A stretch of DNA of 53,310 nucleotides from a virus. Made by a program: the position numbers and the translations under genes. The notes under the pieces were generated by a model. It saw only the letters and a program-made list of their open reading frames with translations. It was not told the origin of the DNA and ran no database searches. Of this stretch, positions 1 through 53,310 are shown one piece after another. Each line of letters begins with the position of its first letter. Position 1 is the first letter of the stretch. The stretch is from positions 1-53,310 of the IMG/VR virus record IMGVR_UViG_3300021502_000001; one strand, written 5' to 3'.

Positions 1-3000
1 TCCATAAAATCTGAAAAATTTTCTTTAGTTATAGTAGTACCAAACCCAGTTCCAAGAGAACCTAAAGTATCAAGTGCTACCGTAGCTCTATCTACTTTAA
101 ATACTTTTTCTTGTGCGGCAACATACTCTTTCTCTAACAATAATATTTTCTTTGCTGAATCCCTGTAACCTTTGTCGTCTCTAACTAAGCTTTGTTGAGG
201 GGTTAAATCTTGCACCTTAGTAACACCCATATCCATATTAGCAATATCTCTATAAGTGCCTCTCATAAGTCCAGCAGTAGTTTTAACAACCTCTGCTCTA
301 CTTTTCTCAACAGCAATAGATTCTTTTAATACCCGATCTGCTTGTTCAAACTCCTTCATTAAATCTACAATAACCGCTCTAAATTGTATTACACTTTGAT
401 TATTATTTAATACAGCCAATAACTTACTTATTTCATCATAAGCGCCCTTAGCTATAGATAAACTACCGCCTTCCAATCCTTCCATAGTTTTCTTTTCATA
501 GCTACTTATAGTAGATTTAAGATCCCCCATTGGTTTTATGTAAAACTCTTTTAATTCTTTTTGCCAATCCTTCATGAAATCTACTTTACCAAAACCACCT
601 TTTGATGTATACCCTTGTGATGATTGTAATAGGGTACTTGTTGGTACATCACTAAAAAATCTTGGTCCTAAATTAAAGTCACGTTTAAAATCTTTTTTAG
701 AAATACCTTTTATTCCCGCGGCGGCTCCTGCGGTAAAAGTATTTATTATATCTATATTATTCTCCAACTCTTCCTGTATTTGTTTTACAGGAAAAACTGA
801 ATCTACCAAATTTGAAACTTCACTGTATCTAATTTCTTTTGGTGTTAAAGTTTTAGTATCAATATATTCAATAAACCACTCATAAACACCATCAGTTGTT
901 TCTTTTAATTTTACTATTGCTTGTTTTCCTGCCATATCATATTTAAGTGCTGCTTGATCCATAAACAAAGCTACATCCCCTGATTTTATTTCTTCACCTT
1001 GTTTTCTTTTTGATATCCCAGCAGATTCTAAATTTGCTTTAGTAAATTGAGCAGTGTCACCAATACCAATTGCCGATTTTTTATTTAATCTTCTTAATAA
1101 TTCTGCGCCCATTACATCTTCAGCTGAGGGCATAACCTCTATAGTTCTTGGTCTATTATTAAATATAGCTGCTAATTCTTCTACAAATTTCGTATCGGCT
1201 CCAAATGACTCATTGGATGAATAAGAACCACCCATTACATTTCTTCTAATATTTTTAGCTAATTTAAATTGAGGCTCAATTTCCACTTTTAATTGATATG
1301 CTTTTTTTAACTCGGGGTCAGAGAATAATTTTATAATAGTATCTCTATCTAACCCACCTATAGATGCTTCTGAAGTTATATTCTTCATTACTCTTTCTAC
1401 ATCACTATAAACACTTTTAAACATATCGCGGGCCTTTTTAAGATGTGGCTGCAATTTTTTAATATCATCATCGGCCGCTGTTGATAATGGGTACTTATTC
1501 TTTATGTCATATAATTTATTCATTTTAGAAGTAAGTTCCTTTAAAACCTTAGCAGGAGAAACCTTTATTTTATCACCAAGCACCCCTCCAACTATTGGTG
1601 CAGAAGTAACTAACTCTTTAAATTCATATTTAAACTTTTCGGCCCCACCAACTTTTGTTAAGTCCTCTACATGTTTAGAAAGTACTTTAAGATTTGTACC
1701 TACCATTCCAATTGACTCTAATTTCTTCAACTCATTTATGTAAGAAGAAAAGTTTTTTGTTGAGCGTAAAACTGCGTTACCTAATTCATCATAACCAATT
1801 ATTAAATCTACATTCTTATCTGACAGTTCATTACCTATATTAATTAAATCTTTCTGTATTTTTGCGGACGATGCCAATGGAGAGGTGTAGGTACCCAACT
1901 CCATACGATGTTTTTTTGTTTTTGGATCCGACGCTTTTCCTACATCTTTTGCTCGTTTTTCTATAGCCTTATATTTACCTTGTATTTCTCCAAGCATTTG
2001 TAACTCTTCTTCATGACTTTGAAGTACAGACTTCATACTTTTCTCATAATCTTGTGAAGATAGTAACATTCTTTTATAATGCCCTACGACCGCTTTTGCT
2101 ACAGGCAATAACGCTAAAACTGTAGCGGCTAATGGAGCTATTGATTTTGACATTCCAGCAGTCGAAGTCGACCATTCAGCAACAAACGCTCTTCCAGCGT
2201 CACCCATTCCACCGCTCATAGACTCTAAAGTTTCACCTATTGCGGCTGACCCTACACCGGCAGCCATACTAGCTACAATAGTACTACGTTTAGCAAGTGT
2301 AGCGAGCCCTTTGGTACCACCTTTTAGCAGACCACTGACCTCTTTTTTACCTAACCCCTGATCTTTAGCCAAATCAAATAAACCTTTTGATTTTTTAACC
2401 GCTGACCCTCCAACAAGTCCCCCTGTTAAAAAGCTCCCAACAGATTTGAACATCCCTGCTATTTTATTCGTTACCTTAGCTGTACCACTTATACTATTTC
2501 CTAAAAACTCATTATACGTTTGCCCTAATTCTTTTACTACATACACTGCTTTCCCTAAAGAGGATTTAAAATCATCTATCCCCTTACCCATTGTTAAAGC
2601 ATTATTATTAATATCTTTTGCTGGGAATAAAGTTTTAAGTCCCATCACATCTCTACCAGAACCTTTACCAAAAATTTCAAATTTAGCCATAGAAAATTGT
2701 TTTGCTAAATTTTTACCAAAATCCCCAAGCACTGAGCTTCCTTGAGATAGTGACCCTGTAAGCTTATCTATAATACTAGCACCCTTAGCTGTATAAGTTA
2801 AAAATAAAGCTAAACTAGTTCCAGCAATTTTTAATGGTTTTGGTATAGCGGTTATAGTTTCAAATAACAACCTCATTCCTTTTAACCCAATTTTAAATAT
2901 AGGCAAAACAACTTTACCCAATGACATTTGCAGTTCAACTGCAGCTGCTTTTGTTTGTTCTAATTGTTTAGCATAGGTCTTCATTAATTCTAAATTACGA

Positions 3001-6000
3001 CGTTCTGCTGAACCTTTAGAATCCATACTATGCTGTATAGCCTGTAATGCTTCATCCCAATGATCCATCAAAACTAATACAGAATTGTATTGTCTAGTAC
3101 CACCAATAGCTTGTGATATACTCAATTTTTGTGCGTTTGTTAAATCTTTCCAAGCACTTGCTAACTCATTTAATATCTCAAAACCAGGTCTTAATTCCCC
3201 TTCATCAGTAACAACTGGTATATTAAACTCTGCTAATTTTTTTGGTCCTTTCTCTGCTGTTAATCTCCTCATTATAAAACGCATTGAAGTACCGACTTCT
3301 TTACCCGTTTGTCTGGTAGTTGAACCAATAGCAGCCACTATACCATTTAACTGGTCAAATGTAAACCCTGCGTTCTTTGCAGCTGACGCAGATTTCTTTA
3401 TGGCATCAGCTAGACCCCCTGCTGTAATAGCATGTCTAGCTTCAACCTCACTCCATGCGTCCAAGAACCTTAGGGCACCGCCGCCCTCTGATTCAAACAC
3501 TTTCATAGATGCTGTTAAAGCCTCTGTAGCGTCCCTAGCACTTAAAGTTGTAACATTTGCGGCTAACGTAGCTGTTTTAGCCCTATCTAATACTTCTGCT
3601 TGACTCAGTCCCTGTTGGGCAAACACCTTCATAGATTTTAAAACTTCATTTATATCCACACCATACTGTTTAGCAAAACTTACCGCAGTTTTTTCCATTT
3701 TAGTAAAATCAGTACTTAATGGGTTCATTACCATACGTAATTGAGCAATACTGGTTTCAATATCGGAGAGGGCACTTAATGACTGTTTTAATTTTACTAC
3801 ACCCCCATAAACTACTGTTGAGGCCGCTCCCCACATTACTACTCTTTTTACTGCTCTCCCAAAAGAAACATTCGATGCCTGCATCAACCCTATAAGGTCT
3901 TTTTGTTTTTCAGTAAACATACCGACGCTAGAACCATTATCATCTAAGGACTCTCCATACTTTTTAAAATCGGTTATAACATTCTTAAGCACCGCCCCTG
4001 TTTCTGTAAATACCTTTGTATTGTATGAAAATGTCTCACCAACCTTTGCTCCACCCTCGTCCTCGGGTCTTTTAAAGTACTCTCGCACATTCTGTACATT
4101 GGCCGTATACTTTGCTAATTGAGATGTTGGGGCTTCAAATTTTGATACGGGCATTAAGTCCATCTGCCCCCAAGATTTTTTTCCAGTAGGCTGTGTGTTA
4201 CTAAAATCAAGTTTTGAATAAGAATTTTCTAAATTTTTAAAATAACCAATTAAATCTTTAATATTTTGTTTTTGTTCAGAGGTAGCGTCCCCTGATAACT
4301 CAAAAGTCTTACCATATCTCTCTAAAGAATCTCTTAAACGAGTTATTTTAGTTGATATATTTGTAAAATCCCAAGCCTGTTGTATTTGGGGGCCCAATCT
4401 TTCAACTATCTCCGCATTAGTTATTAATTCTACTAGCCTATGATCCATATTAGTTAAATCTTCTAAAGCTTCCCTAGCTTTTACTATTGGTGCTCTAAGC
4501 GCATCGCCTGAACTTACGTCCTTTATTAAATTATCATACACTTTTATTAATTCTACATCCTCTTCTAAAGGCGACGAAGCTCTTTTCATTATCTCTTTAG
4601 ATGGCATATATACCCCTGAAGCTTCTGCTAACCCTGGGTATATAAATTTATTGTCTTCTGTATAAACATCGGTACGTTTTCCTGCCCCACGTTTAACATG
4701 CTCTTGCATTCTATTTATAGAACGTTTTAAAGTAGTAAATGCTTTAATTTCAGACCCACTATCCCCTGCTACTAACGCAGATGCCAAATCTTGTTTAGCT
4801 CTATCAGCTTGTGTCATTAAAAAATCACCTACCGCCATCTTATATAATTTCCATGCTTTTAATGTGTTGCCGCCGCTTAGTAAATCTGGGCTATTTTTAA
4901 AATAATCTAATTTACGTATGAATTCATTATAATCAGGCCCGGATGTTGATGCCTTTTTTATCTCTAAAGATACACTTTTAGGTATTTTTTCGAACACTTC
5001 ATTAAAACTCACACCTATGTCTTCTTGATATAATTTCGCTTGTTCATGAAAAGCTTTTATATTATTATAAAGAGACTCTATACCCGAACCACCTGCTATT
5101 TCGGGCGGAACCATGTACCTATCTAATTCTTCTTGATACGCAGTATTTTTTAACTTTTCCATTGCTTCAGTAATATTTTTACCTTTACTACCCATACTAC
5201 CCATATTACCTTTTAACGATTCAAATGCAGTAGTTTCTTCGGTATGTGAATCTTTACCGGATTCAACTTTACTTATACTTGATTGTAATACACCCCTTCT
5301 GCTACCAATACCTATAGTTAGCCCTTCTTTTATAGCTATAACGTTTACAGACACAACCCCACCAGACCCTGCTCCCAATGCCGGAGGCATAACCCCACCA
5401 CCCCTTGCCTCCAATGCCGGGGACTCAAAAGTACGCATGGTCGCGTATTTACTCCCAAAATTTGGTTTTGGTGGCTTAGGCATCCCTGCCTGTGCTTTTT
5501 CTACTTTACCCTCTAAATCTTCAAAGTAACTACTATTACTAGATCCAAAAAACAAAGCATCTGTTACTTTAGACCCAATTGCCCCTATAGCTGTATCTAA
5601 TCTTGCGAGTAGTTTTGCTTTTTCAACCATCTCCGCAGCTTTTTCTGCTAAATCTTCCTCTGAAACACCAGAGCTTGTTAAATGTTTTGCAAATTTACCT
5701 AAAGTAATGCTTTCAATTTTTATACCCTCCGCTGCTGGTGGGCGTACAACGCCAGCCAAAGAGGATATTTGATCAACAGTGGATTTAATATTAGATATAT
5801 TATTTTTTTCAAATACCTCCTTAAACATAGAAGGTATATCTTTACCACTTATAACCCTTTCGACCAACCCCTCTCTACTAACATCAACCTTACTTATATC
5901 AAAAGATTCTTCACTTAATTCTCTTAATAAATTTGATACCAAATTTTGATTATTAACTATATTAGCGAATGAACTTTTAATGGACTCAGTATAAGCACCA

Positions 6001-9000
6001 ATATCTTCAGATTTAATAGACTCACTTAAATTTTTAATAAAATTACTACTGGTAGAAAAAGGCCCTTCCATACCCTTACTAATTTGTGATGGTATACCTT
6101 TAGATGAACCCAAATATTTTACTTGTTCAAAATTAGTATTGGCCATGGACGTCCTCATACCGTATAAAGGGGCTTTTACTGGTACTACGGCCTCACTTAT
6201 AGATATACCAGCGTCACTTTGCGACTGTTTTTTAATTTTCTTTTCTGCCCAACCCTGTATATCAGAGAATGCCCCCTCTTTCTTACGTTTTGTAGGTGCC
6301 CAAGATTTAGCTTGTGTTACCAACCCTTTAACAGATTCGCTATAAATCTCATCCGATAGCTGGTCTAACATACCTTGAAAACCTACTTTTTCTACTAGCT
6401 CATTTATTAAACCCGATCTCCCTAATTCATCAACAGATATTTTTTCTTCTCTGCCTTTTTGTATAGACCCTAATTCAGATCTTAAAGTTTCTGTTGGTAA
6501 TCCCCCAGCTCTTCTTCTTATGGACTCTTCATTAGCAGCCGCAAAATCTTTTAGATCTCCATAATCCTTTTCTGTTGTTATTTTTTTCCATAATTCAGCT
6601 GAACCCTGCCTTCCTTGTGTTAAATTAAGAACTATCTCGCTAGCTAACGGTTTTTCTCCAGCCTTCTTAACATCCATACCTTTTTGTGCTGCAAATCTAA
6701 ATATTTCATTAAGCGCTGTATGAAATTCTTTTGCTGCGTTACCACCAAGAACTTTTAAATCAGGCCATTTTTCAGAAAAATCTTCTTTTGGTACATAATT
6801 AGAGGTATCAGAAATCATCCCACCACCGAAACCCAACATATTATCTCCGATACGTTGTACTTTATTTAAACCTTCAAAATCCAACCCCGTATTTAATTTA
6901 AATATTTGAGCTGATATAGCATCTGAAAACTTAACATTGTATAATCTATCTTTTATAGCACTTTTAACTATAAGACTTATATTCTTACCAACTGCATCTA
7001 CAGACTTTACTAAATTATCAGCATATTTACTTATATCTTCCGATGGTTTTACAGTTGTAAGTGCTTTAAAAACTTTATCTTGTGTAGATTCCCCTCTAAC
7101 AGTATCTGAAACTATGCTTTTTAATATATTTTTTAAATCAGAATCCCCTCTTCCACCAAGTATTTCTAACTGGCTGCTCGGTTTTAAATACTCTAACTGT
7201 TTAGTTAAAAATGGACTTTTAAGGAATTCAAATCCTTTTTCTGCCCCAAACTTTTTTTCAGAAGTTTTTGACATTTCAGCTATTGGATATTTTCCTGTGG
7301 ATTGTACCATAGCATCATAAGTAAAAGCGTCTCTAAACACCCCAGACGTGCTATCGGTATCGGCACTTAAAGAATCAAAATGCTTTTTTATATCTCTTCG
7401 TGCAGCTGATAAAGTAGCGGAATGTATTTCTATTTGATCGCCATCAAAATCTAATTTTTGTTGCTGTGCTATATATTTAGGAATTACACCTGATATAGCG
7501 GTATTAAGCCTATTAATTAACTCTGTTAAATTACTTATACTTTCTAAATCCCCAGTTTCATAAGCTTTTTCTCTTTTAAACTGCAAGCTTCCTTCGGTAT
7601 ATCCCCCTGTTTCTTTTGAAAACACACCTATTTTTTCTTTTATATTATTTATAGAAGTATCAAACTTATCGAAATCCATTTCTGGTATTCCAGGTACCGT
7701 TAACGTATGTTTACCTAAATCACCTTTTGTTTTTAATAGTTTTGCTTTATATGGTTGAACAGACGATACACCAGTAAATGGAAAACGAACGCTTTCTATA
7801 TAAGGAACTAACTCACTTTCTATATATTTTTTAATTTCATCACTATCTATACCTTCACTTGGTGTTGCTGTTCTTAATTCTTCAGATTGTTTTAATATAT
7901 CATACAAACTACCTTTTACTACTGACGGCTCCTTCACATCTTTTACAACACCTTCATCAACTTTATATCTTTTTTTATAAGTTACGGGGATTTTTTTTGC
8001 TGCTTCCTTTGGAATACCCATTTCATGTTGCTTAAGAACAGGTCTACCTATTTTTCTTAAATTTGAAACATTTTCTGAATGTTCTTTAAGAATTTCATCC
8101 ATTATTTTAGATTCACTTGATAAAAAACCTAAGTCTACACCGACCTTATCTACAAACCCTTTCTCTATAAAAAATAACTCTTTTGAAAAATCTTTTAATT
8201 CAGATGTTCTATCAACAGAAGCCACGGTTGCGTCTGACATATAAGCAGGTATTTTCTTTGTAAAAAATACCTCGGCAACAGATCCTTTTTTACCTAACGC
8301 TGTAGAAGCTAATTCTTTAAAATAACTTTCTTTTGCTCGATTAAGATTATTTACTTGCTTTTCAATCCCCTCACCACTAACATTTATATCTAACGATTTT
8401 AATAACTCAGCACCAGTACCCTCCCTTAAAGAACTACCTAATAGAGTACCTTCTACTTTTTGAGTATTTCTTCCTCCTTTTATAAAATCGCCCATCTTCC
8501 CTATGACATTTGTCATTGCTTTCTGTGTAGTCGTTTGGCCAAGCCTTGCTTTTTCCTTATAATCAAGCCGACTTTTATCTATACTTTCTTTCTCCACACC
8601 TTCTGGTATTACACTATACATTTTACCAAATATAGATTGTAGTTCTGCTATTCCCGCCTCTGTGTCTGGCTTTAACGCATTTTGTTTACCTGATATCCTG
8701 TTAGCTCTTCCTATCCAATTACCCACTTCATTTTTTACAGCGCCGGTTATAGCCTTATCGCTCAAAAAATTTTCCGGGTGTTCTAACGACTCTTGTAACT
8801 GTTTTGCCATATTAATAACATGACCAATTCTACGAGTTACTGGTTCTGGACTATGCTCACCAGGAAGTAATTTCTCTTTATACGTACCTCTTGCCAAAGG
8901 CCCAGGGATATAAAACTTCTTTTTTTCTATTTCTCCAGATTCACTTATTTTACCTGTAGGCAAATTAACCATAAAAGCTTTTGAGTATTTCTGTAAATCC

Positions 9001-12000
9001 ATTATGGTGTTATTTAAAGTAGATTCATCATCATCTGCTTCTATACTACTAGCTTGGAACGTGCCAGAATAATTTTCAAAAGCTTTTATATCAGAGATAT
9101 CTACAGTTTCAAGATGTTTTTCTAACTCTGTACTTAACTCCCTTGTTACGTCCCCAGCGATTTGTAAAGCTTTAAGATACTCAACGTGTTTACCAGTATC
9201 TGGCCCTGAAGAACCTTTTATCTCTTTCATCAACGAGGAATCTTTTCCAAATATTGTTGAATAGGCAGTTAAAGCCGATAGGTTTAATTTCTCACCTTTT
9301 ATCCCAGATTTTATATCCCCTTTTTTCCATTCAGGATGCTGAACAGTTTCTTTAATTATCTCTACAAATTTACCACCAACTAAACTTTTACGTTCCTTAC
9401 CAAATTCATCTATAACATTAACGTAATAACTTGATGCAGCTTCTAAATCTGCTGCCCGTCTAGCCATTTCTTCATTACCAGAACCGAACTTAACTTTTAA
9501 TACCTTATATAATTCATCTGCCGACTTGTTTCTTTCTTCAGACCCTACCGCACCTTTTAAGGAGGACGTATAACCTAAAGCACTACTATATTTACTTAAA
9601 GCACCTGCTTTTTTATCCGGGCCTAACAATTTTTTATATACTTTTGGAGATAAAGTATCTTCCATAGTAGTTAAGCCTTCCCCACCTGCAACGTTAGTCA
9701 TTACTAACTCCATTGCCTCTGTCTGTAACCCGCGCTTGGCTATACCGTGGGAAGATATTCTTACGTCTACTGGTACTTGTTCATAAAGTTCTGGTCCAAT
9801 ATCTTCTTTATATTTTGAAACTATTTTATTTATATTAGCTATACTTGCTAACTCTGTTAATCCATCCTCTAAATCCACCCCTAATTTAGATAATACTTTT
9901 TTTGCTCCACTAAATATACCCCTCTGTACTAAAATTTCTTCAGGAACAAGTACCCCCTTTGTTTTAAAAATATCTAAAATAAATTTATTTCCAGAATCAA
10001 TCAACTTTGTTTGTAATGTTTGTAATGCCTTTGGAGTCATACCTAACTCTGCAGAACTTTTTTCTAATATATCAGATAATAATTTACCTTTAGTTTTAGG
10101 CATCATAGCAACACCCAAACCTGCTTCCTTAGCTTTATCTTTTGGTAACACTTTTACACCCTTTGAACCATATGTAGCTAATATACTAGCCATATTCGGC
10201 ACGGCATTAGTAGATGGTATACTAATACCTTTAGACCCGTAACGTGTTGTTATTTTTCTTCCAAAATAATCCATAAATTTTTCTGCTAATTTAGCTGATT
10301 GAACTTCCACACTTTCACCACGTAATGTAACCATGGTCTTCTTTACCTCTGTTATAAAAGCCTCACTGGCCCTTCCTTCATACTGCTCTGTAACACCTAA
10401 AACCTCTTGAATTTTGTTAGCTGCCTCTTTTATTAAATCACCAGTTTTAATATCTGATACAGAACTATTCATAACATCTTCTTCTAAAGTACTACTTAAC
10501 TTTCCACCAACGCTAGGGCGTATAAGTATCTTAGTAACCTCAGTTAAAGCTTTTGCTAACTTACCAGAAATAAGTATTTGGTCTTCAAAGGTAGAAGAAA
10601 CATTTCTTAATTCAGCTATAACATTTAAACCATAGCCTTTAGTTCCCACCTGACCTGAGTCCCTAAATTCTCTCTCAGTTTTGGTTCTTAATTTTGGAAA
10701 TTGCCCTTCTTTGCCGGCAATACCAAAAGCATTAGTTACGTTTGTAATATTTCTACCTACTTGTTGAAATTGTTTTCCAAATGGAGATTGTTCAGTTAAA
10801 TTCCCAGAGTACATTTTCAACATAGTAGTATTTAATGTATCAATCGCTCGGCCTGTATCTGTTTTACCTCTGTATTCATCAATTTTACTAGCTGTTGACT
10901 CCGGCAAACCCAAAGAGGATACTTGACCACCAGTAGGTAACTCTTTTCTTCGTTCATACACGGTACCAGTTTGTTTAGTAATTTTATCTAGCAGTGCCGC
11001 TTCATCATACAGATCTTTTAACGCTAGATTCAAGCCTATAATTAAATTTTTTGATTCTTGGGGATCTAACCTATCTTTAGCGTCATAAATTGGAGAGGTT
11101 CTAGTAGACAAATTAACTACATCCTGTTGATAAGCTCCTCTACGAGGTGTACCAGGGTCTAATGGCAATAACCCTTCAACCTGAGCAATTGCCTGCTCAT
11201 ACTTTCGTATTGATTGTGTATACACAGGTTTTTTAGACAAAACAGCAATAGGTGATTTACTTTTGCCTTCTAATAGTACTTTCCTATACATGTCATAAAT
11301 ATTTTCAAAATCTATTTTGTTCAATGATTTTACAACATCATACGCCGATACACCTGCCTTATTTAAAACATCTACAAAAACATCAACAGAATTATTTCCT
11401 TCTGAAGACAACTTCTTAATTGTATCGTCGATATGTTTAGTAAACTTCTCAACATCCATTACACCAGAACGTTGAACTTCCGTACCTCTCATTACTGCGG
11501 CTTGTTTATATTGTTTAACTATAAATTGTTTACCACTTGTACCACCACCAACATCCTCTATTTTTGACACATCTTTTATTAAATTTTTGGCTACATCTTT
11601 AGCCTCATTTAATACTTCTCCTATCGGATTTGGGCTTATATTTTTTATACTCTTAACATAGTCTTCTCTACGACTAACTGGTATCTTAGCACTTTCTATT
11701 TTTTTATATAAATTTTCAAATCCACTTTCAAACGTTGCAAATTTAGCTACAGATTTACTACTACCATGTAAAGTCTCTGATACTGCTGTCCCTTTTTCTG
11801 TCAATTTTACAGCGGGTAAAGTAACAGTACGCATCAACTCATCAACATACATACTACGTTTTGCTTCTATTCTTGCAAATGTTTGTTTAAATAAATTTAC
11901 TAATTCATATTCGCTAGACACGGACTCTGATACTATCTTATCTAAATTAACATCTGGTAGAGCCACCCCTTTTTTTATATCAGATAAAGTGGTAACTACT

Positions 12001-14345
12001 TTTGAAATATCAGCCACTCCTATGTAGAGATCTTTAAGTCCTTCGATTTGCGATATAGACATTCCTCTTAGCGCGGAAATAATTTTAGAGGGCATATCAC
12101 CGACATTAGTCTTTGAAGTTATATCGTCTATTTTCTTAGACGTATACGATTCTACTAATTCTGACGTAGTTCCTTCTTGTCCACCTAATTTACGTTTCAA
12201 TTGTTTTACATCTGCTATATCAAATCCCCATTGTCTGCCACCTTCTCCACCTATAAGTTTAAATATCTCTCTTGGATCTATAACACCCGCTTTTTTATTT
12301 ATTTGCCAATTACCTTTATTCTTTCCCTCATTAAATCCTGATTCTAATCCTTTTATTATATCAGACTGTAAAGCAAATAATGATTTAGATAAAGCATTTA
12401 CATTCGTTTGTATAGTGTCTTGTAACTCTTTACCATATTTTCCAGAATTATAAATATCAGGAAGTTTCTGCCCTTCAGGACTCCCCATTACATTTAACTT
12501 AGGGTACTCTACAGGTAATTTTTTATAAGTTTTATAGCTTTTTTTGACTTCTAAAATACGACTTTCAACTGCTGAGGCTAAACTATTAGTACCCTTTGCT
12601 ACAGCCTCGAATCCTTTATCTATTGGTTCGGCATCAGATACTTCTTTAGTTTTATTGTCAACTGCGGAAGCCAACCCCTCTATCTTACCAGCCAACTGTC
12701 TAAATTTAGTATCTATTTCTTTTTCTGAGCCAAGACCTTGTAAAGAAGAACTAACCATCGCATGAGCTTCTTTGGCCTGTGACACTGGTCCTCTTACAGG
12801 AGGTATATTAAGTTTTTGTAACTTTTCTAAATTTATACCTATACCTTTTATTGAGCTTTTTTGTAAAGCTTTATCCAACTCGCCTATTACATCCTCAATA
12901 TTAGTTTTTAAATCTACAGCTATATCAAATGATTTGGACTCTTTAAATGCGGATTCGATAGCTGCTGTAGTTTGTGTCTGTAACTCTTTAACAAACATAG
13001 CTACTTCTTTATCTATAAACCCACCTTTGGTAGGTTTTAATTCTACAGGGATCGTTATACCTTTTTTCTCTAAATCAGATAAGGTCTTTTTAATTTCTTT
13101 ATCATCTAAAACGACTTTTACAGTTTGTAATATCTTTTCTGTTTTAGTTGTAAACTTTTGTACTATAGAGTCTAACTTTTTCCATTGTGCAGAACCAGTA
13201 CCCTCACCTATGCTTTTTGGCAGTTCAGCCATAGATTTATTTAAAACAGAAACCATACTTACTAATTCTTTAATCTCTTGTGGGGATGTAGATTTACTAG
13301 ATACAGCACGTTTTAATTCTGTAGTTAACTCTTTCAACCCCTTTTCAAAATCAGGTATCTTTTCCAAAGATTTTATTAGGTTAACCATTGTTTTTGTTAA
13401 AGGTGTTGTACCTTCCACACCTTTAGCCTTCATAGTTTTAGATAAATCTAGTAAAAACTTCTTAAATAGTTGAGAGGGGTCGTCCCGAACAGTCTTATGT
13501 GCTAAGGAAACCTTAGAAGTGATGCGTGATTTTACGCCCGACAATGTTGATTTTAGTTCACTAGCTATTTCTGCTTGACTACTCGCCAGTTTAGTTGCTT
13601 CTACCGTAGCGGATTTAATTTCTTTTGCTATTTGTGGTAATAGTTTACCAATTTGTATAAAAGCTTTTATAATCGAAAAGAAGTCCGCTCCAGATTGTGA
13701 AGACCCAGTTCCTGGTTTACTTATTTTTTTTATTTCTCCAAGAGCTTTAACTACTTCTTTAGATAACGTACCTATTGTAGAAGACATCTTAGATAGTTCT
13801 TTTACTACGGTAAGGGTGTCTCTAGGGATTGCTTTTTTTACAGCGTTTGATATGGCAATTTCTAATCCGTGAGTGTCAACATCAACACCTTGTTTTCTTA
13901 ATGAGGATTCTATTTTTGCAATACTTTTTGCAATAGTACTATCCATAGTTGTTAAAGCTTTAACAACTATATCCGCATCTGATCTTCCTGTAACTTTCCC
14001 CCCGGACATTAAAGTCTTTTTTAACTGTGATACCAAATTATTTATTAATTCCGAAGTTGCGACTTTAATTAAAGAAGACATCTCTGATTTAGACATCCCT
14101 TTTGAACCTGCAACTGTAGACCCGCCTTTACTTGATACAACCTTTACTAAGGCCTTAGTGATCTCAGATTGCATATCGCTTGCCATTTTATTTGTCGATT
14201 TGTCTAAAACAGCAGATAATTTATTGATTGATTTGGGGGATATTTCTACATTAGATTTACCGCTTGTTCCTGTAGATTTTATTTTGGACACAGCACCTGT
14301 TGCACTGTCTGTTTGGGATATTATACGAATAGTCTTGTCTGCCAA
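1..14345 (-). CDS. Giant tail tape-measure protein (3' end beyond window)
   Basis: The frame is open from 14360 to the left edge, giving at least 4,781 codons. The tape measure sets tail length, is packed in the tail tube and is ejected with DNA. A TP901-type core is visible at about residues 3540-3810, with segments such as GFTFDQLNGIVAAIGSTTRQ, TSMRFIMRRL and 'SQAIGGTRQYNSVL'. Hydrophobic stretches follow near 3830 (TSLALFLTY) and 4075 (LAATVLALLPVAKAVV). The 3,500 residues before the core are mostly charged, helix-prone and rich in K, S, E and L. I prefer a TTG start at 14345, because the in-frame ATG at 14360 lies inside a GGAGG that sits 8 nt before the TTG. It lies 32 nt after the second chaperone-like gene, the usual position for a tape measure. 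Family assignment is firm; the full length is unknown. Confidence 0.93.
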   Translation of the reverse strand, partial: MADKTIRIISQTDSATGAVSKIKSTGTSGKSNVEISPKSINKLSAVLDKSTNKMASDMQSEITKALVKVVSSKGGSTVAGSKGMSKSEMSSLIKVATSELINNLVSQLKKTLMSGGKVTGRSDADIVVKALTTMDSTIAKSIAKIESSLRKQGVDVDTHGLEIAISNAVKKAIPRDTLTVVKELSKMSSTIGTLSKEVVKALGEIKKISKPGTGSSQSGADFFSIIKAFIQIGKLLPQIAKEIKSATVEATKLASSQAEIASELKSTLSGVKSRITSKVSLAHKTVRDDPSQLFKKFLLDLSKTMKAKGVEGTTPLTKTMVNLIKSLEKIPDFEKGLKELTTELKRAVSSKSTSPQEIKELVSMVSVLNKSMAELPKSIGEGTGSAQWKKLDSIVQKFTTKTEKILQTVKVVLDDKEIKKTLSDLEKKGITIPVELKPTKGGFIDKEVAMFVKELQTQTTAAIESAFKESKSFDIAVDLKTNIEDVIGELDKALQKSSIKGIGINLEKLQKLNIPPVRGPVSQAKEAHAMVSSSLQGLGSEKEIDTKFRQLAGKIEGLASAVDNKTKEVSDAEPIDKGFEAVAKGTNSLASAVESRILEVKKSYKTYKKLPVEYPKLNVMGSPEGQKLPDIYNSGKYGKELQDTIQTNVNALSKSLFALQSDIIKGLESGFNEGKNKGNWQINKKAGVIDPREIFKLIGGEGGRQWGFDIADVKQLKRKLGGQEGTTSELVESYTSKKIDDITSKTNVGDMPSKIISALRGMSISQIEGLKDLYIGVADISKVVTTLSDIKKGVALPDVNLDKIVSESVSSEYELVNLFKQTFARIEAKRSMYVDELMRTVTLPAVKLTEKGTAVSETLHGSSKSVAKFATFESGFENLYKKIESAKIPVSRREDYVKSIKNISPNPIGEVLNEAKDVAKNLIKDVSKIEDVGGGTSGKQFIVKQYKQAAVMRGTEVQRSGVMDVEKFTKHIDDTIKKLSSEGNNSVDVFVDVLNKAGVSAYDVVKSLNKIDFENIYDMYRKVLLEGKSKSPIAVLSKKPVYTQSIRKYEQAIAQVEGLLPLDPGTPRRGAYQQDVVNLSTRTSPIYDAKDRLDPQESKNLIIGLNLALKDLYDEAALLDKITKQTGTVYERRKELPTGGQVSSLGLPESTASKIDEYRGKTDTGRAIDTLNTTMLKMYSGNLTEQSPFGKQFQQVGRNITNVTNAFGIAGKEGQFPKLRTKTEREFRDSGQVGTKGYGLNVIAELRNVSSTFEDQILISGKLAKALTEVTKILIRPSVGGKLSSTLEEDVMNSSVSDIKTGDLIKEAANKIQEVLGVTEQYEGRASEAFITEVKKTMVTLRGESVEVQSAKLAEKFMDYFGRKITTRYGSKGISIPSTNAVPNMASILATYGSKGVKVLPKDKAKEAGLGVAMMPKTKGKLLSDILEKSSAELGMTPKALQTLQTKLIDSGNKFILDIFKTKGVLVPEEILVQRGIFSGAKKVLSKLGVDLEDGLTELASIANINKIVSKYKEDIGPELYEQVPVDVRISSHGIAKRGLQTEAMELVMTNVAGGEGLTTMEDTLSPKVYKKLLGPDKKAGALSKYSSALGYTSSLKGAVGSEERNKSADELYKVLKVKFGSGNEEMARRAADLEAASSYYVNVIDEFGKERKSLVGGKFVEIIKETVQHPEWKKGDIKSGIKGEKLNLSALTAYSTIFGKDSSLMKEIKGSSGPDTGKHVEYLKALQIAGDVTRELSTELEKHLETVDISDIKAFENYSGTFQASSIEADDDESTLNNTIMDLQKYSKAFMVNLPTGKISESGEIEKKKFYIPGPLARGTYKEKLLPGEHSPEPVTRRIGHVINMAKQLQESLEHPENFLSDKAITGAVKNEVGNWIGRANRISGKQNALKPDTEAGIAELQSIFGKMYSVIPEGVEKESIDKSRLDYKEKARLGQTTTQKAMTNVIGKMGDFIKGGRNTQKVEGTLLGSSLREGTGAELLKSLDINVSGEGIEKQVNNLNRAKESYFKELASTALGKKGSVAEVFFTKKIPAYMSDATVASVDRTSELKDFSKELFFIEKGFVDKVGVDLGFLSSESKIMDEILKEHSENVSNLRKIGRPVLKQHEMGIPKEAAKKIPVTYKKRYKVDEGVVKDVKEPSVVKGSLYDILKQSEELRTATPSEGIDSDEIKKYIESELVPYIESVRFPFTGVSSVQPYKAKLLKTKGDLGKHTLTVPGIPEMDFDKFDTSINNIKEKIGVFSKETGGYTEGSLQFKREKAYETGDLESISNLTELINRLNTAISGVIPKYIAQQQKLDFDGDQIEIHSATLSAARRDIKKHFDSLSADTDSTSGVFRDAFTYDAMVQSTGKYPIAEMSKTSEKKFGAEKGFEFLKSPFLTKQLEYLKPSSQLEILGGRGDSDLKNILKSIVSDTVRGESTQDKVFKALTTVKPSEDISKYADNLVKSVDAVGKNISLIVKSAIKDRLYNVKFSDAISAQIFKLNTGLDFEGLNKVQRIGDNMLGFGGGMISDTSNYVPKEDFSEKWPDLKVLGGNAAKEFHTALNEIFRFAAQKGMDVKKAGEKPLASEIVLNLTQGRQGSAELWKKITTEKDYGDLKDFAAANEESIRRRAGGLPTETLRSELGSIQKGREEKISVDELGRSGLINELVEKVGFQGMLDQLSDEIYSESVKGLVTQAKSWAPTKRKKEGAFSDIQGWAEKKIKKQSQSDAGISISEAVVPVKAPLYGMRTSMANTNFEQVKYLGSSKGIPSQISKGMEGPFSTSSNFIKNLSESIKSEDIGAYTESIKSSFANIVNNQNLVSNLLRELSEESFDISKVDVSREGLVERVISGKDIPSMFKEVFEKNNISNIKSTVDQISSLAGVVRPPAAEGIKIESITLGKFAKHLTSSGVSEEDLAEKAAEMVEKAKLLARLDTAIGAIGSKVTDALFFGSSNSSYFEDLEGKVEKAQAGMPKPPKPNFGSKYATMRTFESPALEARGGGVMPPALGAGSGGVVSVNVIAIKEGLTIGIGSRRGVLQSSISKVESGKDSHTEETTAFESLKGNMGSMGSKGKNITEAMEKLKNTAYQEELDRYMVPPEIAGGSGIESLYNNIKAFHEQAKLYQEDIGVSFNEVFEKIPKSVSLEIKKASTSGPDYNEFIRKLDYFKNSPDLLSGGNTLKAWKLYKMAVGDFLMTQADRAKQDLASALVAGDSGSEIKAFTTLKRSINRMQEHVKRGAGKRTDVYTEDNKFIYPGLAEASGVYMPSKEIMKRASSPLEEDVELIKVYDNLIKDVSSGDALRAPIVKAREALEDLTNMDHRLVELITNAEIVERLGPQIQQAWDFTNISTKITRLRDSLERYGKTFELSGDATSEQKQNIKDLIGYFKNLENSYSKLDFSNTQPTGKKSWGQMDLMPVSKFEAPTSQLAKYTANVQNVREYFKRPEDEGGAKVGETFSYNTKVFTETGAVLKNVITDFKKYGESLDDNGSSVGMFTEKQKDLIGLMQASNVSFGRAVKRVVMWGAASTVVYGGVVKLKQSLSALSDIETSIAQLRMVMNPLSTDFTKMEKTAVSFAKQYGVDINEVLKSMKVFAQQGLSQAEVLDRAKTATLAANVTTLSARDATEALTASMKVFESEGGGALRFLDAWSEVEARHAITAGGLADAIKKSASAAKNAGFTFDQLNGIVAAIGSTTRQTGKEVGTSMRFIMRRLTAEKGPKKLAEFNIPVVTDEGELRPGFEILNELASAWKDLTNAQKLSISQAIGGTRQYNSVLVLMDHWDEALQAIQHSMDSKGSAERRNLELMKTYAKQLEQTKAAAVELQMSLGKVVLPIFKIGLKGMRLLFETITAIPKPLKIAGTSLALFLTYTAKGASIIDKLTGSLSQGSSVLGDFGKNLAKQFSMAKFEIFGKGSGRDVMGLKTLFPAKDINNNALTMGKGIDDFKSSLGKAVYVVKELGQTYNEFLGNSISGTAKVTNKIAGMFKSVGSFLTGGLVGGSAVKKSKGLFDLAKDQGLGKKEVSGLLKGGTKGLATLAKRSTIVASMAAGVGSAAIGETLESMSGGMGDAGRAFVAEWSTSTAGMSKSIAPLAATVLALLPVAKAVVGHYKRMLLSSQDYEKSMKSVLQSHEEELQMLGEIQGKYKAIEKRAKDVGKASDPKTKKHRMELGTYTSPLASSAKIQKDLINIGNELSDKNVDLIIGYDELGNAVLRSTKNFSSYINELKKLESIGMVGTNLKVLSKHVEDLTKVGGAEKFKYEFKELVTSAPIVGGVLGDKIKVSPAKVLKELTSKMNKLYDIKNKYPLSTAADDDIKKLQPHLKKARDMFKSVYSDVERVMKNITSEASIGGLDRDTIIKLFSDPELKKAYQLKVEIEPQFKLAKNIRRNVMGGSYSSNESFGADTKFVEELAAIFNNRPRTIEVMPSAEDVMGAELLRRLNKKSAIGIGDTAQFTKANLESAGISKRKQGEEIKSGDVALFMDQAALKYDMAGKQAIVKLKETTDGVYEWFIEYIDTKTLTPKEIRYSEVSNLVDSVFPVKQIQEELENNIDIINTFTAGAAAGIKGISKKDFKRDFNLGPRFFSDVPTSTLLQSSQGYTSKGGFGKVDFMKDWQKELKEFYIKPMGDLKSTISSYEKKTMEGLEGGSLSIAKGAYDEISKLLAVLNNNQSVIQFRAVIVDLMKEFEQADRVLKESIAVEKSRAEVVKTTAGLMRGTYRDIANMDMGVTKVQDLTPQQSLVRDDKGYRDSAKKILLLEKEYVAAQEKVFKVDRATVALDTLGSLGTGFGTTITKENFSDFM

Positions 14346-14353
14346 AAGTTGCA

Positions 14354-14358
14354 CCTCC
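14354..14358 (-). promoter_or_regulatory. Shine-Dalgarno site deciding the tape-measure start
   Basis: GGAGG lies 8 nt upstream of the TTG at 14345. It overlaps the upstream in-frame ATG at 14360, so that ATG would lack an SD of its own. Confidence 0.65.
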
Positions 14359-14377
14359 ATTAATATTGTTAAAAAAT

Positions 14378-15391
14378 TTAACCACGTTTAGTTCGTTTCT
14401 TTATCGAGGTCTTATCTTTTATTCTTTGCGCTTCTCTTGGTGTATCATAATTTATGTCTTGATAAAGTTCATTTGATTTTGTAACTATTACTTCTTCTTT
14501 ATCAAAAGCGGACAATTTACTGGGGTCTGATGATTTTGATTTCCTATAAGCATCTTGTCTTGTACGTTCATCATAATATGCGGCCATAAATGCGTCTAAA
14601 ATTTCATCATCTTCAATTACATTTTCAGGCGGTCTTTCATCTGGCATCATTTCATATATACTCTGATAAAAATTAGACCAATAAGCCAAACTAACCATAT
14701 CTACAGTATATTCTGCCGATGGTATTCCAAATAATGGATCAGACGTTTTTTGACTGCTTATATACCTTATCCTCCATAAACTACTTCTTGCGATCTCACG
14801 TATAATTTTAGAATCCATGCCTCTATAAAATTTAATAAATTTAAACAAAATTTCGTCTCTTAAACTCAACCCTGTCTCTAACAACATATCTGCATAGGAT
14901 TTCCAAAAAAGTTTACCACTGTCATTATACGTGCACCCGGCACACAAAAATAAAAGTTTATCCTCCTCAGCTTTTACATCAGCCGATAACATCATTTTAG
15001 ATATTTTTTTTATTCTAATCTGATGAATTTGTAAATTTAATTTACTAATTACTTTCTTTATTCTGTCTTGATTTGCTCTAACTTTTACAGTTTTTGATAA
15101 CAATATATTTTGAGCTTTTAACTTGTTTTCAAGTTTAATTAGATTCTCAAAATCTTCTTTTGTTATTACATTACGCTTATTTAACAAATCCTCTAATTCA
15201 TTACATGGTAATAACCCAATATTAATAGCCTTTTTATAGGATTCATCATATACCTGTGAGCCTTTTAATATTGTGTCTATACTAGGATATTTAAACATTA
15301 TTAAATCATCCGTATCTAAACATATATAATCTTTTCCAGAGAATATTTTATACATATAGTTCTCTAGGGCCTCTTGAGATAAATCCTGCAT
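14378..15391 (-). CDS. Tail assembly chaperone-like protein 2 (337 aa)
   Basis: No catalytic motif is visible; the protein is helical, charged and ends in a basic tail (KKRTKRG). Residues from about 140 to 200 (LLFLCAG, DSGKLFWKSYADML, FYRGMD) match the spacing of a similar block in the gene just upstream (LEFLTAC, VSGTKVWESYDVYL, LYLQGLD), so the two look paralogous. Two consecutive related genes immediately before the tape measure is the gpG/gpGT-type chaperone arrangement, where the products bind the tape measure during tail assembly. Here the second gene has its own ATG with AGGA about 5 nt upstream, and its frame has a TAG at 15404-15406, so it is not simply a frameshift extension of the first. 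The role is inferred from position and paralogy. Confidence 0.5.
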   Translation of the reverse strand: MQDLSQEALENYMYKIFSGKDYICLDTDDLIMFKYPSIDTILKGSQVYDESYKKAINIGLLPCNELEDLLNKRNVITKEDFENLIKLENKLKAQNILLSKTVKVRANQDRIKKVISKLNLQIHQIRIKKISKMMLSADVKAEEDKLLFLCAGCTYNDSGKLFWKSYADMLLETGLSLRDEILFKFIKFYRGMDSKIIREIARSSLWRIRYISSQKTSDPLFGIPSAEYTVDMVSLAYWSNFYQSIYEMMPDERPPENVIEDDEILDAFMAAYYDERTRQDAYRKSKSSDPSKLSAFDKEEVIVTKSNELYQDINYDTPREAQRIKDKTSIKKRTKRG

Positions 15392-15414
15392 TCCAATCCT
15401 GTCCTATGCGTATA

Positions 15415-15442
15415 AGGTGCACCGCACGATAATGGTGCACCT
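15415..15442 (-). promoter_or_regulatory. Hairpin of two GGTGCACC palindromes between chaperone-like genes
   Basis: Arms AGGTGCACC (15415-15423 on the plus strand) and GGTGCACCT (15434-15442) are perfect 9-bp complements with a 10-nt loop. No U-run follows on the transcribed strand, so it is not a standard terminator. It begins about 15 nt after a run of seven A (15458-15464) at the end of the upstream gene. A frameshift stimulator, a translational regulator and an operator are all possible. Confidence 0.5.
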
Positions 15443-15452
15443 GTATTATTAT

Positions 15453-16112
15453 TTAGATTTTTTTCTTTTTGTCTTCTTTAGACTCTACGGATTTCAATAC
15501 CTTATTGGCTTCGTCTTCCAATTCTTGTATTGCTATTGCTTCTGGTGTGGTGCTAAGAAAATCTGAGTCCAACCCTTGCAGATAAAGCATCACCTCAAAT
15601 CTTGCTTTTAACGCCAAAACTTGATTTTTATCCTCTAAATAAACATCATAACTTTCCCATACTTTAGTTCCAGAAACATCTTGTACCATACAAGCTGTAA
15701 GAAATTCTAATCTGACATCGTCAGAAATTTGTTCTGCTGTATTAGATAATGGACCATTTAATCGTTGATTCCACTGAAACAAATCATTTCTACATTTTTG
15801 AACAACCAAGGCCAACTCCCGTTTTTCTTCTGGACTCTTGGATACTTCCAAAAGTAACACATTACTATTTAAATTATTTGTTAATTCTTCAGACCTTTGC
15901 TCAAAATCTGAACCTATGATACCTCTTCTTGTTAATATATCTATCATTTCAGCTGTAGTTGTTATCCCTTCTACTAAACACCTAGTATATGTTCTACTGT
16001 ATTGCCAATCCGCTTTACGTACATCATCTGCAGTAGCTGTGGCTATATAATATTTTTTTTCAGTTTCATCGTCTACAAATTTCCGCCTGTCATCTTTTTT
16101 TATATCAATCAT
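15453..16112 (-). CDS. Tail assembly chaperone-like protein 1 (219 aa)
   Basis: A charged helical protein with a strong AGGAG upstream of its ATG. Its central block (about residues 133-178) is similar in spacing and residues to the following 337-aa protein. It ends in a lysine-rich tail whose codons make an A7 run (AAG AAA AAA ATC TAA). By position it would be the gpG-like partner that coats the tape measure. The function is inferred from synteny and not from a recognised domain. Confidence 0.5.
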   Translation of the reverse strand: MIDIKKDDRRKFVDDETEKKYYIATATADDVRKADWQYSRTYTRCLVEGITTTAEMIDILTRRGIIGSDFEQRSEELTNNLNSNVLLLEVSKSPEEKRELALVVQKCRNDLFQWNQRLNGPLSNTAEQISDDVRLEFLTACMVQDVSGTKVWESYDVYLEDKNQVLALKARFEVMLYLQGLDSDFLSTTPEAIAIQELEDEANKVLKSVESKEDKKKKI

Positions 16113-16132
16113 TTTATACTCTCCTTTACCTA

Positions 16133-16375
16133 TTAATGTTTAAATTGAATTAATTCTTCCATAGTAGGAATAAATTCAACTTCATATTTATCTATATCAC
16201 GTTTTAAATTCCTAATACAATCGTTCCCTGATCTTAATATTTTTGATCTTAATGCCAAAAATACATCCTGTGTTGGACATGCAACTTGAGCATAATCAAG
16301 TGCAGTATGAAATAATTTAGTTACCTCAGCAGTCATATCCTTTTTTAACTTATCCTTACTCCTTATATTACTCAT
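16133..16375 (-). CDS. Small tail-region protein (80 aa)
   Basis: The start is chosen at the ATG at 16375 (MSNIRSKDKL) because GGGAGG lies 7 nt upstream; the open frame extends 20 codons further up but into the terminator hairpin that follows the major tail gene. The product is short, charged and helical with two cysteines and no recognised domain. It sits between the major tail protein and the chaperone-like pair, where small tail assembly proteins are common. Function unknown. Confidence 0.6.
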   Translation of the reverse strand: MSNIRSKDKLKKDMTAEVTKLFHTALDYAQVACPTQDVFLALRSKILRSGNDCIRNLKRDIDKYEVEFIPTMEELIQFKH

Positions 16376-16402
16376 AAAAAACCCTCCCAACCTATTAATA
16401 TT

Positions 16403-16438
16403 TAAAAATTGTGGTGAGGCAAAAAACCCCACCACAAT
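16403..16438 (-). terminator. Rho-independent terminator after the major tail protein gene
   Basis: On the minus strand, ATTGTGGTG pairs with CACCACAAT around a 13-nt loop, followed directly by a T-run. It starts 14 nt past the stop of the major tail protein gene and would limit read-through into the chaperone and tape-measure genes. Confidence 0.85.
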
Positions 16439-16452
16439 AAATAATTTATAAA

Positions 16453-17982
16453 CTATGTGGATCGCCTTACAATATCTTCAGGGGCAATTCCGTCTATATC
16501 ACCTTTAACTACAAATAAATCATTTGTAGATCTAAAACCAAAGGTCTGAGTCATATTAGCACCAATATCCAAAGATGCACCTTCATCGGTTATCTTAAGA
16601 TTTTTAATTACTACAGTTTTAAGTGCATACTCGGTATCTCCAATGGAAGCATATGTTGACATAGCCCCATTCAAGAAATAAGTACCGCCAGCAGCGGTAA
16701 TCTGACGATTTGTTCCAGTACCGCCAGCTTCCTCATCTGTTTGTTCAAATATTTTAACAACCAAACAAAGATCATCTTTGCTCATCAAATCAGATAATGC
16801 TAATTGAGGCTCAACATCCTTATCTTTACCAGCAAATTTTGCCCAATTTTCAAGATCACCTGCTGTAGAATCAACAGTAACAGTAATCGGTATAGGCAGG
16901 GTCAAAGGACGATCATAAGGACCAAGATGCCCCAATTCAGCCAAAGGCTCACGAGTAAGATCAGCAGAAATAGTACAACCAGTCAGACGCCATGCGTTCG
17001 CATATGTTCCACCGTCAGAAATATAAATTTCTACTTGTCCCTGTCTAACAGCACCTAAATTTTCAGGTCTATCGCTATCGCTAAGTGCTTCAAAATATTT
17101 ATTAGAAACACCTGTACCATAACCGTCAGCAGAATAAATTATTTCTAATCTATCATTATCTTCAGGTTTAAGTGCCCCTGTTGGGAAATAAATCCTATGA
17201 TAGGTGCCTTCATCATGATACACATATGTATCTATTGCGGCTGCTGTACCTGCTACAATTTTTACATTAACCATTTCATTTTCACTTGAATCATAAAGCG
17301 AAACTGCAGGACTACCATCTGAAGTTTTACGTAAAAATCCTATACCTACAGCTAACTCAGCTATCTCATTAGTAGATAATAACGAAAGCTCTACATAAGT
17401 ATCTGTTCCAGATACGGTAAAAGAATCGTAATTAACAAATCTACCCTCATTAAGTAGCCACATTTTATTATCTGTTTCAGCCCCATAATTTTCAGTAGCA
17501 TTTGCCCCTGTAGTATAACTAAATTCTAAACTATTAACATAAACCTCATCAAGAAACAATGTTTGATCTATATTTTTAGCAAGTGTACCAAGATCGCATT
17601 CACTTTGTACTGGTGCCCAAAGAGTTACCCCAGGCAAATTACCACATATAACAGCAAAATCAGCTAATGCTACACCGTGCAGCATAGTAGCACCCGCTTC
17701 AAGATTCGCATTTAAGGATGTTGCTGTCGCACTCATCTCTCGTTTAACTGGAGCGATTTGTGCTAATATTGCTAATGTTAAAACATCTCCAAAATCATTG
17801 GTATTCAACGTAACCGCAACTGCAGGAACATCATCTACTACGTCTACAATAGCTAATGTTCCAAGTTGGAATATATCTTCGCTGGTAAAAGTTGTAGTAG
17901 TACCTAAACTCTGTACTCTATACAACACATCACCATTGACCCATACACTTTGAGATGCATATATAATTCTATTTCGAGCCAT
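16453..17982 (-). CDS. Major tail (tube) protein, probable (509 aa)
   Basis: A 509-aa protein rich in beta-prone, Gly/Thr/Ser/Asp segments with no membrane helix or catalytic motif. It would polymerise into the tail tube. Support is contextual: it precedes the chaperone-like pair and the giant tape measure, follows a tail-terminator candidate, has a strong AGGAGG site, and is insulated by an upstream promoter-like element and a downstream terminator, as expected for a gene expressed at high stoichiometry. The middle region (about 150-320) may carry an extra surface domain, since simple tube proteins are usually shorter. No sheath gene is visible nearby. Confidence 0.65.
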   Translation of the reverse strand: MARNRIIYASQSVWVNGDVLYRVQSLGTTTTFTSEDIFQLGTLAIVDVVDDVPAVAVTLNTNDFGDVLTLAILAQIAPVKREMSATATSLNANLEAGATMLHGVALADFAVICGNLPGVTLWAPVQSECDLGTLAKNIDQTLFLDEVYVNSLEFSYTTGANATENYGAETDNKMWLLNEGRFVNYDSFTVSGTDTYVELSLLSTNEIAELAVGIGFLRKTSDGSPAVSLYDSSENEMVNVKIVAGTAAAIDTYVYHDEGTYHRIYFPTGALKPEDNDRLEIIYSADGYGTGVSNKYFEALSDSDRPENLGAVRQGQVEIYISDGGTYANAWRLTGCTISADLTREPLAELGHLGPYDRPLTLPIPITVTVDSTAGDLENWAKFAGKDKDVEPQLALSDLMSKDDLCLVVKIFEQTDEEAGGTGTNRQITAAGGTYFLNGAMSTYASIGDTEYALKTVVIKNLKITDEGASLDIGANMTQTFGFRSTNDLFVVKGDIDGIAPEDIVRRST

Positions 17983-18233
17983 ATATTTTCCTCCTAAATT
18001 AAATTTTAACTCACAACTTAAAAACTTCTTTTATTTTTTACACATTCAGGTTAAATCTCTATACATTCCGTTCCCATTATTTAAAAAAAATAATCTACAA
18101 TAATTATAAATTATAATAGTTTGTTACATACATTATTATTGTGTACCAAGCAATAATAAAATTCATATTAAAAATAATAATCTATAATTTTGCTTTTGAA
18201 TATGATTTAATATACCCCATTATATTACAATAG
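17983..18233 (-). other. AT-rich leader upstream of the major tail protein gene
   Basis: This is the longest gap between genes here (about 250 nt) and has no credible ORF. It begins at the candidate promoter at 18222-18241, holds a 9-bp hairpin (TTATTATTG at 18133-18141 with CAATAATAA at 18151-18159), and ends with AGGAGG 8 nt before the ATG at 17982. It probably forms a long 5' UTR. Confidence 0.5.
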
Positions 18234-18241
18234 TTAGTTTA
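18222..18241 (-). promoter_or_regulatory. Promoter-like element, copy 4
   Basis: The minus strand reads TAAACTAACTATTGTAATAT. It matches the element found at 37859, 47365 and 49017. It overlaps the stop codon of the upstream tail gene and faces the major tail protein gene. Confidence 0.55.
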
Positions 18242-19175
18242 TTATTCTATCATCATAATAAAACATATCAAAACTTATTTTTGATCTGTATGCGTTTAAA
18301 TCACTTAACATTATTTCATCTACACCGCGTGTCATAACTAAGGGTAGATTTACATGTCTTGCTACAACGGTATCAAATAACAATCTTCCTACATTATTTA
18401 CTTCTTCCCTATCAAATAGATAAGATAATCTATCATCTGGGGTGGTTGTTGTTCTTCTTCCATAAAATGTACCATCATAATCTAAAACTGATCCTGTAGG
18501 AAAATTATACATTATACAACTTTTATTAAATAAACCATCATATAATCTTTCAACAATATCATTTCTTTCAGCGGGGTTAGAGGCAAAGATATGTACATCA
18601 ACTTTTCTTTTTGTTTGTTTTCCACCACCAAGTTGATAACCACTTTTATCTGTGCCTTGTATATCTATTACTATTACTGGCGGTTCTGATGCTTCAACAG
18701 CAGCCCACTCATCAACAACTGATATATAATTCCAAGTATAAGTTACACATGGTGAATTTAATTTTCTTTCAGATACTATTCTACAATCTATATAATCTAT
18801 CATATACTCTGATTGTGGTACAATATCTAAAGTCCCACTACTAGAAGTTTCATAAACTATTACTGTAGTAGATTGTTCTGGAGTACCATATGCTATATTA
18901 CCATCACCATTTAATCCTGATACTGAGGTGTAATAATTACAGTTATTTATTTCTGCCGGGAAATCAAAATATTTCCAACCCCTTCCCCTTTCTTTTGGTG
19001 AGGGTATTAAATTTGTATTTAACTCATATACATAACTATTCATACCACAAAGATCCGTCATTAATTCAAATGATGAATATTCTTCTACCTCTATGAATTT
19101 ATTTAATACTATATCTTTTAAATAGAGGTATAAACTAATATCTTCTTTTCTTAGACTACTCATTTCGTAACCCAT
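18234..19175 (-). CDS. Tail terminator/completion protein candidate (313 aa)
   Basis: No domain was recognised with certainty. The sequence is mixed alpha/beta with a central segment (VVIVIDIQGTDKSGYQLGG) followed by 'VDVHIFASNPAERNDIVERL', a pattern that recalls tail terminator/joining proteins with a helix packed on a sheet. It lies just before the major tail protein and after two connector-region genes. The ATG at 19175 and the one four codons later (19163) are both possible; a run of G lies about 12 nt before the first. The start of this gene overlaps the end of the preceding gene by 16 nt. Confidence 0.4.
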   Translation of the reverse strand: MGYEMSSLRKEDISLYLYLKDIVLNKFIEVEEYSSFELMTDLCGMNSYVYELNTNLIPSPKERGRGWKYFDFPAEINNCNYYTSVSGLNGDGNIAYGTPEQSTTVIVYETSSSGTLDIVPQSEYMIDYIDCRIVSERKLNSPCVTYTWNYISVVDEWAAVEASEPPVIVIDIQGTDKSGYQLGGGKQTKRKVDVHIFASNPAERNDIVERLYDGLFNKSCIMYNFPTGSVLDYDGTFYGRRTTTTPDDRLSYLFDREEVNNVGRLLFDTVVARHVNLPLVMTRGVDEIMLSDLNAYRSKISFDMFYYDDRIIN

Positions 19176-19810
19176 GGTCTATAAATCCCCCCCACACTTT
19201 GAATTAAAATATCTTCTGCTGTTTGTATAGTCTTATTTAACCATATATCTACATTATCATCTACATAATTTTGTCCTGCTTGTAATACATCTATTGGTGG
19301 TGAGTTTGAAAATGGGTACCTTACTAATTTTTTATCTAATATACTCTTTTCTGCCTGGCGAACTTTACCATTATATTTTATAATATAAATCATATCTTTT
19401 TTAGGTACATACTCCTCAATTGGATCTATATTTACAGGCTGTTTATTAAATACCTGTTCAAAATCTAATGCTGATATTTCTACATATACACCGGTTGTAC
19501 CTTCCATAATGTTTTTTAATACTCTTAATCTACCAGAAAAGTCAAAAGTACCCATATCTGGAACAGAAATTGTTACCTCTGTATACATATCTTTTATATA
19601 TTTAAAATCATCCAATCTTTCTTTAAATTCATCTTTATAAAACAATGGATTTGTTTTACTTTTACGATCTGTTACTACACCTACTAATAACTCATCGTAT
19701 GCTTGCATTATTACTTGCTTTATATAGGGTACTTCACTATTAAATTTTGATATTAATTGTTGTCTAATTATCTCATTAAAATTTTTTGATACTTTTTTTG
19801 TATTTTCCAT
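19160..19810 (-). CDS. Neck/tail completion protein candidate (216 aa)
   Basis: Unrecognised 216-aa protein, with a helical N-terminus (about 1-70) followed by a beta-rich region. It overlaps its upstream neighbour at a shared base and its downstream neighbour by 16 nt, so the three are probably translated together. Its place between the zinc-containing neck candidate and the tail terminator candidate suggests a head-tail joining role. That is inference only. Confidence 0.4.
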   Translation of the reverse strand: MENTKKVSKNFNEIIRQQLISKFNSEVPYIKQVIMQAYDELLVGVVTDRKSKTNPLFYKDEFKERLDDFKYIKDMYTEVTISVPDMGTFDFSGRLRVLKNIMEGTTGVYVEISALDFEQVFNKQPVNIDPIEEYVPKKDMIYIIKYNGKVRQAEKSILDKKLVRYPFSNSPPIDVLQAGQNYVDDNVDIWLNKTIQTAEDILIQSVGGIYRPWVTK

Positions 19811-20403
19811 TATGTATATTCTTTTATTATCTCTCCGCTATCTATTTTTGGTTTATCTGTTGTGAAAGCAGTTATAATTAATACAGCCTGTGTTCCGAGC
19901 CCTTTAAGAATTGGAGCTTTCGACATTTTACATTCTATACCATCTATTACTAAACTTGTAGAATTTTTAAATAGATTATAATGTTGTGGATTTGTTTTTA
20001 ATATAACAACGGTAGATCCTTCAGCACCAGCAGGTGTATAAGTCATAGTATTACTATAACTCCTACTAGGGTCCCAGGTAACAACACAATCAACATGTGT
20101 TTTTCGTTCTGTAGTCAAATAACCCTTACCTCTACATACTGGACATCTTCCATTACTAAACCATCTATAACGTATTTGATTTGGGTTTAAAATTTCCCAA
20201 GAAACTTGTTTTTGTAAAGCCTCTTCTAATGTCCATTTACATTTACCTGTAGAATTTCCAGTTAATTTATCAAAATAACAATTAGGACATTCATTTTTAA
20301 TTGGTTGTTTATATACAACTATTTTTCTACTAAATCCTTTTAAAACATTTTGTATAGATTTTCTAAATTTTTCTTTAGTTTTTGATGAAATTCTATTTCG
20401 CAT
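19810..20403 (-). CDS. Zinc-binding neck/tail protein candidate (197 aa)
   Basis: The basic N-terminus (about 1-40) is followed by CPNC (about residue 39) and CPVCRGKGY (about 87-95), a split four-cysteine cluster that resembles a zinc ribbon or DnaJ-type zinc site. The C-terminal half looks like a beta-rich structural domain. AGGGG lies upstream of the ATG at 20403. In the connector region this is more likely a virion structural protein stabilised by zinc than a regulator, but its function is unproven. Confidence 0.45.
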   Translation of the reverse strand: MRNRISSKTKEKFRKSIQNVLKGFSRKIVVYKQPIKNECPNCYFDKLTGNSTGKCKWTLEEALQKQVSWEILNPNQIRYRWFSNGRCPVCRGKGYLTTERKTHVDCVVTWDPSRSYSNTMTYTPAGAEGSTVVILKTNPQHYNLFKNSTSLVIDGIECKMSKAPILKGLGTQAVLIITAFTTDKPKIDSGEIIKEYT

Positions 20404-20415
20404 TATAAACCCCTA

Positions 20416-21282
20416 TTAATAAACATAATGGTATCTTTTATTTAAAATAGATCTATACCAAGCTTTGTGCCAATTACGATCTGTATTAGCTCTAGAATTG
20501 CAAGATCTGCAGACAGTAACTAAATTTTCAGCCCCGCAAGCTTTTTTATTGTAATCTATATGGTGCACCGTAAGAACCCCATCTTCTCCCCAACAATCTG
20601 GATTTATGCATTTGTAACCATCACGTCCTTTAACAAAATCTTTGAGCTCTTTGTTCCAATCTTGACAATAAGGTTCTTTTGAAATACCGCCTTCCCAATT
20701 TGGATTATTTTTGCCATGTCTCATTTTAGACATATCTTCATAAAAACAATATGGGCACCGTCTATTACTTATCCAATTTCTCCAACTAATATTATGGTTA
20801 TGACCTCTATTACAAACGTATTCTAACTTCTGTCTATTATTAACATATCTTTTAGTCAAAAGAATATAATCTTCTTTTTTAAATTCCGCGCAAATAAAAT
20901 CTATTGTAGGTTGTTTATTATTTGAAAAACAAATACACCTTTGTCCTTGTCTCCAACCAAACCAACTTATACTTCGTTTACACCCTTTTGGACAAATGTA
21001 ATCTAATTTTTGATGTGCCCCTATATATTCTTTAGTTAAAAGTTTATAATTTTCTTTTTCAAATTTCGAATGAATAAATTCTATTGTTTTCTTTGCTTTC
21101 TTAGAAAAACAAGGGCATCTTTGTCCTCTATCCCAACAATTCCAAGTGATACTATGCCTGTGTCCTTTAGGACAAATATATTCTAACTTTTGTTTATTAT
21201 TAATATATCCATTGCTCAATAAAGTATAACCCTCTGTTTCAAAACTTTCTCTAATAAATTCAATTGTTGGTTTTTTTCCCAT
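20416..21282 (-). CDS. HNH homing endonuclease with three zinc-ribbon-like repeats (288 aa)
   Basis: Three repeats of about 60 aa (residues 5-62, 65-122, 125-180) share the pattern F-x8-Y-x-LL-x3-Y-x5-KL-x-Y-x-CP-x-G, then W and RCPxC. A linker NPNW-x-GGISKEPYCQDW follows, then an HNH nuclease: C225/C230, HH at 240-241, N253, C258 and C261. Such free-standing enzymes cut a cognate site and spread by gene conversion. The gene is wedged between two structural genes with 2 nt upstream and only a weak SD (TTGGA). Its C-terminal third closely resembles those at 27293 and 44569, so the three are recent paralogues. Confidence 0.9.
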   Translation of the reverse strand: MGKKPTIEFIRESFETEGYTLLSNGYINNKQKLEYICPKGHRHSITWNCWDRGQRCPCFSKKAKKTIEFIHSKFEKENYKLLTKEYIGAHQKLDYICPKGCKRSISWFGWRQGQRCICFSNNKQPTIDFICAEFKKEDYILLTKRYVNNRQKLEYVCNRGHNHNISWRNWISNRRCPYCFYEDMSKMRHGKNNPNWEGGISKEPYCQDWNKELKDFVKGRDGYKCINPDCWGEDGVLTVHHIDYNKKACGAENLVTVCRSCNSRANTDRNWHKAWYRSILNKRYHYVY

Positions 21283-21283
21283 A

Positions 21284-22285
21284 TTAATCCAATAAAACTC
21301 CTGAAATTCCTAAAAGAATTAAAGATTTAACAACATCTTTAAGTTTATCTTCTAAATTATCTAATAATTCTTTTCTTATTTTTAGTCCCCCTTCTGGATT
21401 ATATTTAGACCCTTCATCTGATATACTTGCCCCATCTTCAATAGCATCATTTAAAAGTTGTGCCCTAACTAAATCTATTGATGATTGTAAAATATAAGCT
21501 TCTGTAGTTACGTTTGTAATATTTAAACCTGCAGGAATTGGACAACTATCATAAACCTCCATAATTTCTCTATTACTTTTAAGAAACGTATAATACCAAA
21601 TGTCTACGCCATTTATAATTTCTTTCTCTATTTCTACTCCGCATAAATTTACCATGCCAGAACATGTTGTACAAACCTCATCTATAAACTCAGTAAATTT
21701 TAAAAACATATACCCATTAACATTTGGATTGGTAGTATCAGTAAATGACTTACCACCCATTGTTACAAATGCAGGCCAGCCTTTTTCATCTAATTGGTAT
21801 ACTTTACCATCGCCATGTATAGAACTTAAGGCATCCTCACCATACTCTCTTCGTAAACCTATAGGGTCACCAATTAATAAACGTATTCTATCTATAATTA
21901 ATTTGTCCGCAGAACCATATTCTATCTCTGGTGGAAATACTGGATCATAATATAAATCTCCGGGCTCCCCAAGTATAGGGGCTGACCAACCACTATATGA
22001 GTCGGTTGTTGAATTATAATATCTAGAAATATACCAATCTTCAGATTCACCATTATAATCAGTAAGGTAATACTGTGAGAAATCAGGTCGTAATAAAACA
22101 TCACTAACTCCGTTTCTACCATTTACAACATCATGGCCTGAGACGGTAGTATATTCTGAAAGTGCAACCAAATCTGTAACTTCTGTATTTGGTGTACCTG
22201 CTCCTATATACCTTCGTATTTGTATTGTATTAAACACTTGTAAAACAGATGTTAAATTATCAACTGTAAAAGTTAATGATATCAT
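21284..22285 (-). CDS. Head-tail connector/adaptor-like protein (333 aa)
   Basis: The N-terminal half looks beta-structured. A central 'DKLIIDRIRLLIGDP' and a C-terminal helical region (about 265-330: SIDLVRAQLL, IRKELLDNLEDKLKDVV) resemble phage adaptor/neck proteins. AAGGAG precedes the ATG at 22285. It follows the fibre cluster and precedes neck and tail-completion candidates. Assignment is tentative. Confidence 0.4.
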   Translation of the reverse strand: MISLTFTVDNLTSVLQVFNTIQIRRYIGAGTPNTEVTDLVALSEYTTVSGHDVVNGRNGVSDVLLRPDFSQYYLTDYNGESEDWYISRYYNSTTDSYSGWSAPILGEPGDLYYDPVFPPEIEYGSADKLIIDRIRLLIGDPIGLRREYGEDALSSIHGDGKVYQLDEKGWPAFVTMGGKSFTDTTNPNVNGYMFLKFTEFIDEVCTTCSGMVNLCGVEIEKEIINGVDIWYYTFLKSNREIMEVYDSCPIPAGLNITNVTTEAYILQSSIDLVRAQLLNDAIEDGASISDEGSKYNPEGGLKIRKELLDNLEDKLKDVVKSLILLGISGVLLD

Positions 22286-22296
22286 AAAAATTCTCC

Positions 22297-25065
22297 TTAC
22301 GTATTCTTTGGAGGTGGAAATGTATGTATAATTCTACCACTATATTGTTCATCCATAACTGCCTTCATATTAGGCATCATAGGGTTAAACCCAACATCTT
22401 TACTACCAATTTCTCTCCCTTCAACTATCGGAGATGATACATTTGGAAGAACACTTTCCACCCTCATACTAGGACCTATTTCTTTTCCATCTAAAGTTTT
22501 TGTTCCAATACTTTGTGTTTTTACTGTTGGATTACATATTGCATGTACTTCTGTAAATATATTACCTATTACAAAAGTTATATCGTCCATATATAAATCG
22601 ATATTACCTTGTGATACAAAACTTAATGTATTAACGTATTTTAATTGCCCGGGAGCAAAAGGTATGTTAAAATCATTTAATGGTATATAAACTTTCTGCC
22701 ATTGTTTTATTATAGTTAGATTAATATAATTATCTAAATTTAATACTGTACTATTAAAAACACCATCCCTATTTAAACTCACTTGTAAATGAGTATTTTG
22801 TTCCCAATCATTTACATAAGCCCATAATAATAGAAAATCATAATTTGTAACATCGACATCTACCCATACATACTTATAACTATCAAAATGAAACACACTA
22901 CCGTTAGCAAGGCCTGTTAAATCTAACCCATTGGTGCCTGTATACATTGATTCAGTATTTTCTATACCGCAGCCTATGTGTGTCCAATCAGTGCCTATAT
23001 CAAGCGACCCTGTCCCATTCCATACATAATTGATAGCATCTGCTGGACAAACCGTAGAAACATAAATTATTTCATCATCATAAGTAGTTGTCCCATTACC
23101 TGATACATAACCTATGATTTTATAATATGAAACAGTGGTGAAAGAAATCTTCTTATCATTTTGTTCCAAATCTATTGGACTTTCCCAAACCTGTGTCCAA
23201 GGACCGACCCCAGTACCAGACACTGTGTCTTGGTAAATTTCCCACTGATATCCAGTAACAGTCCCGTCAGACGAGGTTCCTACTATATGTAAGTTATAAT
23301 AACAATTCTCTATGCTTACATCTATCGTTGTTTCAAATACAACATCTTTTTCTAACTCTGACGTATGTAAAACCCAGCCATCATTCCAATACCCAATTAA
23401 TTTTACTGAACAATCAGCAGATCCCGGTATTTTTTCTAAATCACTGCCATATCCTACGTTTTCTGTGGTATCTGATGCACCGCCGTCTGTCCATACCCAA
23501 TCATACTCTCTACATTCTGGTAAATGTTTTCCAACTCTACTTATATCTGTTGAAGTATTTTCAAATATTATACCGCTACCTACTGTCGCTTGAACTGGTA
23601 ACTGATTAAAATTTATCGCCGGGCCAGAAAATAACCCTTGATTAAAAGTTTCTTGATGCCCAACAACATAATCCCTCCATCCATCATTCCAATTAACATC
23701 TATATCAACAACATGATTTCCTGGATTGGTAAATGCCCCTAAAGTTGCTGTGTCTCCACACCAACTAGTACCTTCTCCAGAACTATGTGGAACATCAGAA
23801 TTATAAATAATACCATTTAATATAGTAGTAGTATTACCATATACACCAACATCATTTATTTCCCAATCAATATCAACTATTCTATTACCTGGATTATTAC
23901 CTATATAACTAAAAACTACTGCGGTATCCGGTGTACTAATATTTTGACCCACAGCTTGATAACATTGTATATTAGGTATTGGAGGTCCATTAAAAGTATT
24001 TTGATTAAAGGTTTCATTATAATTAATAATTTGAGAACTATATCCATTATCCCAATGTATTACTATAGAAACTAAATGGTTTCCTGGATTGGTAAATGCC
24101 CCATTTGATGCTGAGTGACCACCCCAAGAGGTGCCTACACCACTCGTATGATATACTGTATTACTACTATCTACATTATATATAGTTGTAGTAGTATTAC
24201 CGTATATACCAACATCAGTAATTATCCAATCTATACCTGTAATAGAATCATTTATATCACTTCCAGTATAGTTAAATGATACAACTGTATCTGGTGTTAT
24301 TATATTTTGTCCTACAGCCTCATTACATATTATATTAGGTACTGGTTCATGCCAAAATATATTTATAGTAGAACTTCCAGAAGTAGTACATCCACTCTCA
24401 TCTAATACTTCTATATTAATATCATAAGTTCCAGCAGTGTTCCATTGATGATTTGATGTGGCTGCTCCAGATAAACCTAAAATAGATTCAGTATCTCCCC
24501 AATAATAATTAGTACTATTAACAGTATTTATTAATTGTATATTTTCACCATAACGAGTTCTGTAATGATTCATAATTACACTACCAGCAGATAAAATACC
24601 ATCAAACGTCCAATAATGTACATCATAAGATGTATTAGTAGTAGAATAAGTAGTATCAACATACCCATGAGCAGGAACATTGTGCCCCCATTGAAGTATA
24701 GAACATAAATTATCTTTTACTTGACAATCTTGTGTATATACAGAACTACCATCAATTGTTATTTCTACTGCGCCCCACTCGTCTAAAGTTAAAGCATTTC
24801 TATCATCTCCTAAAGGTACATCTTTCCAAAATACTATTATAACCTTTGAATTTGATATTACAGTACTCTCTTGCTCAAGCCAATCTGCGTCACCTAAATT
24901 TATATTGTAATAACCAGTACTCTCTACAGTTCTTACAGCATTCCATTTTGGGGAAGATGAAGCTGTACCATTATTATAAAAAAATCCTTGATATTTTATA
25001 TCAGAATTAGATATAATTTCATCTTTATCATAGGCAAAGCCACCAAATGTTATATTTAAGGCCAT
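22297..25065 (-). CDS. Large PKD-repeat adhesin/fibre with carbohydrate-binding-like domain (922 aa)
   Basis: Residues 1-240 form a beta-rich N-terminal region. Two repeats of about 120 aa follow (241-359, 361-480) sharing VGQNI-x-TPDT, DVGxYGNTTT, GTSW, GAFTNPGNH and ETFNQ; a more diverged third unit covers about 482-575. The units look PKD/Ig-like. Residues 675-832 resemble a beta-sandwich carbohydrate-binding module (WQKVYIPLNDF, LSFVSQGNIDLYMDDITF). The C-terminal 80 aa are Pro/Gly/Met-rich. It probably binds the host surface, or decorates the virion to bind glycans. It follows the 144-aa gene directly. Domain calls are by eye. Confidence 0.65.
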   Translation of the reverse strand: MALNITFGGFAYDKDEIISNSDIKYQGFFYNNGTASSSPKWNAVRTVESTGYYNINLGDADWLEQESTVISNSKVIIVFWKDVPLGDDRNALTLDEWGAVEITIDGSSVYTQDCQVKDNLCSILQWGHNVPAHGYVDTTYSTTNTSYDVHYWTFDGILSAGSVIMNHYRTRYGENIQLINTVNSTNYYWGDTESILGLSGAATSNHQWNTAGTYDINIEVLDESGCTTSGSSTINIFWHEPVPNIICNEAVGQNIITPDTVVSFNYTGSDINDSITGIDWIITDVGIYGNTTTTIYNVDSSNTVYHTSGVGTSWGGHSASNGAFTNPGNHLVSIVIHWDNGYSSQIINYNETFNQNTFNGPPIPNIQCYQAVGQNISTPDTAVVFSYIGNNPGNRIVDIDWEINDVGVYGNTTTILNGIIYNSDVPHSSGEGTSWCGDTATLGAFTNPGNHVVDIDVNWNDGWRDYVVGHQETFNQGLFSGPAINFNQLPVQATVGSGIIFENTSTDISRVGKHLPECREYDWVWTDGGASDTTENVGYGSDLEKIPGSADCSVKLIGYWNDGWVLHTSELEKDVVFETTIDVSIENCYYNLHIVGTSSDGTVTGYQWEIYQDTVSGTGVGPWTQVWESPIDLEQNDKKISFTTVSYYKIIGYVSGNGTTTYDDEIIYVSTVCPADAINYVWNGTGSLDIGTDWTHIGCGIENTESMYTGTNGLDLTGLANGSVFHFDSYKYVWVDVDVTNYDFLLLWAYVNDWEQNTHLQVSLNRDGVFNSTVLNLDNYINLTIIKQWQKVYIPLNDFNIPFAPGQLKYVNTLSFVSQGNIDLYMDDITFVIGNIFTEVHAICNPTVKTQSIGTKTLDGKEIGPSMRVESVLPNVSSPIVEGREIGSKDVGFNPMMPNMKAVMDEQYSGRIIHTFPPPKNT

Positions 25066-25500
25066 TTAATTTGATCCCCATGTTATAATATAAGGACTTG
25101 TTGGGCCAACTATTTTTATCCAAAAGCCCGAAAATTCTTTATTTACTCCATCTTCATAACACAATAAAAAATTATGTGGGCTACTCTCTGGTGTTGATCC
25201 AACTACATAACTATAAAATATTTGAGCATCTCCGGTAAAGGTATTTGCCACTTCTACAATATTTATCCCATATAAATCTGTTATTTGATCCAACACATAA
25301 TTTTTAAATTTTGCTATTGTAACACCATCATGTATATGTCGATGCGTGGTAGAGTCCCAATAACCATATTGTATTGGAATTGAAACTAACTGCCATGAAT
25401 TTTCTAGCTCAAGACTTCCGCTTCCTGTACCGCCACTAACAGTTGTAATTACTCTTGAATAAAAATCATAGCCGGCTGAAGAAACATATTTAATGTTCAC
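25066..25500 (-). CDS. Fibre-associated protein (144 aa, GTG start)
   Basis: A beta-rich Ser/Gly/Thr protein with no recognised domain. The start codon is GTG at 25500 with GGAGG 7 nt upstream. It lies between two fibre-cluster genes with spacings of 2 nt or less, so it is probably co-translated with them. It may be a small accessory or tip protein of the neighbouring adhesin; that is inferred from context. Confidence 0.45.
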   Translation of the reverse strand: MNIKYVSSAGYDFYSRVITTVSGGTGSGSLELENSWQLVSIPIQYGYWDSTTHRHIHDGVTIAKFKNYVLDQITDLYGINIVEVANTFTGDAQIFYSYVVGSTPESSPHNFLLCYEDGVNKEFSGFWIKIVGPTSPYIITWGSN

Positions 25501-25502
25501 CT

Positions 25503-26033
25503 CTAAACCTCCGAACCCATACGGTATGGTAAATCATCTGTAACATTATTATACCAAGCCCAAACTACACCACTTGTTGTTGTTGTGTTCCAATTTACAG
25601 CACTATCATCTTTTATTTTTGTAACTAAATAATCAGTTTTATTTAAAGGCACTTTTCTAATTGTTTGTGAAGATGTCGGTATACTGTTTTCTCTTACTAC
25701 ATCTTCTACAGAGACATTATAACTTCTATTTGCTTTTGTTAATGCATAAATATTTTCTTCATTTACTATTATATCTTCTGTATTAGTTAGAAAACCAGAA
25801 CAAGTTGCATAGACTATATAACGTCCATGATTATATATGGTTACTTCTTTTTTATATATACCATTTTCTACTGTAGATTCTATAAGGGTACCACTAAGTG
25901 TAGGTACTAAAGGGTAGTCATTTATATAACGAACATCATAATGTACTTCTTGCCCGGAAGCTAATTCACCAGTGGACTCATCGATTAATACTACTGTTAT
26001 AGAAAAAGGTTCTCCAATATTAACTCGTACCAT
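25503..26033 (-). CDS. Ig-like fibre-cluster protein (176 aa)
   Basis: The N-terminal 90 residues look like an Ig/Big-type beta-sandwich (GEPFSITVVLIDESTGE, then NGIYKKEVTIYNHGRYIVYA), as often fused to or paired with phage fibres. The remainder is a Ser/Thr-rich extension with two tryptophans near the end. GGGG lies 6 nt before the ATG. It probably acts as a structural or adhesion component. Confidence 0.45.
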   Translation of the reverse strand: MVRVNIGEPFSITVVLIDESTGELASGQEVHYDVRYINDYPLVPTLSGTLIESTVENGIYKKEVTIYNHGRYIVYATCSGFLTNTEDIIVNEENIYALTKANRSYNVSVEDVVRENSIPTSSQTIRKVPLNKTDYLVTKIKDDSAVNWNTTTTSGVVWAWYNNVTDDLPYRMGSEV

Positions 26034-26052
26034 CCATAGCCCCTAAAGTATT

Positions 26053-26610
26053 TTAATTATTTTTTTTCGTTTCCCAAACTGTTTTAAATTCTTTACAATT
26101 TAAAAATTCATCTGGTAATGTAATACCTTTACCATCTACATTAACTACATAACCGTAACAACGATCAACAAATTCTGTGCAATAAAAATTTTTATTGTTT
26201 GAAGCAAAATCATAGTCATATTCACATGTATTTTCTTTATATAATTTAAGTGCTATTTCTATTGCTTTACTACTTTTTTCTTCATTTTCATTACGTAAAA
26301 CAATTGCGTCATCACACCTTAAAAATACTAAAATATCCTCTTTTGTTAACCCTTTACCAATCATATGTAAAACATAATTATCACCTACATATATTCCTGC
26401 ATGTGACCAATAACCTTGTATTAATATACTACCTAAATAATGATCATAACGTCTTAAAAGAACATCACCAGGTTGAATAATATCTAATACCTCTCTTGTT
26501 TCTTTACCTTTAATATCATAATGGGAATCACCAAAAAAGATAATCCCACCCTTGTATAAACGAATATTAGAAAACCATCGTAAAAACCATTTTTTAAAAT
26601 TATACCACAT
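26053..26610 (-). CDS. Permuted NlpC/P60 (YiiX-like) papain-fold hydrolase (185 aa)
   Basis: The block PGDVLLRR (47-54) then SHAGIYVGD (69-77), giving H70, and a C-terminal 'NFYCTEFVDRCYG' giving C144 with E146, is the circularly permuted NlpC/P60 arrangement in which His precedes the catalytic Cys. Such enzymes hydrolyse amide or lipid-acyl bonds; the substrate cannot be read from sequence. The N-terminus (1-27) is aromatic and basic (MWYNFKKWFLRWF) and may touch membranes. The gene lies 16 nt after a metallophosphoesterase gene inside the fibre cluster, so both may act on the envelope. It could alternatively be a cell-wall hydrolase used at entry or lysis. Confidence 0.7.
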   Translation of the reverse strand: MWYNFKKWFLRWFSNIRLYKGGIIFFGDSHYDIKGKETREVLDIIQPGDVLLRRYDHYLGSILIQGYWSHAGIYVGDNYVLHMIGKGLTKEDILVFLRCDDAIVLRNENEEKSSKAIEIALKLYKENTCEYDYDFASNNKNFYCTEFVDRCYGYVVNVDGKGITLPDEFLNCKEFKTVWETKKNN

Positions 26611-26626
26611 ATTATTTTTTTCCTTT

Positions 26627-27289
26627 TTAATTTAAAGAATGAAGAACATATTTATTATTATCATATATACAATATGTTTTATGATATAAAAAATCACCTA
26701 AATTTATATATGTAATTGATTCTGTAGTAAAATGTTTAGGTAAATGTGTATGTCCCATAATAATTGTATTAAATTTTTCTCTATGTTTTTTAACTGCTGC
26801 TTTTTCAATATCTAAAACCAGTGAATTATAATATTTCTTATCTTTTTTAACAGATATAGAGTGAAATAATCTAACTAACCAATTTTTAATATTAATATTA
26901 AATCTTTCTAAAACCCAATGAATGGGGAATAATATTTTTGCTACCCAAGAATATTTAAGCACAATAACATCAAACATATGACCATGTATAAAAACTATAT
27001 CACCAAACCCATGTTCTGTACAAACATTAGCATTTGGAAATACCTCTTTTAATTTCTCAATATCTGGATCATGATTTCCTTTTATTATAACTACATTAGA
27101 TAATTGTTGTATTTTTAAAACTAACTCATTATTTTTATCCAAAATATCATCAAAAGAATCTTCCCATGTATCAAATAAATCTCCTACTATTACTACTTTT
27201 TCAAAATCTTGTGATAATAAATTTAAAACCCCATGTTTAGATTTAAAAAGTGGGCTGCCTAAATGTAAATCTGAAATATATAATTCCAT
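26627..27289 (-). CDS. Calcineurin-like metallophosphoesterase, LpxH-like (220 aa)
   Basis: All metal-binding blocks are present in order: DLHLG (D7, H9), GDLFDTW (D37), GNHD (N72, H73), HGH (H102, H104) and GHTH (H180, H182). The spacing and the GDLFDxW form resemble UDP-2,3-diacylglucosamine pyrophosphatases (LpxH) more than nucleases, but a general phosphodiesterase is possible. A strong GGAGG precedes the ATG. It is flanked upstream by a homing endonuclease and downstream by the NlpC/P60-like gene. Presence inside a virion gene cluster is unusual. Confidence 0.8.
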   Translation of the reverse strand: MELYISDLHLGSPLFKSKHGVLNLLSQDFEKVVIVGDLFDTWEDSFDDILDKNNELVLKIQQLSNVVIIKGNHDPDIEKLKEVFPNANVCTEHGFGDIVFIHGHMFDVIVLKYSWVAKILFPIHWVLERFNINIKNWLVRLFHSISVKKDKKYYNSLVLDIEKAAVKKHREKFNTIIMGHTHLPKHFTTESITYINLGDFLYHKTYCIYDNNKYVLHSLN

Positions 27290-27292
27290 ATA

Positions 27293-27979
27293 TCATCCTC
27301 CATAAATATATCCATATCTTTTATGTAAAATTGCTTTATACCAAGCCTCATACCAATTACGATCTGTATTTGCTCTAGTATTACAAGACCTGCAAACTGT
27401 GATAAGATTTTCGGCAGCGCAAGATTTTTTATTGTAATTAATATGATGCACAGTCAAATCTTTAGAATTATTTAATAAACAATCAGGATTTATACACTTA
27501 TATCCGTCTCGTTCTTTAATAAAATCTTTCAAATCATTTGTCCAATCTTGACAATAAGGTTCTTTTGAAATACCACCTTTCCAATTAGGATGTCTACAAC
27601 CTCTATTATCTATTATCCAACATGTTGGACATCTATATCCTTGTTTCCAATTATCCCAAGTCATAGAATGTTTATGACCTTCAGGACAAATATAATCTAA
27701 TTTCTGATAGGAATTCATATATACTTCAGTTAAAAACTCATAATCATATTTTTCAAAAGATTTTCTAACAAATTCTATTGTTAATTTTGGTGTTCCAAAA
27801 CAATAAAAACATCTTCTTCTGCCAGCCTTCCAATTATTCCAATTTATCGAATGTCTATGTCCTTTAGGACAAATATAATCTAACTTTTGTTTATTATTTA
27901 TATACACCTTTGTTAAAAGAATATATCCTTCTTTAAAAAACTCACCTCTAATAAATTCTATAGTTAATTTTTTACTAAT
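27293..27979 (-). CDS. HNH homing endonuclease with two zinc-ribbon-like repeats, unusual start
   Basis: Two repeats of about 60 aa (the second ends in YRCPTC) precede a HPNWKGGISKEPYCQDW linker and an HNH nuclease (VHHINYNKKSC, VCRSCNTRAN). Homology to its two paralogues continues upstream of the first conventional start (GTG at 27907) for 24 codons to an ATT at 27979, where the relatives have ATG (SKKLTIEFI here, SKRLTYEFV in the relative). A TAG lies just further upstream, and the ATT overlaps the stop of the preceding gene. Either ATT is used, or translation begins at the internal GTG and loses about half of repeat 1. No strong SD is visible for ATT. Confidence 0.8.
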   Translation of the reverse strand: MSKKLTIEFIRGEFFKEGYILLTKVYINNKQKLDYICPKGHRHSINWNNWKAGRRRCFYCFGTPKLTIEFVRKSFEKYDYEFLTEVYMNSYQKLDYICPEGHKHSMTWDNWKQGYRCPTCWIIDNRGCRHPNWKGGISKEPYCQDWTNDLKDFIKERDGYKCINPDCLLNNSKDLTVHHINYNKKSCAAENLITVCRSCNTRANTDRNWYEAWYKAILHKRYGYIYGG

Positions 27980-28968
27980 TATCTAATCCTATTTCTATGA
28001 AATACAATAGTAGCTGCAACACTCCACTCATGATCTCCTTGATCTATATTAGTTTCCCCCGTCATTTTTAATCTGAAACCGTTTCCTAGTTCATCCGTGT
28101 CTGAGCAAGATAATGGCATGAAACCACTATTTAGGAGCAAAATACGATTTGTAAATCTTGCAAATATTATTTCACCTGCAAACATATTATACCTCCCATC
28201 TCCATAAGGAGCAGGACTAATACTTTCATATAACCCTGTACTAGAATTAAAATCAGCATTCCAAAACGCAGTTGGTGGTTCATCAAGATCATTGTTTGGC
28301 ATATAAACTAATCCACCTATTGGTGATGTTATATCACTAGTAACCTCAATAGTTCCATCTCCAGCCGCAGGTATAACTATGTAACCGCCATATAAATTAT
28401 AATTTGTATTTGTTCCAGGAGCAACACCCGTTGCTCTGCTAACCATTTCTAACGTTATAGAGTCCCCTTTGCAATTTTCCCAATTAATTAATCCTTCATG
28501 GATCCAAGTCTCATTTAAACAAATATTAAAATCTACATATATAATTTCAGTTAAACTTCCAGAAATGGTATGACGCAATAATAATTTCTGATCTCCACCA
28601 CCAACATCAGTTACATCTGAAAGATCGTCTCCATATCCAGTCCAATATGTTTTCGTACCGATTTTGCGAGATGTTTGATGTACTCTCAATTTTCCAGAAC
28701 GATCTCGTAATTCATCTGGTAAATCTACCTGTTGTATACCTGCTTCAGAAGGTACACCATCATGTGAAGATACAACCCCAGACAACGTCGTTTCGTCTAC
28801 AGTTGAAAGTTCCGCCTTAAACAATATATCGCACGCCGATACATCAGCATTTATATGATCCAACGCAGTAATTATACTAGAATTTATTATCTCGCTATAT
28901 AATTTACTAGTATCTACCACCCCATTTAAAAAATCTATCAATAAATAATTATATGAAACTAAACTCAT
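27979..28968 (-). CDS. Virion/fibre protein (329 aa)
   Basis: The N-terminal region (about 5-70) is helical with 'IITALDHINADVSACDILFKAELS', a pattern I associate with uncharacterised phage structural proteins; the rest is beta-rich with Gly/Asp loops. AAGGAG precedes the ATG. It lies in the fibre cluster and its TAA overlaps the presumed start of the HNH gene. It is likely a virion surface component. No enzymatic motif seen. Confidence 0.45.
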   Translation of the reverse strand: MSLVSYNYLLIDFLNGVVDTSKLYSEIINSSIITALDHINADVSACDILFKAELSTVDETTLSGVVSSHDGVPSEAGIQQVDLPDELRDRSGKLRVHQTSRKIGTKTYWTGYGDDLSDVTDVGGGDQKLLLRHTISGSLTEIIYVDFNICLNETWIHEGLINWENCKGDSITLEMVSRATGVAPGTNTNYNLYGGYIVIPAAGDGTIEVTSDITSPIGGLVYMPNNDLDEPPTAFWNADFNSSTGLYESISPAPYGDGRYNMFAGEIIFARFTNRILLLNSGFMPLSCSDTDELGNGFRLKMTGETNIDQGDHEWSVAATIVFHRNRIR

Positions 28969-28991
28969 TTTTATTCTCCTTATCTAAACAA

Positions 28992-30551
28992 TCATGTTAC
29001 ATACGCTTCTAAAGCGGCGCTATATATATTAACTGAATAACCATTACGACTCGAACACATCATTAAATATAATCTATGTTCTCCTTGCTCTAAAAATACA
29101 GTTTTAAAACCACACAATGGAAATCTTTGATCATTACCTTTATCTTTTGGTTCTATTCTATAACTTTGTATCACTTCACCTTCATTAAGCCGTATATCAA
29201 AACGAGCATCATATGATGTACTAGAAAAAGACCAAATAAAATTCCAAGAAATTCTATATAATCTCCCTATAGGTACTACAATTGGAAGTATTAATCTTTC
29301 CATAAAACTAGTTGAGGTAGTACTTTGCAATTCATCATCATCAATATAATGATAATCTCTAGAAGATACTATCAATTCATTCCCTACATGGAGTGCAGAT
29401 ATTGTCGGTGATATATTATCATTATATAATAACCTATTGGCCTGAACTTGTATTTGATCTTCTGTAAGTTCAGTATAAAGAGCTACATAATAAATTTCCC
29501 CATCAAAAGAAAATCTATTACCCTCTGCGTTATTTCCAATCCCTATATAATCATCATTTTCAAATCTTATATCTGTATTAATTGGGATCTCTTCACTTCT
29601 ATGAAAAAAGACTCTAACTCCATTAATATAAACCTTAAATCTATTTTTAACATTCTCTTGTTCGCTATCAAATACTGAATGGACAACAAATCTACCTTTC
29701 CATTTATGATTAATACCGATTTCCCCATATAATTCATTATTTAAATAAAATAATAAACGGCCTTTTGAATTACATCTTATACTAAATATATCTTCGGAAG
29801 ATTTATTACCCAAGAAGACCACAATATTATCTCTTCCAGCCTTATAAATATGACACATAACTTCCCACACTGCTTTTCGAGATCTATTTAAACAATCATG
29901 TATTTTGGTGTGTTCTATATAATGGTATGCACCACCAAAACCCTCATTCTCAAACCATCTCAATCCTATACAGGAATTTATCATATAATATTCGACATTA
30001 CCCGCATAATCTATAGGTAAATTTAATGGATTATCCGCATTATCAATAAGTTTAGGTGGTTCTGTTCCAGATTCAGCTTCATTTATAAGGTATTGTACAA
30101 TTAATAACCTTTCATCTAAAGGTTTAGGGTTTATAACTGTAATATTTTTTATACCTTTTATCTTATCTTCTAAATAACCAGGCAATATATCATCTTCACT
30201 TACTTTACTAAAATAAGCAACAGATCCAGATAAAGTGACTACTTCTTCCTCAATTGCTTCTTGTACAATATCTGGTACTATATGTAATTCTGTGGATGAA
30301 CTCGCCCCAATATCTATAGTATCTATCCCAAATAATTGGATTGACCCTGTTTGAGGGGATTCTAATGTTACAGTTAGTATATTTGTTGGATCACTTTTAT
30401 TAGTAATTATATTCTTAACTATATTACTACTATATAACGCTCCAATAATAACCTTTACTTTTAAATATTCATATCCACTATTATGTATAATTTCAATAGT
30501 ATCAGTATTAACAAATTCTTGTGTATATATTAACTTAAGTATTCCTGCCAT
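28992..30551 (-). CDS. Fibre protein with LamG/lectin-like domain (519 aa)
   Basis: I chose the ATG at 30551 (MAGILKLIYTQ), which overlaps the upstream stop as TAATG and has GGAG 8 nt upstream, over an ATG eight codons earlier. Residues about 200-375 read as a concanavalin/LamG-type sandwich (FKVYINGVRVFFHR, FSFDGEIYYVALYTELTEDQI), which commonly binds glycans. The final 110 aa form another beta-rich domain. It is probably a receptor- or glycan-binding fibre subunit that works with the adjacent beta-helix protein. Confidence 0.6.
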   Translation of the reverse strand: MAGILKLIYTQEFVNTDTIEIIHNSGYEYLKVKVIIGALYSSNIVKNIITNKSDPTNILTVTLESPQTGSIQLFGIDTIDIGASSSTELHIVPDIVQEAIEEEVVTLSGSVAYFSKVSEDDILPGYLEDKIKGIKNITVINPKPLDERLLIVQYLINEAESGTEPPKLIDNADNPLNLPIDYAGNVEYYMINSCIGLRWFENEGFGGAYHYIEHTKIHDCLNRSRKAVWEVMCHIYKAGRDNIVVFLGNKSSEDIFSIRCNSKGRLLFYLNNELYGEIGINHKWKGRFVVHSVFDSEQENVKNRFKVYINGVRVFFHRSEEIPINTDIRFENDDYIGIGNNAEGNRFSFDGEIYYVALYTELTEDQIQVQANRLLYNDNISPTISALHVGNELIVSSRDYHYIDDDELQSTTSTSFMERLILPIVVPIGRLYRISWNFIWSFSSTSYDARFDIRLNEGEVIQSYRIEPKDKGNDQRFPLCGFKTVFLEQGEHRLYLMMCSSRNGYSVNIYSAALEAYVT

Positions 30552-32869
30552 TATATTCTCTCTCCATGTGTCCATTTAATACCAGAAATTTCAACTGTCC
30601 ACACTATAAAATCTTTATTACCATTACCATCATCATCTAATTCTACTCTTATTGCTAACATATCCCCTTCATAGTAGCTAGAAATATTTATAGGGTCTGA
30701 TTCAATTGTAATTAATTTATTATTTACAACAAAAGGCACACTCACACTTGTTGTTTGTGCTACATTTGCTGTCAAAACTTCTGTATTGGCTAATGTGCGT
30801 TCTATAGGAATTAGACCACCGCTTGGATCTGCCTCTAAAACACCTTGTATCTCTATTGGTAAAACCGAAATAATCATAGTGCCATTACTAGAAAACCCCG
30901 GTTGTTCTGGATGCCCCATTATTTTAATAGTTAATGGGCTACCAGTAAAAATACCACGAGGTAAATTAGCTTGCATATAAATAGCATCACCATTACTGTT
31001 TAATTGGTTATTTTTGAACATATGCCCCCAACCTGTAGGAACCCCTCCAGAACCAATATTTACATAAGCATTTGTTACACCACCAGTTTCACCAAAAATA
31101 TTTCCTGTTGCTAAAATAGTCTGTTTAAACTTAGCTTTACCATAATATGTATTGTGCCCATCCTTATGTACTTTAAATCTATGTGATTGTAATTTTATAC
31201 ACTCAAAAACTGGGGCAGTAATAACCCCATACTTTATTCTAACTCTAAACCAATAAGTAGTAACGCTATTAATTGTCTTTTGCGCCCAATCATTTCCTAT
31301 ATTACAAGAGATATACTCTTCACTATTTGAACGTATAAATAACTCATTAGCATACGAATAACCCTCTTCTACACTTGTATTCATATGTGTACATTCTACC
31401 CAATTTGTACCATTCCAATATTCTGTTACAAAAGATCTTTTAGTTGTTTCTACTGCCGCAATTGTTTGGCATAATACTACCCCATGGGCTTTAAGATCTT
31501 CTGTAAATGCTGATCCAATTAAAATTGTATGCCCTGCAACAAGTCCTTGAAAACTAATAGTTGATCCAGAAATAGTAGATATTGCTGCTTCTGTAACATC
31601 AATAAGGTTACCACCATCGCTAGTGCTTGAAGATGTACTATCAGTAGTAAACACTTTCATACCTTTATTATAACTTCGTCCCCCGCCAAAAACAGAATGC
31701 CGGCTTCTATCTGGGCGGCCTACAGTTAAATCACCATAAACAGTTATACTATCAGTTTTACTATCCATAAAAAAGGCGGTGTCCCCTTTATAATTTGCGG
31801 GACCAAATAATTTTTCACCATCTATTTCACAACCTATAAATTTAATAATTGAATCCATATCTTCAATATAGACTTGTCTCTGTGTACCCTCACCGATCAT
31901 AAAACTACTACCGAAAAAAATAGATCCATTATTCAAACGAAAAACATTAGTGCATATATCTACCCCTCCACCAGCAACATTCATTGTACTATGATCATCT
32001 AAATAAAAACAATTAGTTAATGAGCTACCTCTAGAAATTGCAAAATTAGCATTGATAAGAGTATTAGGGCCTGATGATTTAATAAATGTTTCGACTGTTG
32101 CCCCAGGTAAAATATATAAACTCCTTGCTTCACAATAACCACCTTCAATTACAAGGCATTCATTAACATTGCCTATAAAATTAGTATCAGAAAATCTTAC
32201 CTGCATATTATCGTTAGTAGATGAAAGACCTCTATTACAATCTTTAATTATTAAAACAGAATTTGCGGATAAACCAGATACAGTAGCATTTAAAGCTGTA
32301 CCGCCTGTACAACCATTTAATTCCATATTAGTTACGCCTGTACCATGATTCAATTCTATTAAATTTTCATTGACATTACCAGCAACTATTTTTGTAGAGA
32401 AAAACCCACCCATACCTTTAATACAAGTAAAAGGGTTCATAAATAACGGATTATTTTCAATATAATTACCAGGACTTACCTCAATTATATACTTACAAGT
32501 ATCGCTGCTTCCTGATGTTGTAGAAAGGGCATGTTTAACAGTTAAATAAGGGTCTCCCTGTGTTCCAGAAGCAGTTAAATCATTTCCATTTTTAGCTACA
32601 CATATTAAATGTTCTATATCAACACCGCCTGATCCCCCACTCACCTCTGACCATTCTGTACCAGCGGCTGTTGAACGTAAATATTTACCTGTATCATAGG
32701 CGCTTGGTGTATCTGTAAGTTCAATTATAGTATCTTTACCTATTTTTACATTCCCAACACCGTCGCCCATATATAAATTTTTGGTATCTGTTGTAAAACC
32801 AGGTTCTGCTAAATTTAAAGTTGGTAATTGGGCTTGTGTCCCACGTCTTATTTTTATATCTACAGCCAT
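30551..32869 (-). CDS. Beta-helix fibre/tailspike-like protein (772 aa)
   Basis: Residues 1-40 (RRGTQAQLPTL, GFTTDTKNLYMGDG) match the N-terminal module found on phage fibres and hyaluronidase-type proteins, and are shared with the neighbour at 32892. A region from about 85 to 380 has the regular Asn/Gly/hydrophobic turns of a right-handed beta-helix, beginning 'IIEVSPGNYIENNPLF'. The C-terminal third is beta-sandwich-like. It could bind or depolymerise polysaccharide; I see no clear catalytic residues. AAAAGG lies upstream of the ATG. The gene ends in a TAATG overlap with the next. Confidence 0.6.
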   Translation of the reverse strand: MAVDIKIRRGTQAQLPTLNLAEPGFTTDTKNLYMGDGVGNVKIGKDTIIELTDTPSAYDTGKYLRSTAAGTEWSEVSGGSGGVDIEHLICVAKNGNDLTASGTQGDPYLTVKHALSTTSGSSDTCKYIIEVSPGNYIENNPLFMNPFTCIKGMGGFFSTKIVAGNVNENLIELNHGTGVTNMELNGCTGGTALNATVSGLSANSVLIIKDCNRGLSSTNDNMQVRFSDTNFIGNVNECLVIEGGYCEARSLYILPGATVETFIKSSGPNTLINANFAISRGSSLTNCFYLDDHSTMNVAGGGVDICTNVFRLNNGSIFFGSSFMIGEGTQRQVYIEDMDSIIKFIGCEIDGEKLFGPANYKGDTAFFMDSKTDSITVYGDLTVGRPDRSRHSVFGGGRSYNKGMKVFTTDSTSSSTSDGGNLIDVTEAAISTISGSTISFQGLVAGHTILIGSAFTEDLKAHGVVLCQTIAAVETTKRSFVTEYWNGTNWVECTHMNTSVEEGYSYANELFIRSNSEEYISCNIGNDWAQKTINSVTTYWFRVRIKYGVITAPVFECIKLQSHRFKVHKDGHNTYYGKAKFKQTILATGNIFGETGGVTNAYVNIGSGGVPTGWGHMFKNNQLNSNGDAIYMQANLPRGIFTGSPLTIKIMGHPEQPGFSSNGTMIISVLPIEIQGVLEADPSGGLIPIERTLANTEVLTANVAQTTSVSVPFVVNNKLITIESDPINISSYYEGDMLAIRVELDDDGNGNKDFIVWTVEISGIKWTHGERI

Positions 32870-32891
32870 AAATTTTTCCTTTTAAATAGAA

Positions 32892-34058
32892 TTAAATAAA
32901 ACTACCGCCATCTACTTTTACTACTTCTATTACTCCTAATACATGATTTATAGAGTCATTATCTATAGATACCCCTACACCACTAACTGTTACTGAGACA
33001 GGAGCTATAACGTCGTTTACGGCACTATAAGGTAATACATTCAATAAAGATCCTCCTCCCCCACCGACTCCATTTCCTTGTGCAGCTAATCTAAAATTAT
33101 TTGAACCGTCATCTTGTAAACCTGTCCCAATCAAATCGGAAATATTAACTGCAACATCATCTGTATTAACAGTTATACCATCGCCTGCCCCTACATCTAT
33201 AGTATTCCCTGTTTTTGTAAGACCTGCTCCAGCAGTTACTCCAGACAATCCACCAAATTCAGACCAAGTAGTCCCATCCCATCGCTCATAATAATTTGCA
33301 TACATATTCCATGTTAAAGCACCTTCGCCTACAACAGAAACGCCATATACCACTTCAAAAATACTGCCTGTGTATTCTACAATATCATTATTACTAACTC
33401 CGGTTATAGTGCCAAAATTAACATTAAGACTACTTACATTAGTTAAAATGTATCTATCACCAGTCGTTGGTGACCCACCAGGATCTAATGTGGCATCTAC
33501 TTGTTTATTTAAAATATCTCTTTGAAAATCTAACCCTGCTATTGCGTTGTCAATTTCATTACCTATCTTCTGTGCGGACCATAAATCAGTGGCTGTAGTA
33601 CTAACGTCGTTAATTACTCTATGCAAAGTAACATCATTTATATGAGTTCTAATTTCTTGCCCAGTAACATATACACCGCTAGTTGTTGTAACTAAACGGT
33701 TAACTCTTCCATCTGTAAGTTCTGTTTGTCTTACTCTACCATACACCGAACCGTCGGGAACATCATCAAGATCTGAAATACCTCCTGACACATCTACCCA
33801 AAAAGAACCATCATCAACATAGGTTGCATCAGTATCCGAGGCATGAAAAAGTCTGCCCGAAACGCCAGCACTTGGTCTATTAATAAATGTATCTACTATT
33901 ACCCTACCAACTAAATGGGCATTTGATCCATCCGAAACAAAAACCTCTTCGGTATCTGTTGTAAATCCGATCTCCCCACTAACCATAGGGGTTGCTCCAC
34001 CCATTAAGGAGTCTAATTGTACTTTTGTTCCGCGTCTTAATCTAATTGTAACTGCCAT
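32892..34058 (-). CDS. Fibre protein with shared N-terminal module (388 aa)
   Basis: The N-terminus (RRGTKVQLDSL, GEIGFTTDTEEVFVSDG) is the same attachment-type module as in the downstream 772-aa protein. The middle holds segments typical of fibre shafts (DRYILTNVSS, NYYERWDGTTWSEFGG), and the last 100 aa have repeated beta-hairpin units (GAGLTKTGNTIDVGAGDGI) typical of trimeric fibres. AAAGGAG precedes the ATG. It is probably a trimeric fibre component. Confidence 0.6.
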   Translation of the reverse strand: MAVTIRLRRGTKVQLDSLMGGATPMVSGEIGFTTDTEEVFVSDGSNAHLVGRVIVDTFINRPSAGVSGRLFHASDTDATYVDDGSFWVDVSGGISDLDDVPDGSVYGRVRQTELTDGRVNRLVTTTSGVYVTGQEIRTHINDVTLHRVINDVSTTATDLWSAQKIGNEIDNAIAGLDFQRDILNKQVDATLDPGGSPTTGDRYILTNVSSLNVNFGTITGVSNNDIVEYTGSIFEVVYGVSVVGEGALTWNMYANYYERWDGTTWSEFGGLSGVTAGAGLTKTGNTIDVGAGDGITVNTDDVAVNISDLIGTGLQDDGSNNFRLAAQGNGVGGGGGSLLNVLPYSAVNDVIAPVSVTVSGVGVSIDNDSINHVLGVIEVVKVDGGSFI

Positions 34059-34080
34059 ATTTAAAAATCTCCTTTATTAA

Positions 34081-34608
34081 TTAAAAATAACCACCATCTA
34101 TTACCCCACTACACACAACACCAGTTTCAGAACTATTAACGAACACTAATTTTTCTGCATTGGTACTATAAGAGTTAAAGGTGTCATCTAATTCTAAAAA
34201 AGTATCAGGTTTGGCTTGAATCTTATTATCTAAAATACCAGAAACGGTACTTAACTCATTGTCCCTGGTAATATAATTTGGTATCTGAGAATTTGATAGT
34301 ATTCCTATATGATCTGTACCACTTAATGTGTGGGGGCCAGCTTCACTTGCTATCCTTAATCTTCCTTGTGAGTCTAAAGCAAAAGGCATCCAGTTGCTAT
34401 TATGCTGTCCCATATTATGAGAAGAATTACGTATATAACCCTCACTATCCAAATTTTGTTCTTCTACCTGTATAGTACCAGTTATAGTTGTTTCAGATTC
34501 AAAATCACCGCTTACTTTAAGAATTGGACCTTCTGAACCACTTATGGTTACTAAGGGCTCTCCTAATGAATCTGTTAAAGTAACATCACCCTCTATGACT
34601 CTAAACAC
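34081..34608 (-). CDS. Fibre-cluster protein (175 aa, GTG start)
   Basis: The start is set at GTG 34608, 8 nt after GGGGG and 1 nt after the upstream stop; an in-frame TTG at 34629 lies before the SD. The protein is Ser/Gly/Asp-rich and beta-prone with no recognised domain; 'LVFVNSSETGVVCSGVIDGGYF' at its C-terminus resembles the C-terminal 'VDGGSF' of the next fibre gene. Likely a short fibre or fibre-joining protein. Confidence 0.45.
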   Translation of the reverse strand: MFRVIEGDVTLTDSLGEPLVTISGSEGPILKVSGDFESETTITGTIQVEEQNLDSEGYIRNSSHNMGQHNSNWMPFALDSQGRLRIASEAGPHTLSGTDHIGILSNSQIPNYITRDNELSTVSGILDNKIQAKPDTFLELDDTFNSYSTNAEKLVFVNSSETGVVCSGVIDGGYF

Positions 34609-34609
34609 A

Positions 34610-34948
34610 TTAAATACCCCCTGTATCAAAATCTCTATTGTACTCTATATTAACCGCTTTATTATTAAATCTATTAATCGTACCTGTTACAGTAACTATG
34701 ATAGAAGTTCCTGTATCATAATCGTATATACTTTTTATTGTTTGTGAAATATGTTTTCCCGAACGTATAAATACTGTGCTACTAATTTTAAATATTTTTG
34801 TTATATCTCTCCATTCATCTATTCTATAGACTTTGCCATTTAAACGATTTAATTCGGAATACGAATCCCTATCATGTAACCCTCCATGTTCTTCAGGAGA
34901 TACAAAATCTGAATCCAATATTTGTTCTTCTCGAATAACACTTCTCAT
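34610..34948 (-). CDS. Small fibre-cluster protein (112 aa)
   Basis: The N-terminal 45 residues are charged; the remainder is beta-prone (TSIIVTVTGTINRF). GAGGG lies upstream of the ATG, which directly abuts the stop of the preceding gene. No domain recognised. Probably a virion component co-expressed with the fibre genes. Confidence 0.4.
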   Translation of the reverse strand: MRSVIREEQILDSDFVSPEEHGGLHDRDSYSELNRLNGKVYRIDEWRDITKIFKISSTVFIRSGKHISQTIKSIYDYDTGTSIIVTVTGTINRFNNKAVNIEYNRDFDTGGI

Positions 34949-35212
34949 CTACGCCCTCTCATAGGTAGCTCTCATAACATCTGAATATTTAGGTAAATAT
35001 ATATTATCACAAATAAATTGCACTGTATTACTATTTAAAATTATAAAATCATCTGGAGAATATAAAGATTGACCATTCCAAGTTATTACTATACTGTTTG
35101 ATTTAAAATTATGCGGTGTTTGGAATGTATTAATAATCCCATTAGGGTTGGGGGTAAGAGATTGACCTATTACTATATTAGTTTTAGTTTGTATTTTTCT
35201 TAATATAATCAA
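34949..35212 (-). CDS. Small beta-sandwich fibre-associated protein (87 aa, TTG start)
   Basis: The start codon is TTG at 35212, 6 nt after GGGG. The sequence (INTFQTPHNFKSNSIVITWN, 'GQSLYSPDDFIIL') follows the pattern of small phage domains with an exposed NGxxL hairpin that recur in fibre and capsid-decoration proteins. Function uncertain. Confidence 0.45.
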   Translation of the reverse strand: MIILRKIQTKTNIVIGQSLTPNPNGIINTFQTPHNFKSNSIVITWNGQSLYSPDDFIILNSNTVQFICDNIYLPKYSDVMRATYERA

Positions 35213-35239
35213 AATTTACCCCATCACCTTTACCTTTAC

Positions 35240-35551
35240 TTAATTAACATCATTTACTTCATCTTCACTATTTTCAGACCTTATGGCCTCCATTGTTTTT
35301 TGTCGTGCTTCATCTCTTTCAGTGGCCGCTATAATATTAGATATTAAATCTATTATTATTTTTTCATTGGCTTTTAATTGACTTATTTCACCTTGAATAA
35401 TTTGACTAAGTTTTACTTTTTTTTCTATATCAGCTCGAAATTTTCCTACTAATTGTATTATAAATCCAATTTCCGATTTACTTAAAATTTCTTTATCATC
35501 AGCCTTATCTATAATACTACGTAATGCATTATTAGTTGCGTCTATAGCCAT
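35240..35551 (-). CDS. Helical coiled-coil virion-region protein (103 aa)
   Basis: Almost entirely helix-forming and charged with heptad-like spacing (GKFRADIEKKVKLSQIIQGE) and an acidic C-terminus. AAGGAGG lies upstream of the ATG. It follows a strong hairpin and precedes the fibre genes. It might be a trimerisation or assembly factor; function unknown. Confidence 0.4.
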   Translation of the reverse strand: MAIDATNNALRSIIDKADDKEILSKSEIGFIIQLVGKFRADIEKKVKLSQIIQGEISQLKANEKIIIDLISNIIAATERDEARQKTMEAIRSENSEDEVNDVN

Positions 35552-35571
35552 ACCTTTTCCTCCTTAATAAT

Positions 35572-35597
35572 TTTGGTGGTAATAAATTACCACCAAA
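35572..35597 (-). terminator. 12-bp perfect hairpin after the 429-aa structural gene
   Basis: On the minus strand, TTTGGTGGTAAT and ATTACCACCAAA are separated by only two bases, followed by an AT-rich but poor T-run. It begins about 25 nt after the stop of the 429-aa gene. It could be a terminator or an RNA 3'-end stabiliser. Confidence 0.5.
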
Positions 35598-35621
35598 GTT
35601 ATAATTGATTAATTAATTATT

Positions 35622-36911
35622 TTATTGTCTTACTACATAAGTTACATTTCTTCCAGATTGAATATTAAACATAAATGTAACTGTAGTTGCACTTGTTTCA
35701 TTATAATCTCTATCAGAATTAGCCCCATTTACACCCGTACTTGCGGCAAGTAACTGACCACCTACATAAATATCTAAATTACTACCTTCTCTTCCAGCTG
35801 TTCCATCAGGTGTATATGAAATAGAACCAGGTAAAGTATACGCTACATTTTTATTAATCAATGCAGAAACCTCTTCTACATATTTATCTCCAGATTGAGC
35901 AGTTAAATCAGCCATTTCTTGATCTAACTTATCTAAAGAATCAGCAATACTTTCACCACTTGTTATATAATTTCCTTCTGAATATAACCTATCACCAATA
36001 CCATCATTTAAATAGTCCAAAGCAGACTTTAATGAGGATGGTCCAGAAGCCCCTGCATCAGAAAAAATATAACTTGCTGATACATTATTCCAAGATTGAG
36101 GGTTATCATCGTCATTACTTGCTCCTGTAAATGCCCACAAATTACTAATATCTTCTATAAGTTCTATATCACCTTCCCAAGAAGATATAAAGTCTGTTCT
36201 AAGCCATTCATACTCTTCCATTTCTGCCATAACTTTTCTATGGGGATACACAAAAGAAATATTAGTAGCATCTACACCAGAAACTGTTGAAAGATCACAT
36301 ACAGTATTGTTAGCATAAAAACGAGCATAAACATCAGTACCAGTACCTGTTCCACCAGAATCTGCACCATCATGAAATTTAGCGTATATCAAATCACCAT
36401 TATTATTATAAATTGATGCATCAGTATCATTATTTACAACATCAATTCTACAAATAGTATCGCCCTTACCCTCATCCTGATAACTACCTGTACTACTAAA
36501 AATAGGAAGTCCACGTCTATCAGTAGCAGTAGCATAGGATGTAGATAAACCCATCAAAACGCCAGTAGATGTTCCACTTACAGTATACCCAACACCAGAA
36601 TTATTATCAGTTACGGCTAATATAATAGTTGCTGAATCTAATGTGTTACCACTAATATTATCTAAATTTAAATTTTTAGTGGGTGTATCAGAAACATCTG
36701 TACTTGTAGGATCAAAATAAGTACCTGTAATATCATACCAGTTTGTTGAGCCCTTTACATCTTTTACTAATGTACGCAAATTATTTAAATCCTCCTCCAA
36801 GGACCCAGAAATAGTTGGTTCTGCTACAGCCGATGTATTAACATCGGCCACTATGTCATCATAAATAGCAGACCTTCTAATTTGCTCTAATTGTCTAATT
36901 AAACTTCGCAT
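35622..36911 (-). CDS. Virion fibre or head-fibre protein (429 aa)
   Basis: A helical N-terminus (SLIRQLEQIRR) and a short coil (about 38-52) lead into a long Ser/Thr/Gly/Asp-rich beta region. The C-terminal 90 aa (NLDIYVGGQLLAASTG, TVTFMFNIQSGRNVTYVVRQ) form a compact beta domain. A strong AAGGAG and the downstream hairpin suggest high expression. It is the first gene of the fibre block after the capsid genes, so a head fibre is as plausible as a tail fibre. Confidence 0.45.
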   Translation of the reverse strand: MRSLIRQLEQIRRSAIYDDIVADVNTSAVAEPTISGSLEEDLNNLRTLVKDVKGSTNWYDITGTYFDPTSTDVSDTPTKNLNLDNISGNTLDSATIILAVTDNNSGVGYTVSGTSTGVLMGLSTSYATATDRRGLPIFSSTGSYQDEGKGDTICRIDVVNNDTDASIYNNNGDLIYAKFHDGADSGGTGTGTDVYARFYANNTVCDLSTVSGVDATNISFVYPHRKVMAEMEEYEWLRTDFISSWEGDIELIEDISNLWAFTGASNDDDNPQSWNNVSASYIFSDAGASGPSSLKSALDYLNDGIGDRLYSEGNYITSGESIADSLDKLDQEMADLTAQSGDKYVEEVSALINKNVAYTLPGSISYTPDGTAGREGSNLDIYVGGQLLAASTGVNGANSDRDYNETSATTVTFMFNIQSGRNVTYVVRQ

Positions 36912-36977
36912 AAAATATTCTCCTTTTAAACCAAATTTTAAATTACTATTACTACTAAATTAAGATTACATTAACAA

Positions 36978-37463
36978 TTATCTTACACCTAATTCCTGTA
37001 TCTGTTTTTTTAACATTCTACACAATACTTCTTTTTGCGGACGTTGACTAGCCTCCTTTAAAGCATAAGTTAAGAGTTTAACATCTTTAATACCTTCCAT
37101 CTTCTCTCTAGCCTTTCTTACTGACCAACCAACTACATCTTCAATGGTTATATCCTTCTTCGACTTCGCTGGTTTTGATACTGGTATATCAAAATTGCCC
37201 TGTAAAGATTTTTGTTCTACTGGTGGGGTTATAATTACTTCTTCTGCGTTTACAACCTTCTCTTCAAAAATAATTCCCCACCTATCGTCACCTCTTAACT
37301 TTATATCTTGTATCCAATTTACAAACTCTCTGCCTTCTTTTAAATGATATTTCTTACCATACTGCAAGTATAATTCATTTAATAAAATTTTCTTTCCTGG
37401 TTGTACCGATCGTTTCATTATATGTGCCCATGAATTTGATTTATTTATTACATAACCTTCCAT
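36978..37463 (-). CDS. Unknown phage protein (161 aa)
   Basis: The N-terminal 75 aa look like a small alpha/beta domain (VQPGKKILLNELYLQYG); a Pro/Lys linker follows, and the C-terminal 50 aa are helical (WSVRKAREKMEGIKDVKLL, ending in a Lys/Arg-rich helix). Such C-terminal helical motifs occur in uncharacterised phage proteins near capsid genes. AGGAGAAG precedes the ATG. No function assigned. Confidence 0.45.
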   Translation of the reverse strand: MEGYVINKSNSWAHIMKRSVQPGKKILLNELYLQYGKKYHLKEGREFVNWIQDIKLRGDDRWGIIFEEKVVNAEEVIITPPVEQKSLQGNFDIPVSKPAKSKKDITIEDVVGWSVRKAREKMEGIKDVKLLTYALKEASQRPQKEVLCRMLKKQIQELGVR

Positions 37464-37522
37464 AATTTTCTTCTCCTTTTCTTTTTTAATATTTTTACCT
37501 TTTCCAAAATTCTAAAATGTCC

Positions 37523-37819
37523 TTAATAAAACAGTTTATCAAAAATACTATGTAATACATTTGATAATCTGTGTGCTGATAATATATACAAAATAAATAT
37601 ACTATAATCATTATATGACATACTAATAATAATTATAGCTGCCCATACAGAAAAACAATAAGGGCATTGTAATATATTGTATATAAACTTAAATAATTTA
37701 TTTTTTTCGCCCGAAAATAAATTTCTTAATGTACTAAAAAATTCTGATTTTACTACCAACTCAGTCAATGCCTCTATACTTACTATGATAACAAGAATCT
37801 TAAAAATAAAATAATACAT
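37523..37819 (-). CDS. DUF1360-type small membrane protein (98 aa)
   Basis: Two hydrophobic helices (about 2-20 and 57-80) flank CPYCFSVW (52-59), the hallmark CxxC-S-W motif of the DUF1360 family found in phages and Bacillus spores. It is probably an inner-membrane protein; the family's biochemical role is unknown. The gene follows the promoter-like element at 37859-37878, with AAGG upstream of its ATG. Confidence 0.65.
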   Translation of the reverse strand: MYYFIFKILVIIVSIEALTELVVKSEFFSTLRNLFSGEKNKLFKFIYNILQCPYCFSVWAAIIIISMSYNDYSIFILYILSAHRLSNVLHSIFDKLFY

Positions 37820-37858
37820 AGGTGTAACCTTAATTTAATTGTTTAGTTTAATATAACT

Positions 37859-37878
37859 ACTATAATATAGTTAGTTTA
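37859..37878 (-). promoter_or_regulatory. Promoter-like element, copy 3
   Basis: The minus strand reads TAAACTAACTATATTATAGT. It is 40 nt upstream of the DUF1360 gene, downstream of the capsid terminator and the two homing endonuclease genes, and would restart transcription there. Confidence 0.6.
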
Positions 37879-37899
37879 AACTTTAGAATAAAAATTAAT

Positions 37900-37980
37900 T
37901 ACTACTTTGAAGAGAAACGCTACTTTTAGAAAATAATTGGTACTGCTTTTGGAAAATAATTAATACTACTTCGATAAGAA
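37900..37980. repeat. Degenerate tandem repeat of about 21 bp
   Basis: Four units begin with TACT: at 37900, 37921, 37941 and 37964. The central two are closest (TTTTRGAAAATAATTRR). The array overlaps the last codons of the homing endonuclease gene and fills the gap before the promoter-like element. Confidence 0.5.
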
Positions 37981-38892
37981 ATTATTTATTTTCTGTGCAC
38001 ACCTTTTGGATGGCCATTCTTTGTCTGTTATTCTTAATAAGTTAATGGAGTTTTTATTACATAATTTAGTTTTTATTTTATCTCTTTGCATTGTTTCTTT
38101 TCTACTATGCCAATATACACCATCGCATTCTATAGCTTTGTTTAATTCTGGAAAATATAAATCCAATTCTAAAAATTTATTAGTATTATTATTAAATATT
38201 ATGGTTCTATCGTTATAAACAACCCTACCATTATAAATACTTTTAACGAACTTTTTAACTTCTAATTCAAATTTTGATGTGTAATTATTCATAATATAAC
38301 AAGTAAAACATCTTGCAGCTCCATCTTTAAAATTATGAAAACTAGTTTCCCAATAATGACCCATTGGGCATTTAAGTTTTATTTTAGATCTATTATTAAC
38401 ATAAGTTGTAGAAAGTAACTCATAATCATAATTTTTAACATACCCTCTAACAAATTCTATTGTATGCTTATTAATTTTTCCACTTACATATTTCTTTGCA
38501 TCTGGGTACTTATCTCTATAATCACTTGCATGTTTTAACAAACACTTTTCTCTGTTATTTTTATAATATTTTCGACCTTTTTCAGTCAATTCCTCTCTTG
38601 ATCTTCTTTCATGGACCATCTTATTTTTTCTTTTAACTCTTTCAATTTTACAACTATTAGAACCACAATAAACTTTTTTACTATAAAAGGTAAAAAACTC
38701 TTTGCCGCACGCTAAACATTCTCTCTGATATTCTTTACTATTATTCCTTTTTCTGCTTTGTTTCCTCCACTGTATTCTTTCTCTATCTCTTTTAGCTTTT
38801 TCTTTACATTCTGAACAATATTTTTGACTCCCAGAAGTGGGAATAAAAATATTTTTGCAGCCCTTCATTTGACATTCTTTCTCTTTATACAT
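37966..38892 (-). CDS. Homing endonuclease with zinc fingers and Vsr/EDxHD-type nuclease (308 aa)
   Basis: Two N-terminal Cys4 fingers (C7/C12/C26/C29 and C59/C62/C76/C81) are followed by a basic linker, one copy of the zinc-ribbon-like repeat (about 143-198, ending RCFTC), then a nuclease domain with E209, LELDLYFPE (E242, D244), IECDGVYWH (E255, D257, H262) and D271, matching the EDxHD/Vsr-like PD-(D/E)XK homing enzymes. The SD is absent or weak. It is transcribed right after another homing endonuclease, 15 nt away, beyond the capsid terminator. Confidence 0.8.
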   Translation of the reverse strand: MYKEKECQMKGCKNIFIPTSGSQKYCSECKEKAKRDRERIQWRKQSRKRNNSKEYQRECLACGKEFFTFYSKKVYCGSNSCKIERVKRKNKMVHERRSREELTEKGRKYYKNNREKCLLKHASDYRDKYPDAKKYVSGKINKHTIEFVRGYVKNYDYELLSTTYVNNRSKIKLKCPMGHYWETSFHNFKDGAARCFTCYIMNNYTSKFELEVKKFVKSIYNGRVVYNDRTIIFNNNTNKFLELDLYFPELNKAIECDGVYWHSRKETMQRDKIKTKLCNKNSINLLRITDKEWPSKRCAQKINNFLSK

Positions 38893-38907
38893 AATTTTTA
38901 TTTATTA

Positions 38908-39882
38908 TTAACAAATTTTAGAAGCCAAATAAAAATAACTACATTCTCTATCTTTATGAGCTATTTTATTATGACACAATTTACAACAAGCTATACCATT
39001 ATCTGGATCTATCGCATAATATCGATGTGTTTTCTTTGGTAAAATATGATGTGCTGTATTAGCTATACCACCACAATACTCACAGATATAATTCTCTCTA
39101 TTTAATACTTCTTTACGCCAAATTTGTAAGTCATATTTTGTATAATTAACATCTATATTATTAATTGATCTATTATAAATTAAACATGAATTCTTACATT
39201 CTCCAGAACAATAAAACCTGTTGCTACCAGAGTAATTACCTTTTAATACTTGAATTCTATTAACAATACTTATTGTAGTTGGAGTATACCATTTTCTACA
39301 TTGACTGTTTGTACATCTTACTTGTAAAACTTTTAAACCATCTTGTAATACCCATCTTGTTTCTTCACACCAATCAATCTGTTTTGCATACGTATCATAT
39401 AAAGGAATATTTAATTTACACACCCCGCCCTTATAAGAAGGATTTTTATCCCCAATATGTATGCCAATATGATTTTTACTAATTTTTAATTTAGTTTCTT
39501 CGGTATGGTGTTTACCATAAAAGTGATTCTTTTCGCCCGACCGAGATTTAGACATTTTTAATTTAGACTCATTAGTATGCTTTTTCCCTATACTAGATTT
39601 AGACATTTTTTCTTTAGACTCTTTAGTATGTTTTTTACCGAACCAAGGATGTTTTTCACCCCTTATAGCCTTACTTATTTTCTTCTTTGTTTCATTTGAT
39701 ACCACCGTAGACTTTTTTAAACATGAAATTCCACAGTAGTCACTCTCTCTATTACGAACAGTTAAATAAGGTTCTCCACACCTTTTACATTCTAATCTTT
39801 CTGTATAAGTAGTGCTCCCCTTTCTTAAAAACCCATTACGAGTTAAATAAACTCCTTCCAAACTACCCCAACAAATTTTCAT
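38908..39882 (-). CDS. HNH homing endonuclease with NUMOD3 repeats (324 aa)
   Basis: I use the ATG at 39882 (MKICWGSLEGV); an in-frame TTG four codons earlier sits on top of the AGGA. A Cys4 finger lies near the N-terminus, then several NUMOD3-type DNA-binding repeats (KKHTKESKEKMSKS, KKHTNESKLKMSKS, KHHTEETKLKISKN), a GDKNPSYKGG linker, a middle Cys-rich region, and a C-terminal HNH (CEYC, AHH, DPDNG, CKLCH). This architecture is typical of free-standing phage homing endonucleases. It is a different lineage from the three zinc-ribbon HNH genes. Confidence 0.88.
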   Translation of the reverse strand: MKICWGSLEGVYLTRNGFLRKGSTTYTERLECKRCGEPYLTVRNRESDYCGISCLKKSTVVSNETKKKISKAIRGEKHPWFGKKHTKESKEKMSKSSIGKKHTNESKLKMSKSRSGEKNHFYGKHHTEETKLKISKNHIGIHIGDKNPSYKGGVCKLNIPLYDTYAKQIDWCEETRWVLQDGLKVLQVRCTNSQCRKWYTPTTISIVNRIQVLKGNYSGSNRFYCSGECKNSCLIYNRSINNIDVNYTKYDLQIWRKEVLNRENYICEYCGGIANTAHHILPKKTHRYYAIDPDNGIACCKLCHNKIAHKDRECSYFYLASKIC

Positions 39883-39927
39883 AAATTTGTACAATTCCTA
39901 TATTCTATTTTCATAATTATCCATTTA

Positions 39928-39968
39928 AAAATAAAAAGCTGCTCCCCACATAAAGCAAGAAACAGCTT
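39928..39968 (-). terminator. Rho-independent terminator after the major capsid gene
   Basis: On the minus strand, AAGCTG (39963-39968) pairs with CAGCTT (39936-39941), extended inward by a G-U-rich stem, and is followed by TTTTTATTTTT. It lies about 35 nt past the capsid gene stop. Confidence 0.8.
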
Positions 39969-40004
39969 ATTATTTTATATGATTACATAAACTTCATAAT
40001 ATTT

Positions 40005-41075
40005 CTATAGTGATCTATCGATGATCCCCATTCCTAACATTCTTGGATCTAAACAAGCAAATCCTAACTCAGCCCATCCAAAAAAGCCTTGCTGTTGTCG
40101 TCTAAGCAACGTTGGATCGTCAATAGCAGCAAATTCTTTACGTATTGGCATTACTAATGAATCATTGGTTGTCAAATCAAACCCAAGTATTTGAGTTTCA
40201 CCTAACGTAGAAATTGTGCCGTCGGCAGCTGTTTTATTAGGGTTATCAGGTGTATAACTATTATAATTTCCACTCGCTTCAACTGTAAATTTTCCATATT
40301 CGGAATCATTACTGTTGATATTATAAAGTCCTACAGCCCCCAAATGTTGTACCTCATGAAGTGCAACATTCCAAATTTTTCCCATACCTGACGCTTGAAA
40401 GATTTCACGCCGTGTAATTGGATCAATATCTGTATCAGTCCATTCACGAATGTCAGCGGCATCTTCGGGTGCCAAGTATAAATCAGTCAAGGTTCGACCA
40501 ATCCTTTTAAATCCTACAATCATCTTATTTATGAGTTCCTTTGACAGATATCCAGCACCAGTAGATGTTGGATTAATCTCATAAATCGGAGCTGGTCTTG
40601 ACCCAAGGAGCCCCTTCCCTGAAAATGAAGATGTAGCAGCAGGCATAATAACTCTCCATCCGCAATCCTCTTCATAATTTGCCAAAGCTTTAGCTGCAGC
40701 CGCAGCAGATCGTTGTGGTATATCTAAACGCGAATCCCTCGCGTAGGTAACTTTCCAATTCCCAGAAGTATCAATAGCAAAAGTGGGAACAACTACATCC
40801 TCACCAATACCCTCGATAAAGTTCTGAGCTATATAACCAAGCCCAGGTAAAACCCAAACTGGAATTTCCATGTCTTCTGCTATAGGGTAAATTGCTTGTG
40901 CACCCGGTTCAAGTTTCTCAACTGTGAATAGCTGTCGCATGATTGATTCCAGTTCAATTTTCTGTAAAATTGGAATTGTAAGTGCTGAAGCAAACGCCTG
41001 ATACGCCGCTAAACCTTCAGGGGTATGTGCATCTGCTGTAGCTTTAAAAAGCTCTTTCATTTTTTTAACGTCCAT
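40005..41075 (-). CDS. Major capsid protein (356 aa)
   Basis: HK97-fold candidate: a helical N-terminus (1-50), then an E-loop/P-domain-like region (LEPGAQAIYPIAEDM, VPTFAID, YARDSRLDIP) and a long helix rich in Ala (RSAAAAAKALANYEED). The last 60 aa contain a beta hairpin and a Met/Arg-rich end. No delta-domain protease site is obvious. It follows protease, scaffold and decoration candidates and is followed by a strong terminator, as expected for the most abundant virion protein. GGAGG precedes the ATG. Confidence 0.82.
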   Translation of the reverse strand: MDVKKMKELFKATADAHTPEGLAAYQAFASALTIPILQKIELESIMRQLFTVEKLEPGAQAIYPIAEDMEIPVWVLPGLGYIAQNFIEGIGEDVVVPTFAIDTSGNWKVTYARDSRLDIPQRSAAAAAKALANYEEDCGWRVIMPAATSSFSGKGLLGSRPAPIYEINPTSTGAGYLSKELINKMIVGFKRIGRTLTDLYLAPEDAADIREWTDTDIDPITRREIFQASGMGKIWNVALHEVQHLGAVGLYNINSNDSEYGKFTVEASGNYNSYTPDNPNKTAADGTISTLGETQILGFDLTTNDSLVMPIRKEFAAIDDPTLLRRQQQGFFGWAELGFACLDPRMLGMGIIDRSL

Positions 41076-41100
41076 ATTACAACTCCTCCTTTAATTAATT

Positions 41101-41130
41101 TAGGATACAAAATTAATTGTTTTCATCCTA
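41101..41130 (-). promoter_or_regulatory. Hairpin in the major capsid gene leader
   Basis: TAGGAT and ATCCTA arms continue into AAAA/TTTT with an AT-rich loop. It lies 26 nt before the capsid ATG, between it and the decoration-like gene, and lacks a T-run. It may stabilise or process the capsid mRNA. Confidence 0.4.
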
Positions 41131-41143
41131 TTTTTTAATATTA

Positions 41144-41776
41144 CTATATCATTAATTTAATTCTTATTGGATATAATACTGTATTAGCCACATTAGCTTC
41201 GGCTTTACCAGCACTAACCCCTTTCATAACCTTAGCAACTACAACTGTATTCAAACGCTCACCTGTATCAATGTCATCAGTTGAGGTATTGCCTGAATTG
41301 GTAACCCTACCTTCTCCGTTTGCTACAGCGTACAACACATCCCCAGGGGACATTTTAGCTCCTGATTCTACAGTATAATGGCAGGTGTCCCAAATACCAT
41401 TATGGGCTACACCAACCGGAACCTCTTTAGTTCCAATAATAGCGCCACTGGCATTATACAAAGCCTGTGCTATTACGTCGCTACTTCCAAGATCGCCTGG
41501 AAGCATAAAACCTGTAGGGTGTACCTGATGGTACCCGGTTTTAACTTTCTGCATAGAAAAACCAAAAGGTATTTTTTCGGTAACCTCCGAAGAAGCATAC
41601 TCACTCTGCAAATTATATCGGAGTACTTCGGATTCTTCATTATTCGCACCTTTCTTTAAATATAAAACTGAACCAGCATAAGCTATAACCCCACCAACAC
41701 CGGCAGAACCGGTACCAGATTGGGTTGCGTATTTACAAAACTGATTCTCAATAACAGGATGTCTAGGTATAAACAT
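41144..41776 (-). CDS. Capsid decoration-like protein (210 aa)
   Basis: Beta- and Gly-rich with a central 'HPTGFMLPGDLGSSDVIAQ' and 'KMSPGDVLYAVANGEGRVT', a pattern typical of head decoration/stabilisation proteins that sit between scaffold and capsid genes. GGGAGG precedes the ATG. No catalytic motif seen. Confidence 0.55.
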   Translation of the reverse strand: MFIPRHPVIENQFCKYATQSGTGSAGVGGVIAYAGSVLYLKKGANNEESEVLRYNLQSEYASSEVTEKIPFGFSMQKVKTGYHQVHPTGFMLPGDLGSSDVIAQALYNASGAIIGTKEVPVGVAHNGIWDTCHYTVESGAKMSPGDVLYAVANGEGRVTNSGNTSTDDIDTGERLNTVVVAKVMKGVSAGKAEANVANTVLYPIRIKLMI

Positions 41777-41791
41777 GTATTATTCCTCCCT

Positions 41792-42472
41792 CTATGATTT
41801 AGATTCTGCCCAAGCTGCAGCCATAGATTTTCCAAGATCTGTATAATCGGAAACTATGTCCTCTGGAGTTACCTCCAAATTAAAAGCTGCTTGTTCAGAA
41901 TTATCAACATTAATATCCATATCTGGTGTAACAACATCTGGTTTAACAGACGGGGCATCACCATCAGGCACAACTACATTAGCTAATTCAGTTTCAATAG
42001 ATTTTCTTAACTCTACTAATTCTTTTTTATAGCCGGCAAACTCCTCATCTGACATTTCTCTAACTTTTACACGCTGGGCACTCTCATCGGTGCTTACAAC
42101 CTTACTATCTATAAGATCTGAAATACGAACTTCAGCAGTCATATCTTTTTCCATAGCTACCATTTTACTTTCTGAATCACCTAACTTAGTAATGGTGTCC
42201 TCAAGCTGCTTCGTAACTTCTTCCACTTTTGCTTTTTCAGCACCCACATCTTTTACTTGTTTAGCTATTGTTATTTCTGCTTCAGAAATTTTAGATTCAA
42301 GATCAGTTATAATCTCTTCTTTTTTTGTTACAGAAGCCGTTAACTCTTTCACAACTTTAGCAGAGCCTTTAAGGGCTTCCTCTGTGAGACGTTTCTTATC
42401 AATATCTTCTTTTTCAGAAAATATAGTTGATACTATCATCTCGACATCTTTTTTTAAAGCGTCTTTGTCCAT
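41792..42472 (-). CDS. Capsid scaffold protein candidate (226 aa)
   Basis: Highly acidic and helical, with a long coiled coil from about residue 25 to 115 (VTKKEEIITDLESKISEAEI) and a Pro/Asp linker in the C-terminal third. This is typical of internal scaffolding proteins that template procapsid assembly. AAGGAGG precedes the ATG. It lies two genes before the major capsid gene. Confidence 0.65.
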   Translation of the reverse strand: MDKDALKKDVEMIVSTIFSEKEDIDKKRLTEEALKGSAKVVKELTASVTKKEEIITDLESKISEAEITIAKQVKDVGAEKAKVEEVTKQLEDTITKLGDSESKMVAMEKDMTAEVRISDLIDSKVVSTDESAQRVKVREMSDEEFAGYKKELVELRKSIETELANVVVPDGDAPSVKPDVVTPDMDINVDNSEQAAFNLEVTPEDIVSDYTDLGKSMAAAWAESKS

Positions 42473-42613
42473 AAAAATTTTTCCTCCTTGTATCCATTAA
42501 TTTATACTACTATAAAAATTTATAACCCGAATATTTCCCAGTCCTTTTTCATTGATTACTACTAAATATACATGCTATAAAATTAATATACTGCGTTAAA
42601 GCAGTTTATAATT

Positions 42614-43033
42614 TTACGGTAATGCAGGCATATATGTATAATTAGATGTACAATTAATACTGGATATAACTGGATCTGCTCCCAGCATAAACTTTACATC
42701 AACTTCTACATCAGCGGAGCATGTTGACTTTATTATTAACTTATTGTTACCCCTATCTCTTTCTATATACACATAACCATCTTGGGTACCGCTTGTAACT
42801 GTAAGTTGTACGTTAGCATCAGATGCTAACTCATAACCGTGAAACTTTATTCCACTAGCTAAAACAGTTTCTGTTCCAGATGCTGCTAACGTAGTAAATC
42901 CAAATATGAATGGGTAGGCATGGTTGTTACCTAAGTTACGGTAAACAACTTTTAAGTTATCATCACCATTAATACGTGTAATCTTGGGCGTACTTTTCAA
43001 TAATCCAGTCTGTGCATTTCCTAATTGTGGCAT
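42614..43033 (-). CDS. Small beta-rich capsid-region protein (139 aa)
   Basis: Beta-prone throughout (VQLTVTSGTQDGYVYIERDR) with no recognised domain; possibly a minor decoration protein. AAGGAG precedes the ATG. The 141-nt gap to the next gene has a short ACTGC/GCAGT hairpin just past the stop (near 42590-42605) and AT-rich sequence only. Confidence 0.45.
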   Translation of the reverse strand: MPQLGNAQTGLLKSTPKITRINGDDNLKVVYRNLGNNHAYPFIFGFTTLAASGTETVLASGIKFHGYELASDANVQLTVTSGTQDGYVYIERDRGNNKLIIKSTCSADVEVDVKFMLGADPVISSINCTSNYTYMPALP

Positions 43034-43045
43034 AATTGATCTCCT

Positions 43046-44206
43046 TTACGATAAAGTTTTTACTGCCTCGTGTAAAGCAGCTTTTAATTCATTTAACAGC
43101 ATTTCTTTTGATTTATCATTATAATTACAAGACATTATATTAGAAATTACTGTCTTAGCTGTTGCTTTTATTTGATTTCTCAAACAATCAGGGTCGGTGG
43201 TATCTCTCGAAAAGGACGTGCATTCTTGTTTGTACGCGGTACACCAATTCTTGTGTATAATGCTACCTTTTTTGTCTGTTACTCGTTTTTTGTAGTTTAC
43301 ACATATACCAACAGTATCCTTATATTCTAAATCAGAATCTTCTAATTTATCTTTATCAACAACCGTTTTATCTTCAATAACAACATCTTCGTTGTTACTT
43401 GTTTCTATTCTATTTGAGGTTACATTATTATTATCTTTTTGCGCGGATTCTAAATCCTCATTTATCATAATAATACAATTATTTTCATCTATAACTGTAA
43501 CATCATCAATAGCTGTTTCTAATACTACAGATGGTGGGTTAGCAGGGTTTTTAACAAATCCAACGCCGGCAAAATGAACACCCCTCAATACTCTATCTAT
43601 TACTCCATTTGCGACTTCGTTACCCTCTTTTATAATTTTAGCAGTTTTACCAAACACACTATCTTTGCATGCTAAACCCAAAAGCTCTGCCTCCGGTTTA
43701 CTTATTATTGTATTACCTATTTTAATATCATAGGATTGATAAAAACACTCCATAGATACTTTCCATAAATTTTTATCTACCTCGTCAGCAATTTCAGGAA
43801 ACCTGTGTTTATATACAACGCCTGCTATTAATATATGGATTTCTTTTTCATCTAATACAGCTGTTTCAAGTTTTGATAACTCCTCTAATTGCAAAGGGTT
43901 GTGATTTTCATCTACGAATGCTTTATCATAAATGTGCCCCACTATGTTGTCTTCGACATGTTCCATATCAACACCCTTCATTTGAACCGTTTCTTCAGCG
44001 GCTACCAACTCTGACGGTAAAAAGTAAGCATGGTTTAAATTAGCGCCGCTAGAAACAAATACTGCTGAAAAATAAAGAAGGTCTGCCTGTTTATCTTTAC
44101 CTGTTGGTAAATCAATACATGCGGATGCCATTTCCTTACGTTCCTTTGTAGGCTCTTCTATATCAATATTAGCCTCTAAATACATCTGCAACTTATTATT
44201 ATCCAC
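43046..44206 (-). CDS. Candidate prohead maturation protease (386 aa, GTG start)
   Basis: The start is GTG at 44206, 7 nt after a perfect GGAGG; the ATG at 44254 lies inside the nuclease gene and lacks an SD. The N-terminal half (ANLNHAYFLPSELV, VDMEHVEDNIVGHI with its His near residue 83) resembles phage capsid maturation proteases of the XkdF/U35-like type, which trim scaffold and capsid proteins. A low-complexity acidic linker (about 255-310) leads to a Cys-containing C-terminal domain (CVNYKKR, NWCTAYKQECTSF) that may serve as internal scaffold. The catalytic serine cannot be fixed by eye. Confidence 0.5.
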   Translation of the reverse strand: MDNNKLQMYLEANIDIEEPTKERKEMASACIDLPTGKDKQADLLYFSAVFVSSGANLNHAYFLPSELVAAEETVQMKGVDMEHVEDNIVGHIYDKAFVDENHNPLQLEELSKLETAVLDEKEIHILIAGVVYKHRFPEIADEVDKNLWKVSMECFYQSYDIKIGNTIISKPEAELLGLACKDSVFGKTAKIIKEGNEVANGVIDRVLRGVHFAGVGFVKNPANPPSVVLETAIDDVTVIDENNCIIMINEDLESAQKDNNNVTSNRIETSNNEDVVIEDKTVVDKDKLEDSDLEYKDTVGICVNYKKRVTDKKGSIIHKNWCTAYKQECTSFSRDTTDPDCLRNQIKATAKTVISNIMSCNYNDKSKEMLLNELKAALHEAVKTLS

Positions 44207-44213
44207 TCTGTAA

Positions 44214-44218
44214 CCTCC
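44214..44218 (-). promoter_or_regulatory. Shine-Dalgarno site deciding the protease start
   Basis: GGAGG, 7 nt before the GTG at 44206 and inside the end-adjacent frame of an upstream alternative ATG, which supports the shorter product. Confidence 0.65.
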
Positions 44219-44225
44219 AATATTT

Positions 44226-44567
44226 TTAATATTTTTCTTTCTTTTGAAACCCATTCTCTATCATAACATCAGCAAACCAGTTTCCATTAGGTAGAACAAT
44301 AGAAGCTAAATAACGGCCATATATACCAGGTACTGGTTCTGTAATTATTGTAACTTGCTTATTTAACAACAATTCTTTAGCAAATTCAGAAGCCTTTTTA
44401 CCATGTAATTTTTCTGCTTCACTTTTTGGCCTATAAACTTCTGGGGTGTCTAAATCTTTAATTCTAAATTTACTGGTGAATTTCAATTTAAACCCTAAAT
44501 CAAGTTCTGCTTCTATGGTGTCCCCGTCTATTATGCGTTTTATTATTGCGTTATAAGTATATAACAT
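44226..44567 (-). CDS. Staphylococcal-nuclease-like protein (113 aa)
   Basis: SNase fold with the catalytic set visible in order: D16, R35 in 'FRIKDLDTPEV', E43 in the same block, and R85 in GRYLAS, close to the classical R35/E43/R87 geometry. It probably cleaves DNA or RNA using calcium. No signal peptide is seen, so it acts in the host cytoplasm or virion. The start at 44567 has GAAGG 8 nt upstream; an ATG five codons earlier overlaps that SD. The SD lies in the last codons of the HNH gene, 1 nt of spacing separates stop and start, so translation is coupled to it. Confidence 0.8.
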   Translation of the reverse strand: MLYTYNAIIKRIIDGDTIEAELDLGFKLKFTSKFRIKDLDTPEVYRPKSEAEKLHGKKASEFAKELLLNKQVTIITEPVPGIYGRYLASIVLPNGNWFADVMIENGFQKKEKY

Positions 44568-44568
44568 T

Positions 44569-45429
44569 TTAATTACCTTCATTATAAAAATAACTGTATC
44601 TTTTATTTAAAATTGCTTTGTACCAAGCCTTGTGCCATTCTCGATCTGTATTTGCTCTAGAATTGCAGGATCTACAAACCGTGATAAGATTTTCTGGTAC
44701 GCAGGATTTTTTGTTATAATCTATGTGGTGAACAGACAATGTTTTATCTTTATCCCAACAATCGGGGTTTAAACATCTATGACCATCCCGTTCTTTAACA
44801 AACCCTTTCAGATCTTTCCCCCAGTCTTGACAATAAGGTTCTTTTGAGATACCGCCTTTCCAACGCGGGTGCCTTTTTTTACACTCTATACAAAAACATC
44901 TTGTACCTAATTGCCATGCATGCCAATCTGTAGCATGTATATTACCGTTTGGACAAATATACCGCAATTTAGTTTCAGCATTTATATACTCAGTGCTTAA
45001 AAGAATATACCCCTCTGAAAAAAATATACCCTTAAGTTGTTCTATAGTAACTTTTATCCTTAAATCACATAAATTACAAATACATCTGTGACCCTGTTGC
45101 CAATCATTCCATCTAATACAACCAATTTTTCCATTTGGACAAAGGTAATCAAGTTTTTGTTTATTGTTTATATACTCTTTAGTCAACAAGGTATAACCTT
45201 CTTTTTCAAACTCTAATTTAATAAATCCAATAGTTTTTTTAAATTTTCCAGAACAACAAGGGCATCTGTCCCCACTTCCCCAACATCCCCATGTAACACT
45301 GTGTTTGGTTCCACATGGACAAATATATTCTAATTTTTGTGAATTATTTATATACTCCGTACTCAATAAGGTATAACCCTCTTTCTCAAAACCTTTTTTA
45401 ACAAACTCATATGTTAATCTTTTACTCAT
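44569..45429 (-). CDS. HNH homing endonuclease with three zinc-ribbon-like repeats (286 aa)
   Basis: Repeats at about 5-60, 65-121 and 127-183 each have a Y-x-LLS/T-x-EYIN, KLxY-x-CP and a C-terminal C-x-C element. The linker HPRWKGGISKEPYCQDW (187-203) leads to an HNH core: C219/C224, HH 234-235, N247, C252 and C255. The gene is inserted between portal and SNase-like genes, with only 3 nt after the portal stop. The second repeat has lost one of the usual motif residues (KIGCIRW for HxHSxxW). Closest relatives here are at 20416 and 27293. Confidence 0.9.
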   Translation of the reverse strand: MSKRLTYEFVKKGFEKEGYTLLSTEYINNSQKLEYICPCGTKHSVTWGCWGSGDRCPCCSGKFKKTIGFIKLEFEKEGYTLLTKEYINNKQKLDYLCPNGKIGCIRWNDWQQGHRCICNLCDLRIKVTIEQLKGIFFSEGYILLSTEYINAETKLRYICPNGNIHATDWHAWQLGTRCFCIECKKRHPRWKGGISKEPYCQDWGKDLKGFVKERDGHRCLNPDCWDKDKTLSVHHIDYNKKSCVPENLITVCRSCNSRANTDREWHKAWYKAILNKRYSYFYNEGN

Positions 45430-45432
45430 ATT

Positions 45433-47313
45433 TTATCTACCCAGTCCCTCAACAAACTTAATATACTGTTCTTCTGTAAGAACTTCACTAACTCCTTTTA
45501 AAAACATAGCATATTCAACATCTGACATGTCTTTTACACTATTAGCTTTTTTGGGTTTAGGGGCTTTTGTTTTAGTCGTAGTATTAGTATCTTTAACTTT
45601 CTGTGTTGTTGTTCCTGGAGGTCTTCCGGAACTCGGTGTTCCTACAGGAGCTTCTTGATTTGGTTGTTTCGAGTTTTGAAATGGGGATCCAAATAATCCA
45701 AAAGTTCCCTCTTGAACCATCGGTAATTCCTCCTCCATGTTTTTTAATTCGTTTGTGTAATCAAAACCAAGTGCTTCTAAAGTCGTCTTATAACTTAACG
45801 CTCTACGATCAAGAAATTGTGCAAGTACTGTCATAAACAATATAGAATCCTTTAGAATACTATCGTCCCATCTTATTTTTGGATATTTTTTAAAATTTAA
45901 TGCTTCAGCAATTTGAGCATATTCACGATATATCCAACGAGTTACTTGTCTTCTAGCATAAGAAACTTCCTCACTTAAGCCCTTAAGAAGCATCTCCATT
46001 TCTGATGTGGATACCTCCCCAACCCCGTCAATTATTGCCCTTGGAACTGACAATCCTGCTGTTATTTCGTTATTTACCTGTTTATATTTATCCTCTCCTA
46101 AAATACTTTCTATTTCTGGAGAAATAATTTTTTCAACTTTCAATGTGTGATTCCAAACTACAGAAAAACTTTTTGAGGGAGTATTGAATATGCTGGCGAC
46201 TGCTTCCAATTCTTGCTGAGAAACTACAGGGTAATCATCATTCCCAATCGTTATTTTTAGTATGTAATTGGTTATACCATCTAAGGTACTCAAATCTGCT
46301 TCTCTTAAAGATTTTTGATATTCAATAGCTTCAAAAATGCGTCCAGTTCTAGGTTTTGCATATCGCTCATATGGTTGTTTCCTATACGATATATTACCAA
46401 CCAATTTTGAATCTAAAACATATGGTTTAGACTCTTTAACTGCTGCTTTTAATTCAGAAGGTAACGCCTTTAAAATAATTTTCTCATCTTCAGTTAAGTC
46501 ACCTGCTGATTTCTCAATCAAATCTTTTAATTCTTTAGGTATCTCCATAGAGTATGATTTCTTATCAAACAACAAACTACCATCAACAGATACCAACTCT
46601 GGGTTTAATACTGTGTAAGCAACAGGTAAATAATTTTTTGACCATGTATTTTTCTTGGCCGCTTTTAAAGTTTTATACCTTTTTGAAGCAACTAAAGATT
46701 TTACTTCTTCTTCATACTCTCTATCTTGCTTTCTTGATAACTCTTTTATACGGGCAACTTCCTTCTTTTCAGTGGCATTCATATAAGATACTTTTGGCTC
46801 ATATTTTGATACTACTTTAAAAGTAAACACATTTCCTACCTTAAAAAAGTCTAAAAATACCCATTCTAAAAGTTCTGCAAAACCAACATCGTATGTCCAC
46901 GCATCATAAAACTTTTTTATATTTTCATCATCTATATCATTTTCAAAACCTTTACTGGCTAATGAAGCTAACAAATTTATAGCTGATCCAACCAAGGGTT
47001 CAGTATAATAATATTTTGATGCTTTTTTTATTATATTTTGATGTGTATCTTCATAGACATTTTTTCCTGCTGATAAATCCAAATAACTCTGTGACAAAGC
47101 AGTTCTATCTATTACAGAAGCCCTTTCTTTAAATACTTTTGGAACTACGCTGCCTACAACTGGGTTATCTAGAAATGCCAATGACTTCTGTGTGGGCTTC
47201 AACATAAATGTTGATTTTCCATTATTCTCATCAACAGAAATAGACTCTATCCCAACTTCTGGGTATCTTTCTTTTAAGTCTGATGTTATTTGTTCTAATT
47301 TCTCAATGTTCAT
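45433..47313 (-). CDS. Portal protein (626 aa)
   Basis: Forms the dodecameric DNA channel at the capsid vertex and docks the terminase. The sequence has portal-type features: an alpha/beta N-terminal half, a charged helical insertion (about 185-300), the 'EVSTSEMEMLLKGLSEEVSY' then RQVTRWIYREYAQI helices (about 430-475), and 'FLDRRALSYKTTLEALGF' near 510. The C-terminal 110 aa are a Pro/Thr/Lys-rich linker plus a short helical tail (MSDVEYAMFLKGVSEVL). GGAG lies 6 nt before the ATG. It follows the terminase by two or three small genes. Confidence 0.83.
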   Translation of the reverse strand: MNIEKLEQITSDLKERYPEVGIESISVDENNGKSTFMLKPTQKSLAFLDNPVVGSVVPKVFKERASVIDRTALSQSYLDLSAGKNVYEDTHQNIIKKASKYYYTEPLVGSAINLLASLASKGFENDIDDENIKKFYDAWTYDVGFAELLEWVFLDFFKVGNVFTFKVVSKYEPKVSYMNATEKKEVARIKELSRKQDREYEEEVKSLVASKRYKTLKAAKKNTWSKNYLPVAYTVLNPELVSVDGSLLFDKKSYSMEIPKELKDLIEKSAGDLTEDEKIILKALPSELKAAVKESKPYVLDSKLVGNISYRKQPYERYAKPRTGRIFEAIEYQKSLREADLSTLDGITNYILKITIGNDDYPVVSQQELEAVASIFNTPSKSFSVVWNHTLKVEKIISPEIESILGEDKYKQVNNEITAGLSVPRAIIDGVGEVSTSEMEMLLKGLSEEVSYARRQVTRWIYREYAQIAEALNFKKYPKIRWDDSILKDSILFMTVLAQFLDRRALSYKTTLEALGFDYTNELKNMEEELPMVQEGTFGLFGSPFQNSKQPNQEAPVGTPSSGRPPGTTTQKVKDTNTTTKTKAPKPKKANSVKDMSDVEYAMFLKGVSEVLTEEQYIKFVEGLGR

Positions 47314-47364
47314 TAACTACTCCAATTTTATTACGTTTTAAGCATGATGGGAGAATTTGTTATT

Positions 47365-47384
47365 ACTATATAATAGTCAGTTTA
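47365..47384 (-). promoter_or_regulatory. Promoter-like element, copy 2
   Basis: The minus strand reads TAAACTGACTATTATATAGT. It lies in the 92-nt gap between the 76-aa gene and the portal gene, about 52 nt upstream of the portal ATG. Confidence 0.6.
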
Positions 47385-47405
47385 ATGCTGGCATTGATAT
47401 AGCTA

Positions 47406-47636
47406 TTAAATTTTTTCCCATGAATTAAATGTTTCTGTATAACTATAATTAGGCCACTGTTGAGCATATCCAGTTCCAGAAATAGTCTGTGCCCAGGTTT
47501 CTCCTCGCCATACTTCTTCAATTCTAACCTCATTATCATCAGAACCATAGTAAATAGTAATAGTAGGATTATACCCTTCTCCTCCAACCATAACACTTGT
47601 GTAAAACTTACTTTTTCTTAAATTTCTATAATCCAT
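47406..47636 (-). CDS. Small structural-type protein (76 aa)
   Basis: A beta-prone protein (YNPTITIYYGSDDNEVRIEE, then YAQQWPNYSYTETFNSW) with AGGAG 7 nt before the ATG. This frame is preferred to an overlapping one shifted by one base, which lacks an SD. No domain recognised. Its place before the portal suggests a minor head component. Confidence 0.5.
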   Translation of the reverse strand: MDYRNLRKSKFYTSVMVGGEGYNPTITIYYGSDDNEVRIEEVWRGETWAQTISGTGYAQQWPNYSYTETFNSWEKI

Positions 47637-47679
47637 TAATTATCTCCTGTTAATCTTTAATTTATCATAATAAATTACC

Positions 47680-47725
47680 ATAGTAGTAATCAAGTAGTAA
47701 CAAATTATAGTAGCAACCAAACAGT
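47680..47725. repeat. Short AGTAGTAAC-type degenerate repeats
   Basis: Four imperfect units of about 12-14 bp (TAGTAGTAATCAA, GTAGTAACAAATTA, TAGTAGCAACCAAA, CAGTAACAACTC) fill most of the gap between the spanin-like gene and the 76-aa gene. Confidence 0.35.
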
Positions 47726-47740
47726 AACAACTCTCACCGT

Positions 47741-48682
47741 CTAAAACGGTACTGCTAAATTTATTCCATAAACAACACCATCATTACTCAGCCCTACACT
47801 TGGGCCAACAAACGTATTATTAATTAAAGGTAAGTAATCTCCTATATTATATTGTACTAGTGATACTCCTACTATTGCTGAAGAAGTTTCTCCACCACCA
47901 TATACATTTAAAAATAATAAATCATTATCTACTTTTGTTCTACCATAAGAAAATAAACTAATTCCTATAACTGGGGATACTATCCCTGTTTGTGCTGTTA
48001 AACCAAGGTTTAAATTAGGGCTCCATCTAAATTTTTTAGTTTTTATTTTTCTTTTTTCCCAGGTTATTTTTTTTATATTGATTGGGTGTTTGATGTTAGC
48101 ATATTCTTTTATAAAATTACTTTCTATGTATGACTCTATAACTTTGTCATATGTTCCATCTTCTCTTTCTGACATTATTATATTTGTATGTAAATCCAAT
48201 TTAAATAATTGTGATGTCCATCTACTAATATCTTCTTTTAGCCCGAAATTATAATATACATTTCCTATTGGGTATTCTTTGCCTTCAGAGTCTTCTCTAA
48301 ATAAAGTTACTACGTCAAATGATTTAGTTTTATCAATGTCTGTATAAATACTATTTTCTAATTCTTGAATTTTTGAATTTAATGTTGTATTTACTATGCC
48401 TATTTCAGATATTATTTGATTTGATTTTTTTATTTGTTCTATTGCTTTACTATTACTTTTTAAACTTTTAATTAATTGTTTAAGGGTTTTATTATTTTCA
48501 ACTAATCTTACATGTTCTATTGAATCAGATACTTTATAATATGTGGTTTCTTTTGGCGCGGAAAGAAAAATATCTTTATTGTTGTTTTCTAAAAAACCTA
48601 TAAGTTTAACTACAATAATTAACAAAATTACCATTTTAAATACTGGATACAAATCTTGAATAATAACGCTATTAAATTTCAT
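47741..48682 (-). CDS. Membrane-anchored coiled-coil/beta protein, spanin-like (313 aa)
   Basis: One N-terminal transmembrane helix (about 13-31) is followed by a predicted coiled coil (about 50-112) and, after a mixed region, a C-terminal 90 aa of hydrophobic, glycine-rich strands ending in phenylalanine (INLAVPF), reminiscent of outer-membrane strands. This would place it across the periplasm. It directly follows a two-TM holin-like gene, so a spanin-type role in disrupting the outer membrane is possible, but no lipobox is present and the usual spanin is much shorter. A virion or adsorption-related membrane protein is an alternative. Confidence 0.4.
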   Translation of the reverse strand: MKFNSVIIQDLYPVFKMVILLIIVVKLIGFLENNNKDIFLSAPKETTYYKVSDSIEHVRLVENNKTLKQLIKSLKSNSKAIEQIKKSNQIISEIGIVNTTLNSKIQELENSIYTDIDKTKSFDVVTLFREDSEGKEYPIGNVYYNFGLKEDISRWTSQLFKLDLHTNIIMSEREDGTYDKVIESYIESNFIKEYANIKHPINIKKITWEKRKIKTKKFRWSPNLNLGLTAQTGIVSPVIGISLFSYGRTKVDNDLLFLNVYGGGETSSAIVGVSLVQYNIGDYLPLINNTFVGPSVGLSNDGVVYGINLAVPF

Positions 48683-48685
48683 GAG

Positions 48686-48952
48686 CTACTCATCCAATTG
48701 TGTACCGTCTTCAATTAACTTAGTTTTAGCAATTATTCTGCAAGTTGCCAGTGTAATAAAACCACCACCTAAAAACGCTAAACCTATAGTATCACTTATC
48801 CATGGTTTTGTAGTTCCAGGTACTAAATGAAACATACCCCATATAACAGGTAAATATATTAATATCATCCATTGGTATTTTACAGAAGCTATATTTCTAA
48901 ATATTTTTTGTACCCATAAATCCCAAAATGATTTATTAAAAGCACTCAACAT
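48686..48952 (-). CDS. Two-TM holin-like membrane protein (88 aa)
   Basis: Start placed at the ATG at 48952 with GGAG 7 nt upstream; the frame extends 13 codons up to 48991 without a well-spaced SD. After a basic amphipathic segment, two hydrophobic helices (WMILIYLPVIWGMFHLV and 'IGLAFLGGGFITLATCRIIA') and a charged C-terminal tail resemble a class II holin. Its stop is 4 nt before the next membrane protein gene. Holin function is inferred. Confidence 0.5.
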   Translation of the reverse strand: MLSAFNKSFWDLWVQKIFRNIASVKYQWMILIYLPVIWGMFHLVPGTTKPWISDTIGLAFLGGGFITLATCRIIAKTKLIEDGTQLDE

Positions 48953-49016
48953 TAATTGTCTCCATACATAAACATATTTTATTTTGTGCATAAAAATTAT
49001 TATTAATTAACCTTCT

Positions 49017-49036
49017 ATTTTAACATAGTTAGTTTA
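49017..49036 (-). promoter_or_regulatory. Promoter-like element, copy 1
   Basis: The minus strand reads TAAACTAACTATGTTAAAAT. It begins 4 nt after the terminase stop and faces the holin-like/spanin-like gene pair. Confidence 0.6.
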
Positions 49037-49039
49037 ATG

Positions 49040-52000
49040 TTATTTTAATTTTTTAGTTAATACTGCCATTTCTGATACCATACCAACAGGCGCTGAGAGT
49101 GTTGGTTGCCAAGAAGCTCCTGGATCCATACTTCTCACTAACCCACTACTATTATGTAAAACCGGTGCTAAATCTGCTTCTTGTTCTTTTAATACAGATC
49201 TAATACCATATGCTACCAAAATTAAAGCAGAATATAAATCTTTATTTTGGTGTTTTTTAGGGGTATCAAAATGCAAAACACCACTTCTTGTTTGTGTAAC
49301 AATAATATTTCTCATCTGAGCTTTTAACTTTTCAATAGCCTCATATACCACGGCGGGCTCATCTCTACTTGACCCCATAGGTGGTTCTGGAAAAGATATA
49401 CTATTACTTTCTAATAATGCTTTAGCAGTAAAATTAGCATCAGAGATCCAAGCCGGTGCAAACACAACCATTTCTAATATATGTCTACCTTTCATACTTA
49501 TATGATCTGTGTTTGTTATATCTATTATAGGTTCTTTATTATTATAACCTTCCTCTAATAAATCACATACTGCTTTTCCTCCACCACCTTTATCAATCAG
49601 TACCCTTACAATATTAAATTGCGAACAAATAGTTTGTACACACATTGCTATTTTTTGGGTTGTATCAACCTCTAGATCGATACATTTTACAACTCTATTT
49701 ATCTCACCTAACCTTGCTATAACAACACCGCACCCTGCTGAGCCCGCTTGATTAGGATCAACACCTAAAATATAGGATGCTTTTGGAGTACCTATCAATT
49801 CGACGGTAAAACCAGAATTTATTGAACACGATTCTATTAAAGAGGCTTTGAAAAACCCCTCAGAATCGGATATCATTTCAGCTTCATATTCCATTTTAAA
49901 TTCATCTGTAGCCATTATGCGTTTAGATTCTTCTATATTAGACATATCTAAAAAGCCTGCCGGTAACTCTGTATAAGGTATCTGCCATACTGAGTATCTA
50001 CTATTGTCCCCTTCTTTACTCATCATATACCAATGATCTTGCATACGTTTCCATATATGATTAAACTTATAAAATCCAGAACTTACCATGATCATTTTGT
50101 TAACTTTTTTATCTTCAAAATCTTCTTTTGACGCGAGTCCTAATTTCAATAACTTATCTTCTTGCTCCTTCTGTCTAACATTCTCCATAGGGTCAAGTGT
50201 AGCAGCTGCAAAAGGTCTAATAACCATATCAACTATTTTAGCAGGAACCTGGGCTAACTCATCAATACATATAGTATAAAATCGTGACCCACGGATCTTA
50301 CCCCCATCTGCTCCTAAGGGTAATGCCTCGATAAAAGAACCATTATATCCACCTACTGCTTTAAATTTTAAATAACATGAGTCTGTACTTCTTATAGGTT
50401 TCTTTTGAGTGGCTTCCCTAACTAAAGGTGACTGATCATATATTTTTTCTACCTCAGAAAAAATCATTTTGGAGTTGTGAGATATCATCCCGTTTGACCA
50501 GTAACAATTTTCATTTTCAACTTCTACATCCACAGTCTCAGCAAAAAAATATTTGGAATCTGTCATTTTTACAAAATACAAACCACGTTCTAAAAATTCT
50601 TTACATTTACCGTGATTCTTCTTTATAGTACCATGTGGTAATCCTATAGCGCGTGCTAAACTATATTCTTTATTAAAGTGTGTATTTAGATAATCTGTAA
50701 GCTTAGTATTTTTTCTACTACATCTAAATCCTACTATATTATTAAATTTTGTTAAATATTCTTGACTAGTTATTCTTATTTTATAAGCTTCAGCACATTT
50801 TGATTTTACTGTCCTACCTATTAAATATCGTTCTTCCGCTTTTTTACTTACTCCTAAATGAGATACTATACCTAAATTAAGTAATACTGCTTGAACTTCT
50901 TTTGCTAACTGTAAGGACGATGTTGCTAAACTCACCTCACAATGTGTAGATTTTCTACTTCTTTGAATATAACAACAACCGTCCGTGTCAAATAGCGCTG
51001 AAATAAAAGCAACTATACATTCTTTAGATGATTTTTTTACCACACACGGAATTTTTTTATCTAAAGCCGTAGTTTTTGTAAATCCGCATTTTAATAAATA
51101 ACCAACCAACTTTTTACATGGGTATTTTATTTCCCAGGTATTATTTTTTCTATTTTTTCTTGATATATACTCATCTTTATTTGCTAAAAAGTACTCTCTT
51201 AAATAATTTTCAAAAAAGTCTAATAAATCTTGATCTTCATTTACAAAATCAATATTTTGGTGTCTACCATTATCATTCTTACTAATTGTTACACATCCGT
51301 CTCCGATAATTAATCCAATCCAGTATGACAAATTTGGTGTCAATTCTGTAGGTATCTCACAATCTTTGGTTCTCCAATTACCCTCAAATTCATCATAAGT
51401 TGGAAGGGTATTGTTGTTTCCAAAATAATTAAATCCTTTTTTTATAACTATATTATCTTCTTCAGTTATATCTTGTAAATCTTTAAATACTAAATTTAAT
51501 CCTCCATCTAAAGTTAAAATACCGTGATCTACTGTCCCTGCCAACTCGAAACCTTTTTTTGTTTTAATATACCTACACGCACGTTCAGGATTTGTCCATT
51601 TACTTAAAATAGTATTCTGAGTATCTAATGATTGGATTTTTGTTTGACCTTCTTTTACTGAGTTATAAAATTCTGTACCAGTAGATTTCAAACCACCATT
51701 TGTCCAAAAAGTATCGTAAGTATTTGACACTACAAAGCTTTGTCTAAAAACGGATCCAATTAGGCCTGTTCTATACCCAGGATATAGTAGTGATGAAAGA
51801 ACTGCAAGAGCACCTAACAAAAACGTATTATGATTAATAAACCCATTAGCAAAATAATTAGGTTCCTCCCCCATATCCATCATAAAATCATAGCAATCAC
51901 CAGTCCAATCTTCTACACTTTTTATTGTATCAAAATAATATTCTTTAGTAGTATCACCAATAGTATTACCAATAGTAGTATCAAATAAATGGCCATTTTC

Positions 52001-53155
52001 AGTAGTATCAAAACAATAATTTTCAGTAGTATCCAATACGTCATCACTAATAACCACACCATCGACGGTGCCCATATCAATAGGGGTGTCAATTACTTCA
52101 CCAAGTATCTCTCTATTAAACACTTCAATACTCTTAGAAAGTATTTCCATCAAATACAAATCATCTTCTACATTTATCTTTACTATCACCCCAAAATTTA
52201 ACAGCATTAGTTGTATTTCTATAGCTAATTGTTTTGATTCGGAGCAACAAATTATACTATTTTTATTTTTTAATACATTACCTATATCATAATAACCCTT
52301 AAAAAAATTTATTTGGGATTTTTGGGAGGAGGACCTTATTGAGGAGGGTATACATTTTAATTCATATTTTTCTATTTTATATTTTTCAATAAACCAATTA
52401 AAATCTTCAAATACAAAACCAAATGTGCTTACTATTTTTTTATTATAATAAAATTTATATGTTATATTATTTTTTACACAGTATTCTTTACAAAAATCTA
52501 TTATTTTACTATCATTTACTATTATAGAAGTATTACCTTGTTTATCTGTTACCATACTATCATTAGTTAATAAACCAATTAAATAGGCATCTTGACTGTC
52601 AATTACATTACTATTAAATATCTTTTGCCCGGACAAAATACATACAGTATCCCGTACTTTAAAAGTATCCGCAGCTTTATAAATAAAATTATTTTTATTG
52701 TCTACTGTAAGAAGAGGATGTTGATTACCGCCTTTGTGGGTAAAACCATTTTCTGTTACTAATTTTTTACCTTTTATATTTTTTTCCAAGCATAGCTTTT
52801 GTGTATCTCTAAAACCTTTTGAAGTATATAAAGACTCATTATAATCTACTACTGTATCTTCCCCATCTAATAAATATAGTGGTACTGAAGGTAATTTTTC
52901 ATTTAAATAAACTAAACCCTCATCTTCAAAATAAACTAAACTGTCACACGATACACTTTTTCCAAGACCGCGGGAACAAATGCCTATAACATAATTTTTA
53001 AACCACATATCATTAAATAGTAGTCTTTGTATGGGTGCTAAATCTATCCCTAATAAATCATATAGTGCTATGCAGGGGTTGTTACGATAAAAACCCAGTA
53101 ATTCTTTTCCTTGATCCAATACTATTTCAAACTTCTTATCTTTTTTATCAATCAA
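49040..53155 (-). CDS. Terminase large subunit interrupted by two inteins (1371-aa precursor)
   Basis: Packages phage DNA: an N-terminal ATPase and a C-terminal RNase H-like nuclease. The precursor is 1371 aa; removing inteins 70-443 and 477-894 leaves 579 aa, a normal terminase size. Walker A is SRGLGKS (61-67), the conserved FRQS block is at 470-473, Walker B is TICIDE (961-966), the coupling motif MVSSG lies near 1023-1027, and nuclease acidic residues are D1133 (GVDPN), D1188 (VLIDKGGG) and D1306 (KDLYS). The start is TTG at 53155 with GGTGG 6 nt upstream; an in-frame stop at 53189-53191 excludes a much longer start. Activity depends on splicing of both inteins. Confidence 0.95.
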   Translation of the reverse strand: MIDKKDKKFEIVLDQGKELLGFYRNNPCIALYDLLGIDLAPIQRLLFNDMWFKNYVIGICSRGLGKSVSCDSLVYFEDEGLVYLNEKLPSVPLYLLDGEDTVVDYNESLYTSKGFRDTQKLCLEKNIKGKKLVTENGFTHKGGNQHPLLTVDNKNNFIYKAADTFKVRDTVCILSGQKIFNSNVIDSQDAYLIGLLTNDSMVTDKQGNTSIIVNDSKIIDFCKEYCVKNNITYKFYYNKKIVSTFGFVFEDFNWFIEKYKIEKYELKCIPSSIRSSSQKSQINFFKGYYDIGNVLKNKNSIICCSESKQLAIEIQLMLLNFGVIVKINVEDDLYLMEILSKSIEVFNREILGEVIDTPIDMGTVDGVVISDDVLDTTENYCFDTTENGHLFDTTIGNTIGDTTKEYYFDTIKSVEDWTGDCYDFMMDMGEEPNYFANGFINHNTFLLGALAVLSSLLYPGYRTGLIGSVFRQSFVVSNTYDTFWTNGGLKSTGTEFYNSVKEGQTKIQSLDTQNTILSKWTNPERACRYIKTKKGFELAGTVDHGILTLDGGLNLVFKDLQDITEEDNIVIKKGFNYFGNNNTLPTYDEFEGNWRTKDCEIPTELTPNLSYWIGLIIGDGCVTISKNDNGRHQNIDFVNEDQDLLDFFENYLREYFLANKDEYISRKNRKNNTWEIKYPCKKLVGYLLKCGFTKTTALDKKIPCVVKKSSKECIVAFISALFDTDGCCYIQRSRKSTHCEVSLATSSLQLAKEVQAVLLNLGIVSHLGVSKKAEERYLIGRTVKSKCAEAYKIRITSQEYLTKFNNIVGFRCSRKNTKLTDYLNTHFNKEYSLARAIGLPHGTIKKNHGKCKEFLERGLYFVKMTDSKYFFAETVDVEVENENCYWSNGMISHNSKMIFSEVEKIYDQSPLVREATQKKPIRSTDSCYLKFKAVGGYNGSFIEALPLGADGGKIRGSRFYTICIDELAQVPAKIVDMVIRPFAAATLDPMENVRQKEQEDKLLKLGLASKEDFEDKKVNKMIMVSSGFYKFNHIWKRMQDHWYMMSKEGDNSRYSVWQIPYTELPAGFLDMSNIEESKRIMATDEFKMEYEAEMISDSEGFFKASLIESCSINSGFTVELIGTPKASYILGVDPNQAGSAGCGVVIARLGEINRVVKCIDLEVDTTQKIAMCVQTICSQFNIVRVLIDKGGGGKAVCDLLEEGYNNKEPIIDITNTDHISMKGRHILEMVVFAPAWISDANFTAKALLESNSISFPEPPMGSSRDEPAVVYEAIEKLKAQMRNIIVTQTRSGVLHFDTPKKHQNKDLYSALILVAYGIRSVLKEQEADLAPVLHNSSGLVRSMDPGASWQPTLSAPVGMVSEMAVLTKKLK
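50474..51727 (-). mobile_element. Intein 2 in terminase (418 aa, with LAGLIDADG-type endonuclease)
   Basis: Residues S477-N894. The splicing blocks are an N-terminal Ser (SNTYDTFWTNGGLK), block B TVDHGILT (T541, H544), and a C-terminal 'CYWSNGMISHN' followed by extein Ser895. The endonuclease blocks are WIGLIIGDG (D619) and FISALFDTDG (D723), so it looks intact and possibly active. It is inserted after FRQSFVV, so splicing rejoins FRQSFVV to SKMIFSEVEKIY, a textbook terminase segment. Confidence 0.93.
51827..52948 (-). mobile_element. Intein 1 in the terminase Walker A region (374 aa)
   Basis: Residues C70-N443. Begins CDSLVYFEDEG, has a block B HPLLTV (H146), and ends 'NYFANGFINHN' before extein Thr444. 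Endonuclease-like blocks are YLIGLLTNDS (D199, Ser in place of the usual Gly) and FFKGYYDIGN (D290); these look partly degenerate. A repeat-rich insert (about 370-412) with several DTT units precedes block F. It sits two residues after the Walker A lysine-serine (GLGKSVS|TFLLG). Confidence 0.92.
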
Positions 53156-53161
53156 ATCTAT

Positions 53162-53166
53162 CCACC
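53162..53166 (-). promoter_or_regulatory. Shine-Dalgarno site for the terminase TTG start
   Basis: GGTGG, 6 nt upstream of the TTG at 53155; no ATG is available in frame between the upstream stop and the conserved N-terminus. Confidence 0.55.
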
Positions 53167-53169
53167 GTG

Positions 53170-53310
53170 TTAAATCGCCCCTTCTACATCATTTTTATTT
53201 CCTACCCACCCGTCTCGTTCTTTTAATACCCTCTTTTCTTCTTTTTTTAATTTTTTTGCTTTATCAAGCAGTTCTAACTTTCTATCGTTATCAAAGGCCA
53301 CAGCAAGGTC
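53170..53310 (-). CDS. C-terminal end of an upstream gene (partial, 46 aa visible)
   Basis: The open frame enters from the right edge and stops with TAA at 53170-53172, 14 nt before the terminase start. The visible residues are strongly helical and basic (LLDKAKKLKKEEKRVLKERD) and end in GWVGNKNDVEGAI. In this position a terminase small subunit is common, but nothing visible proves it. Confidence 0.6.
   Translation of the reverse strand, partial: DLAVAFDNDRKLELLDKAKKLKKEEKRVLKERDGWVGNKNDVEGAI

Follow-up and report, generated by a model that had tools for sequence, protein, structure and literature searches.

The giant tape-measure gene and its neighbors

The window analyzed here, i.e., the whole of a 53,310-base IMG/VR virus record that is classed as linear, carries at its edge a giant tape-measure gene on the minus strand (Table 1) whose reading frame continues without a stop codon from position 14360 to the end of the contig. 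Counted from the ATG at 14360, the frame comprises 4,786 codons, but the TTG at 14345 with 4,781 visible codons is the likelier start because the sequence GGAGGTG lies directly 5' of it (start region: ATGGAGGTGCAACTTTTGGCAGAC). An initial annotation had already placed the start at 14345 and described 4,781 codons open up to the window edge, and it was right on both counts. Residues are numbered throughout from the ATG at 14360, and numbering from the TTG is obtained by subtracting five. Because the end of the record cuts the gene, its stop codon is out of view. Chance does not account for an open frame of 4,781 codons. Two related contigs contain unbroken frames of 7,646 and 7,933 aa to which it is collinear, and the window protein can be aligned over its length to roughly the first 5,200 residues of both of these whole homologs, so that the full length of the window gene should be ca. 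7,200-7,500 aa.

A recognizable TP901 core had been taken as the mark of a true tape measure, and this holds in profile searches: NCBIfam TIGR01760 (tape_meas_TP901) matches the window protein with E 2.8e-42 and 145 bits against a cut-off of 28.8 bits, Pfam PF10145 matches residues 3557-3754 with E 3e-25, and several PHROG tape-measure families match as well. By the curated cut-off, the protein is thus a member of the TP901-type tape measures. Plain Pfam, PHROG, and PDB sequence searches with the window protein returned this core and no other match.

The two syntenic genes of 337 and 509 aa listed in Table 1 gave no family match. The position of the former directly upstream of the tape measure suggests a tail assembly chaperone, and the latter is, by position only, a probable tail tube protein. 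Elsewhere in the window, the gene for the terminase large subunit (1,371 aa; 49040-53155 (-)) is split by two inteins that have both splicing and LAGLIDADG parts. Several putative endonuclease-like proteins (20416-21282, 27293-27907, 44569-45429, 37966-38892 (-)) have in common modules of ca. 40 residues (QKLDYICPKGH...), and three of them end in an HNH-like part; their genes resemble mobile homing elements that have inserted between structural genes. A gene for a Staphylococcal-nuclease-like protein (44226-44582 (-)) lies inside the head gene cluster, and one for a permuted papain-like amidase (Peptidase_C92; 26053-26610 (-)) is found among the tail genes.

Table 1. Features of the tape-measure locus (residues numbered from the ATG at 14360).
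Feature	Position	Strand	Evidence
Giant tape-measure gene with TTG start, truncated at the 3' end by the contig edge	3..14345	-	4,781 codons visible; homologs of 7,646 and 7,933 aa
N-terminal part, weakly conserved, residues 6-850	11811..14345	-	Conservation profile of 12 family members
RNA polymerase block (predicted), residues 950-2750	6111..11513	-	Conserved in 34 distinct tape measures; PF00623; profile alignment with stand-alone phage RNA polymerases
Barrel B catalytic motif GRKITTRYGSKGIS, residues 1367-1380	10221..10262	-	R1368, K1369, R1373, G1375, K1377, G1378 invariant in 34/34; aligned to THGNKGV of stand-alone RNA polymerase
Barrel B end VPVDVRISSHGIAKRGLQTE, residues 1529-1548	9717..9776	-	Like beta PVDIVLNPLGVPSRMNIGQ; R1543 and G1544 invariant; aligned to KIDVIVSAKSVKRRKNYGQ
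Barrel A entry element GRPVLKQHEMGIPKEAAKKIPV, residues 2105-2126	7983..8048	-	Like beta' PYLRLHQCGLPKKMALELF; hhalign against E. coli rpoC 359-380, weak alone
Barrel A RxP element PYIESVRFPFTGVSSVQPYKAKLLK, residues 2186-2210	7731..7805	-	R2192 and P2194 invariant in 34/34; stand-alone counterpart RFPCLGFMGIRPQ, weak alone
Metal-binding motif LDFDGDQIEIH, residues 2303-2313	7422..7454	-	D2304, D2306, D2308 invariant; F/Y at 2305; aligned to E. coli rpoC 460-479
Invariant-rich stretch NE..R...QKG.DVKKAG, residues 2551-2568	6657..6710	-	Invariant columns
TP901 / PhageMin_Tail tape-measure core, residues 3557-3754	3099..3692	-	Pfam, PHROG, and NCBIfam matches
Gene directly upstream of tape measure, 337 aa	14378..15391	-	Synteny with 334- and 338-aa genes next to relatives' tape measures
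Gene of 509 aa	16453..17982	-	Synteny with 530- and 488-aa genes

A conserved block with RNA polymerase signatures

Relatives were detected in ca. 45 contigs by IMG/VR scans that started from the window protein and continued with alignments; where a contig includes the gene wholly or for the most part, the open frame is mostly 7,224-8,654 residues long. Neither 84,980 bacterial and archaeal genomes, searched with the patterns used, nor 50,697 phage records contained relatives of this family. Conservation peaks at residues 1000-1900 and 2000-2700, i.e., in a block of ca. 1,800 visible residues in the front half of the protein, and again at 3500-3850 in the tape-measure core. This front block is covered by 34 distinct members including the window, the 33 relatives being 30-42% identical over 1,801 columns. 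Just 73 of these columns are invariant across all 34 tape measures, and they include R1368, K1369, R1373, G1375, K1377, G1378, R1543, R2192, P2194, D2304, D2306, G2307, and D2308.

These residues spell out signatures of two-barrel RNA polymerases. The invariant lysines K1369 and K1377 in barrel B, which align to the stand-alone RNA polymerases described below, are eight residues apart like K1065 and K1073 of the E. coli beta subunit in GDKMAGRHGNKG, and the catalytic-lysine stretch of the beta subunit, GDKMAGRHGNKGVIS, has the same lysine spacing as GRKITTRYGSKGIS. In barrel A, the stretch VRFPFTGVSSVQPY (residues 2191-2204) resembles the RxP element, and LDFDGDQIEIH resembles the active-site motif of the beta' subunit (E. 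coli NADFDGDQMAVH) with the three aspartates of DxDGD invariant in 34/34 members. The signatures RKxxxRxGxKG (at 1368), RxP (2192), and D[FY]DGD (2304) follow each other in the order of single-chain two-barrel polymerases. The conserved stretch at 2551-2568 may, tentatively, be the bridge-helix or trigger-loop region. Polymerase block and tape measure share one open frame in the window and in ca. 30 distinct contigs.

Pfam RNA_pol_Rpb1_2 (PF00623) matches 19 of the 34 members (best 5e-4, below the curated cut-off), and the next Pfam family at most three. With the window protein alone, Pfam and family searches reported no polymerase family, so that the case for a polymerase rests on the family. 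Searches of the PDB with profiles returned coiled-coil noise together with sub-threshold matches to RPB1 and the RNA polymerase gamma subunit at DFDGD. As a calibration, gp96 of phage P23-45, a proven polymerase, gives no Pfam polymerase match either.

Stand-alone proteins provide the bridge to known enzymes. A second, separate frame with both signatures is present in two related contigs that are among the longest, one of 238 kb (frame of 1,178 aa) and one of 228 kb (ca. 1,088 aa). This second polymerase was found in these two relatives but not in the window, a fragment of 53 kb. The 1,178-aa protein matches rpoB with E 7e-8 and exceeds the curated cut-off of PF00562 in a search of the contig, the ca. 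1,088-aa protein exceeds that of PF00623, and judging from their sequences both are RNA polymerases. The tape-measure profile aligns with them collinearly at window residues ca. 1215-1379, 1526-1855, and 2301-2329 (scores 52, 62, and 38), i.e., from before barrel B to DFDGD. A first tape-measure profile reached a score of 74 against the stand-alone polymerases, and 40 column-shuffled decoys scored 24 at most. Even a plain translated search links the block to these proteins (E 3.9e-4). The stand-alone proteins in turn match both E. coli rpoB and the gp96 polymerase of P23-45 with a profile score of 50 each. Directly compared, the window family and gp96 gave an hhalign probability of at most 1%, and their link is therefore the indirect one via the stand-alone polymerase (score 50).

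An AlphaFold2 model of moderate confidence for residues 1195-2394, built from 34 sequences (pLDDT 72.8, pTM 0.51), points the same way. Of the 50 PDB chains that match it best, nearly all belong to the RNA polymerase largest subunit of bacterial, plastid, archaeal, or eukaryotic origin, and many RNA polymerase subunits are also among its matches in a viral structure library. The best PDB match has E 0.05 and probability 0.97. No match attains E 0.001 by itself, and the TM-scores are low as well, for which long insertions in the model may be the cause; we therefore take the fold matches as support but not as proof. With 12 sequences, the model had been unusable (pLDDT 52), and its fold matches carried no information.

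Several relatives show peculiarities of their own. Two very distant tape measures (L126 and L127) have NLDFDGD ahead of the tape-measure core and match the family in profile comparisons, which shows the depth of the tape-fused polymerase family. In IMGVR_UViG_3300009702_000031, the tape-measure frame is broken three times (at 6702, 7719, and 15294), every stop is TAG, and the frame goes on in register past two of the three, which suggests that TAG may encode an amino acid here. In another contig (that of L026; L045, positions 921-926), the tape measure is composed of two open frames of ca. 4,530 and ca. 4,028 aa that overlap at a TAATG junction.

Probable function of the tape-measure gene and tail length

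On this evidence, the gene very probably encodes a tape measure with a built-in single-chain two-barrel enzyme, a predicted virion RNA polymerase. The protein would begin with ca. 850-950 N-terminal residues, followed by the polymerase (ca. 950-2750), the tape-measure core (ca. 3500-3900), and a long C-terminal part that is lost from the contig; in two relatives (G001 and G002), this last part contains an HExxH zinc-peptidase-like motif at residues 6597 and 6894, respectively.

In phage P23-45, the tape-fused polymerase gp96 is experimentally proven and present in virions; it transcribes pre-early genes including that of a second polymerase and is proposed to act during DNA entry (PMC10770324). 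The same mechanism is most likely at work in the window family because the arrangement is the same, including the second polymerase in two relatives. The tape measure would be put together inside the tail tube, where it would set tail length, and at infection it would be ejected before the DNA or along with it, helping to make the entry channel. The predicted polymerase part could then transcribe the first-entering phage genes without host RNA polymerase, and one of these may encode the second, stand-alone RNA polymerase of the largest relatives, as in P23-45. With an apparently complete polymerase catalytic core in its tape measure, the virus thus probably injects its own transcription enzyme together with its DNA. 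Upstream (5') of genes in the two largest relatives, no shared promoter-like motif was clear over shuffled background except for host-like TTGACA/TATTAT.

A sub-variant of this reading, to which we give a minor but real chance, is that the polymerase is active but proteolytically released from the tape measure, either as virions assemble or at ejection, to act as a free enzyme. Processing is known for tape measures of other phages, and the HExxH motif further along the chain in two relatives would fit such a step. The window family itself offers no sign of cleavage, and the polymerase of P23-45 stays in full-sized gp96 in virions (PMC10770324).

Two other readings are far less probable. The protein might be nothing but a tape measure, with DFDGD and its neighbors coincidental and all of its length a ruler for a tail of at least 0.7 µm. 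The tape-measure core is indeed certain, and the window protein alone has no Pfam polymerase match, but a mere ruler would hardly have catalytic residues that are invariant in 34 tape measures, a collinear match to stand-alone polymerases far over decoys, PF00623 in 19/34 members, and polymerases among its fold matches. It is similarly improbable that the block is a decayed polymerase kept as a structural plug or DNA-binding element without RNA synthesis. Its divergence from all known families and the large insertions between motifs would suit such decay, but the few residues that stay invariant at 30-42% identity include exactly the catalytic ones, which decay would not keep. That misassembly of a metagenomic contig brought together the genes for an RNA polymerase and a tape measure is a negligible prospect and was rejected together with chance, since the same order in one frame recurs in many distinct, independent contigs including the whole 7,646- and 7,933-aa genes.

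If the gene is indeed a tape measure with a built-in polymerase, tail length is less easily read from it. The initial annotation had predicted a tail of at least 717 nm from 0.15 nm per residue. Its premise of a true tape measure stands and a long tail is plausible, but the bound is not supported as stated because it treats every residue as stretched ruler, though ca. 1,800 of the visible ones, overlooked as such by that annotation, are polymerase to which this value is not simply applicable. Over the visible 4,781 residues, 0.15 nm per residue yields 717 nm with all residues counted and ca. 0.43-0.46 µm without the polymerase block; adding the missing 3' part (ca. 2,400-2,700 residues, by homology) brings this to ca. 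1.1 µm with and ca. 0.8 µm without the block. Excluding the block from the ruler is not established either, because the tail of P74-26 is longer than 0.15 × 5,002 nm. At almost 1 µm, it is the longest tail known (PMC10034513), and in the close relative P23-45 the tape measure, RNA polymerase included, has 5,002 aa (PMC10770324), so a tape-fused polymerase is compatible with an extreme tail. A tail sheath gene was not found in 18 related contigs, which makes a very long non-contractile tail plausible and consistent with siphoviruses, and tails near 1 µm are plausible for this group. More generally, estimates of tail length from protein length may fail where an enzyme is built into the tape measure.

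Comparison with known tape-fused and single-chain polymerases

Tape-fused RNA polymerases have until now been described for one genus of Thermus phages, i.e., a few hot-spring viruses that include P23-45 and its relatives P74-26, G20c, TSP4, and stolb1-3 (PMC10770324), and among 50,697 phage records we found gp96-like polymerases in this genus only. The window family is most likely a sequence-distant, widespread branch of such virion enzymes. It adds no fewer than 34 distinct uncultured lineages, of which some are represented by contigs of more than 200 kb, to those with this arrangement, and offers sequence intermediates through which tape-fused enzymes can be connected with stand-alone polymerases of phages and with those of cells. 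With this family, one can test if early transcription proceeds in step with DNA entry, how the tail lets a polymerase pass, and which part of a tape measure sets length. Somewhat short of an even chance, in our judgment, is the wider proposal that the fusion arose here separately from that of P23-45, in a large group of uncultured phages with very long tails, and that tail-delivered transcription is a general strategy; whole proteins of 7,200-8,650 residues would then rank with the largest known tape measures and predict tails beyond the present record.

Like gp96 of P23-45, the window protein has a two-barrel polymerase with DFDGD in the same chain and ahead of the tape-measure body, and the P23-45 genome likewise holds a second, stand-alone polymerase as seen in two window relatives. 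Unlike gp96, to which it shows no direct sequence similarity although the relatives' stand-alone polymerase does match it, the window block starts after ca. 900 rather than ca. 330 residues, has a barrel connector of several hundred residues in place of the short one (613-679) of gp96, whose type is a flat enzyme lacking a clamp, and keeps a beta-like KxxxRxGxKG motif. The tape measures of the window family are also longer (7,200-8,650 aa compared to 5,002 aa) and belong to uncultured phages with contigs of up to 238 kb. The window block is larger than the compact one of P23-45, which speaks against an enzyme that would have to pass through the tail.

Compared to TP901-type tape measures (TIGR01760, PF10145), the core domain is alike and far over the cut-off, but it sits 3,500 residues from the N terminus, behind the polymerase. 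Single-chain phage polymerases such as YonO of SPbeta (PMC5467207) and gp66 of the crAss-like phage phi14:2 have two barrels per polypeptide (PMC10770324), an organization that the window protein shares. These two are not known to be fused to a TP901 tape measure. With the cellular beta and beta' subunits, finally, it shares the GxKG lysine motif, RxP, and DFDGDQ as well as their order, whereas both of its barrels lie in one chain with large insertions.
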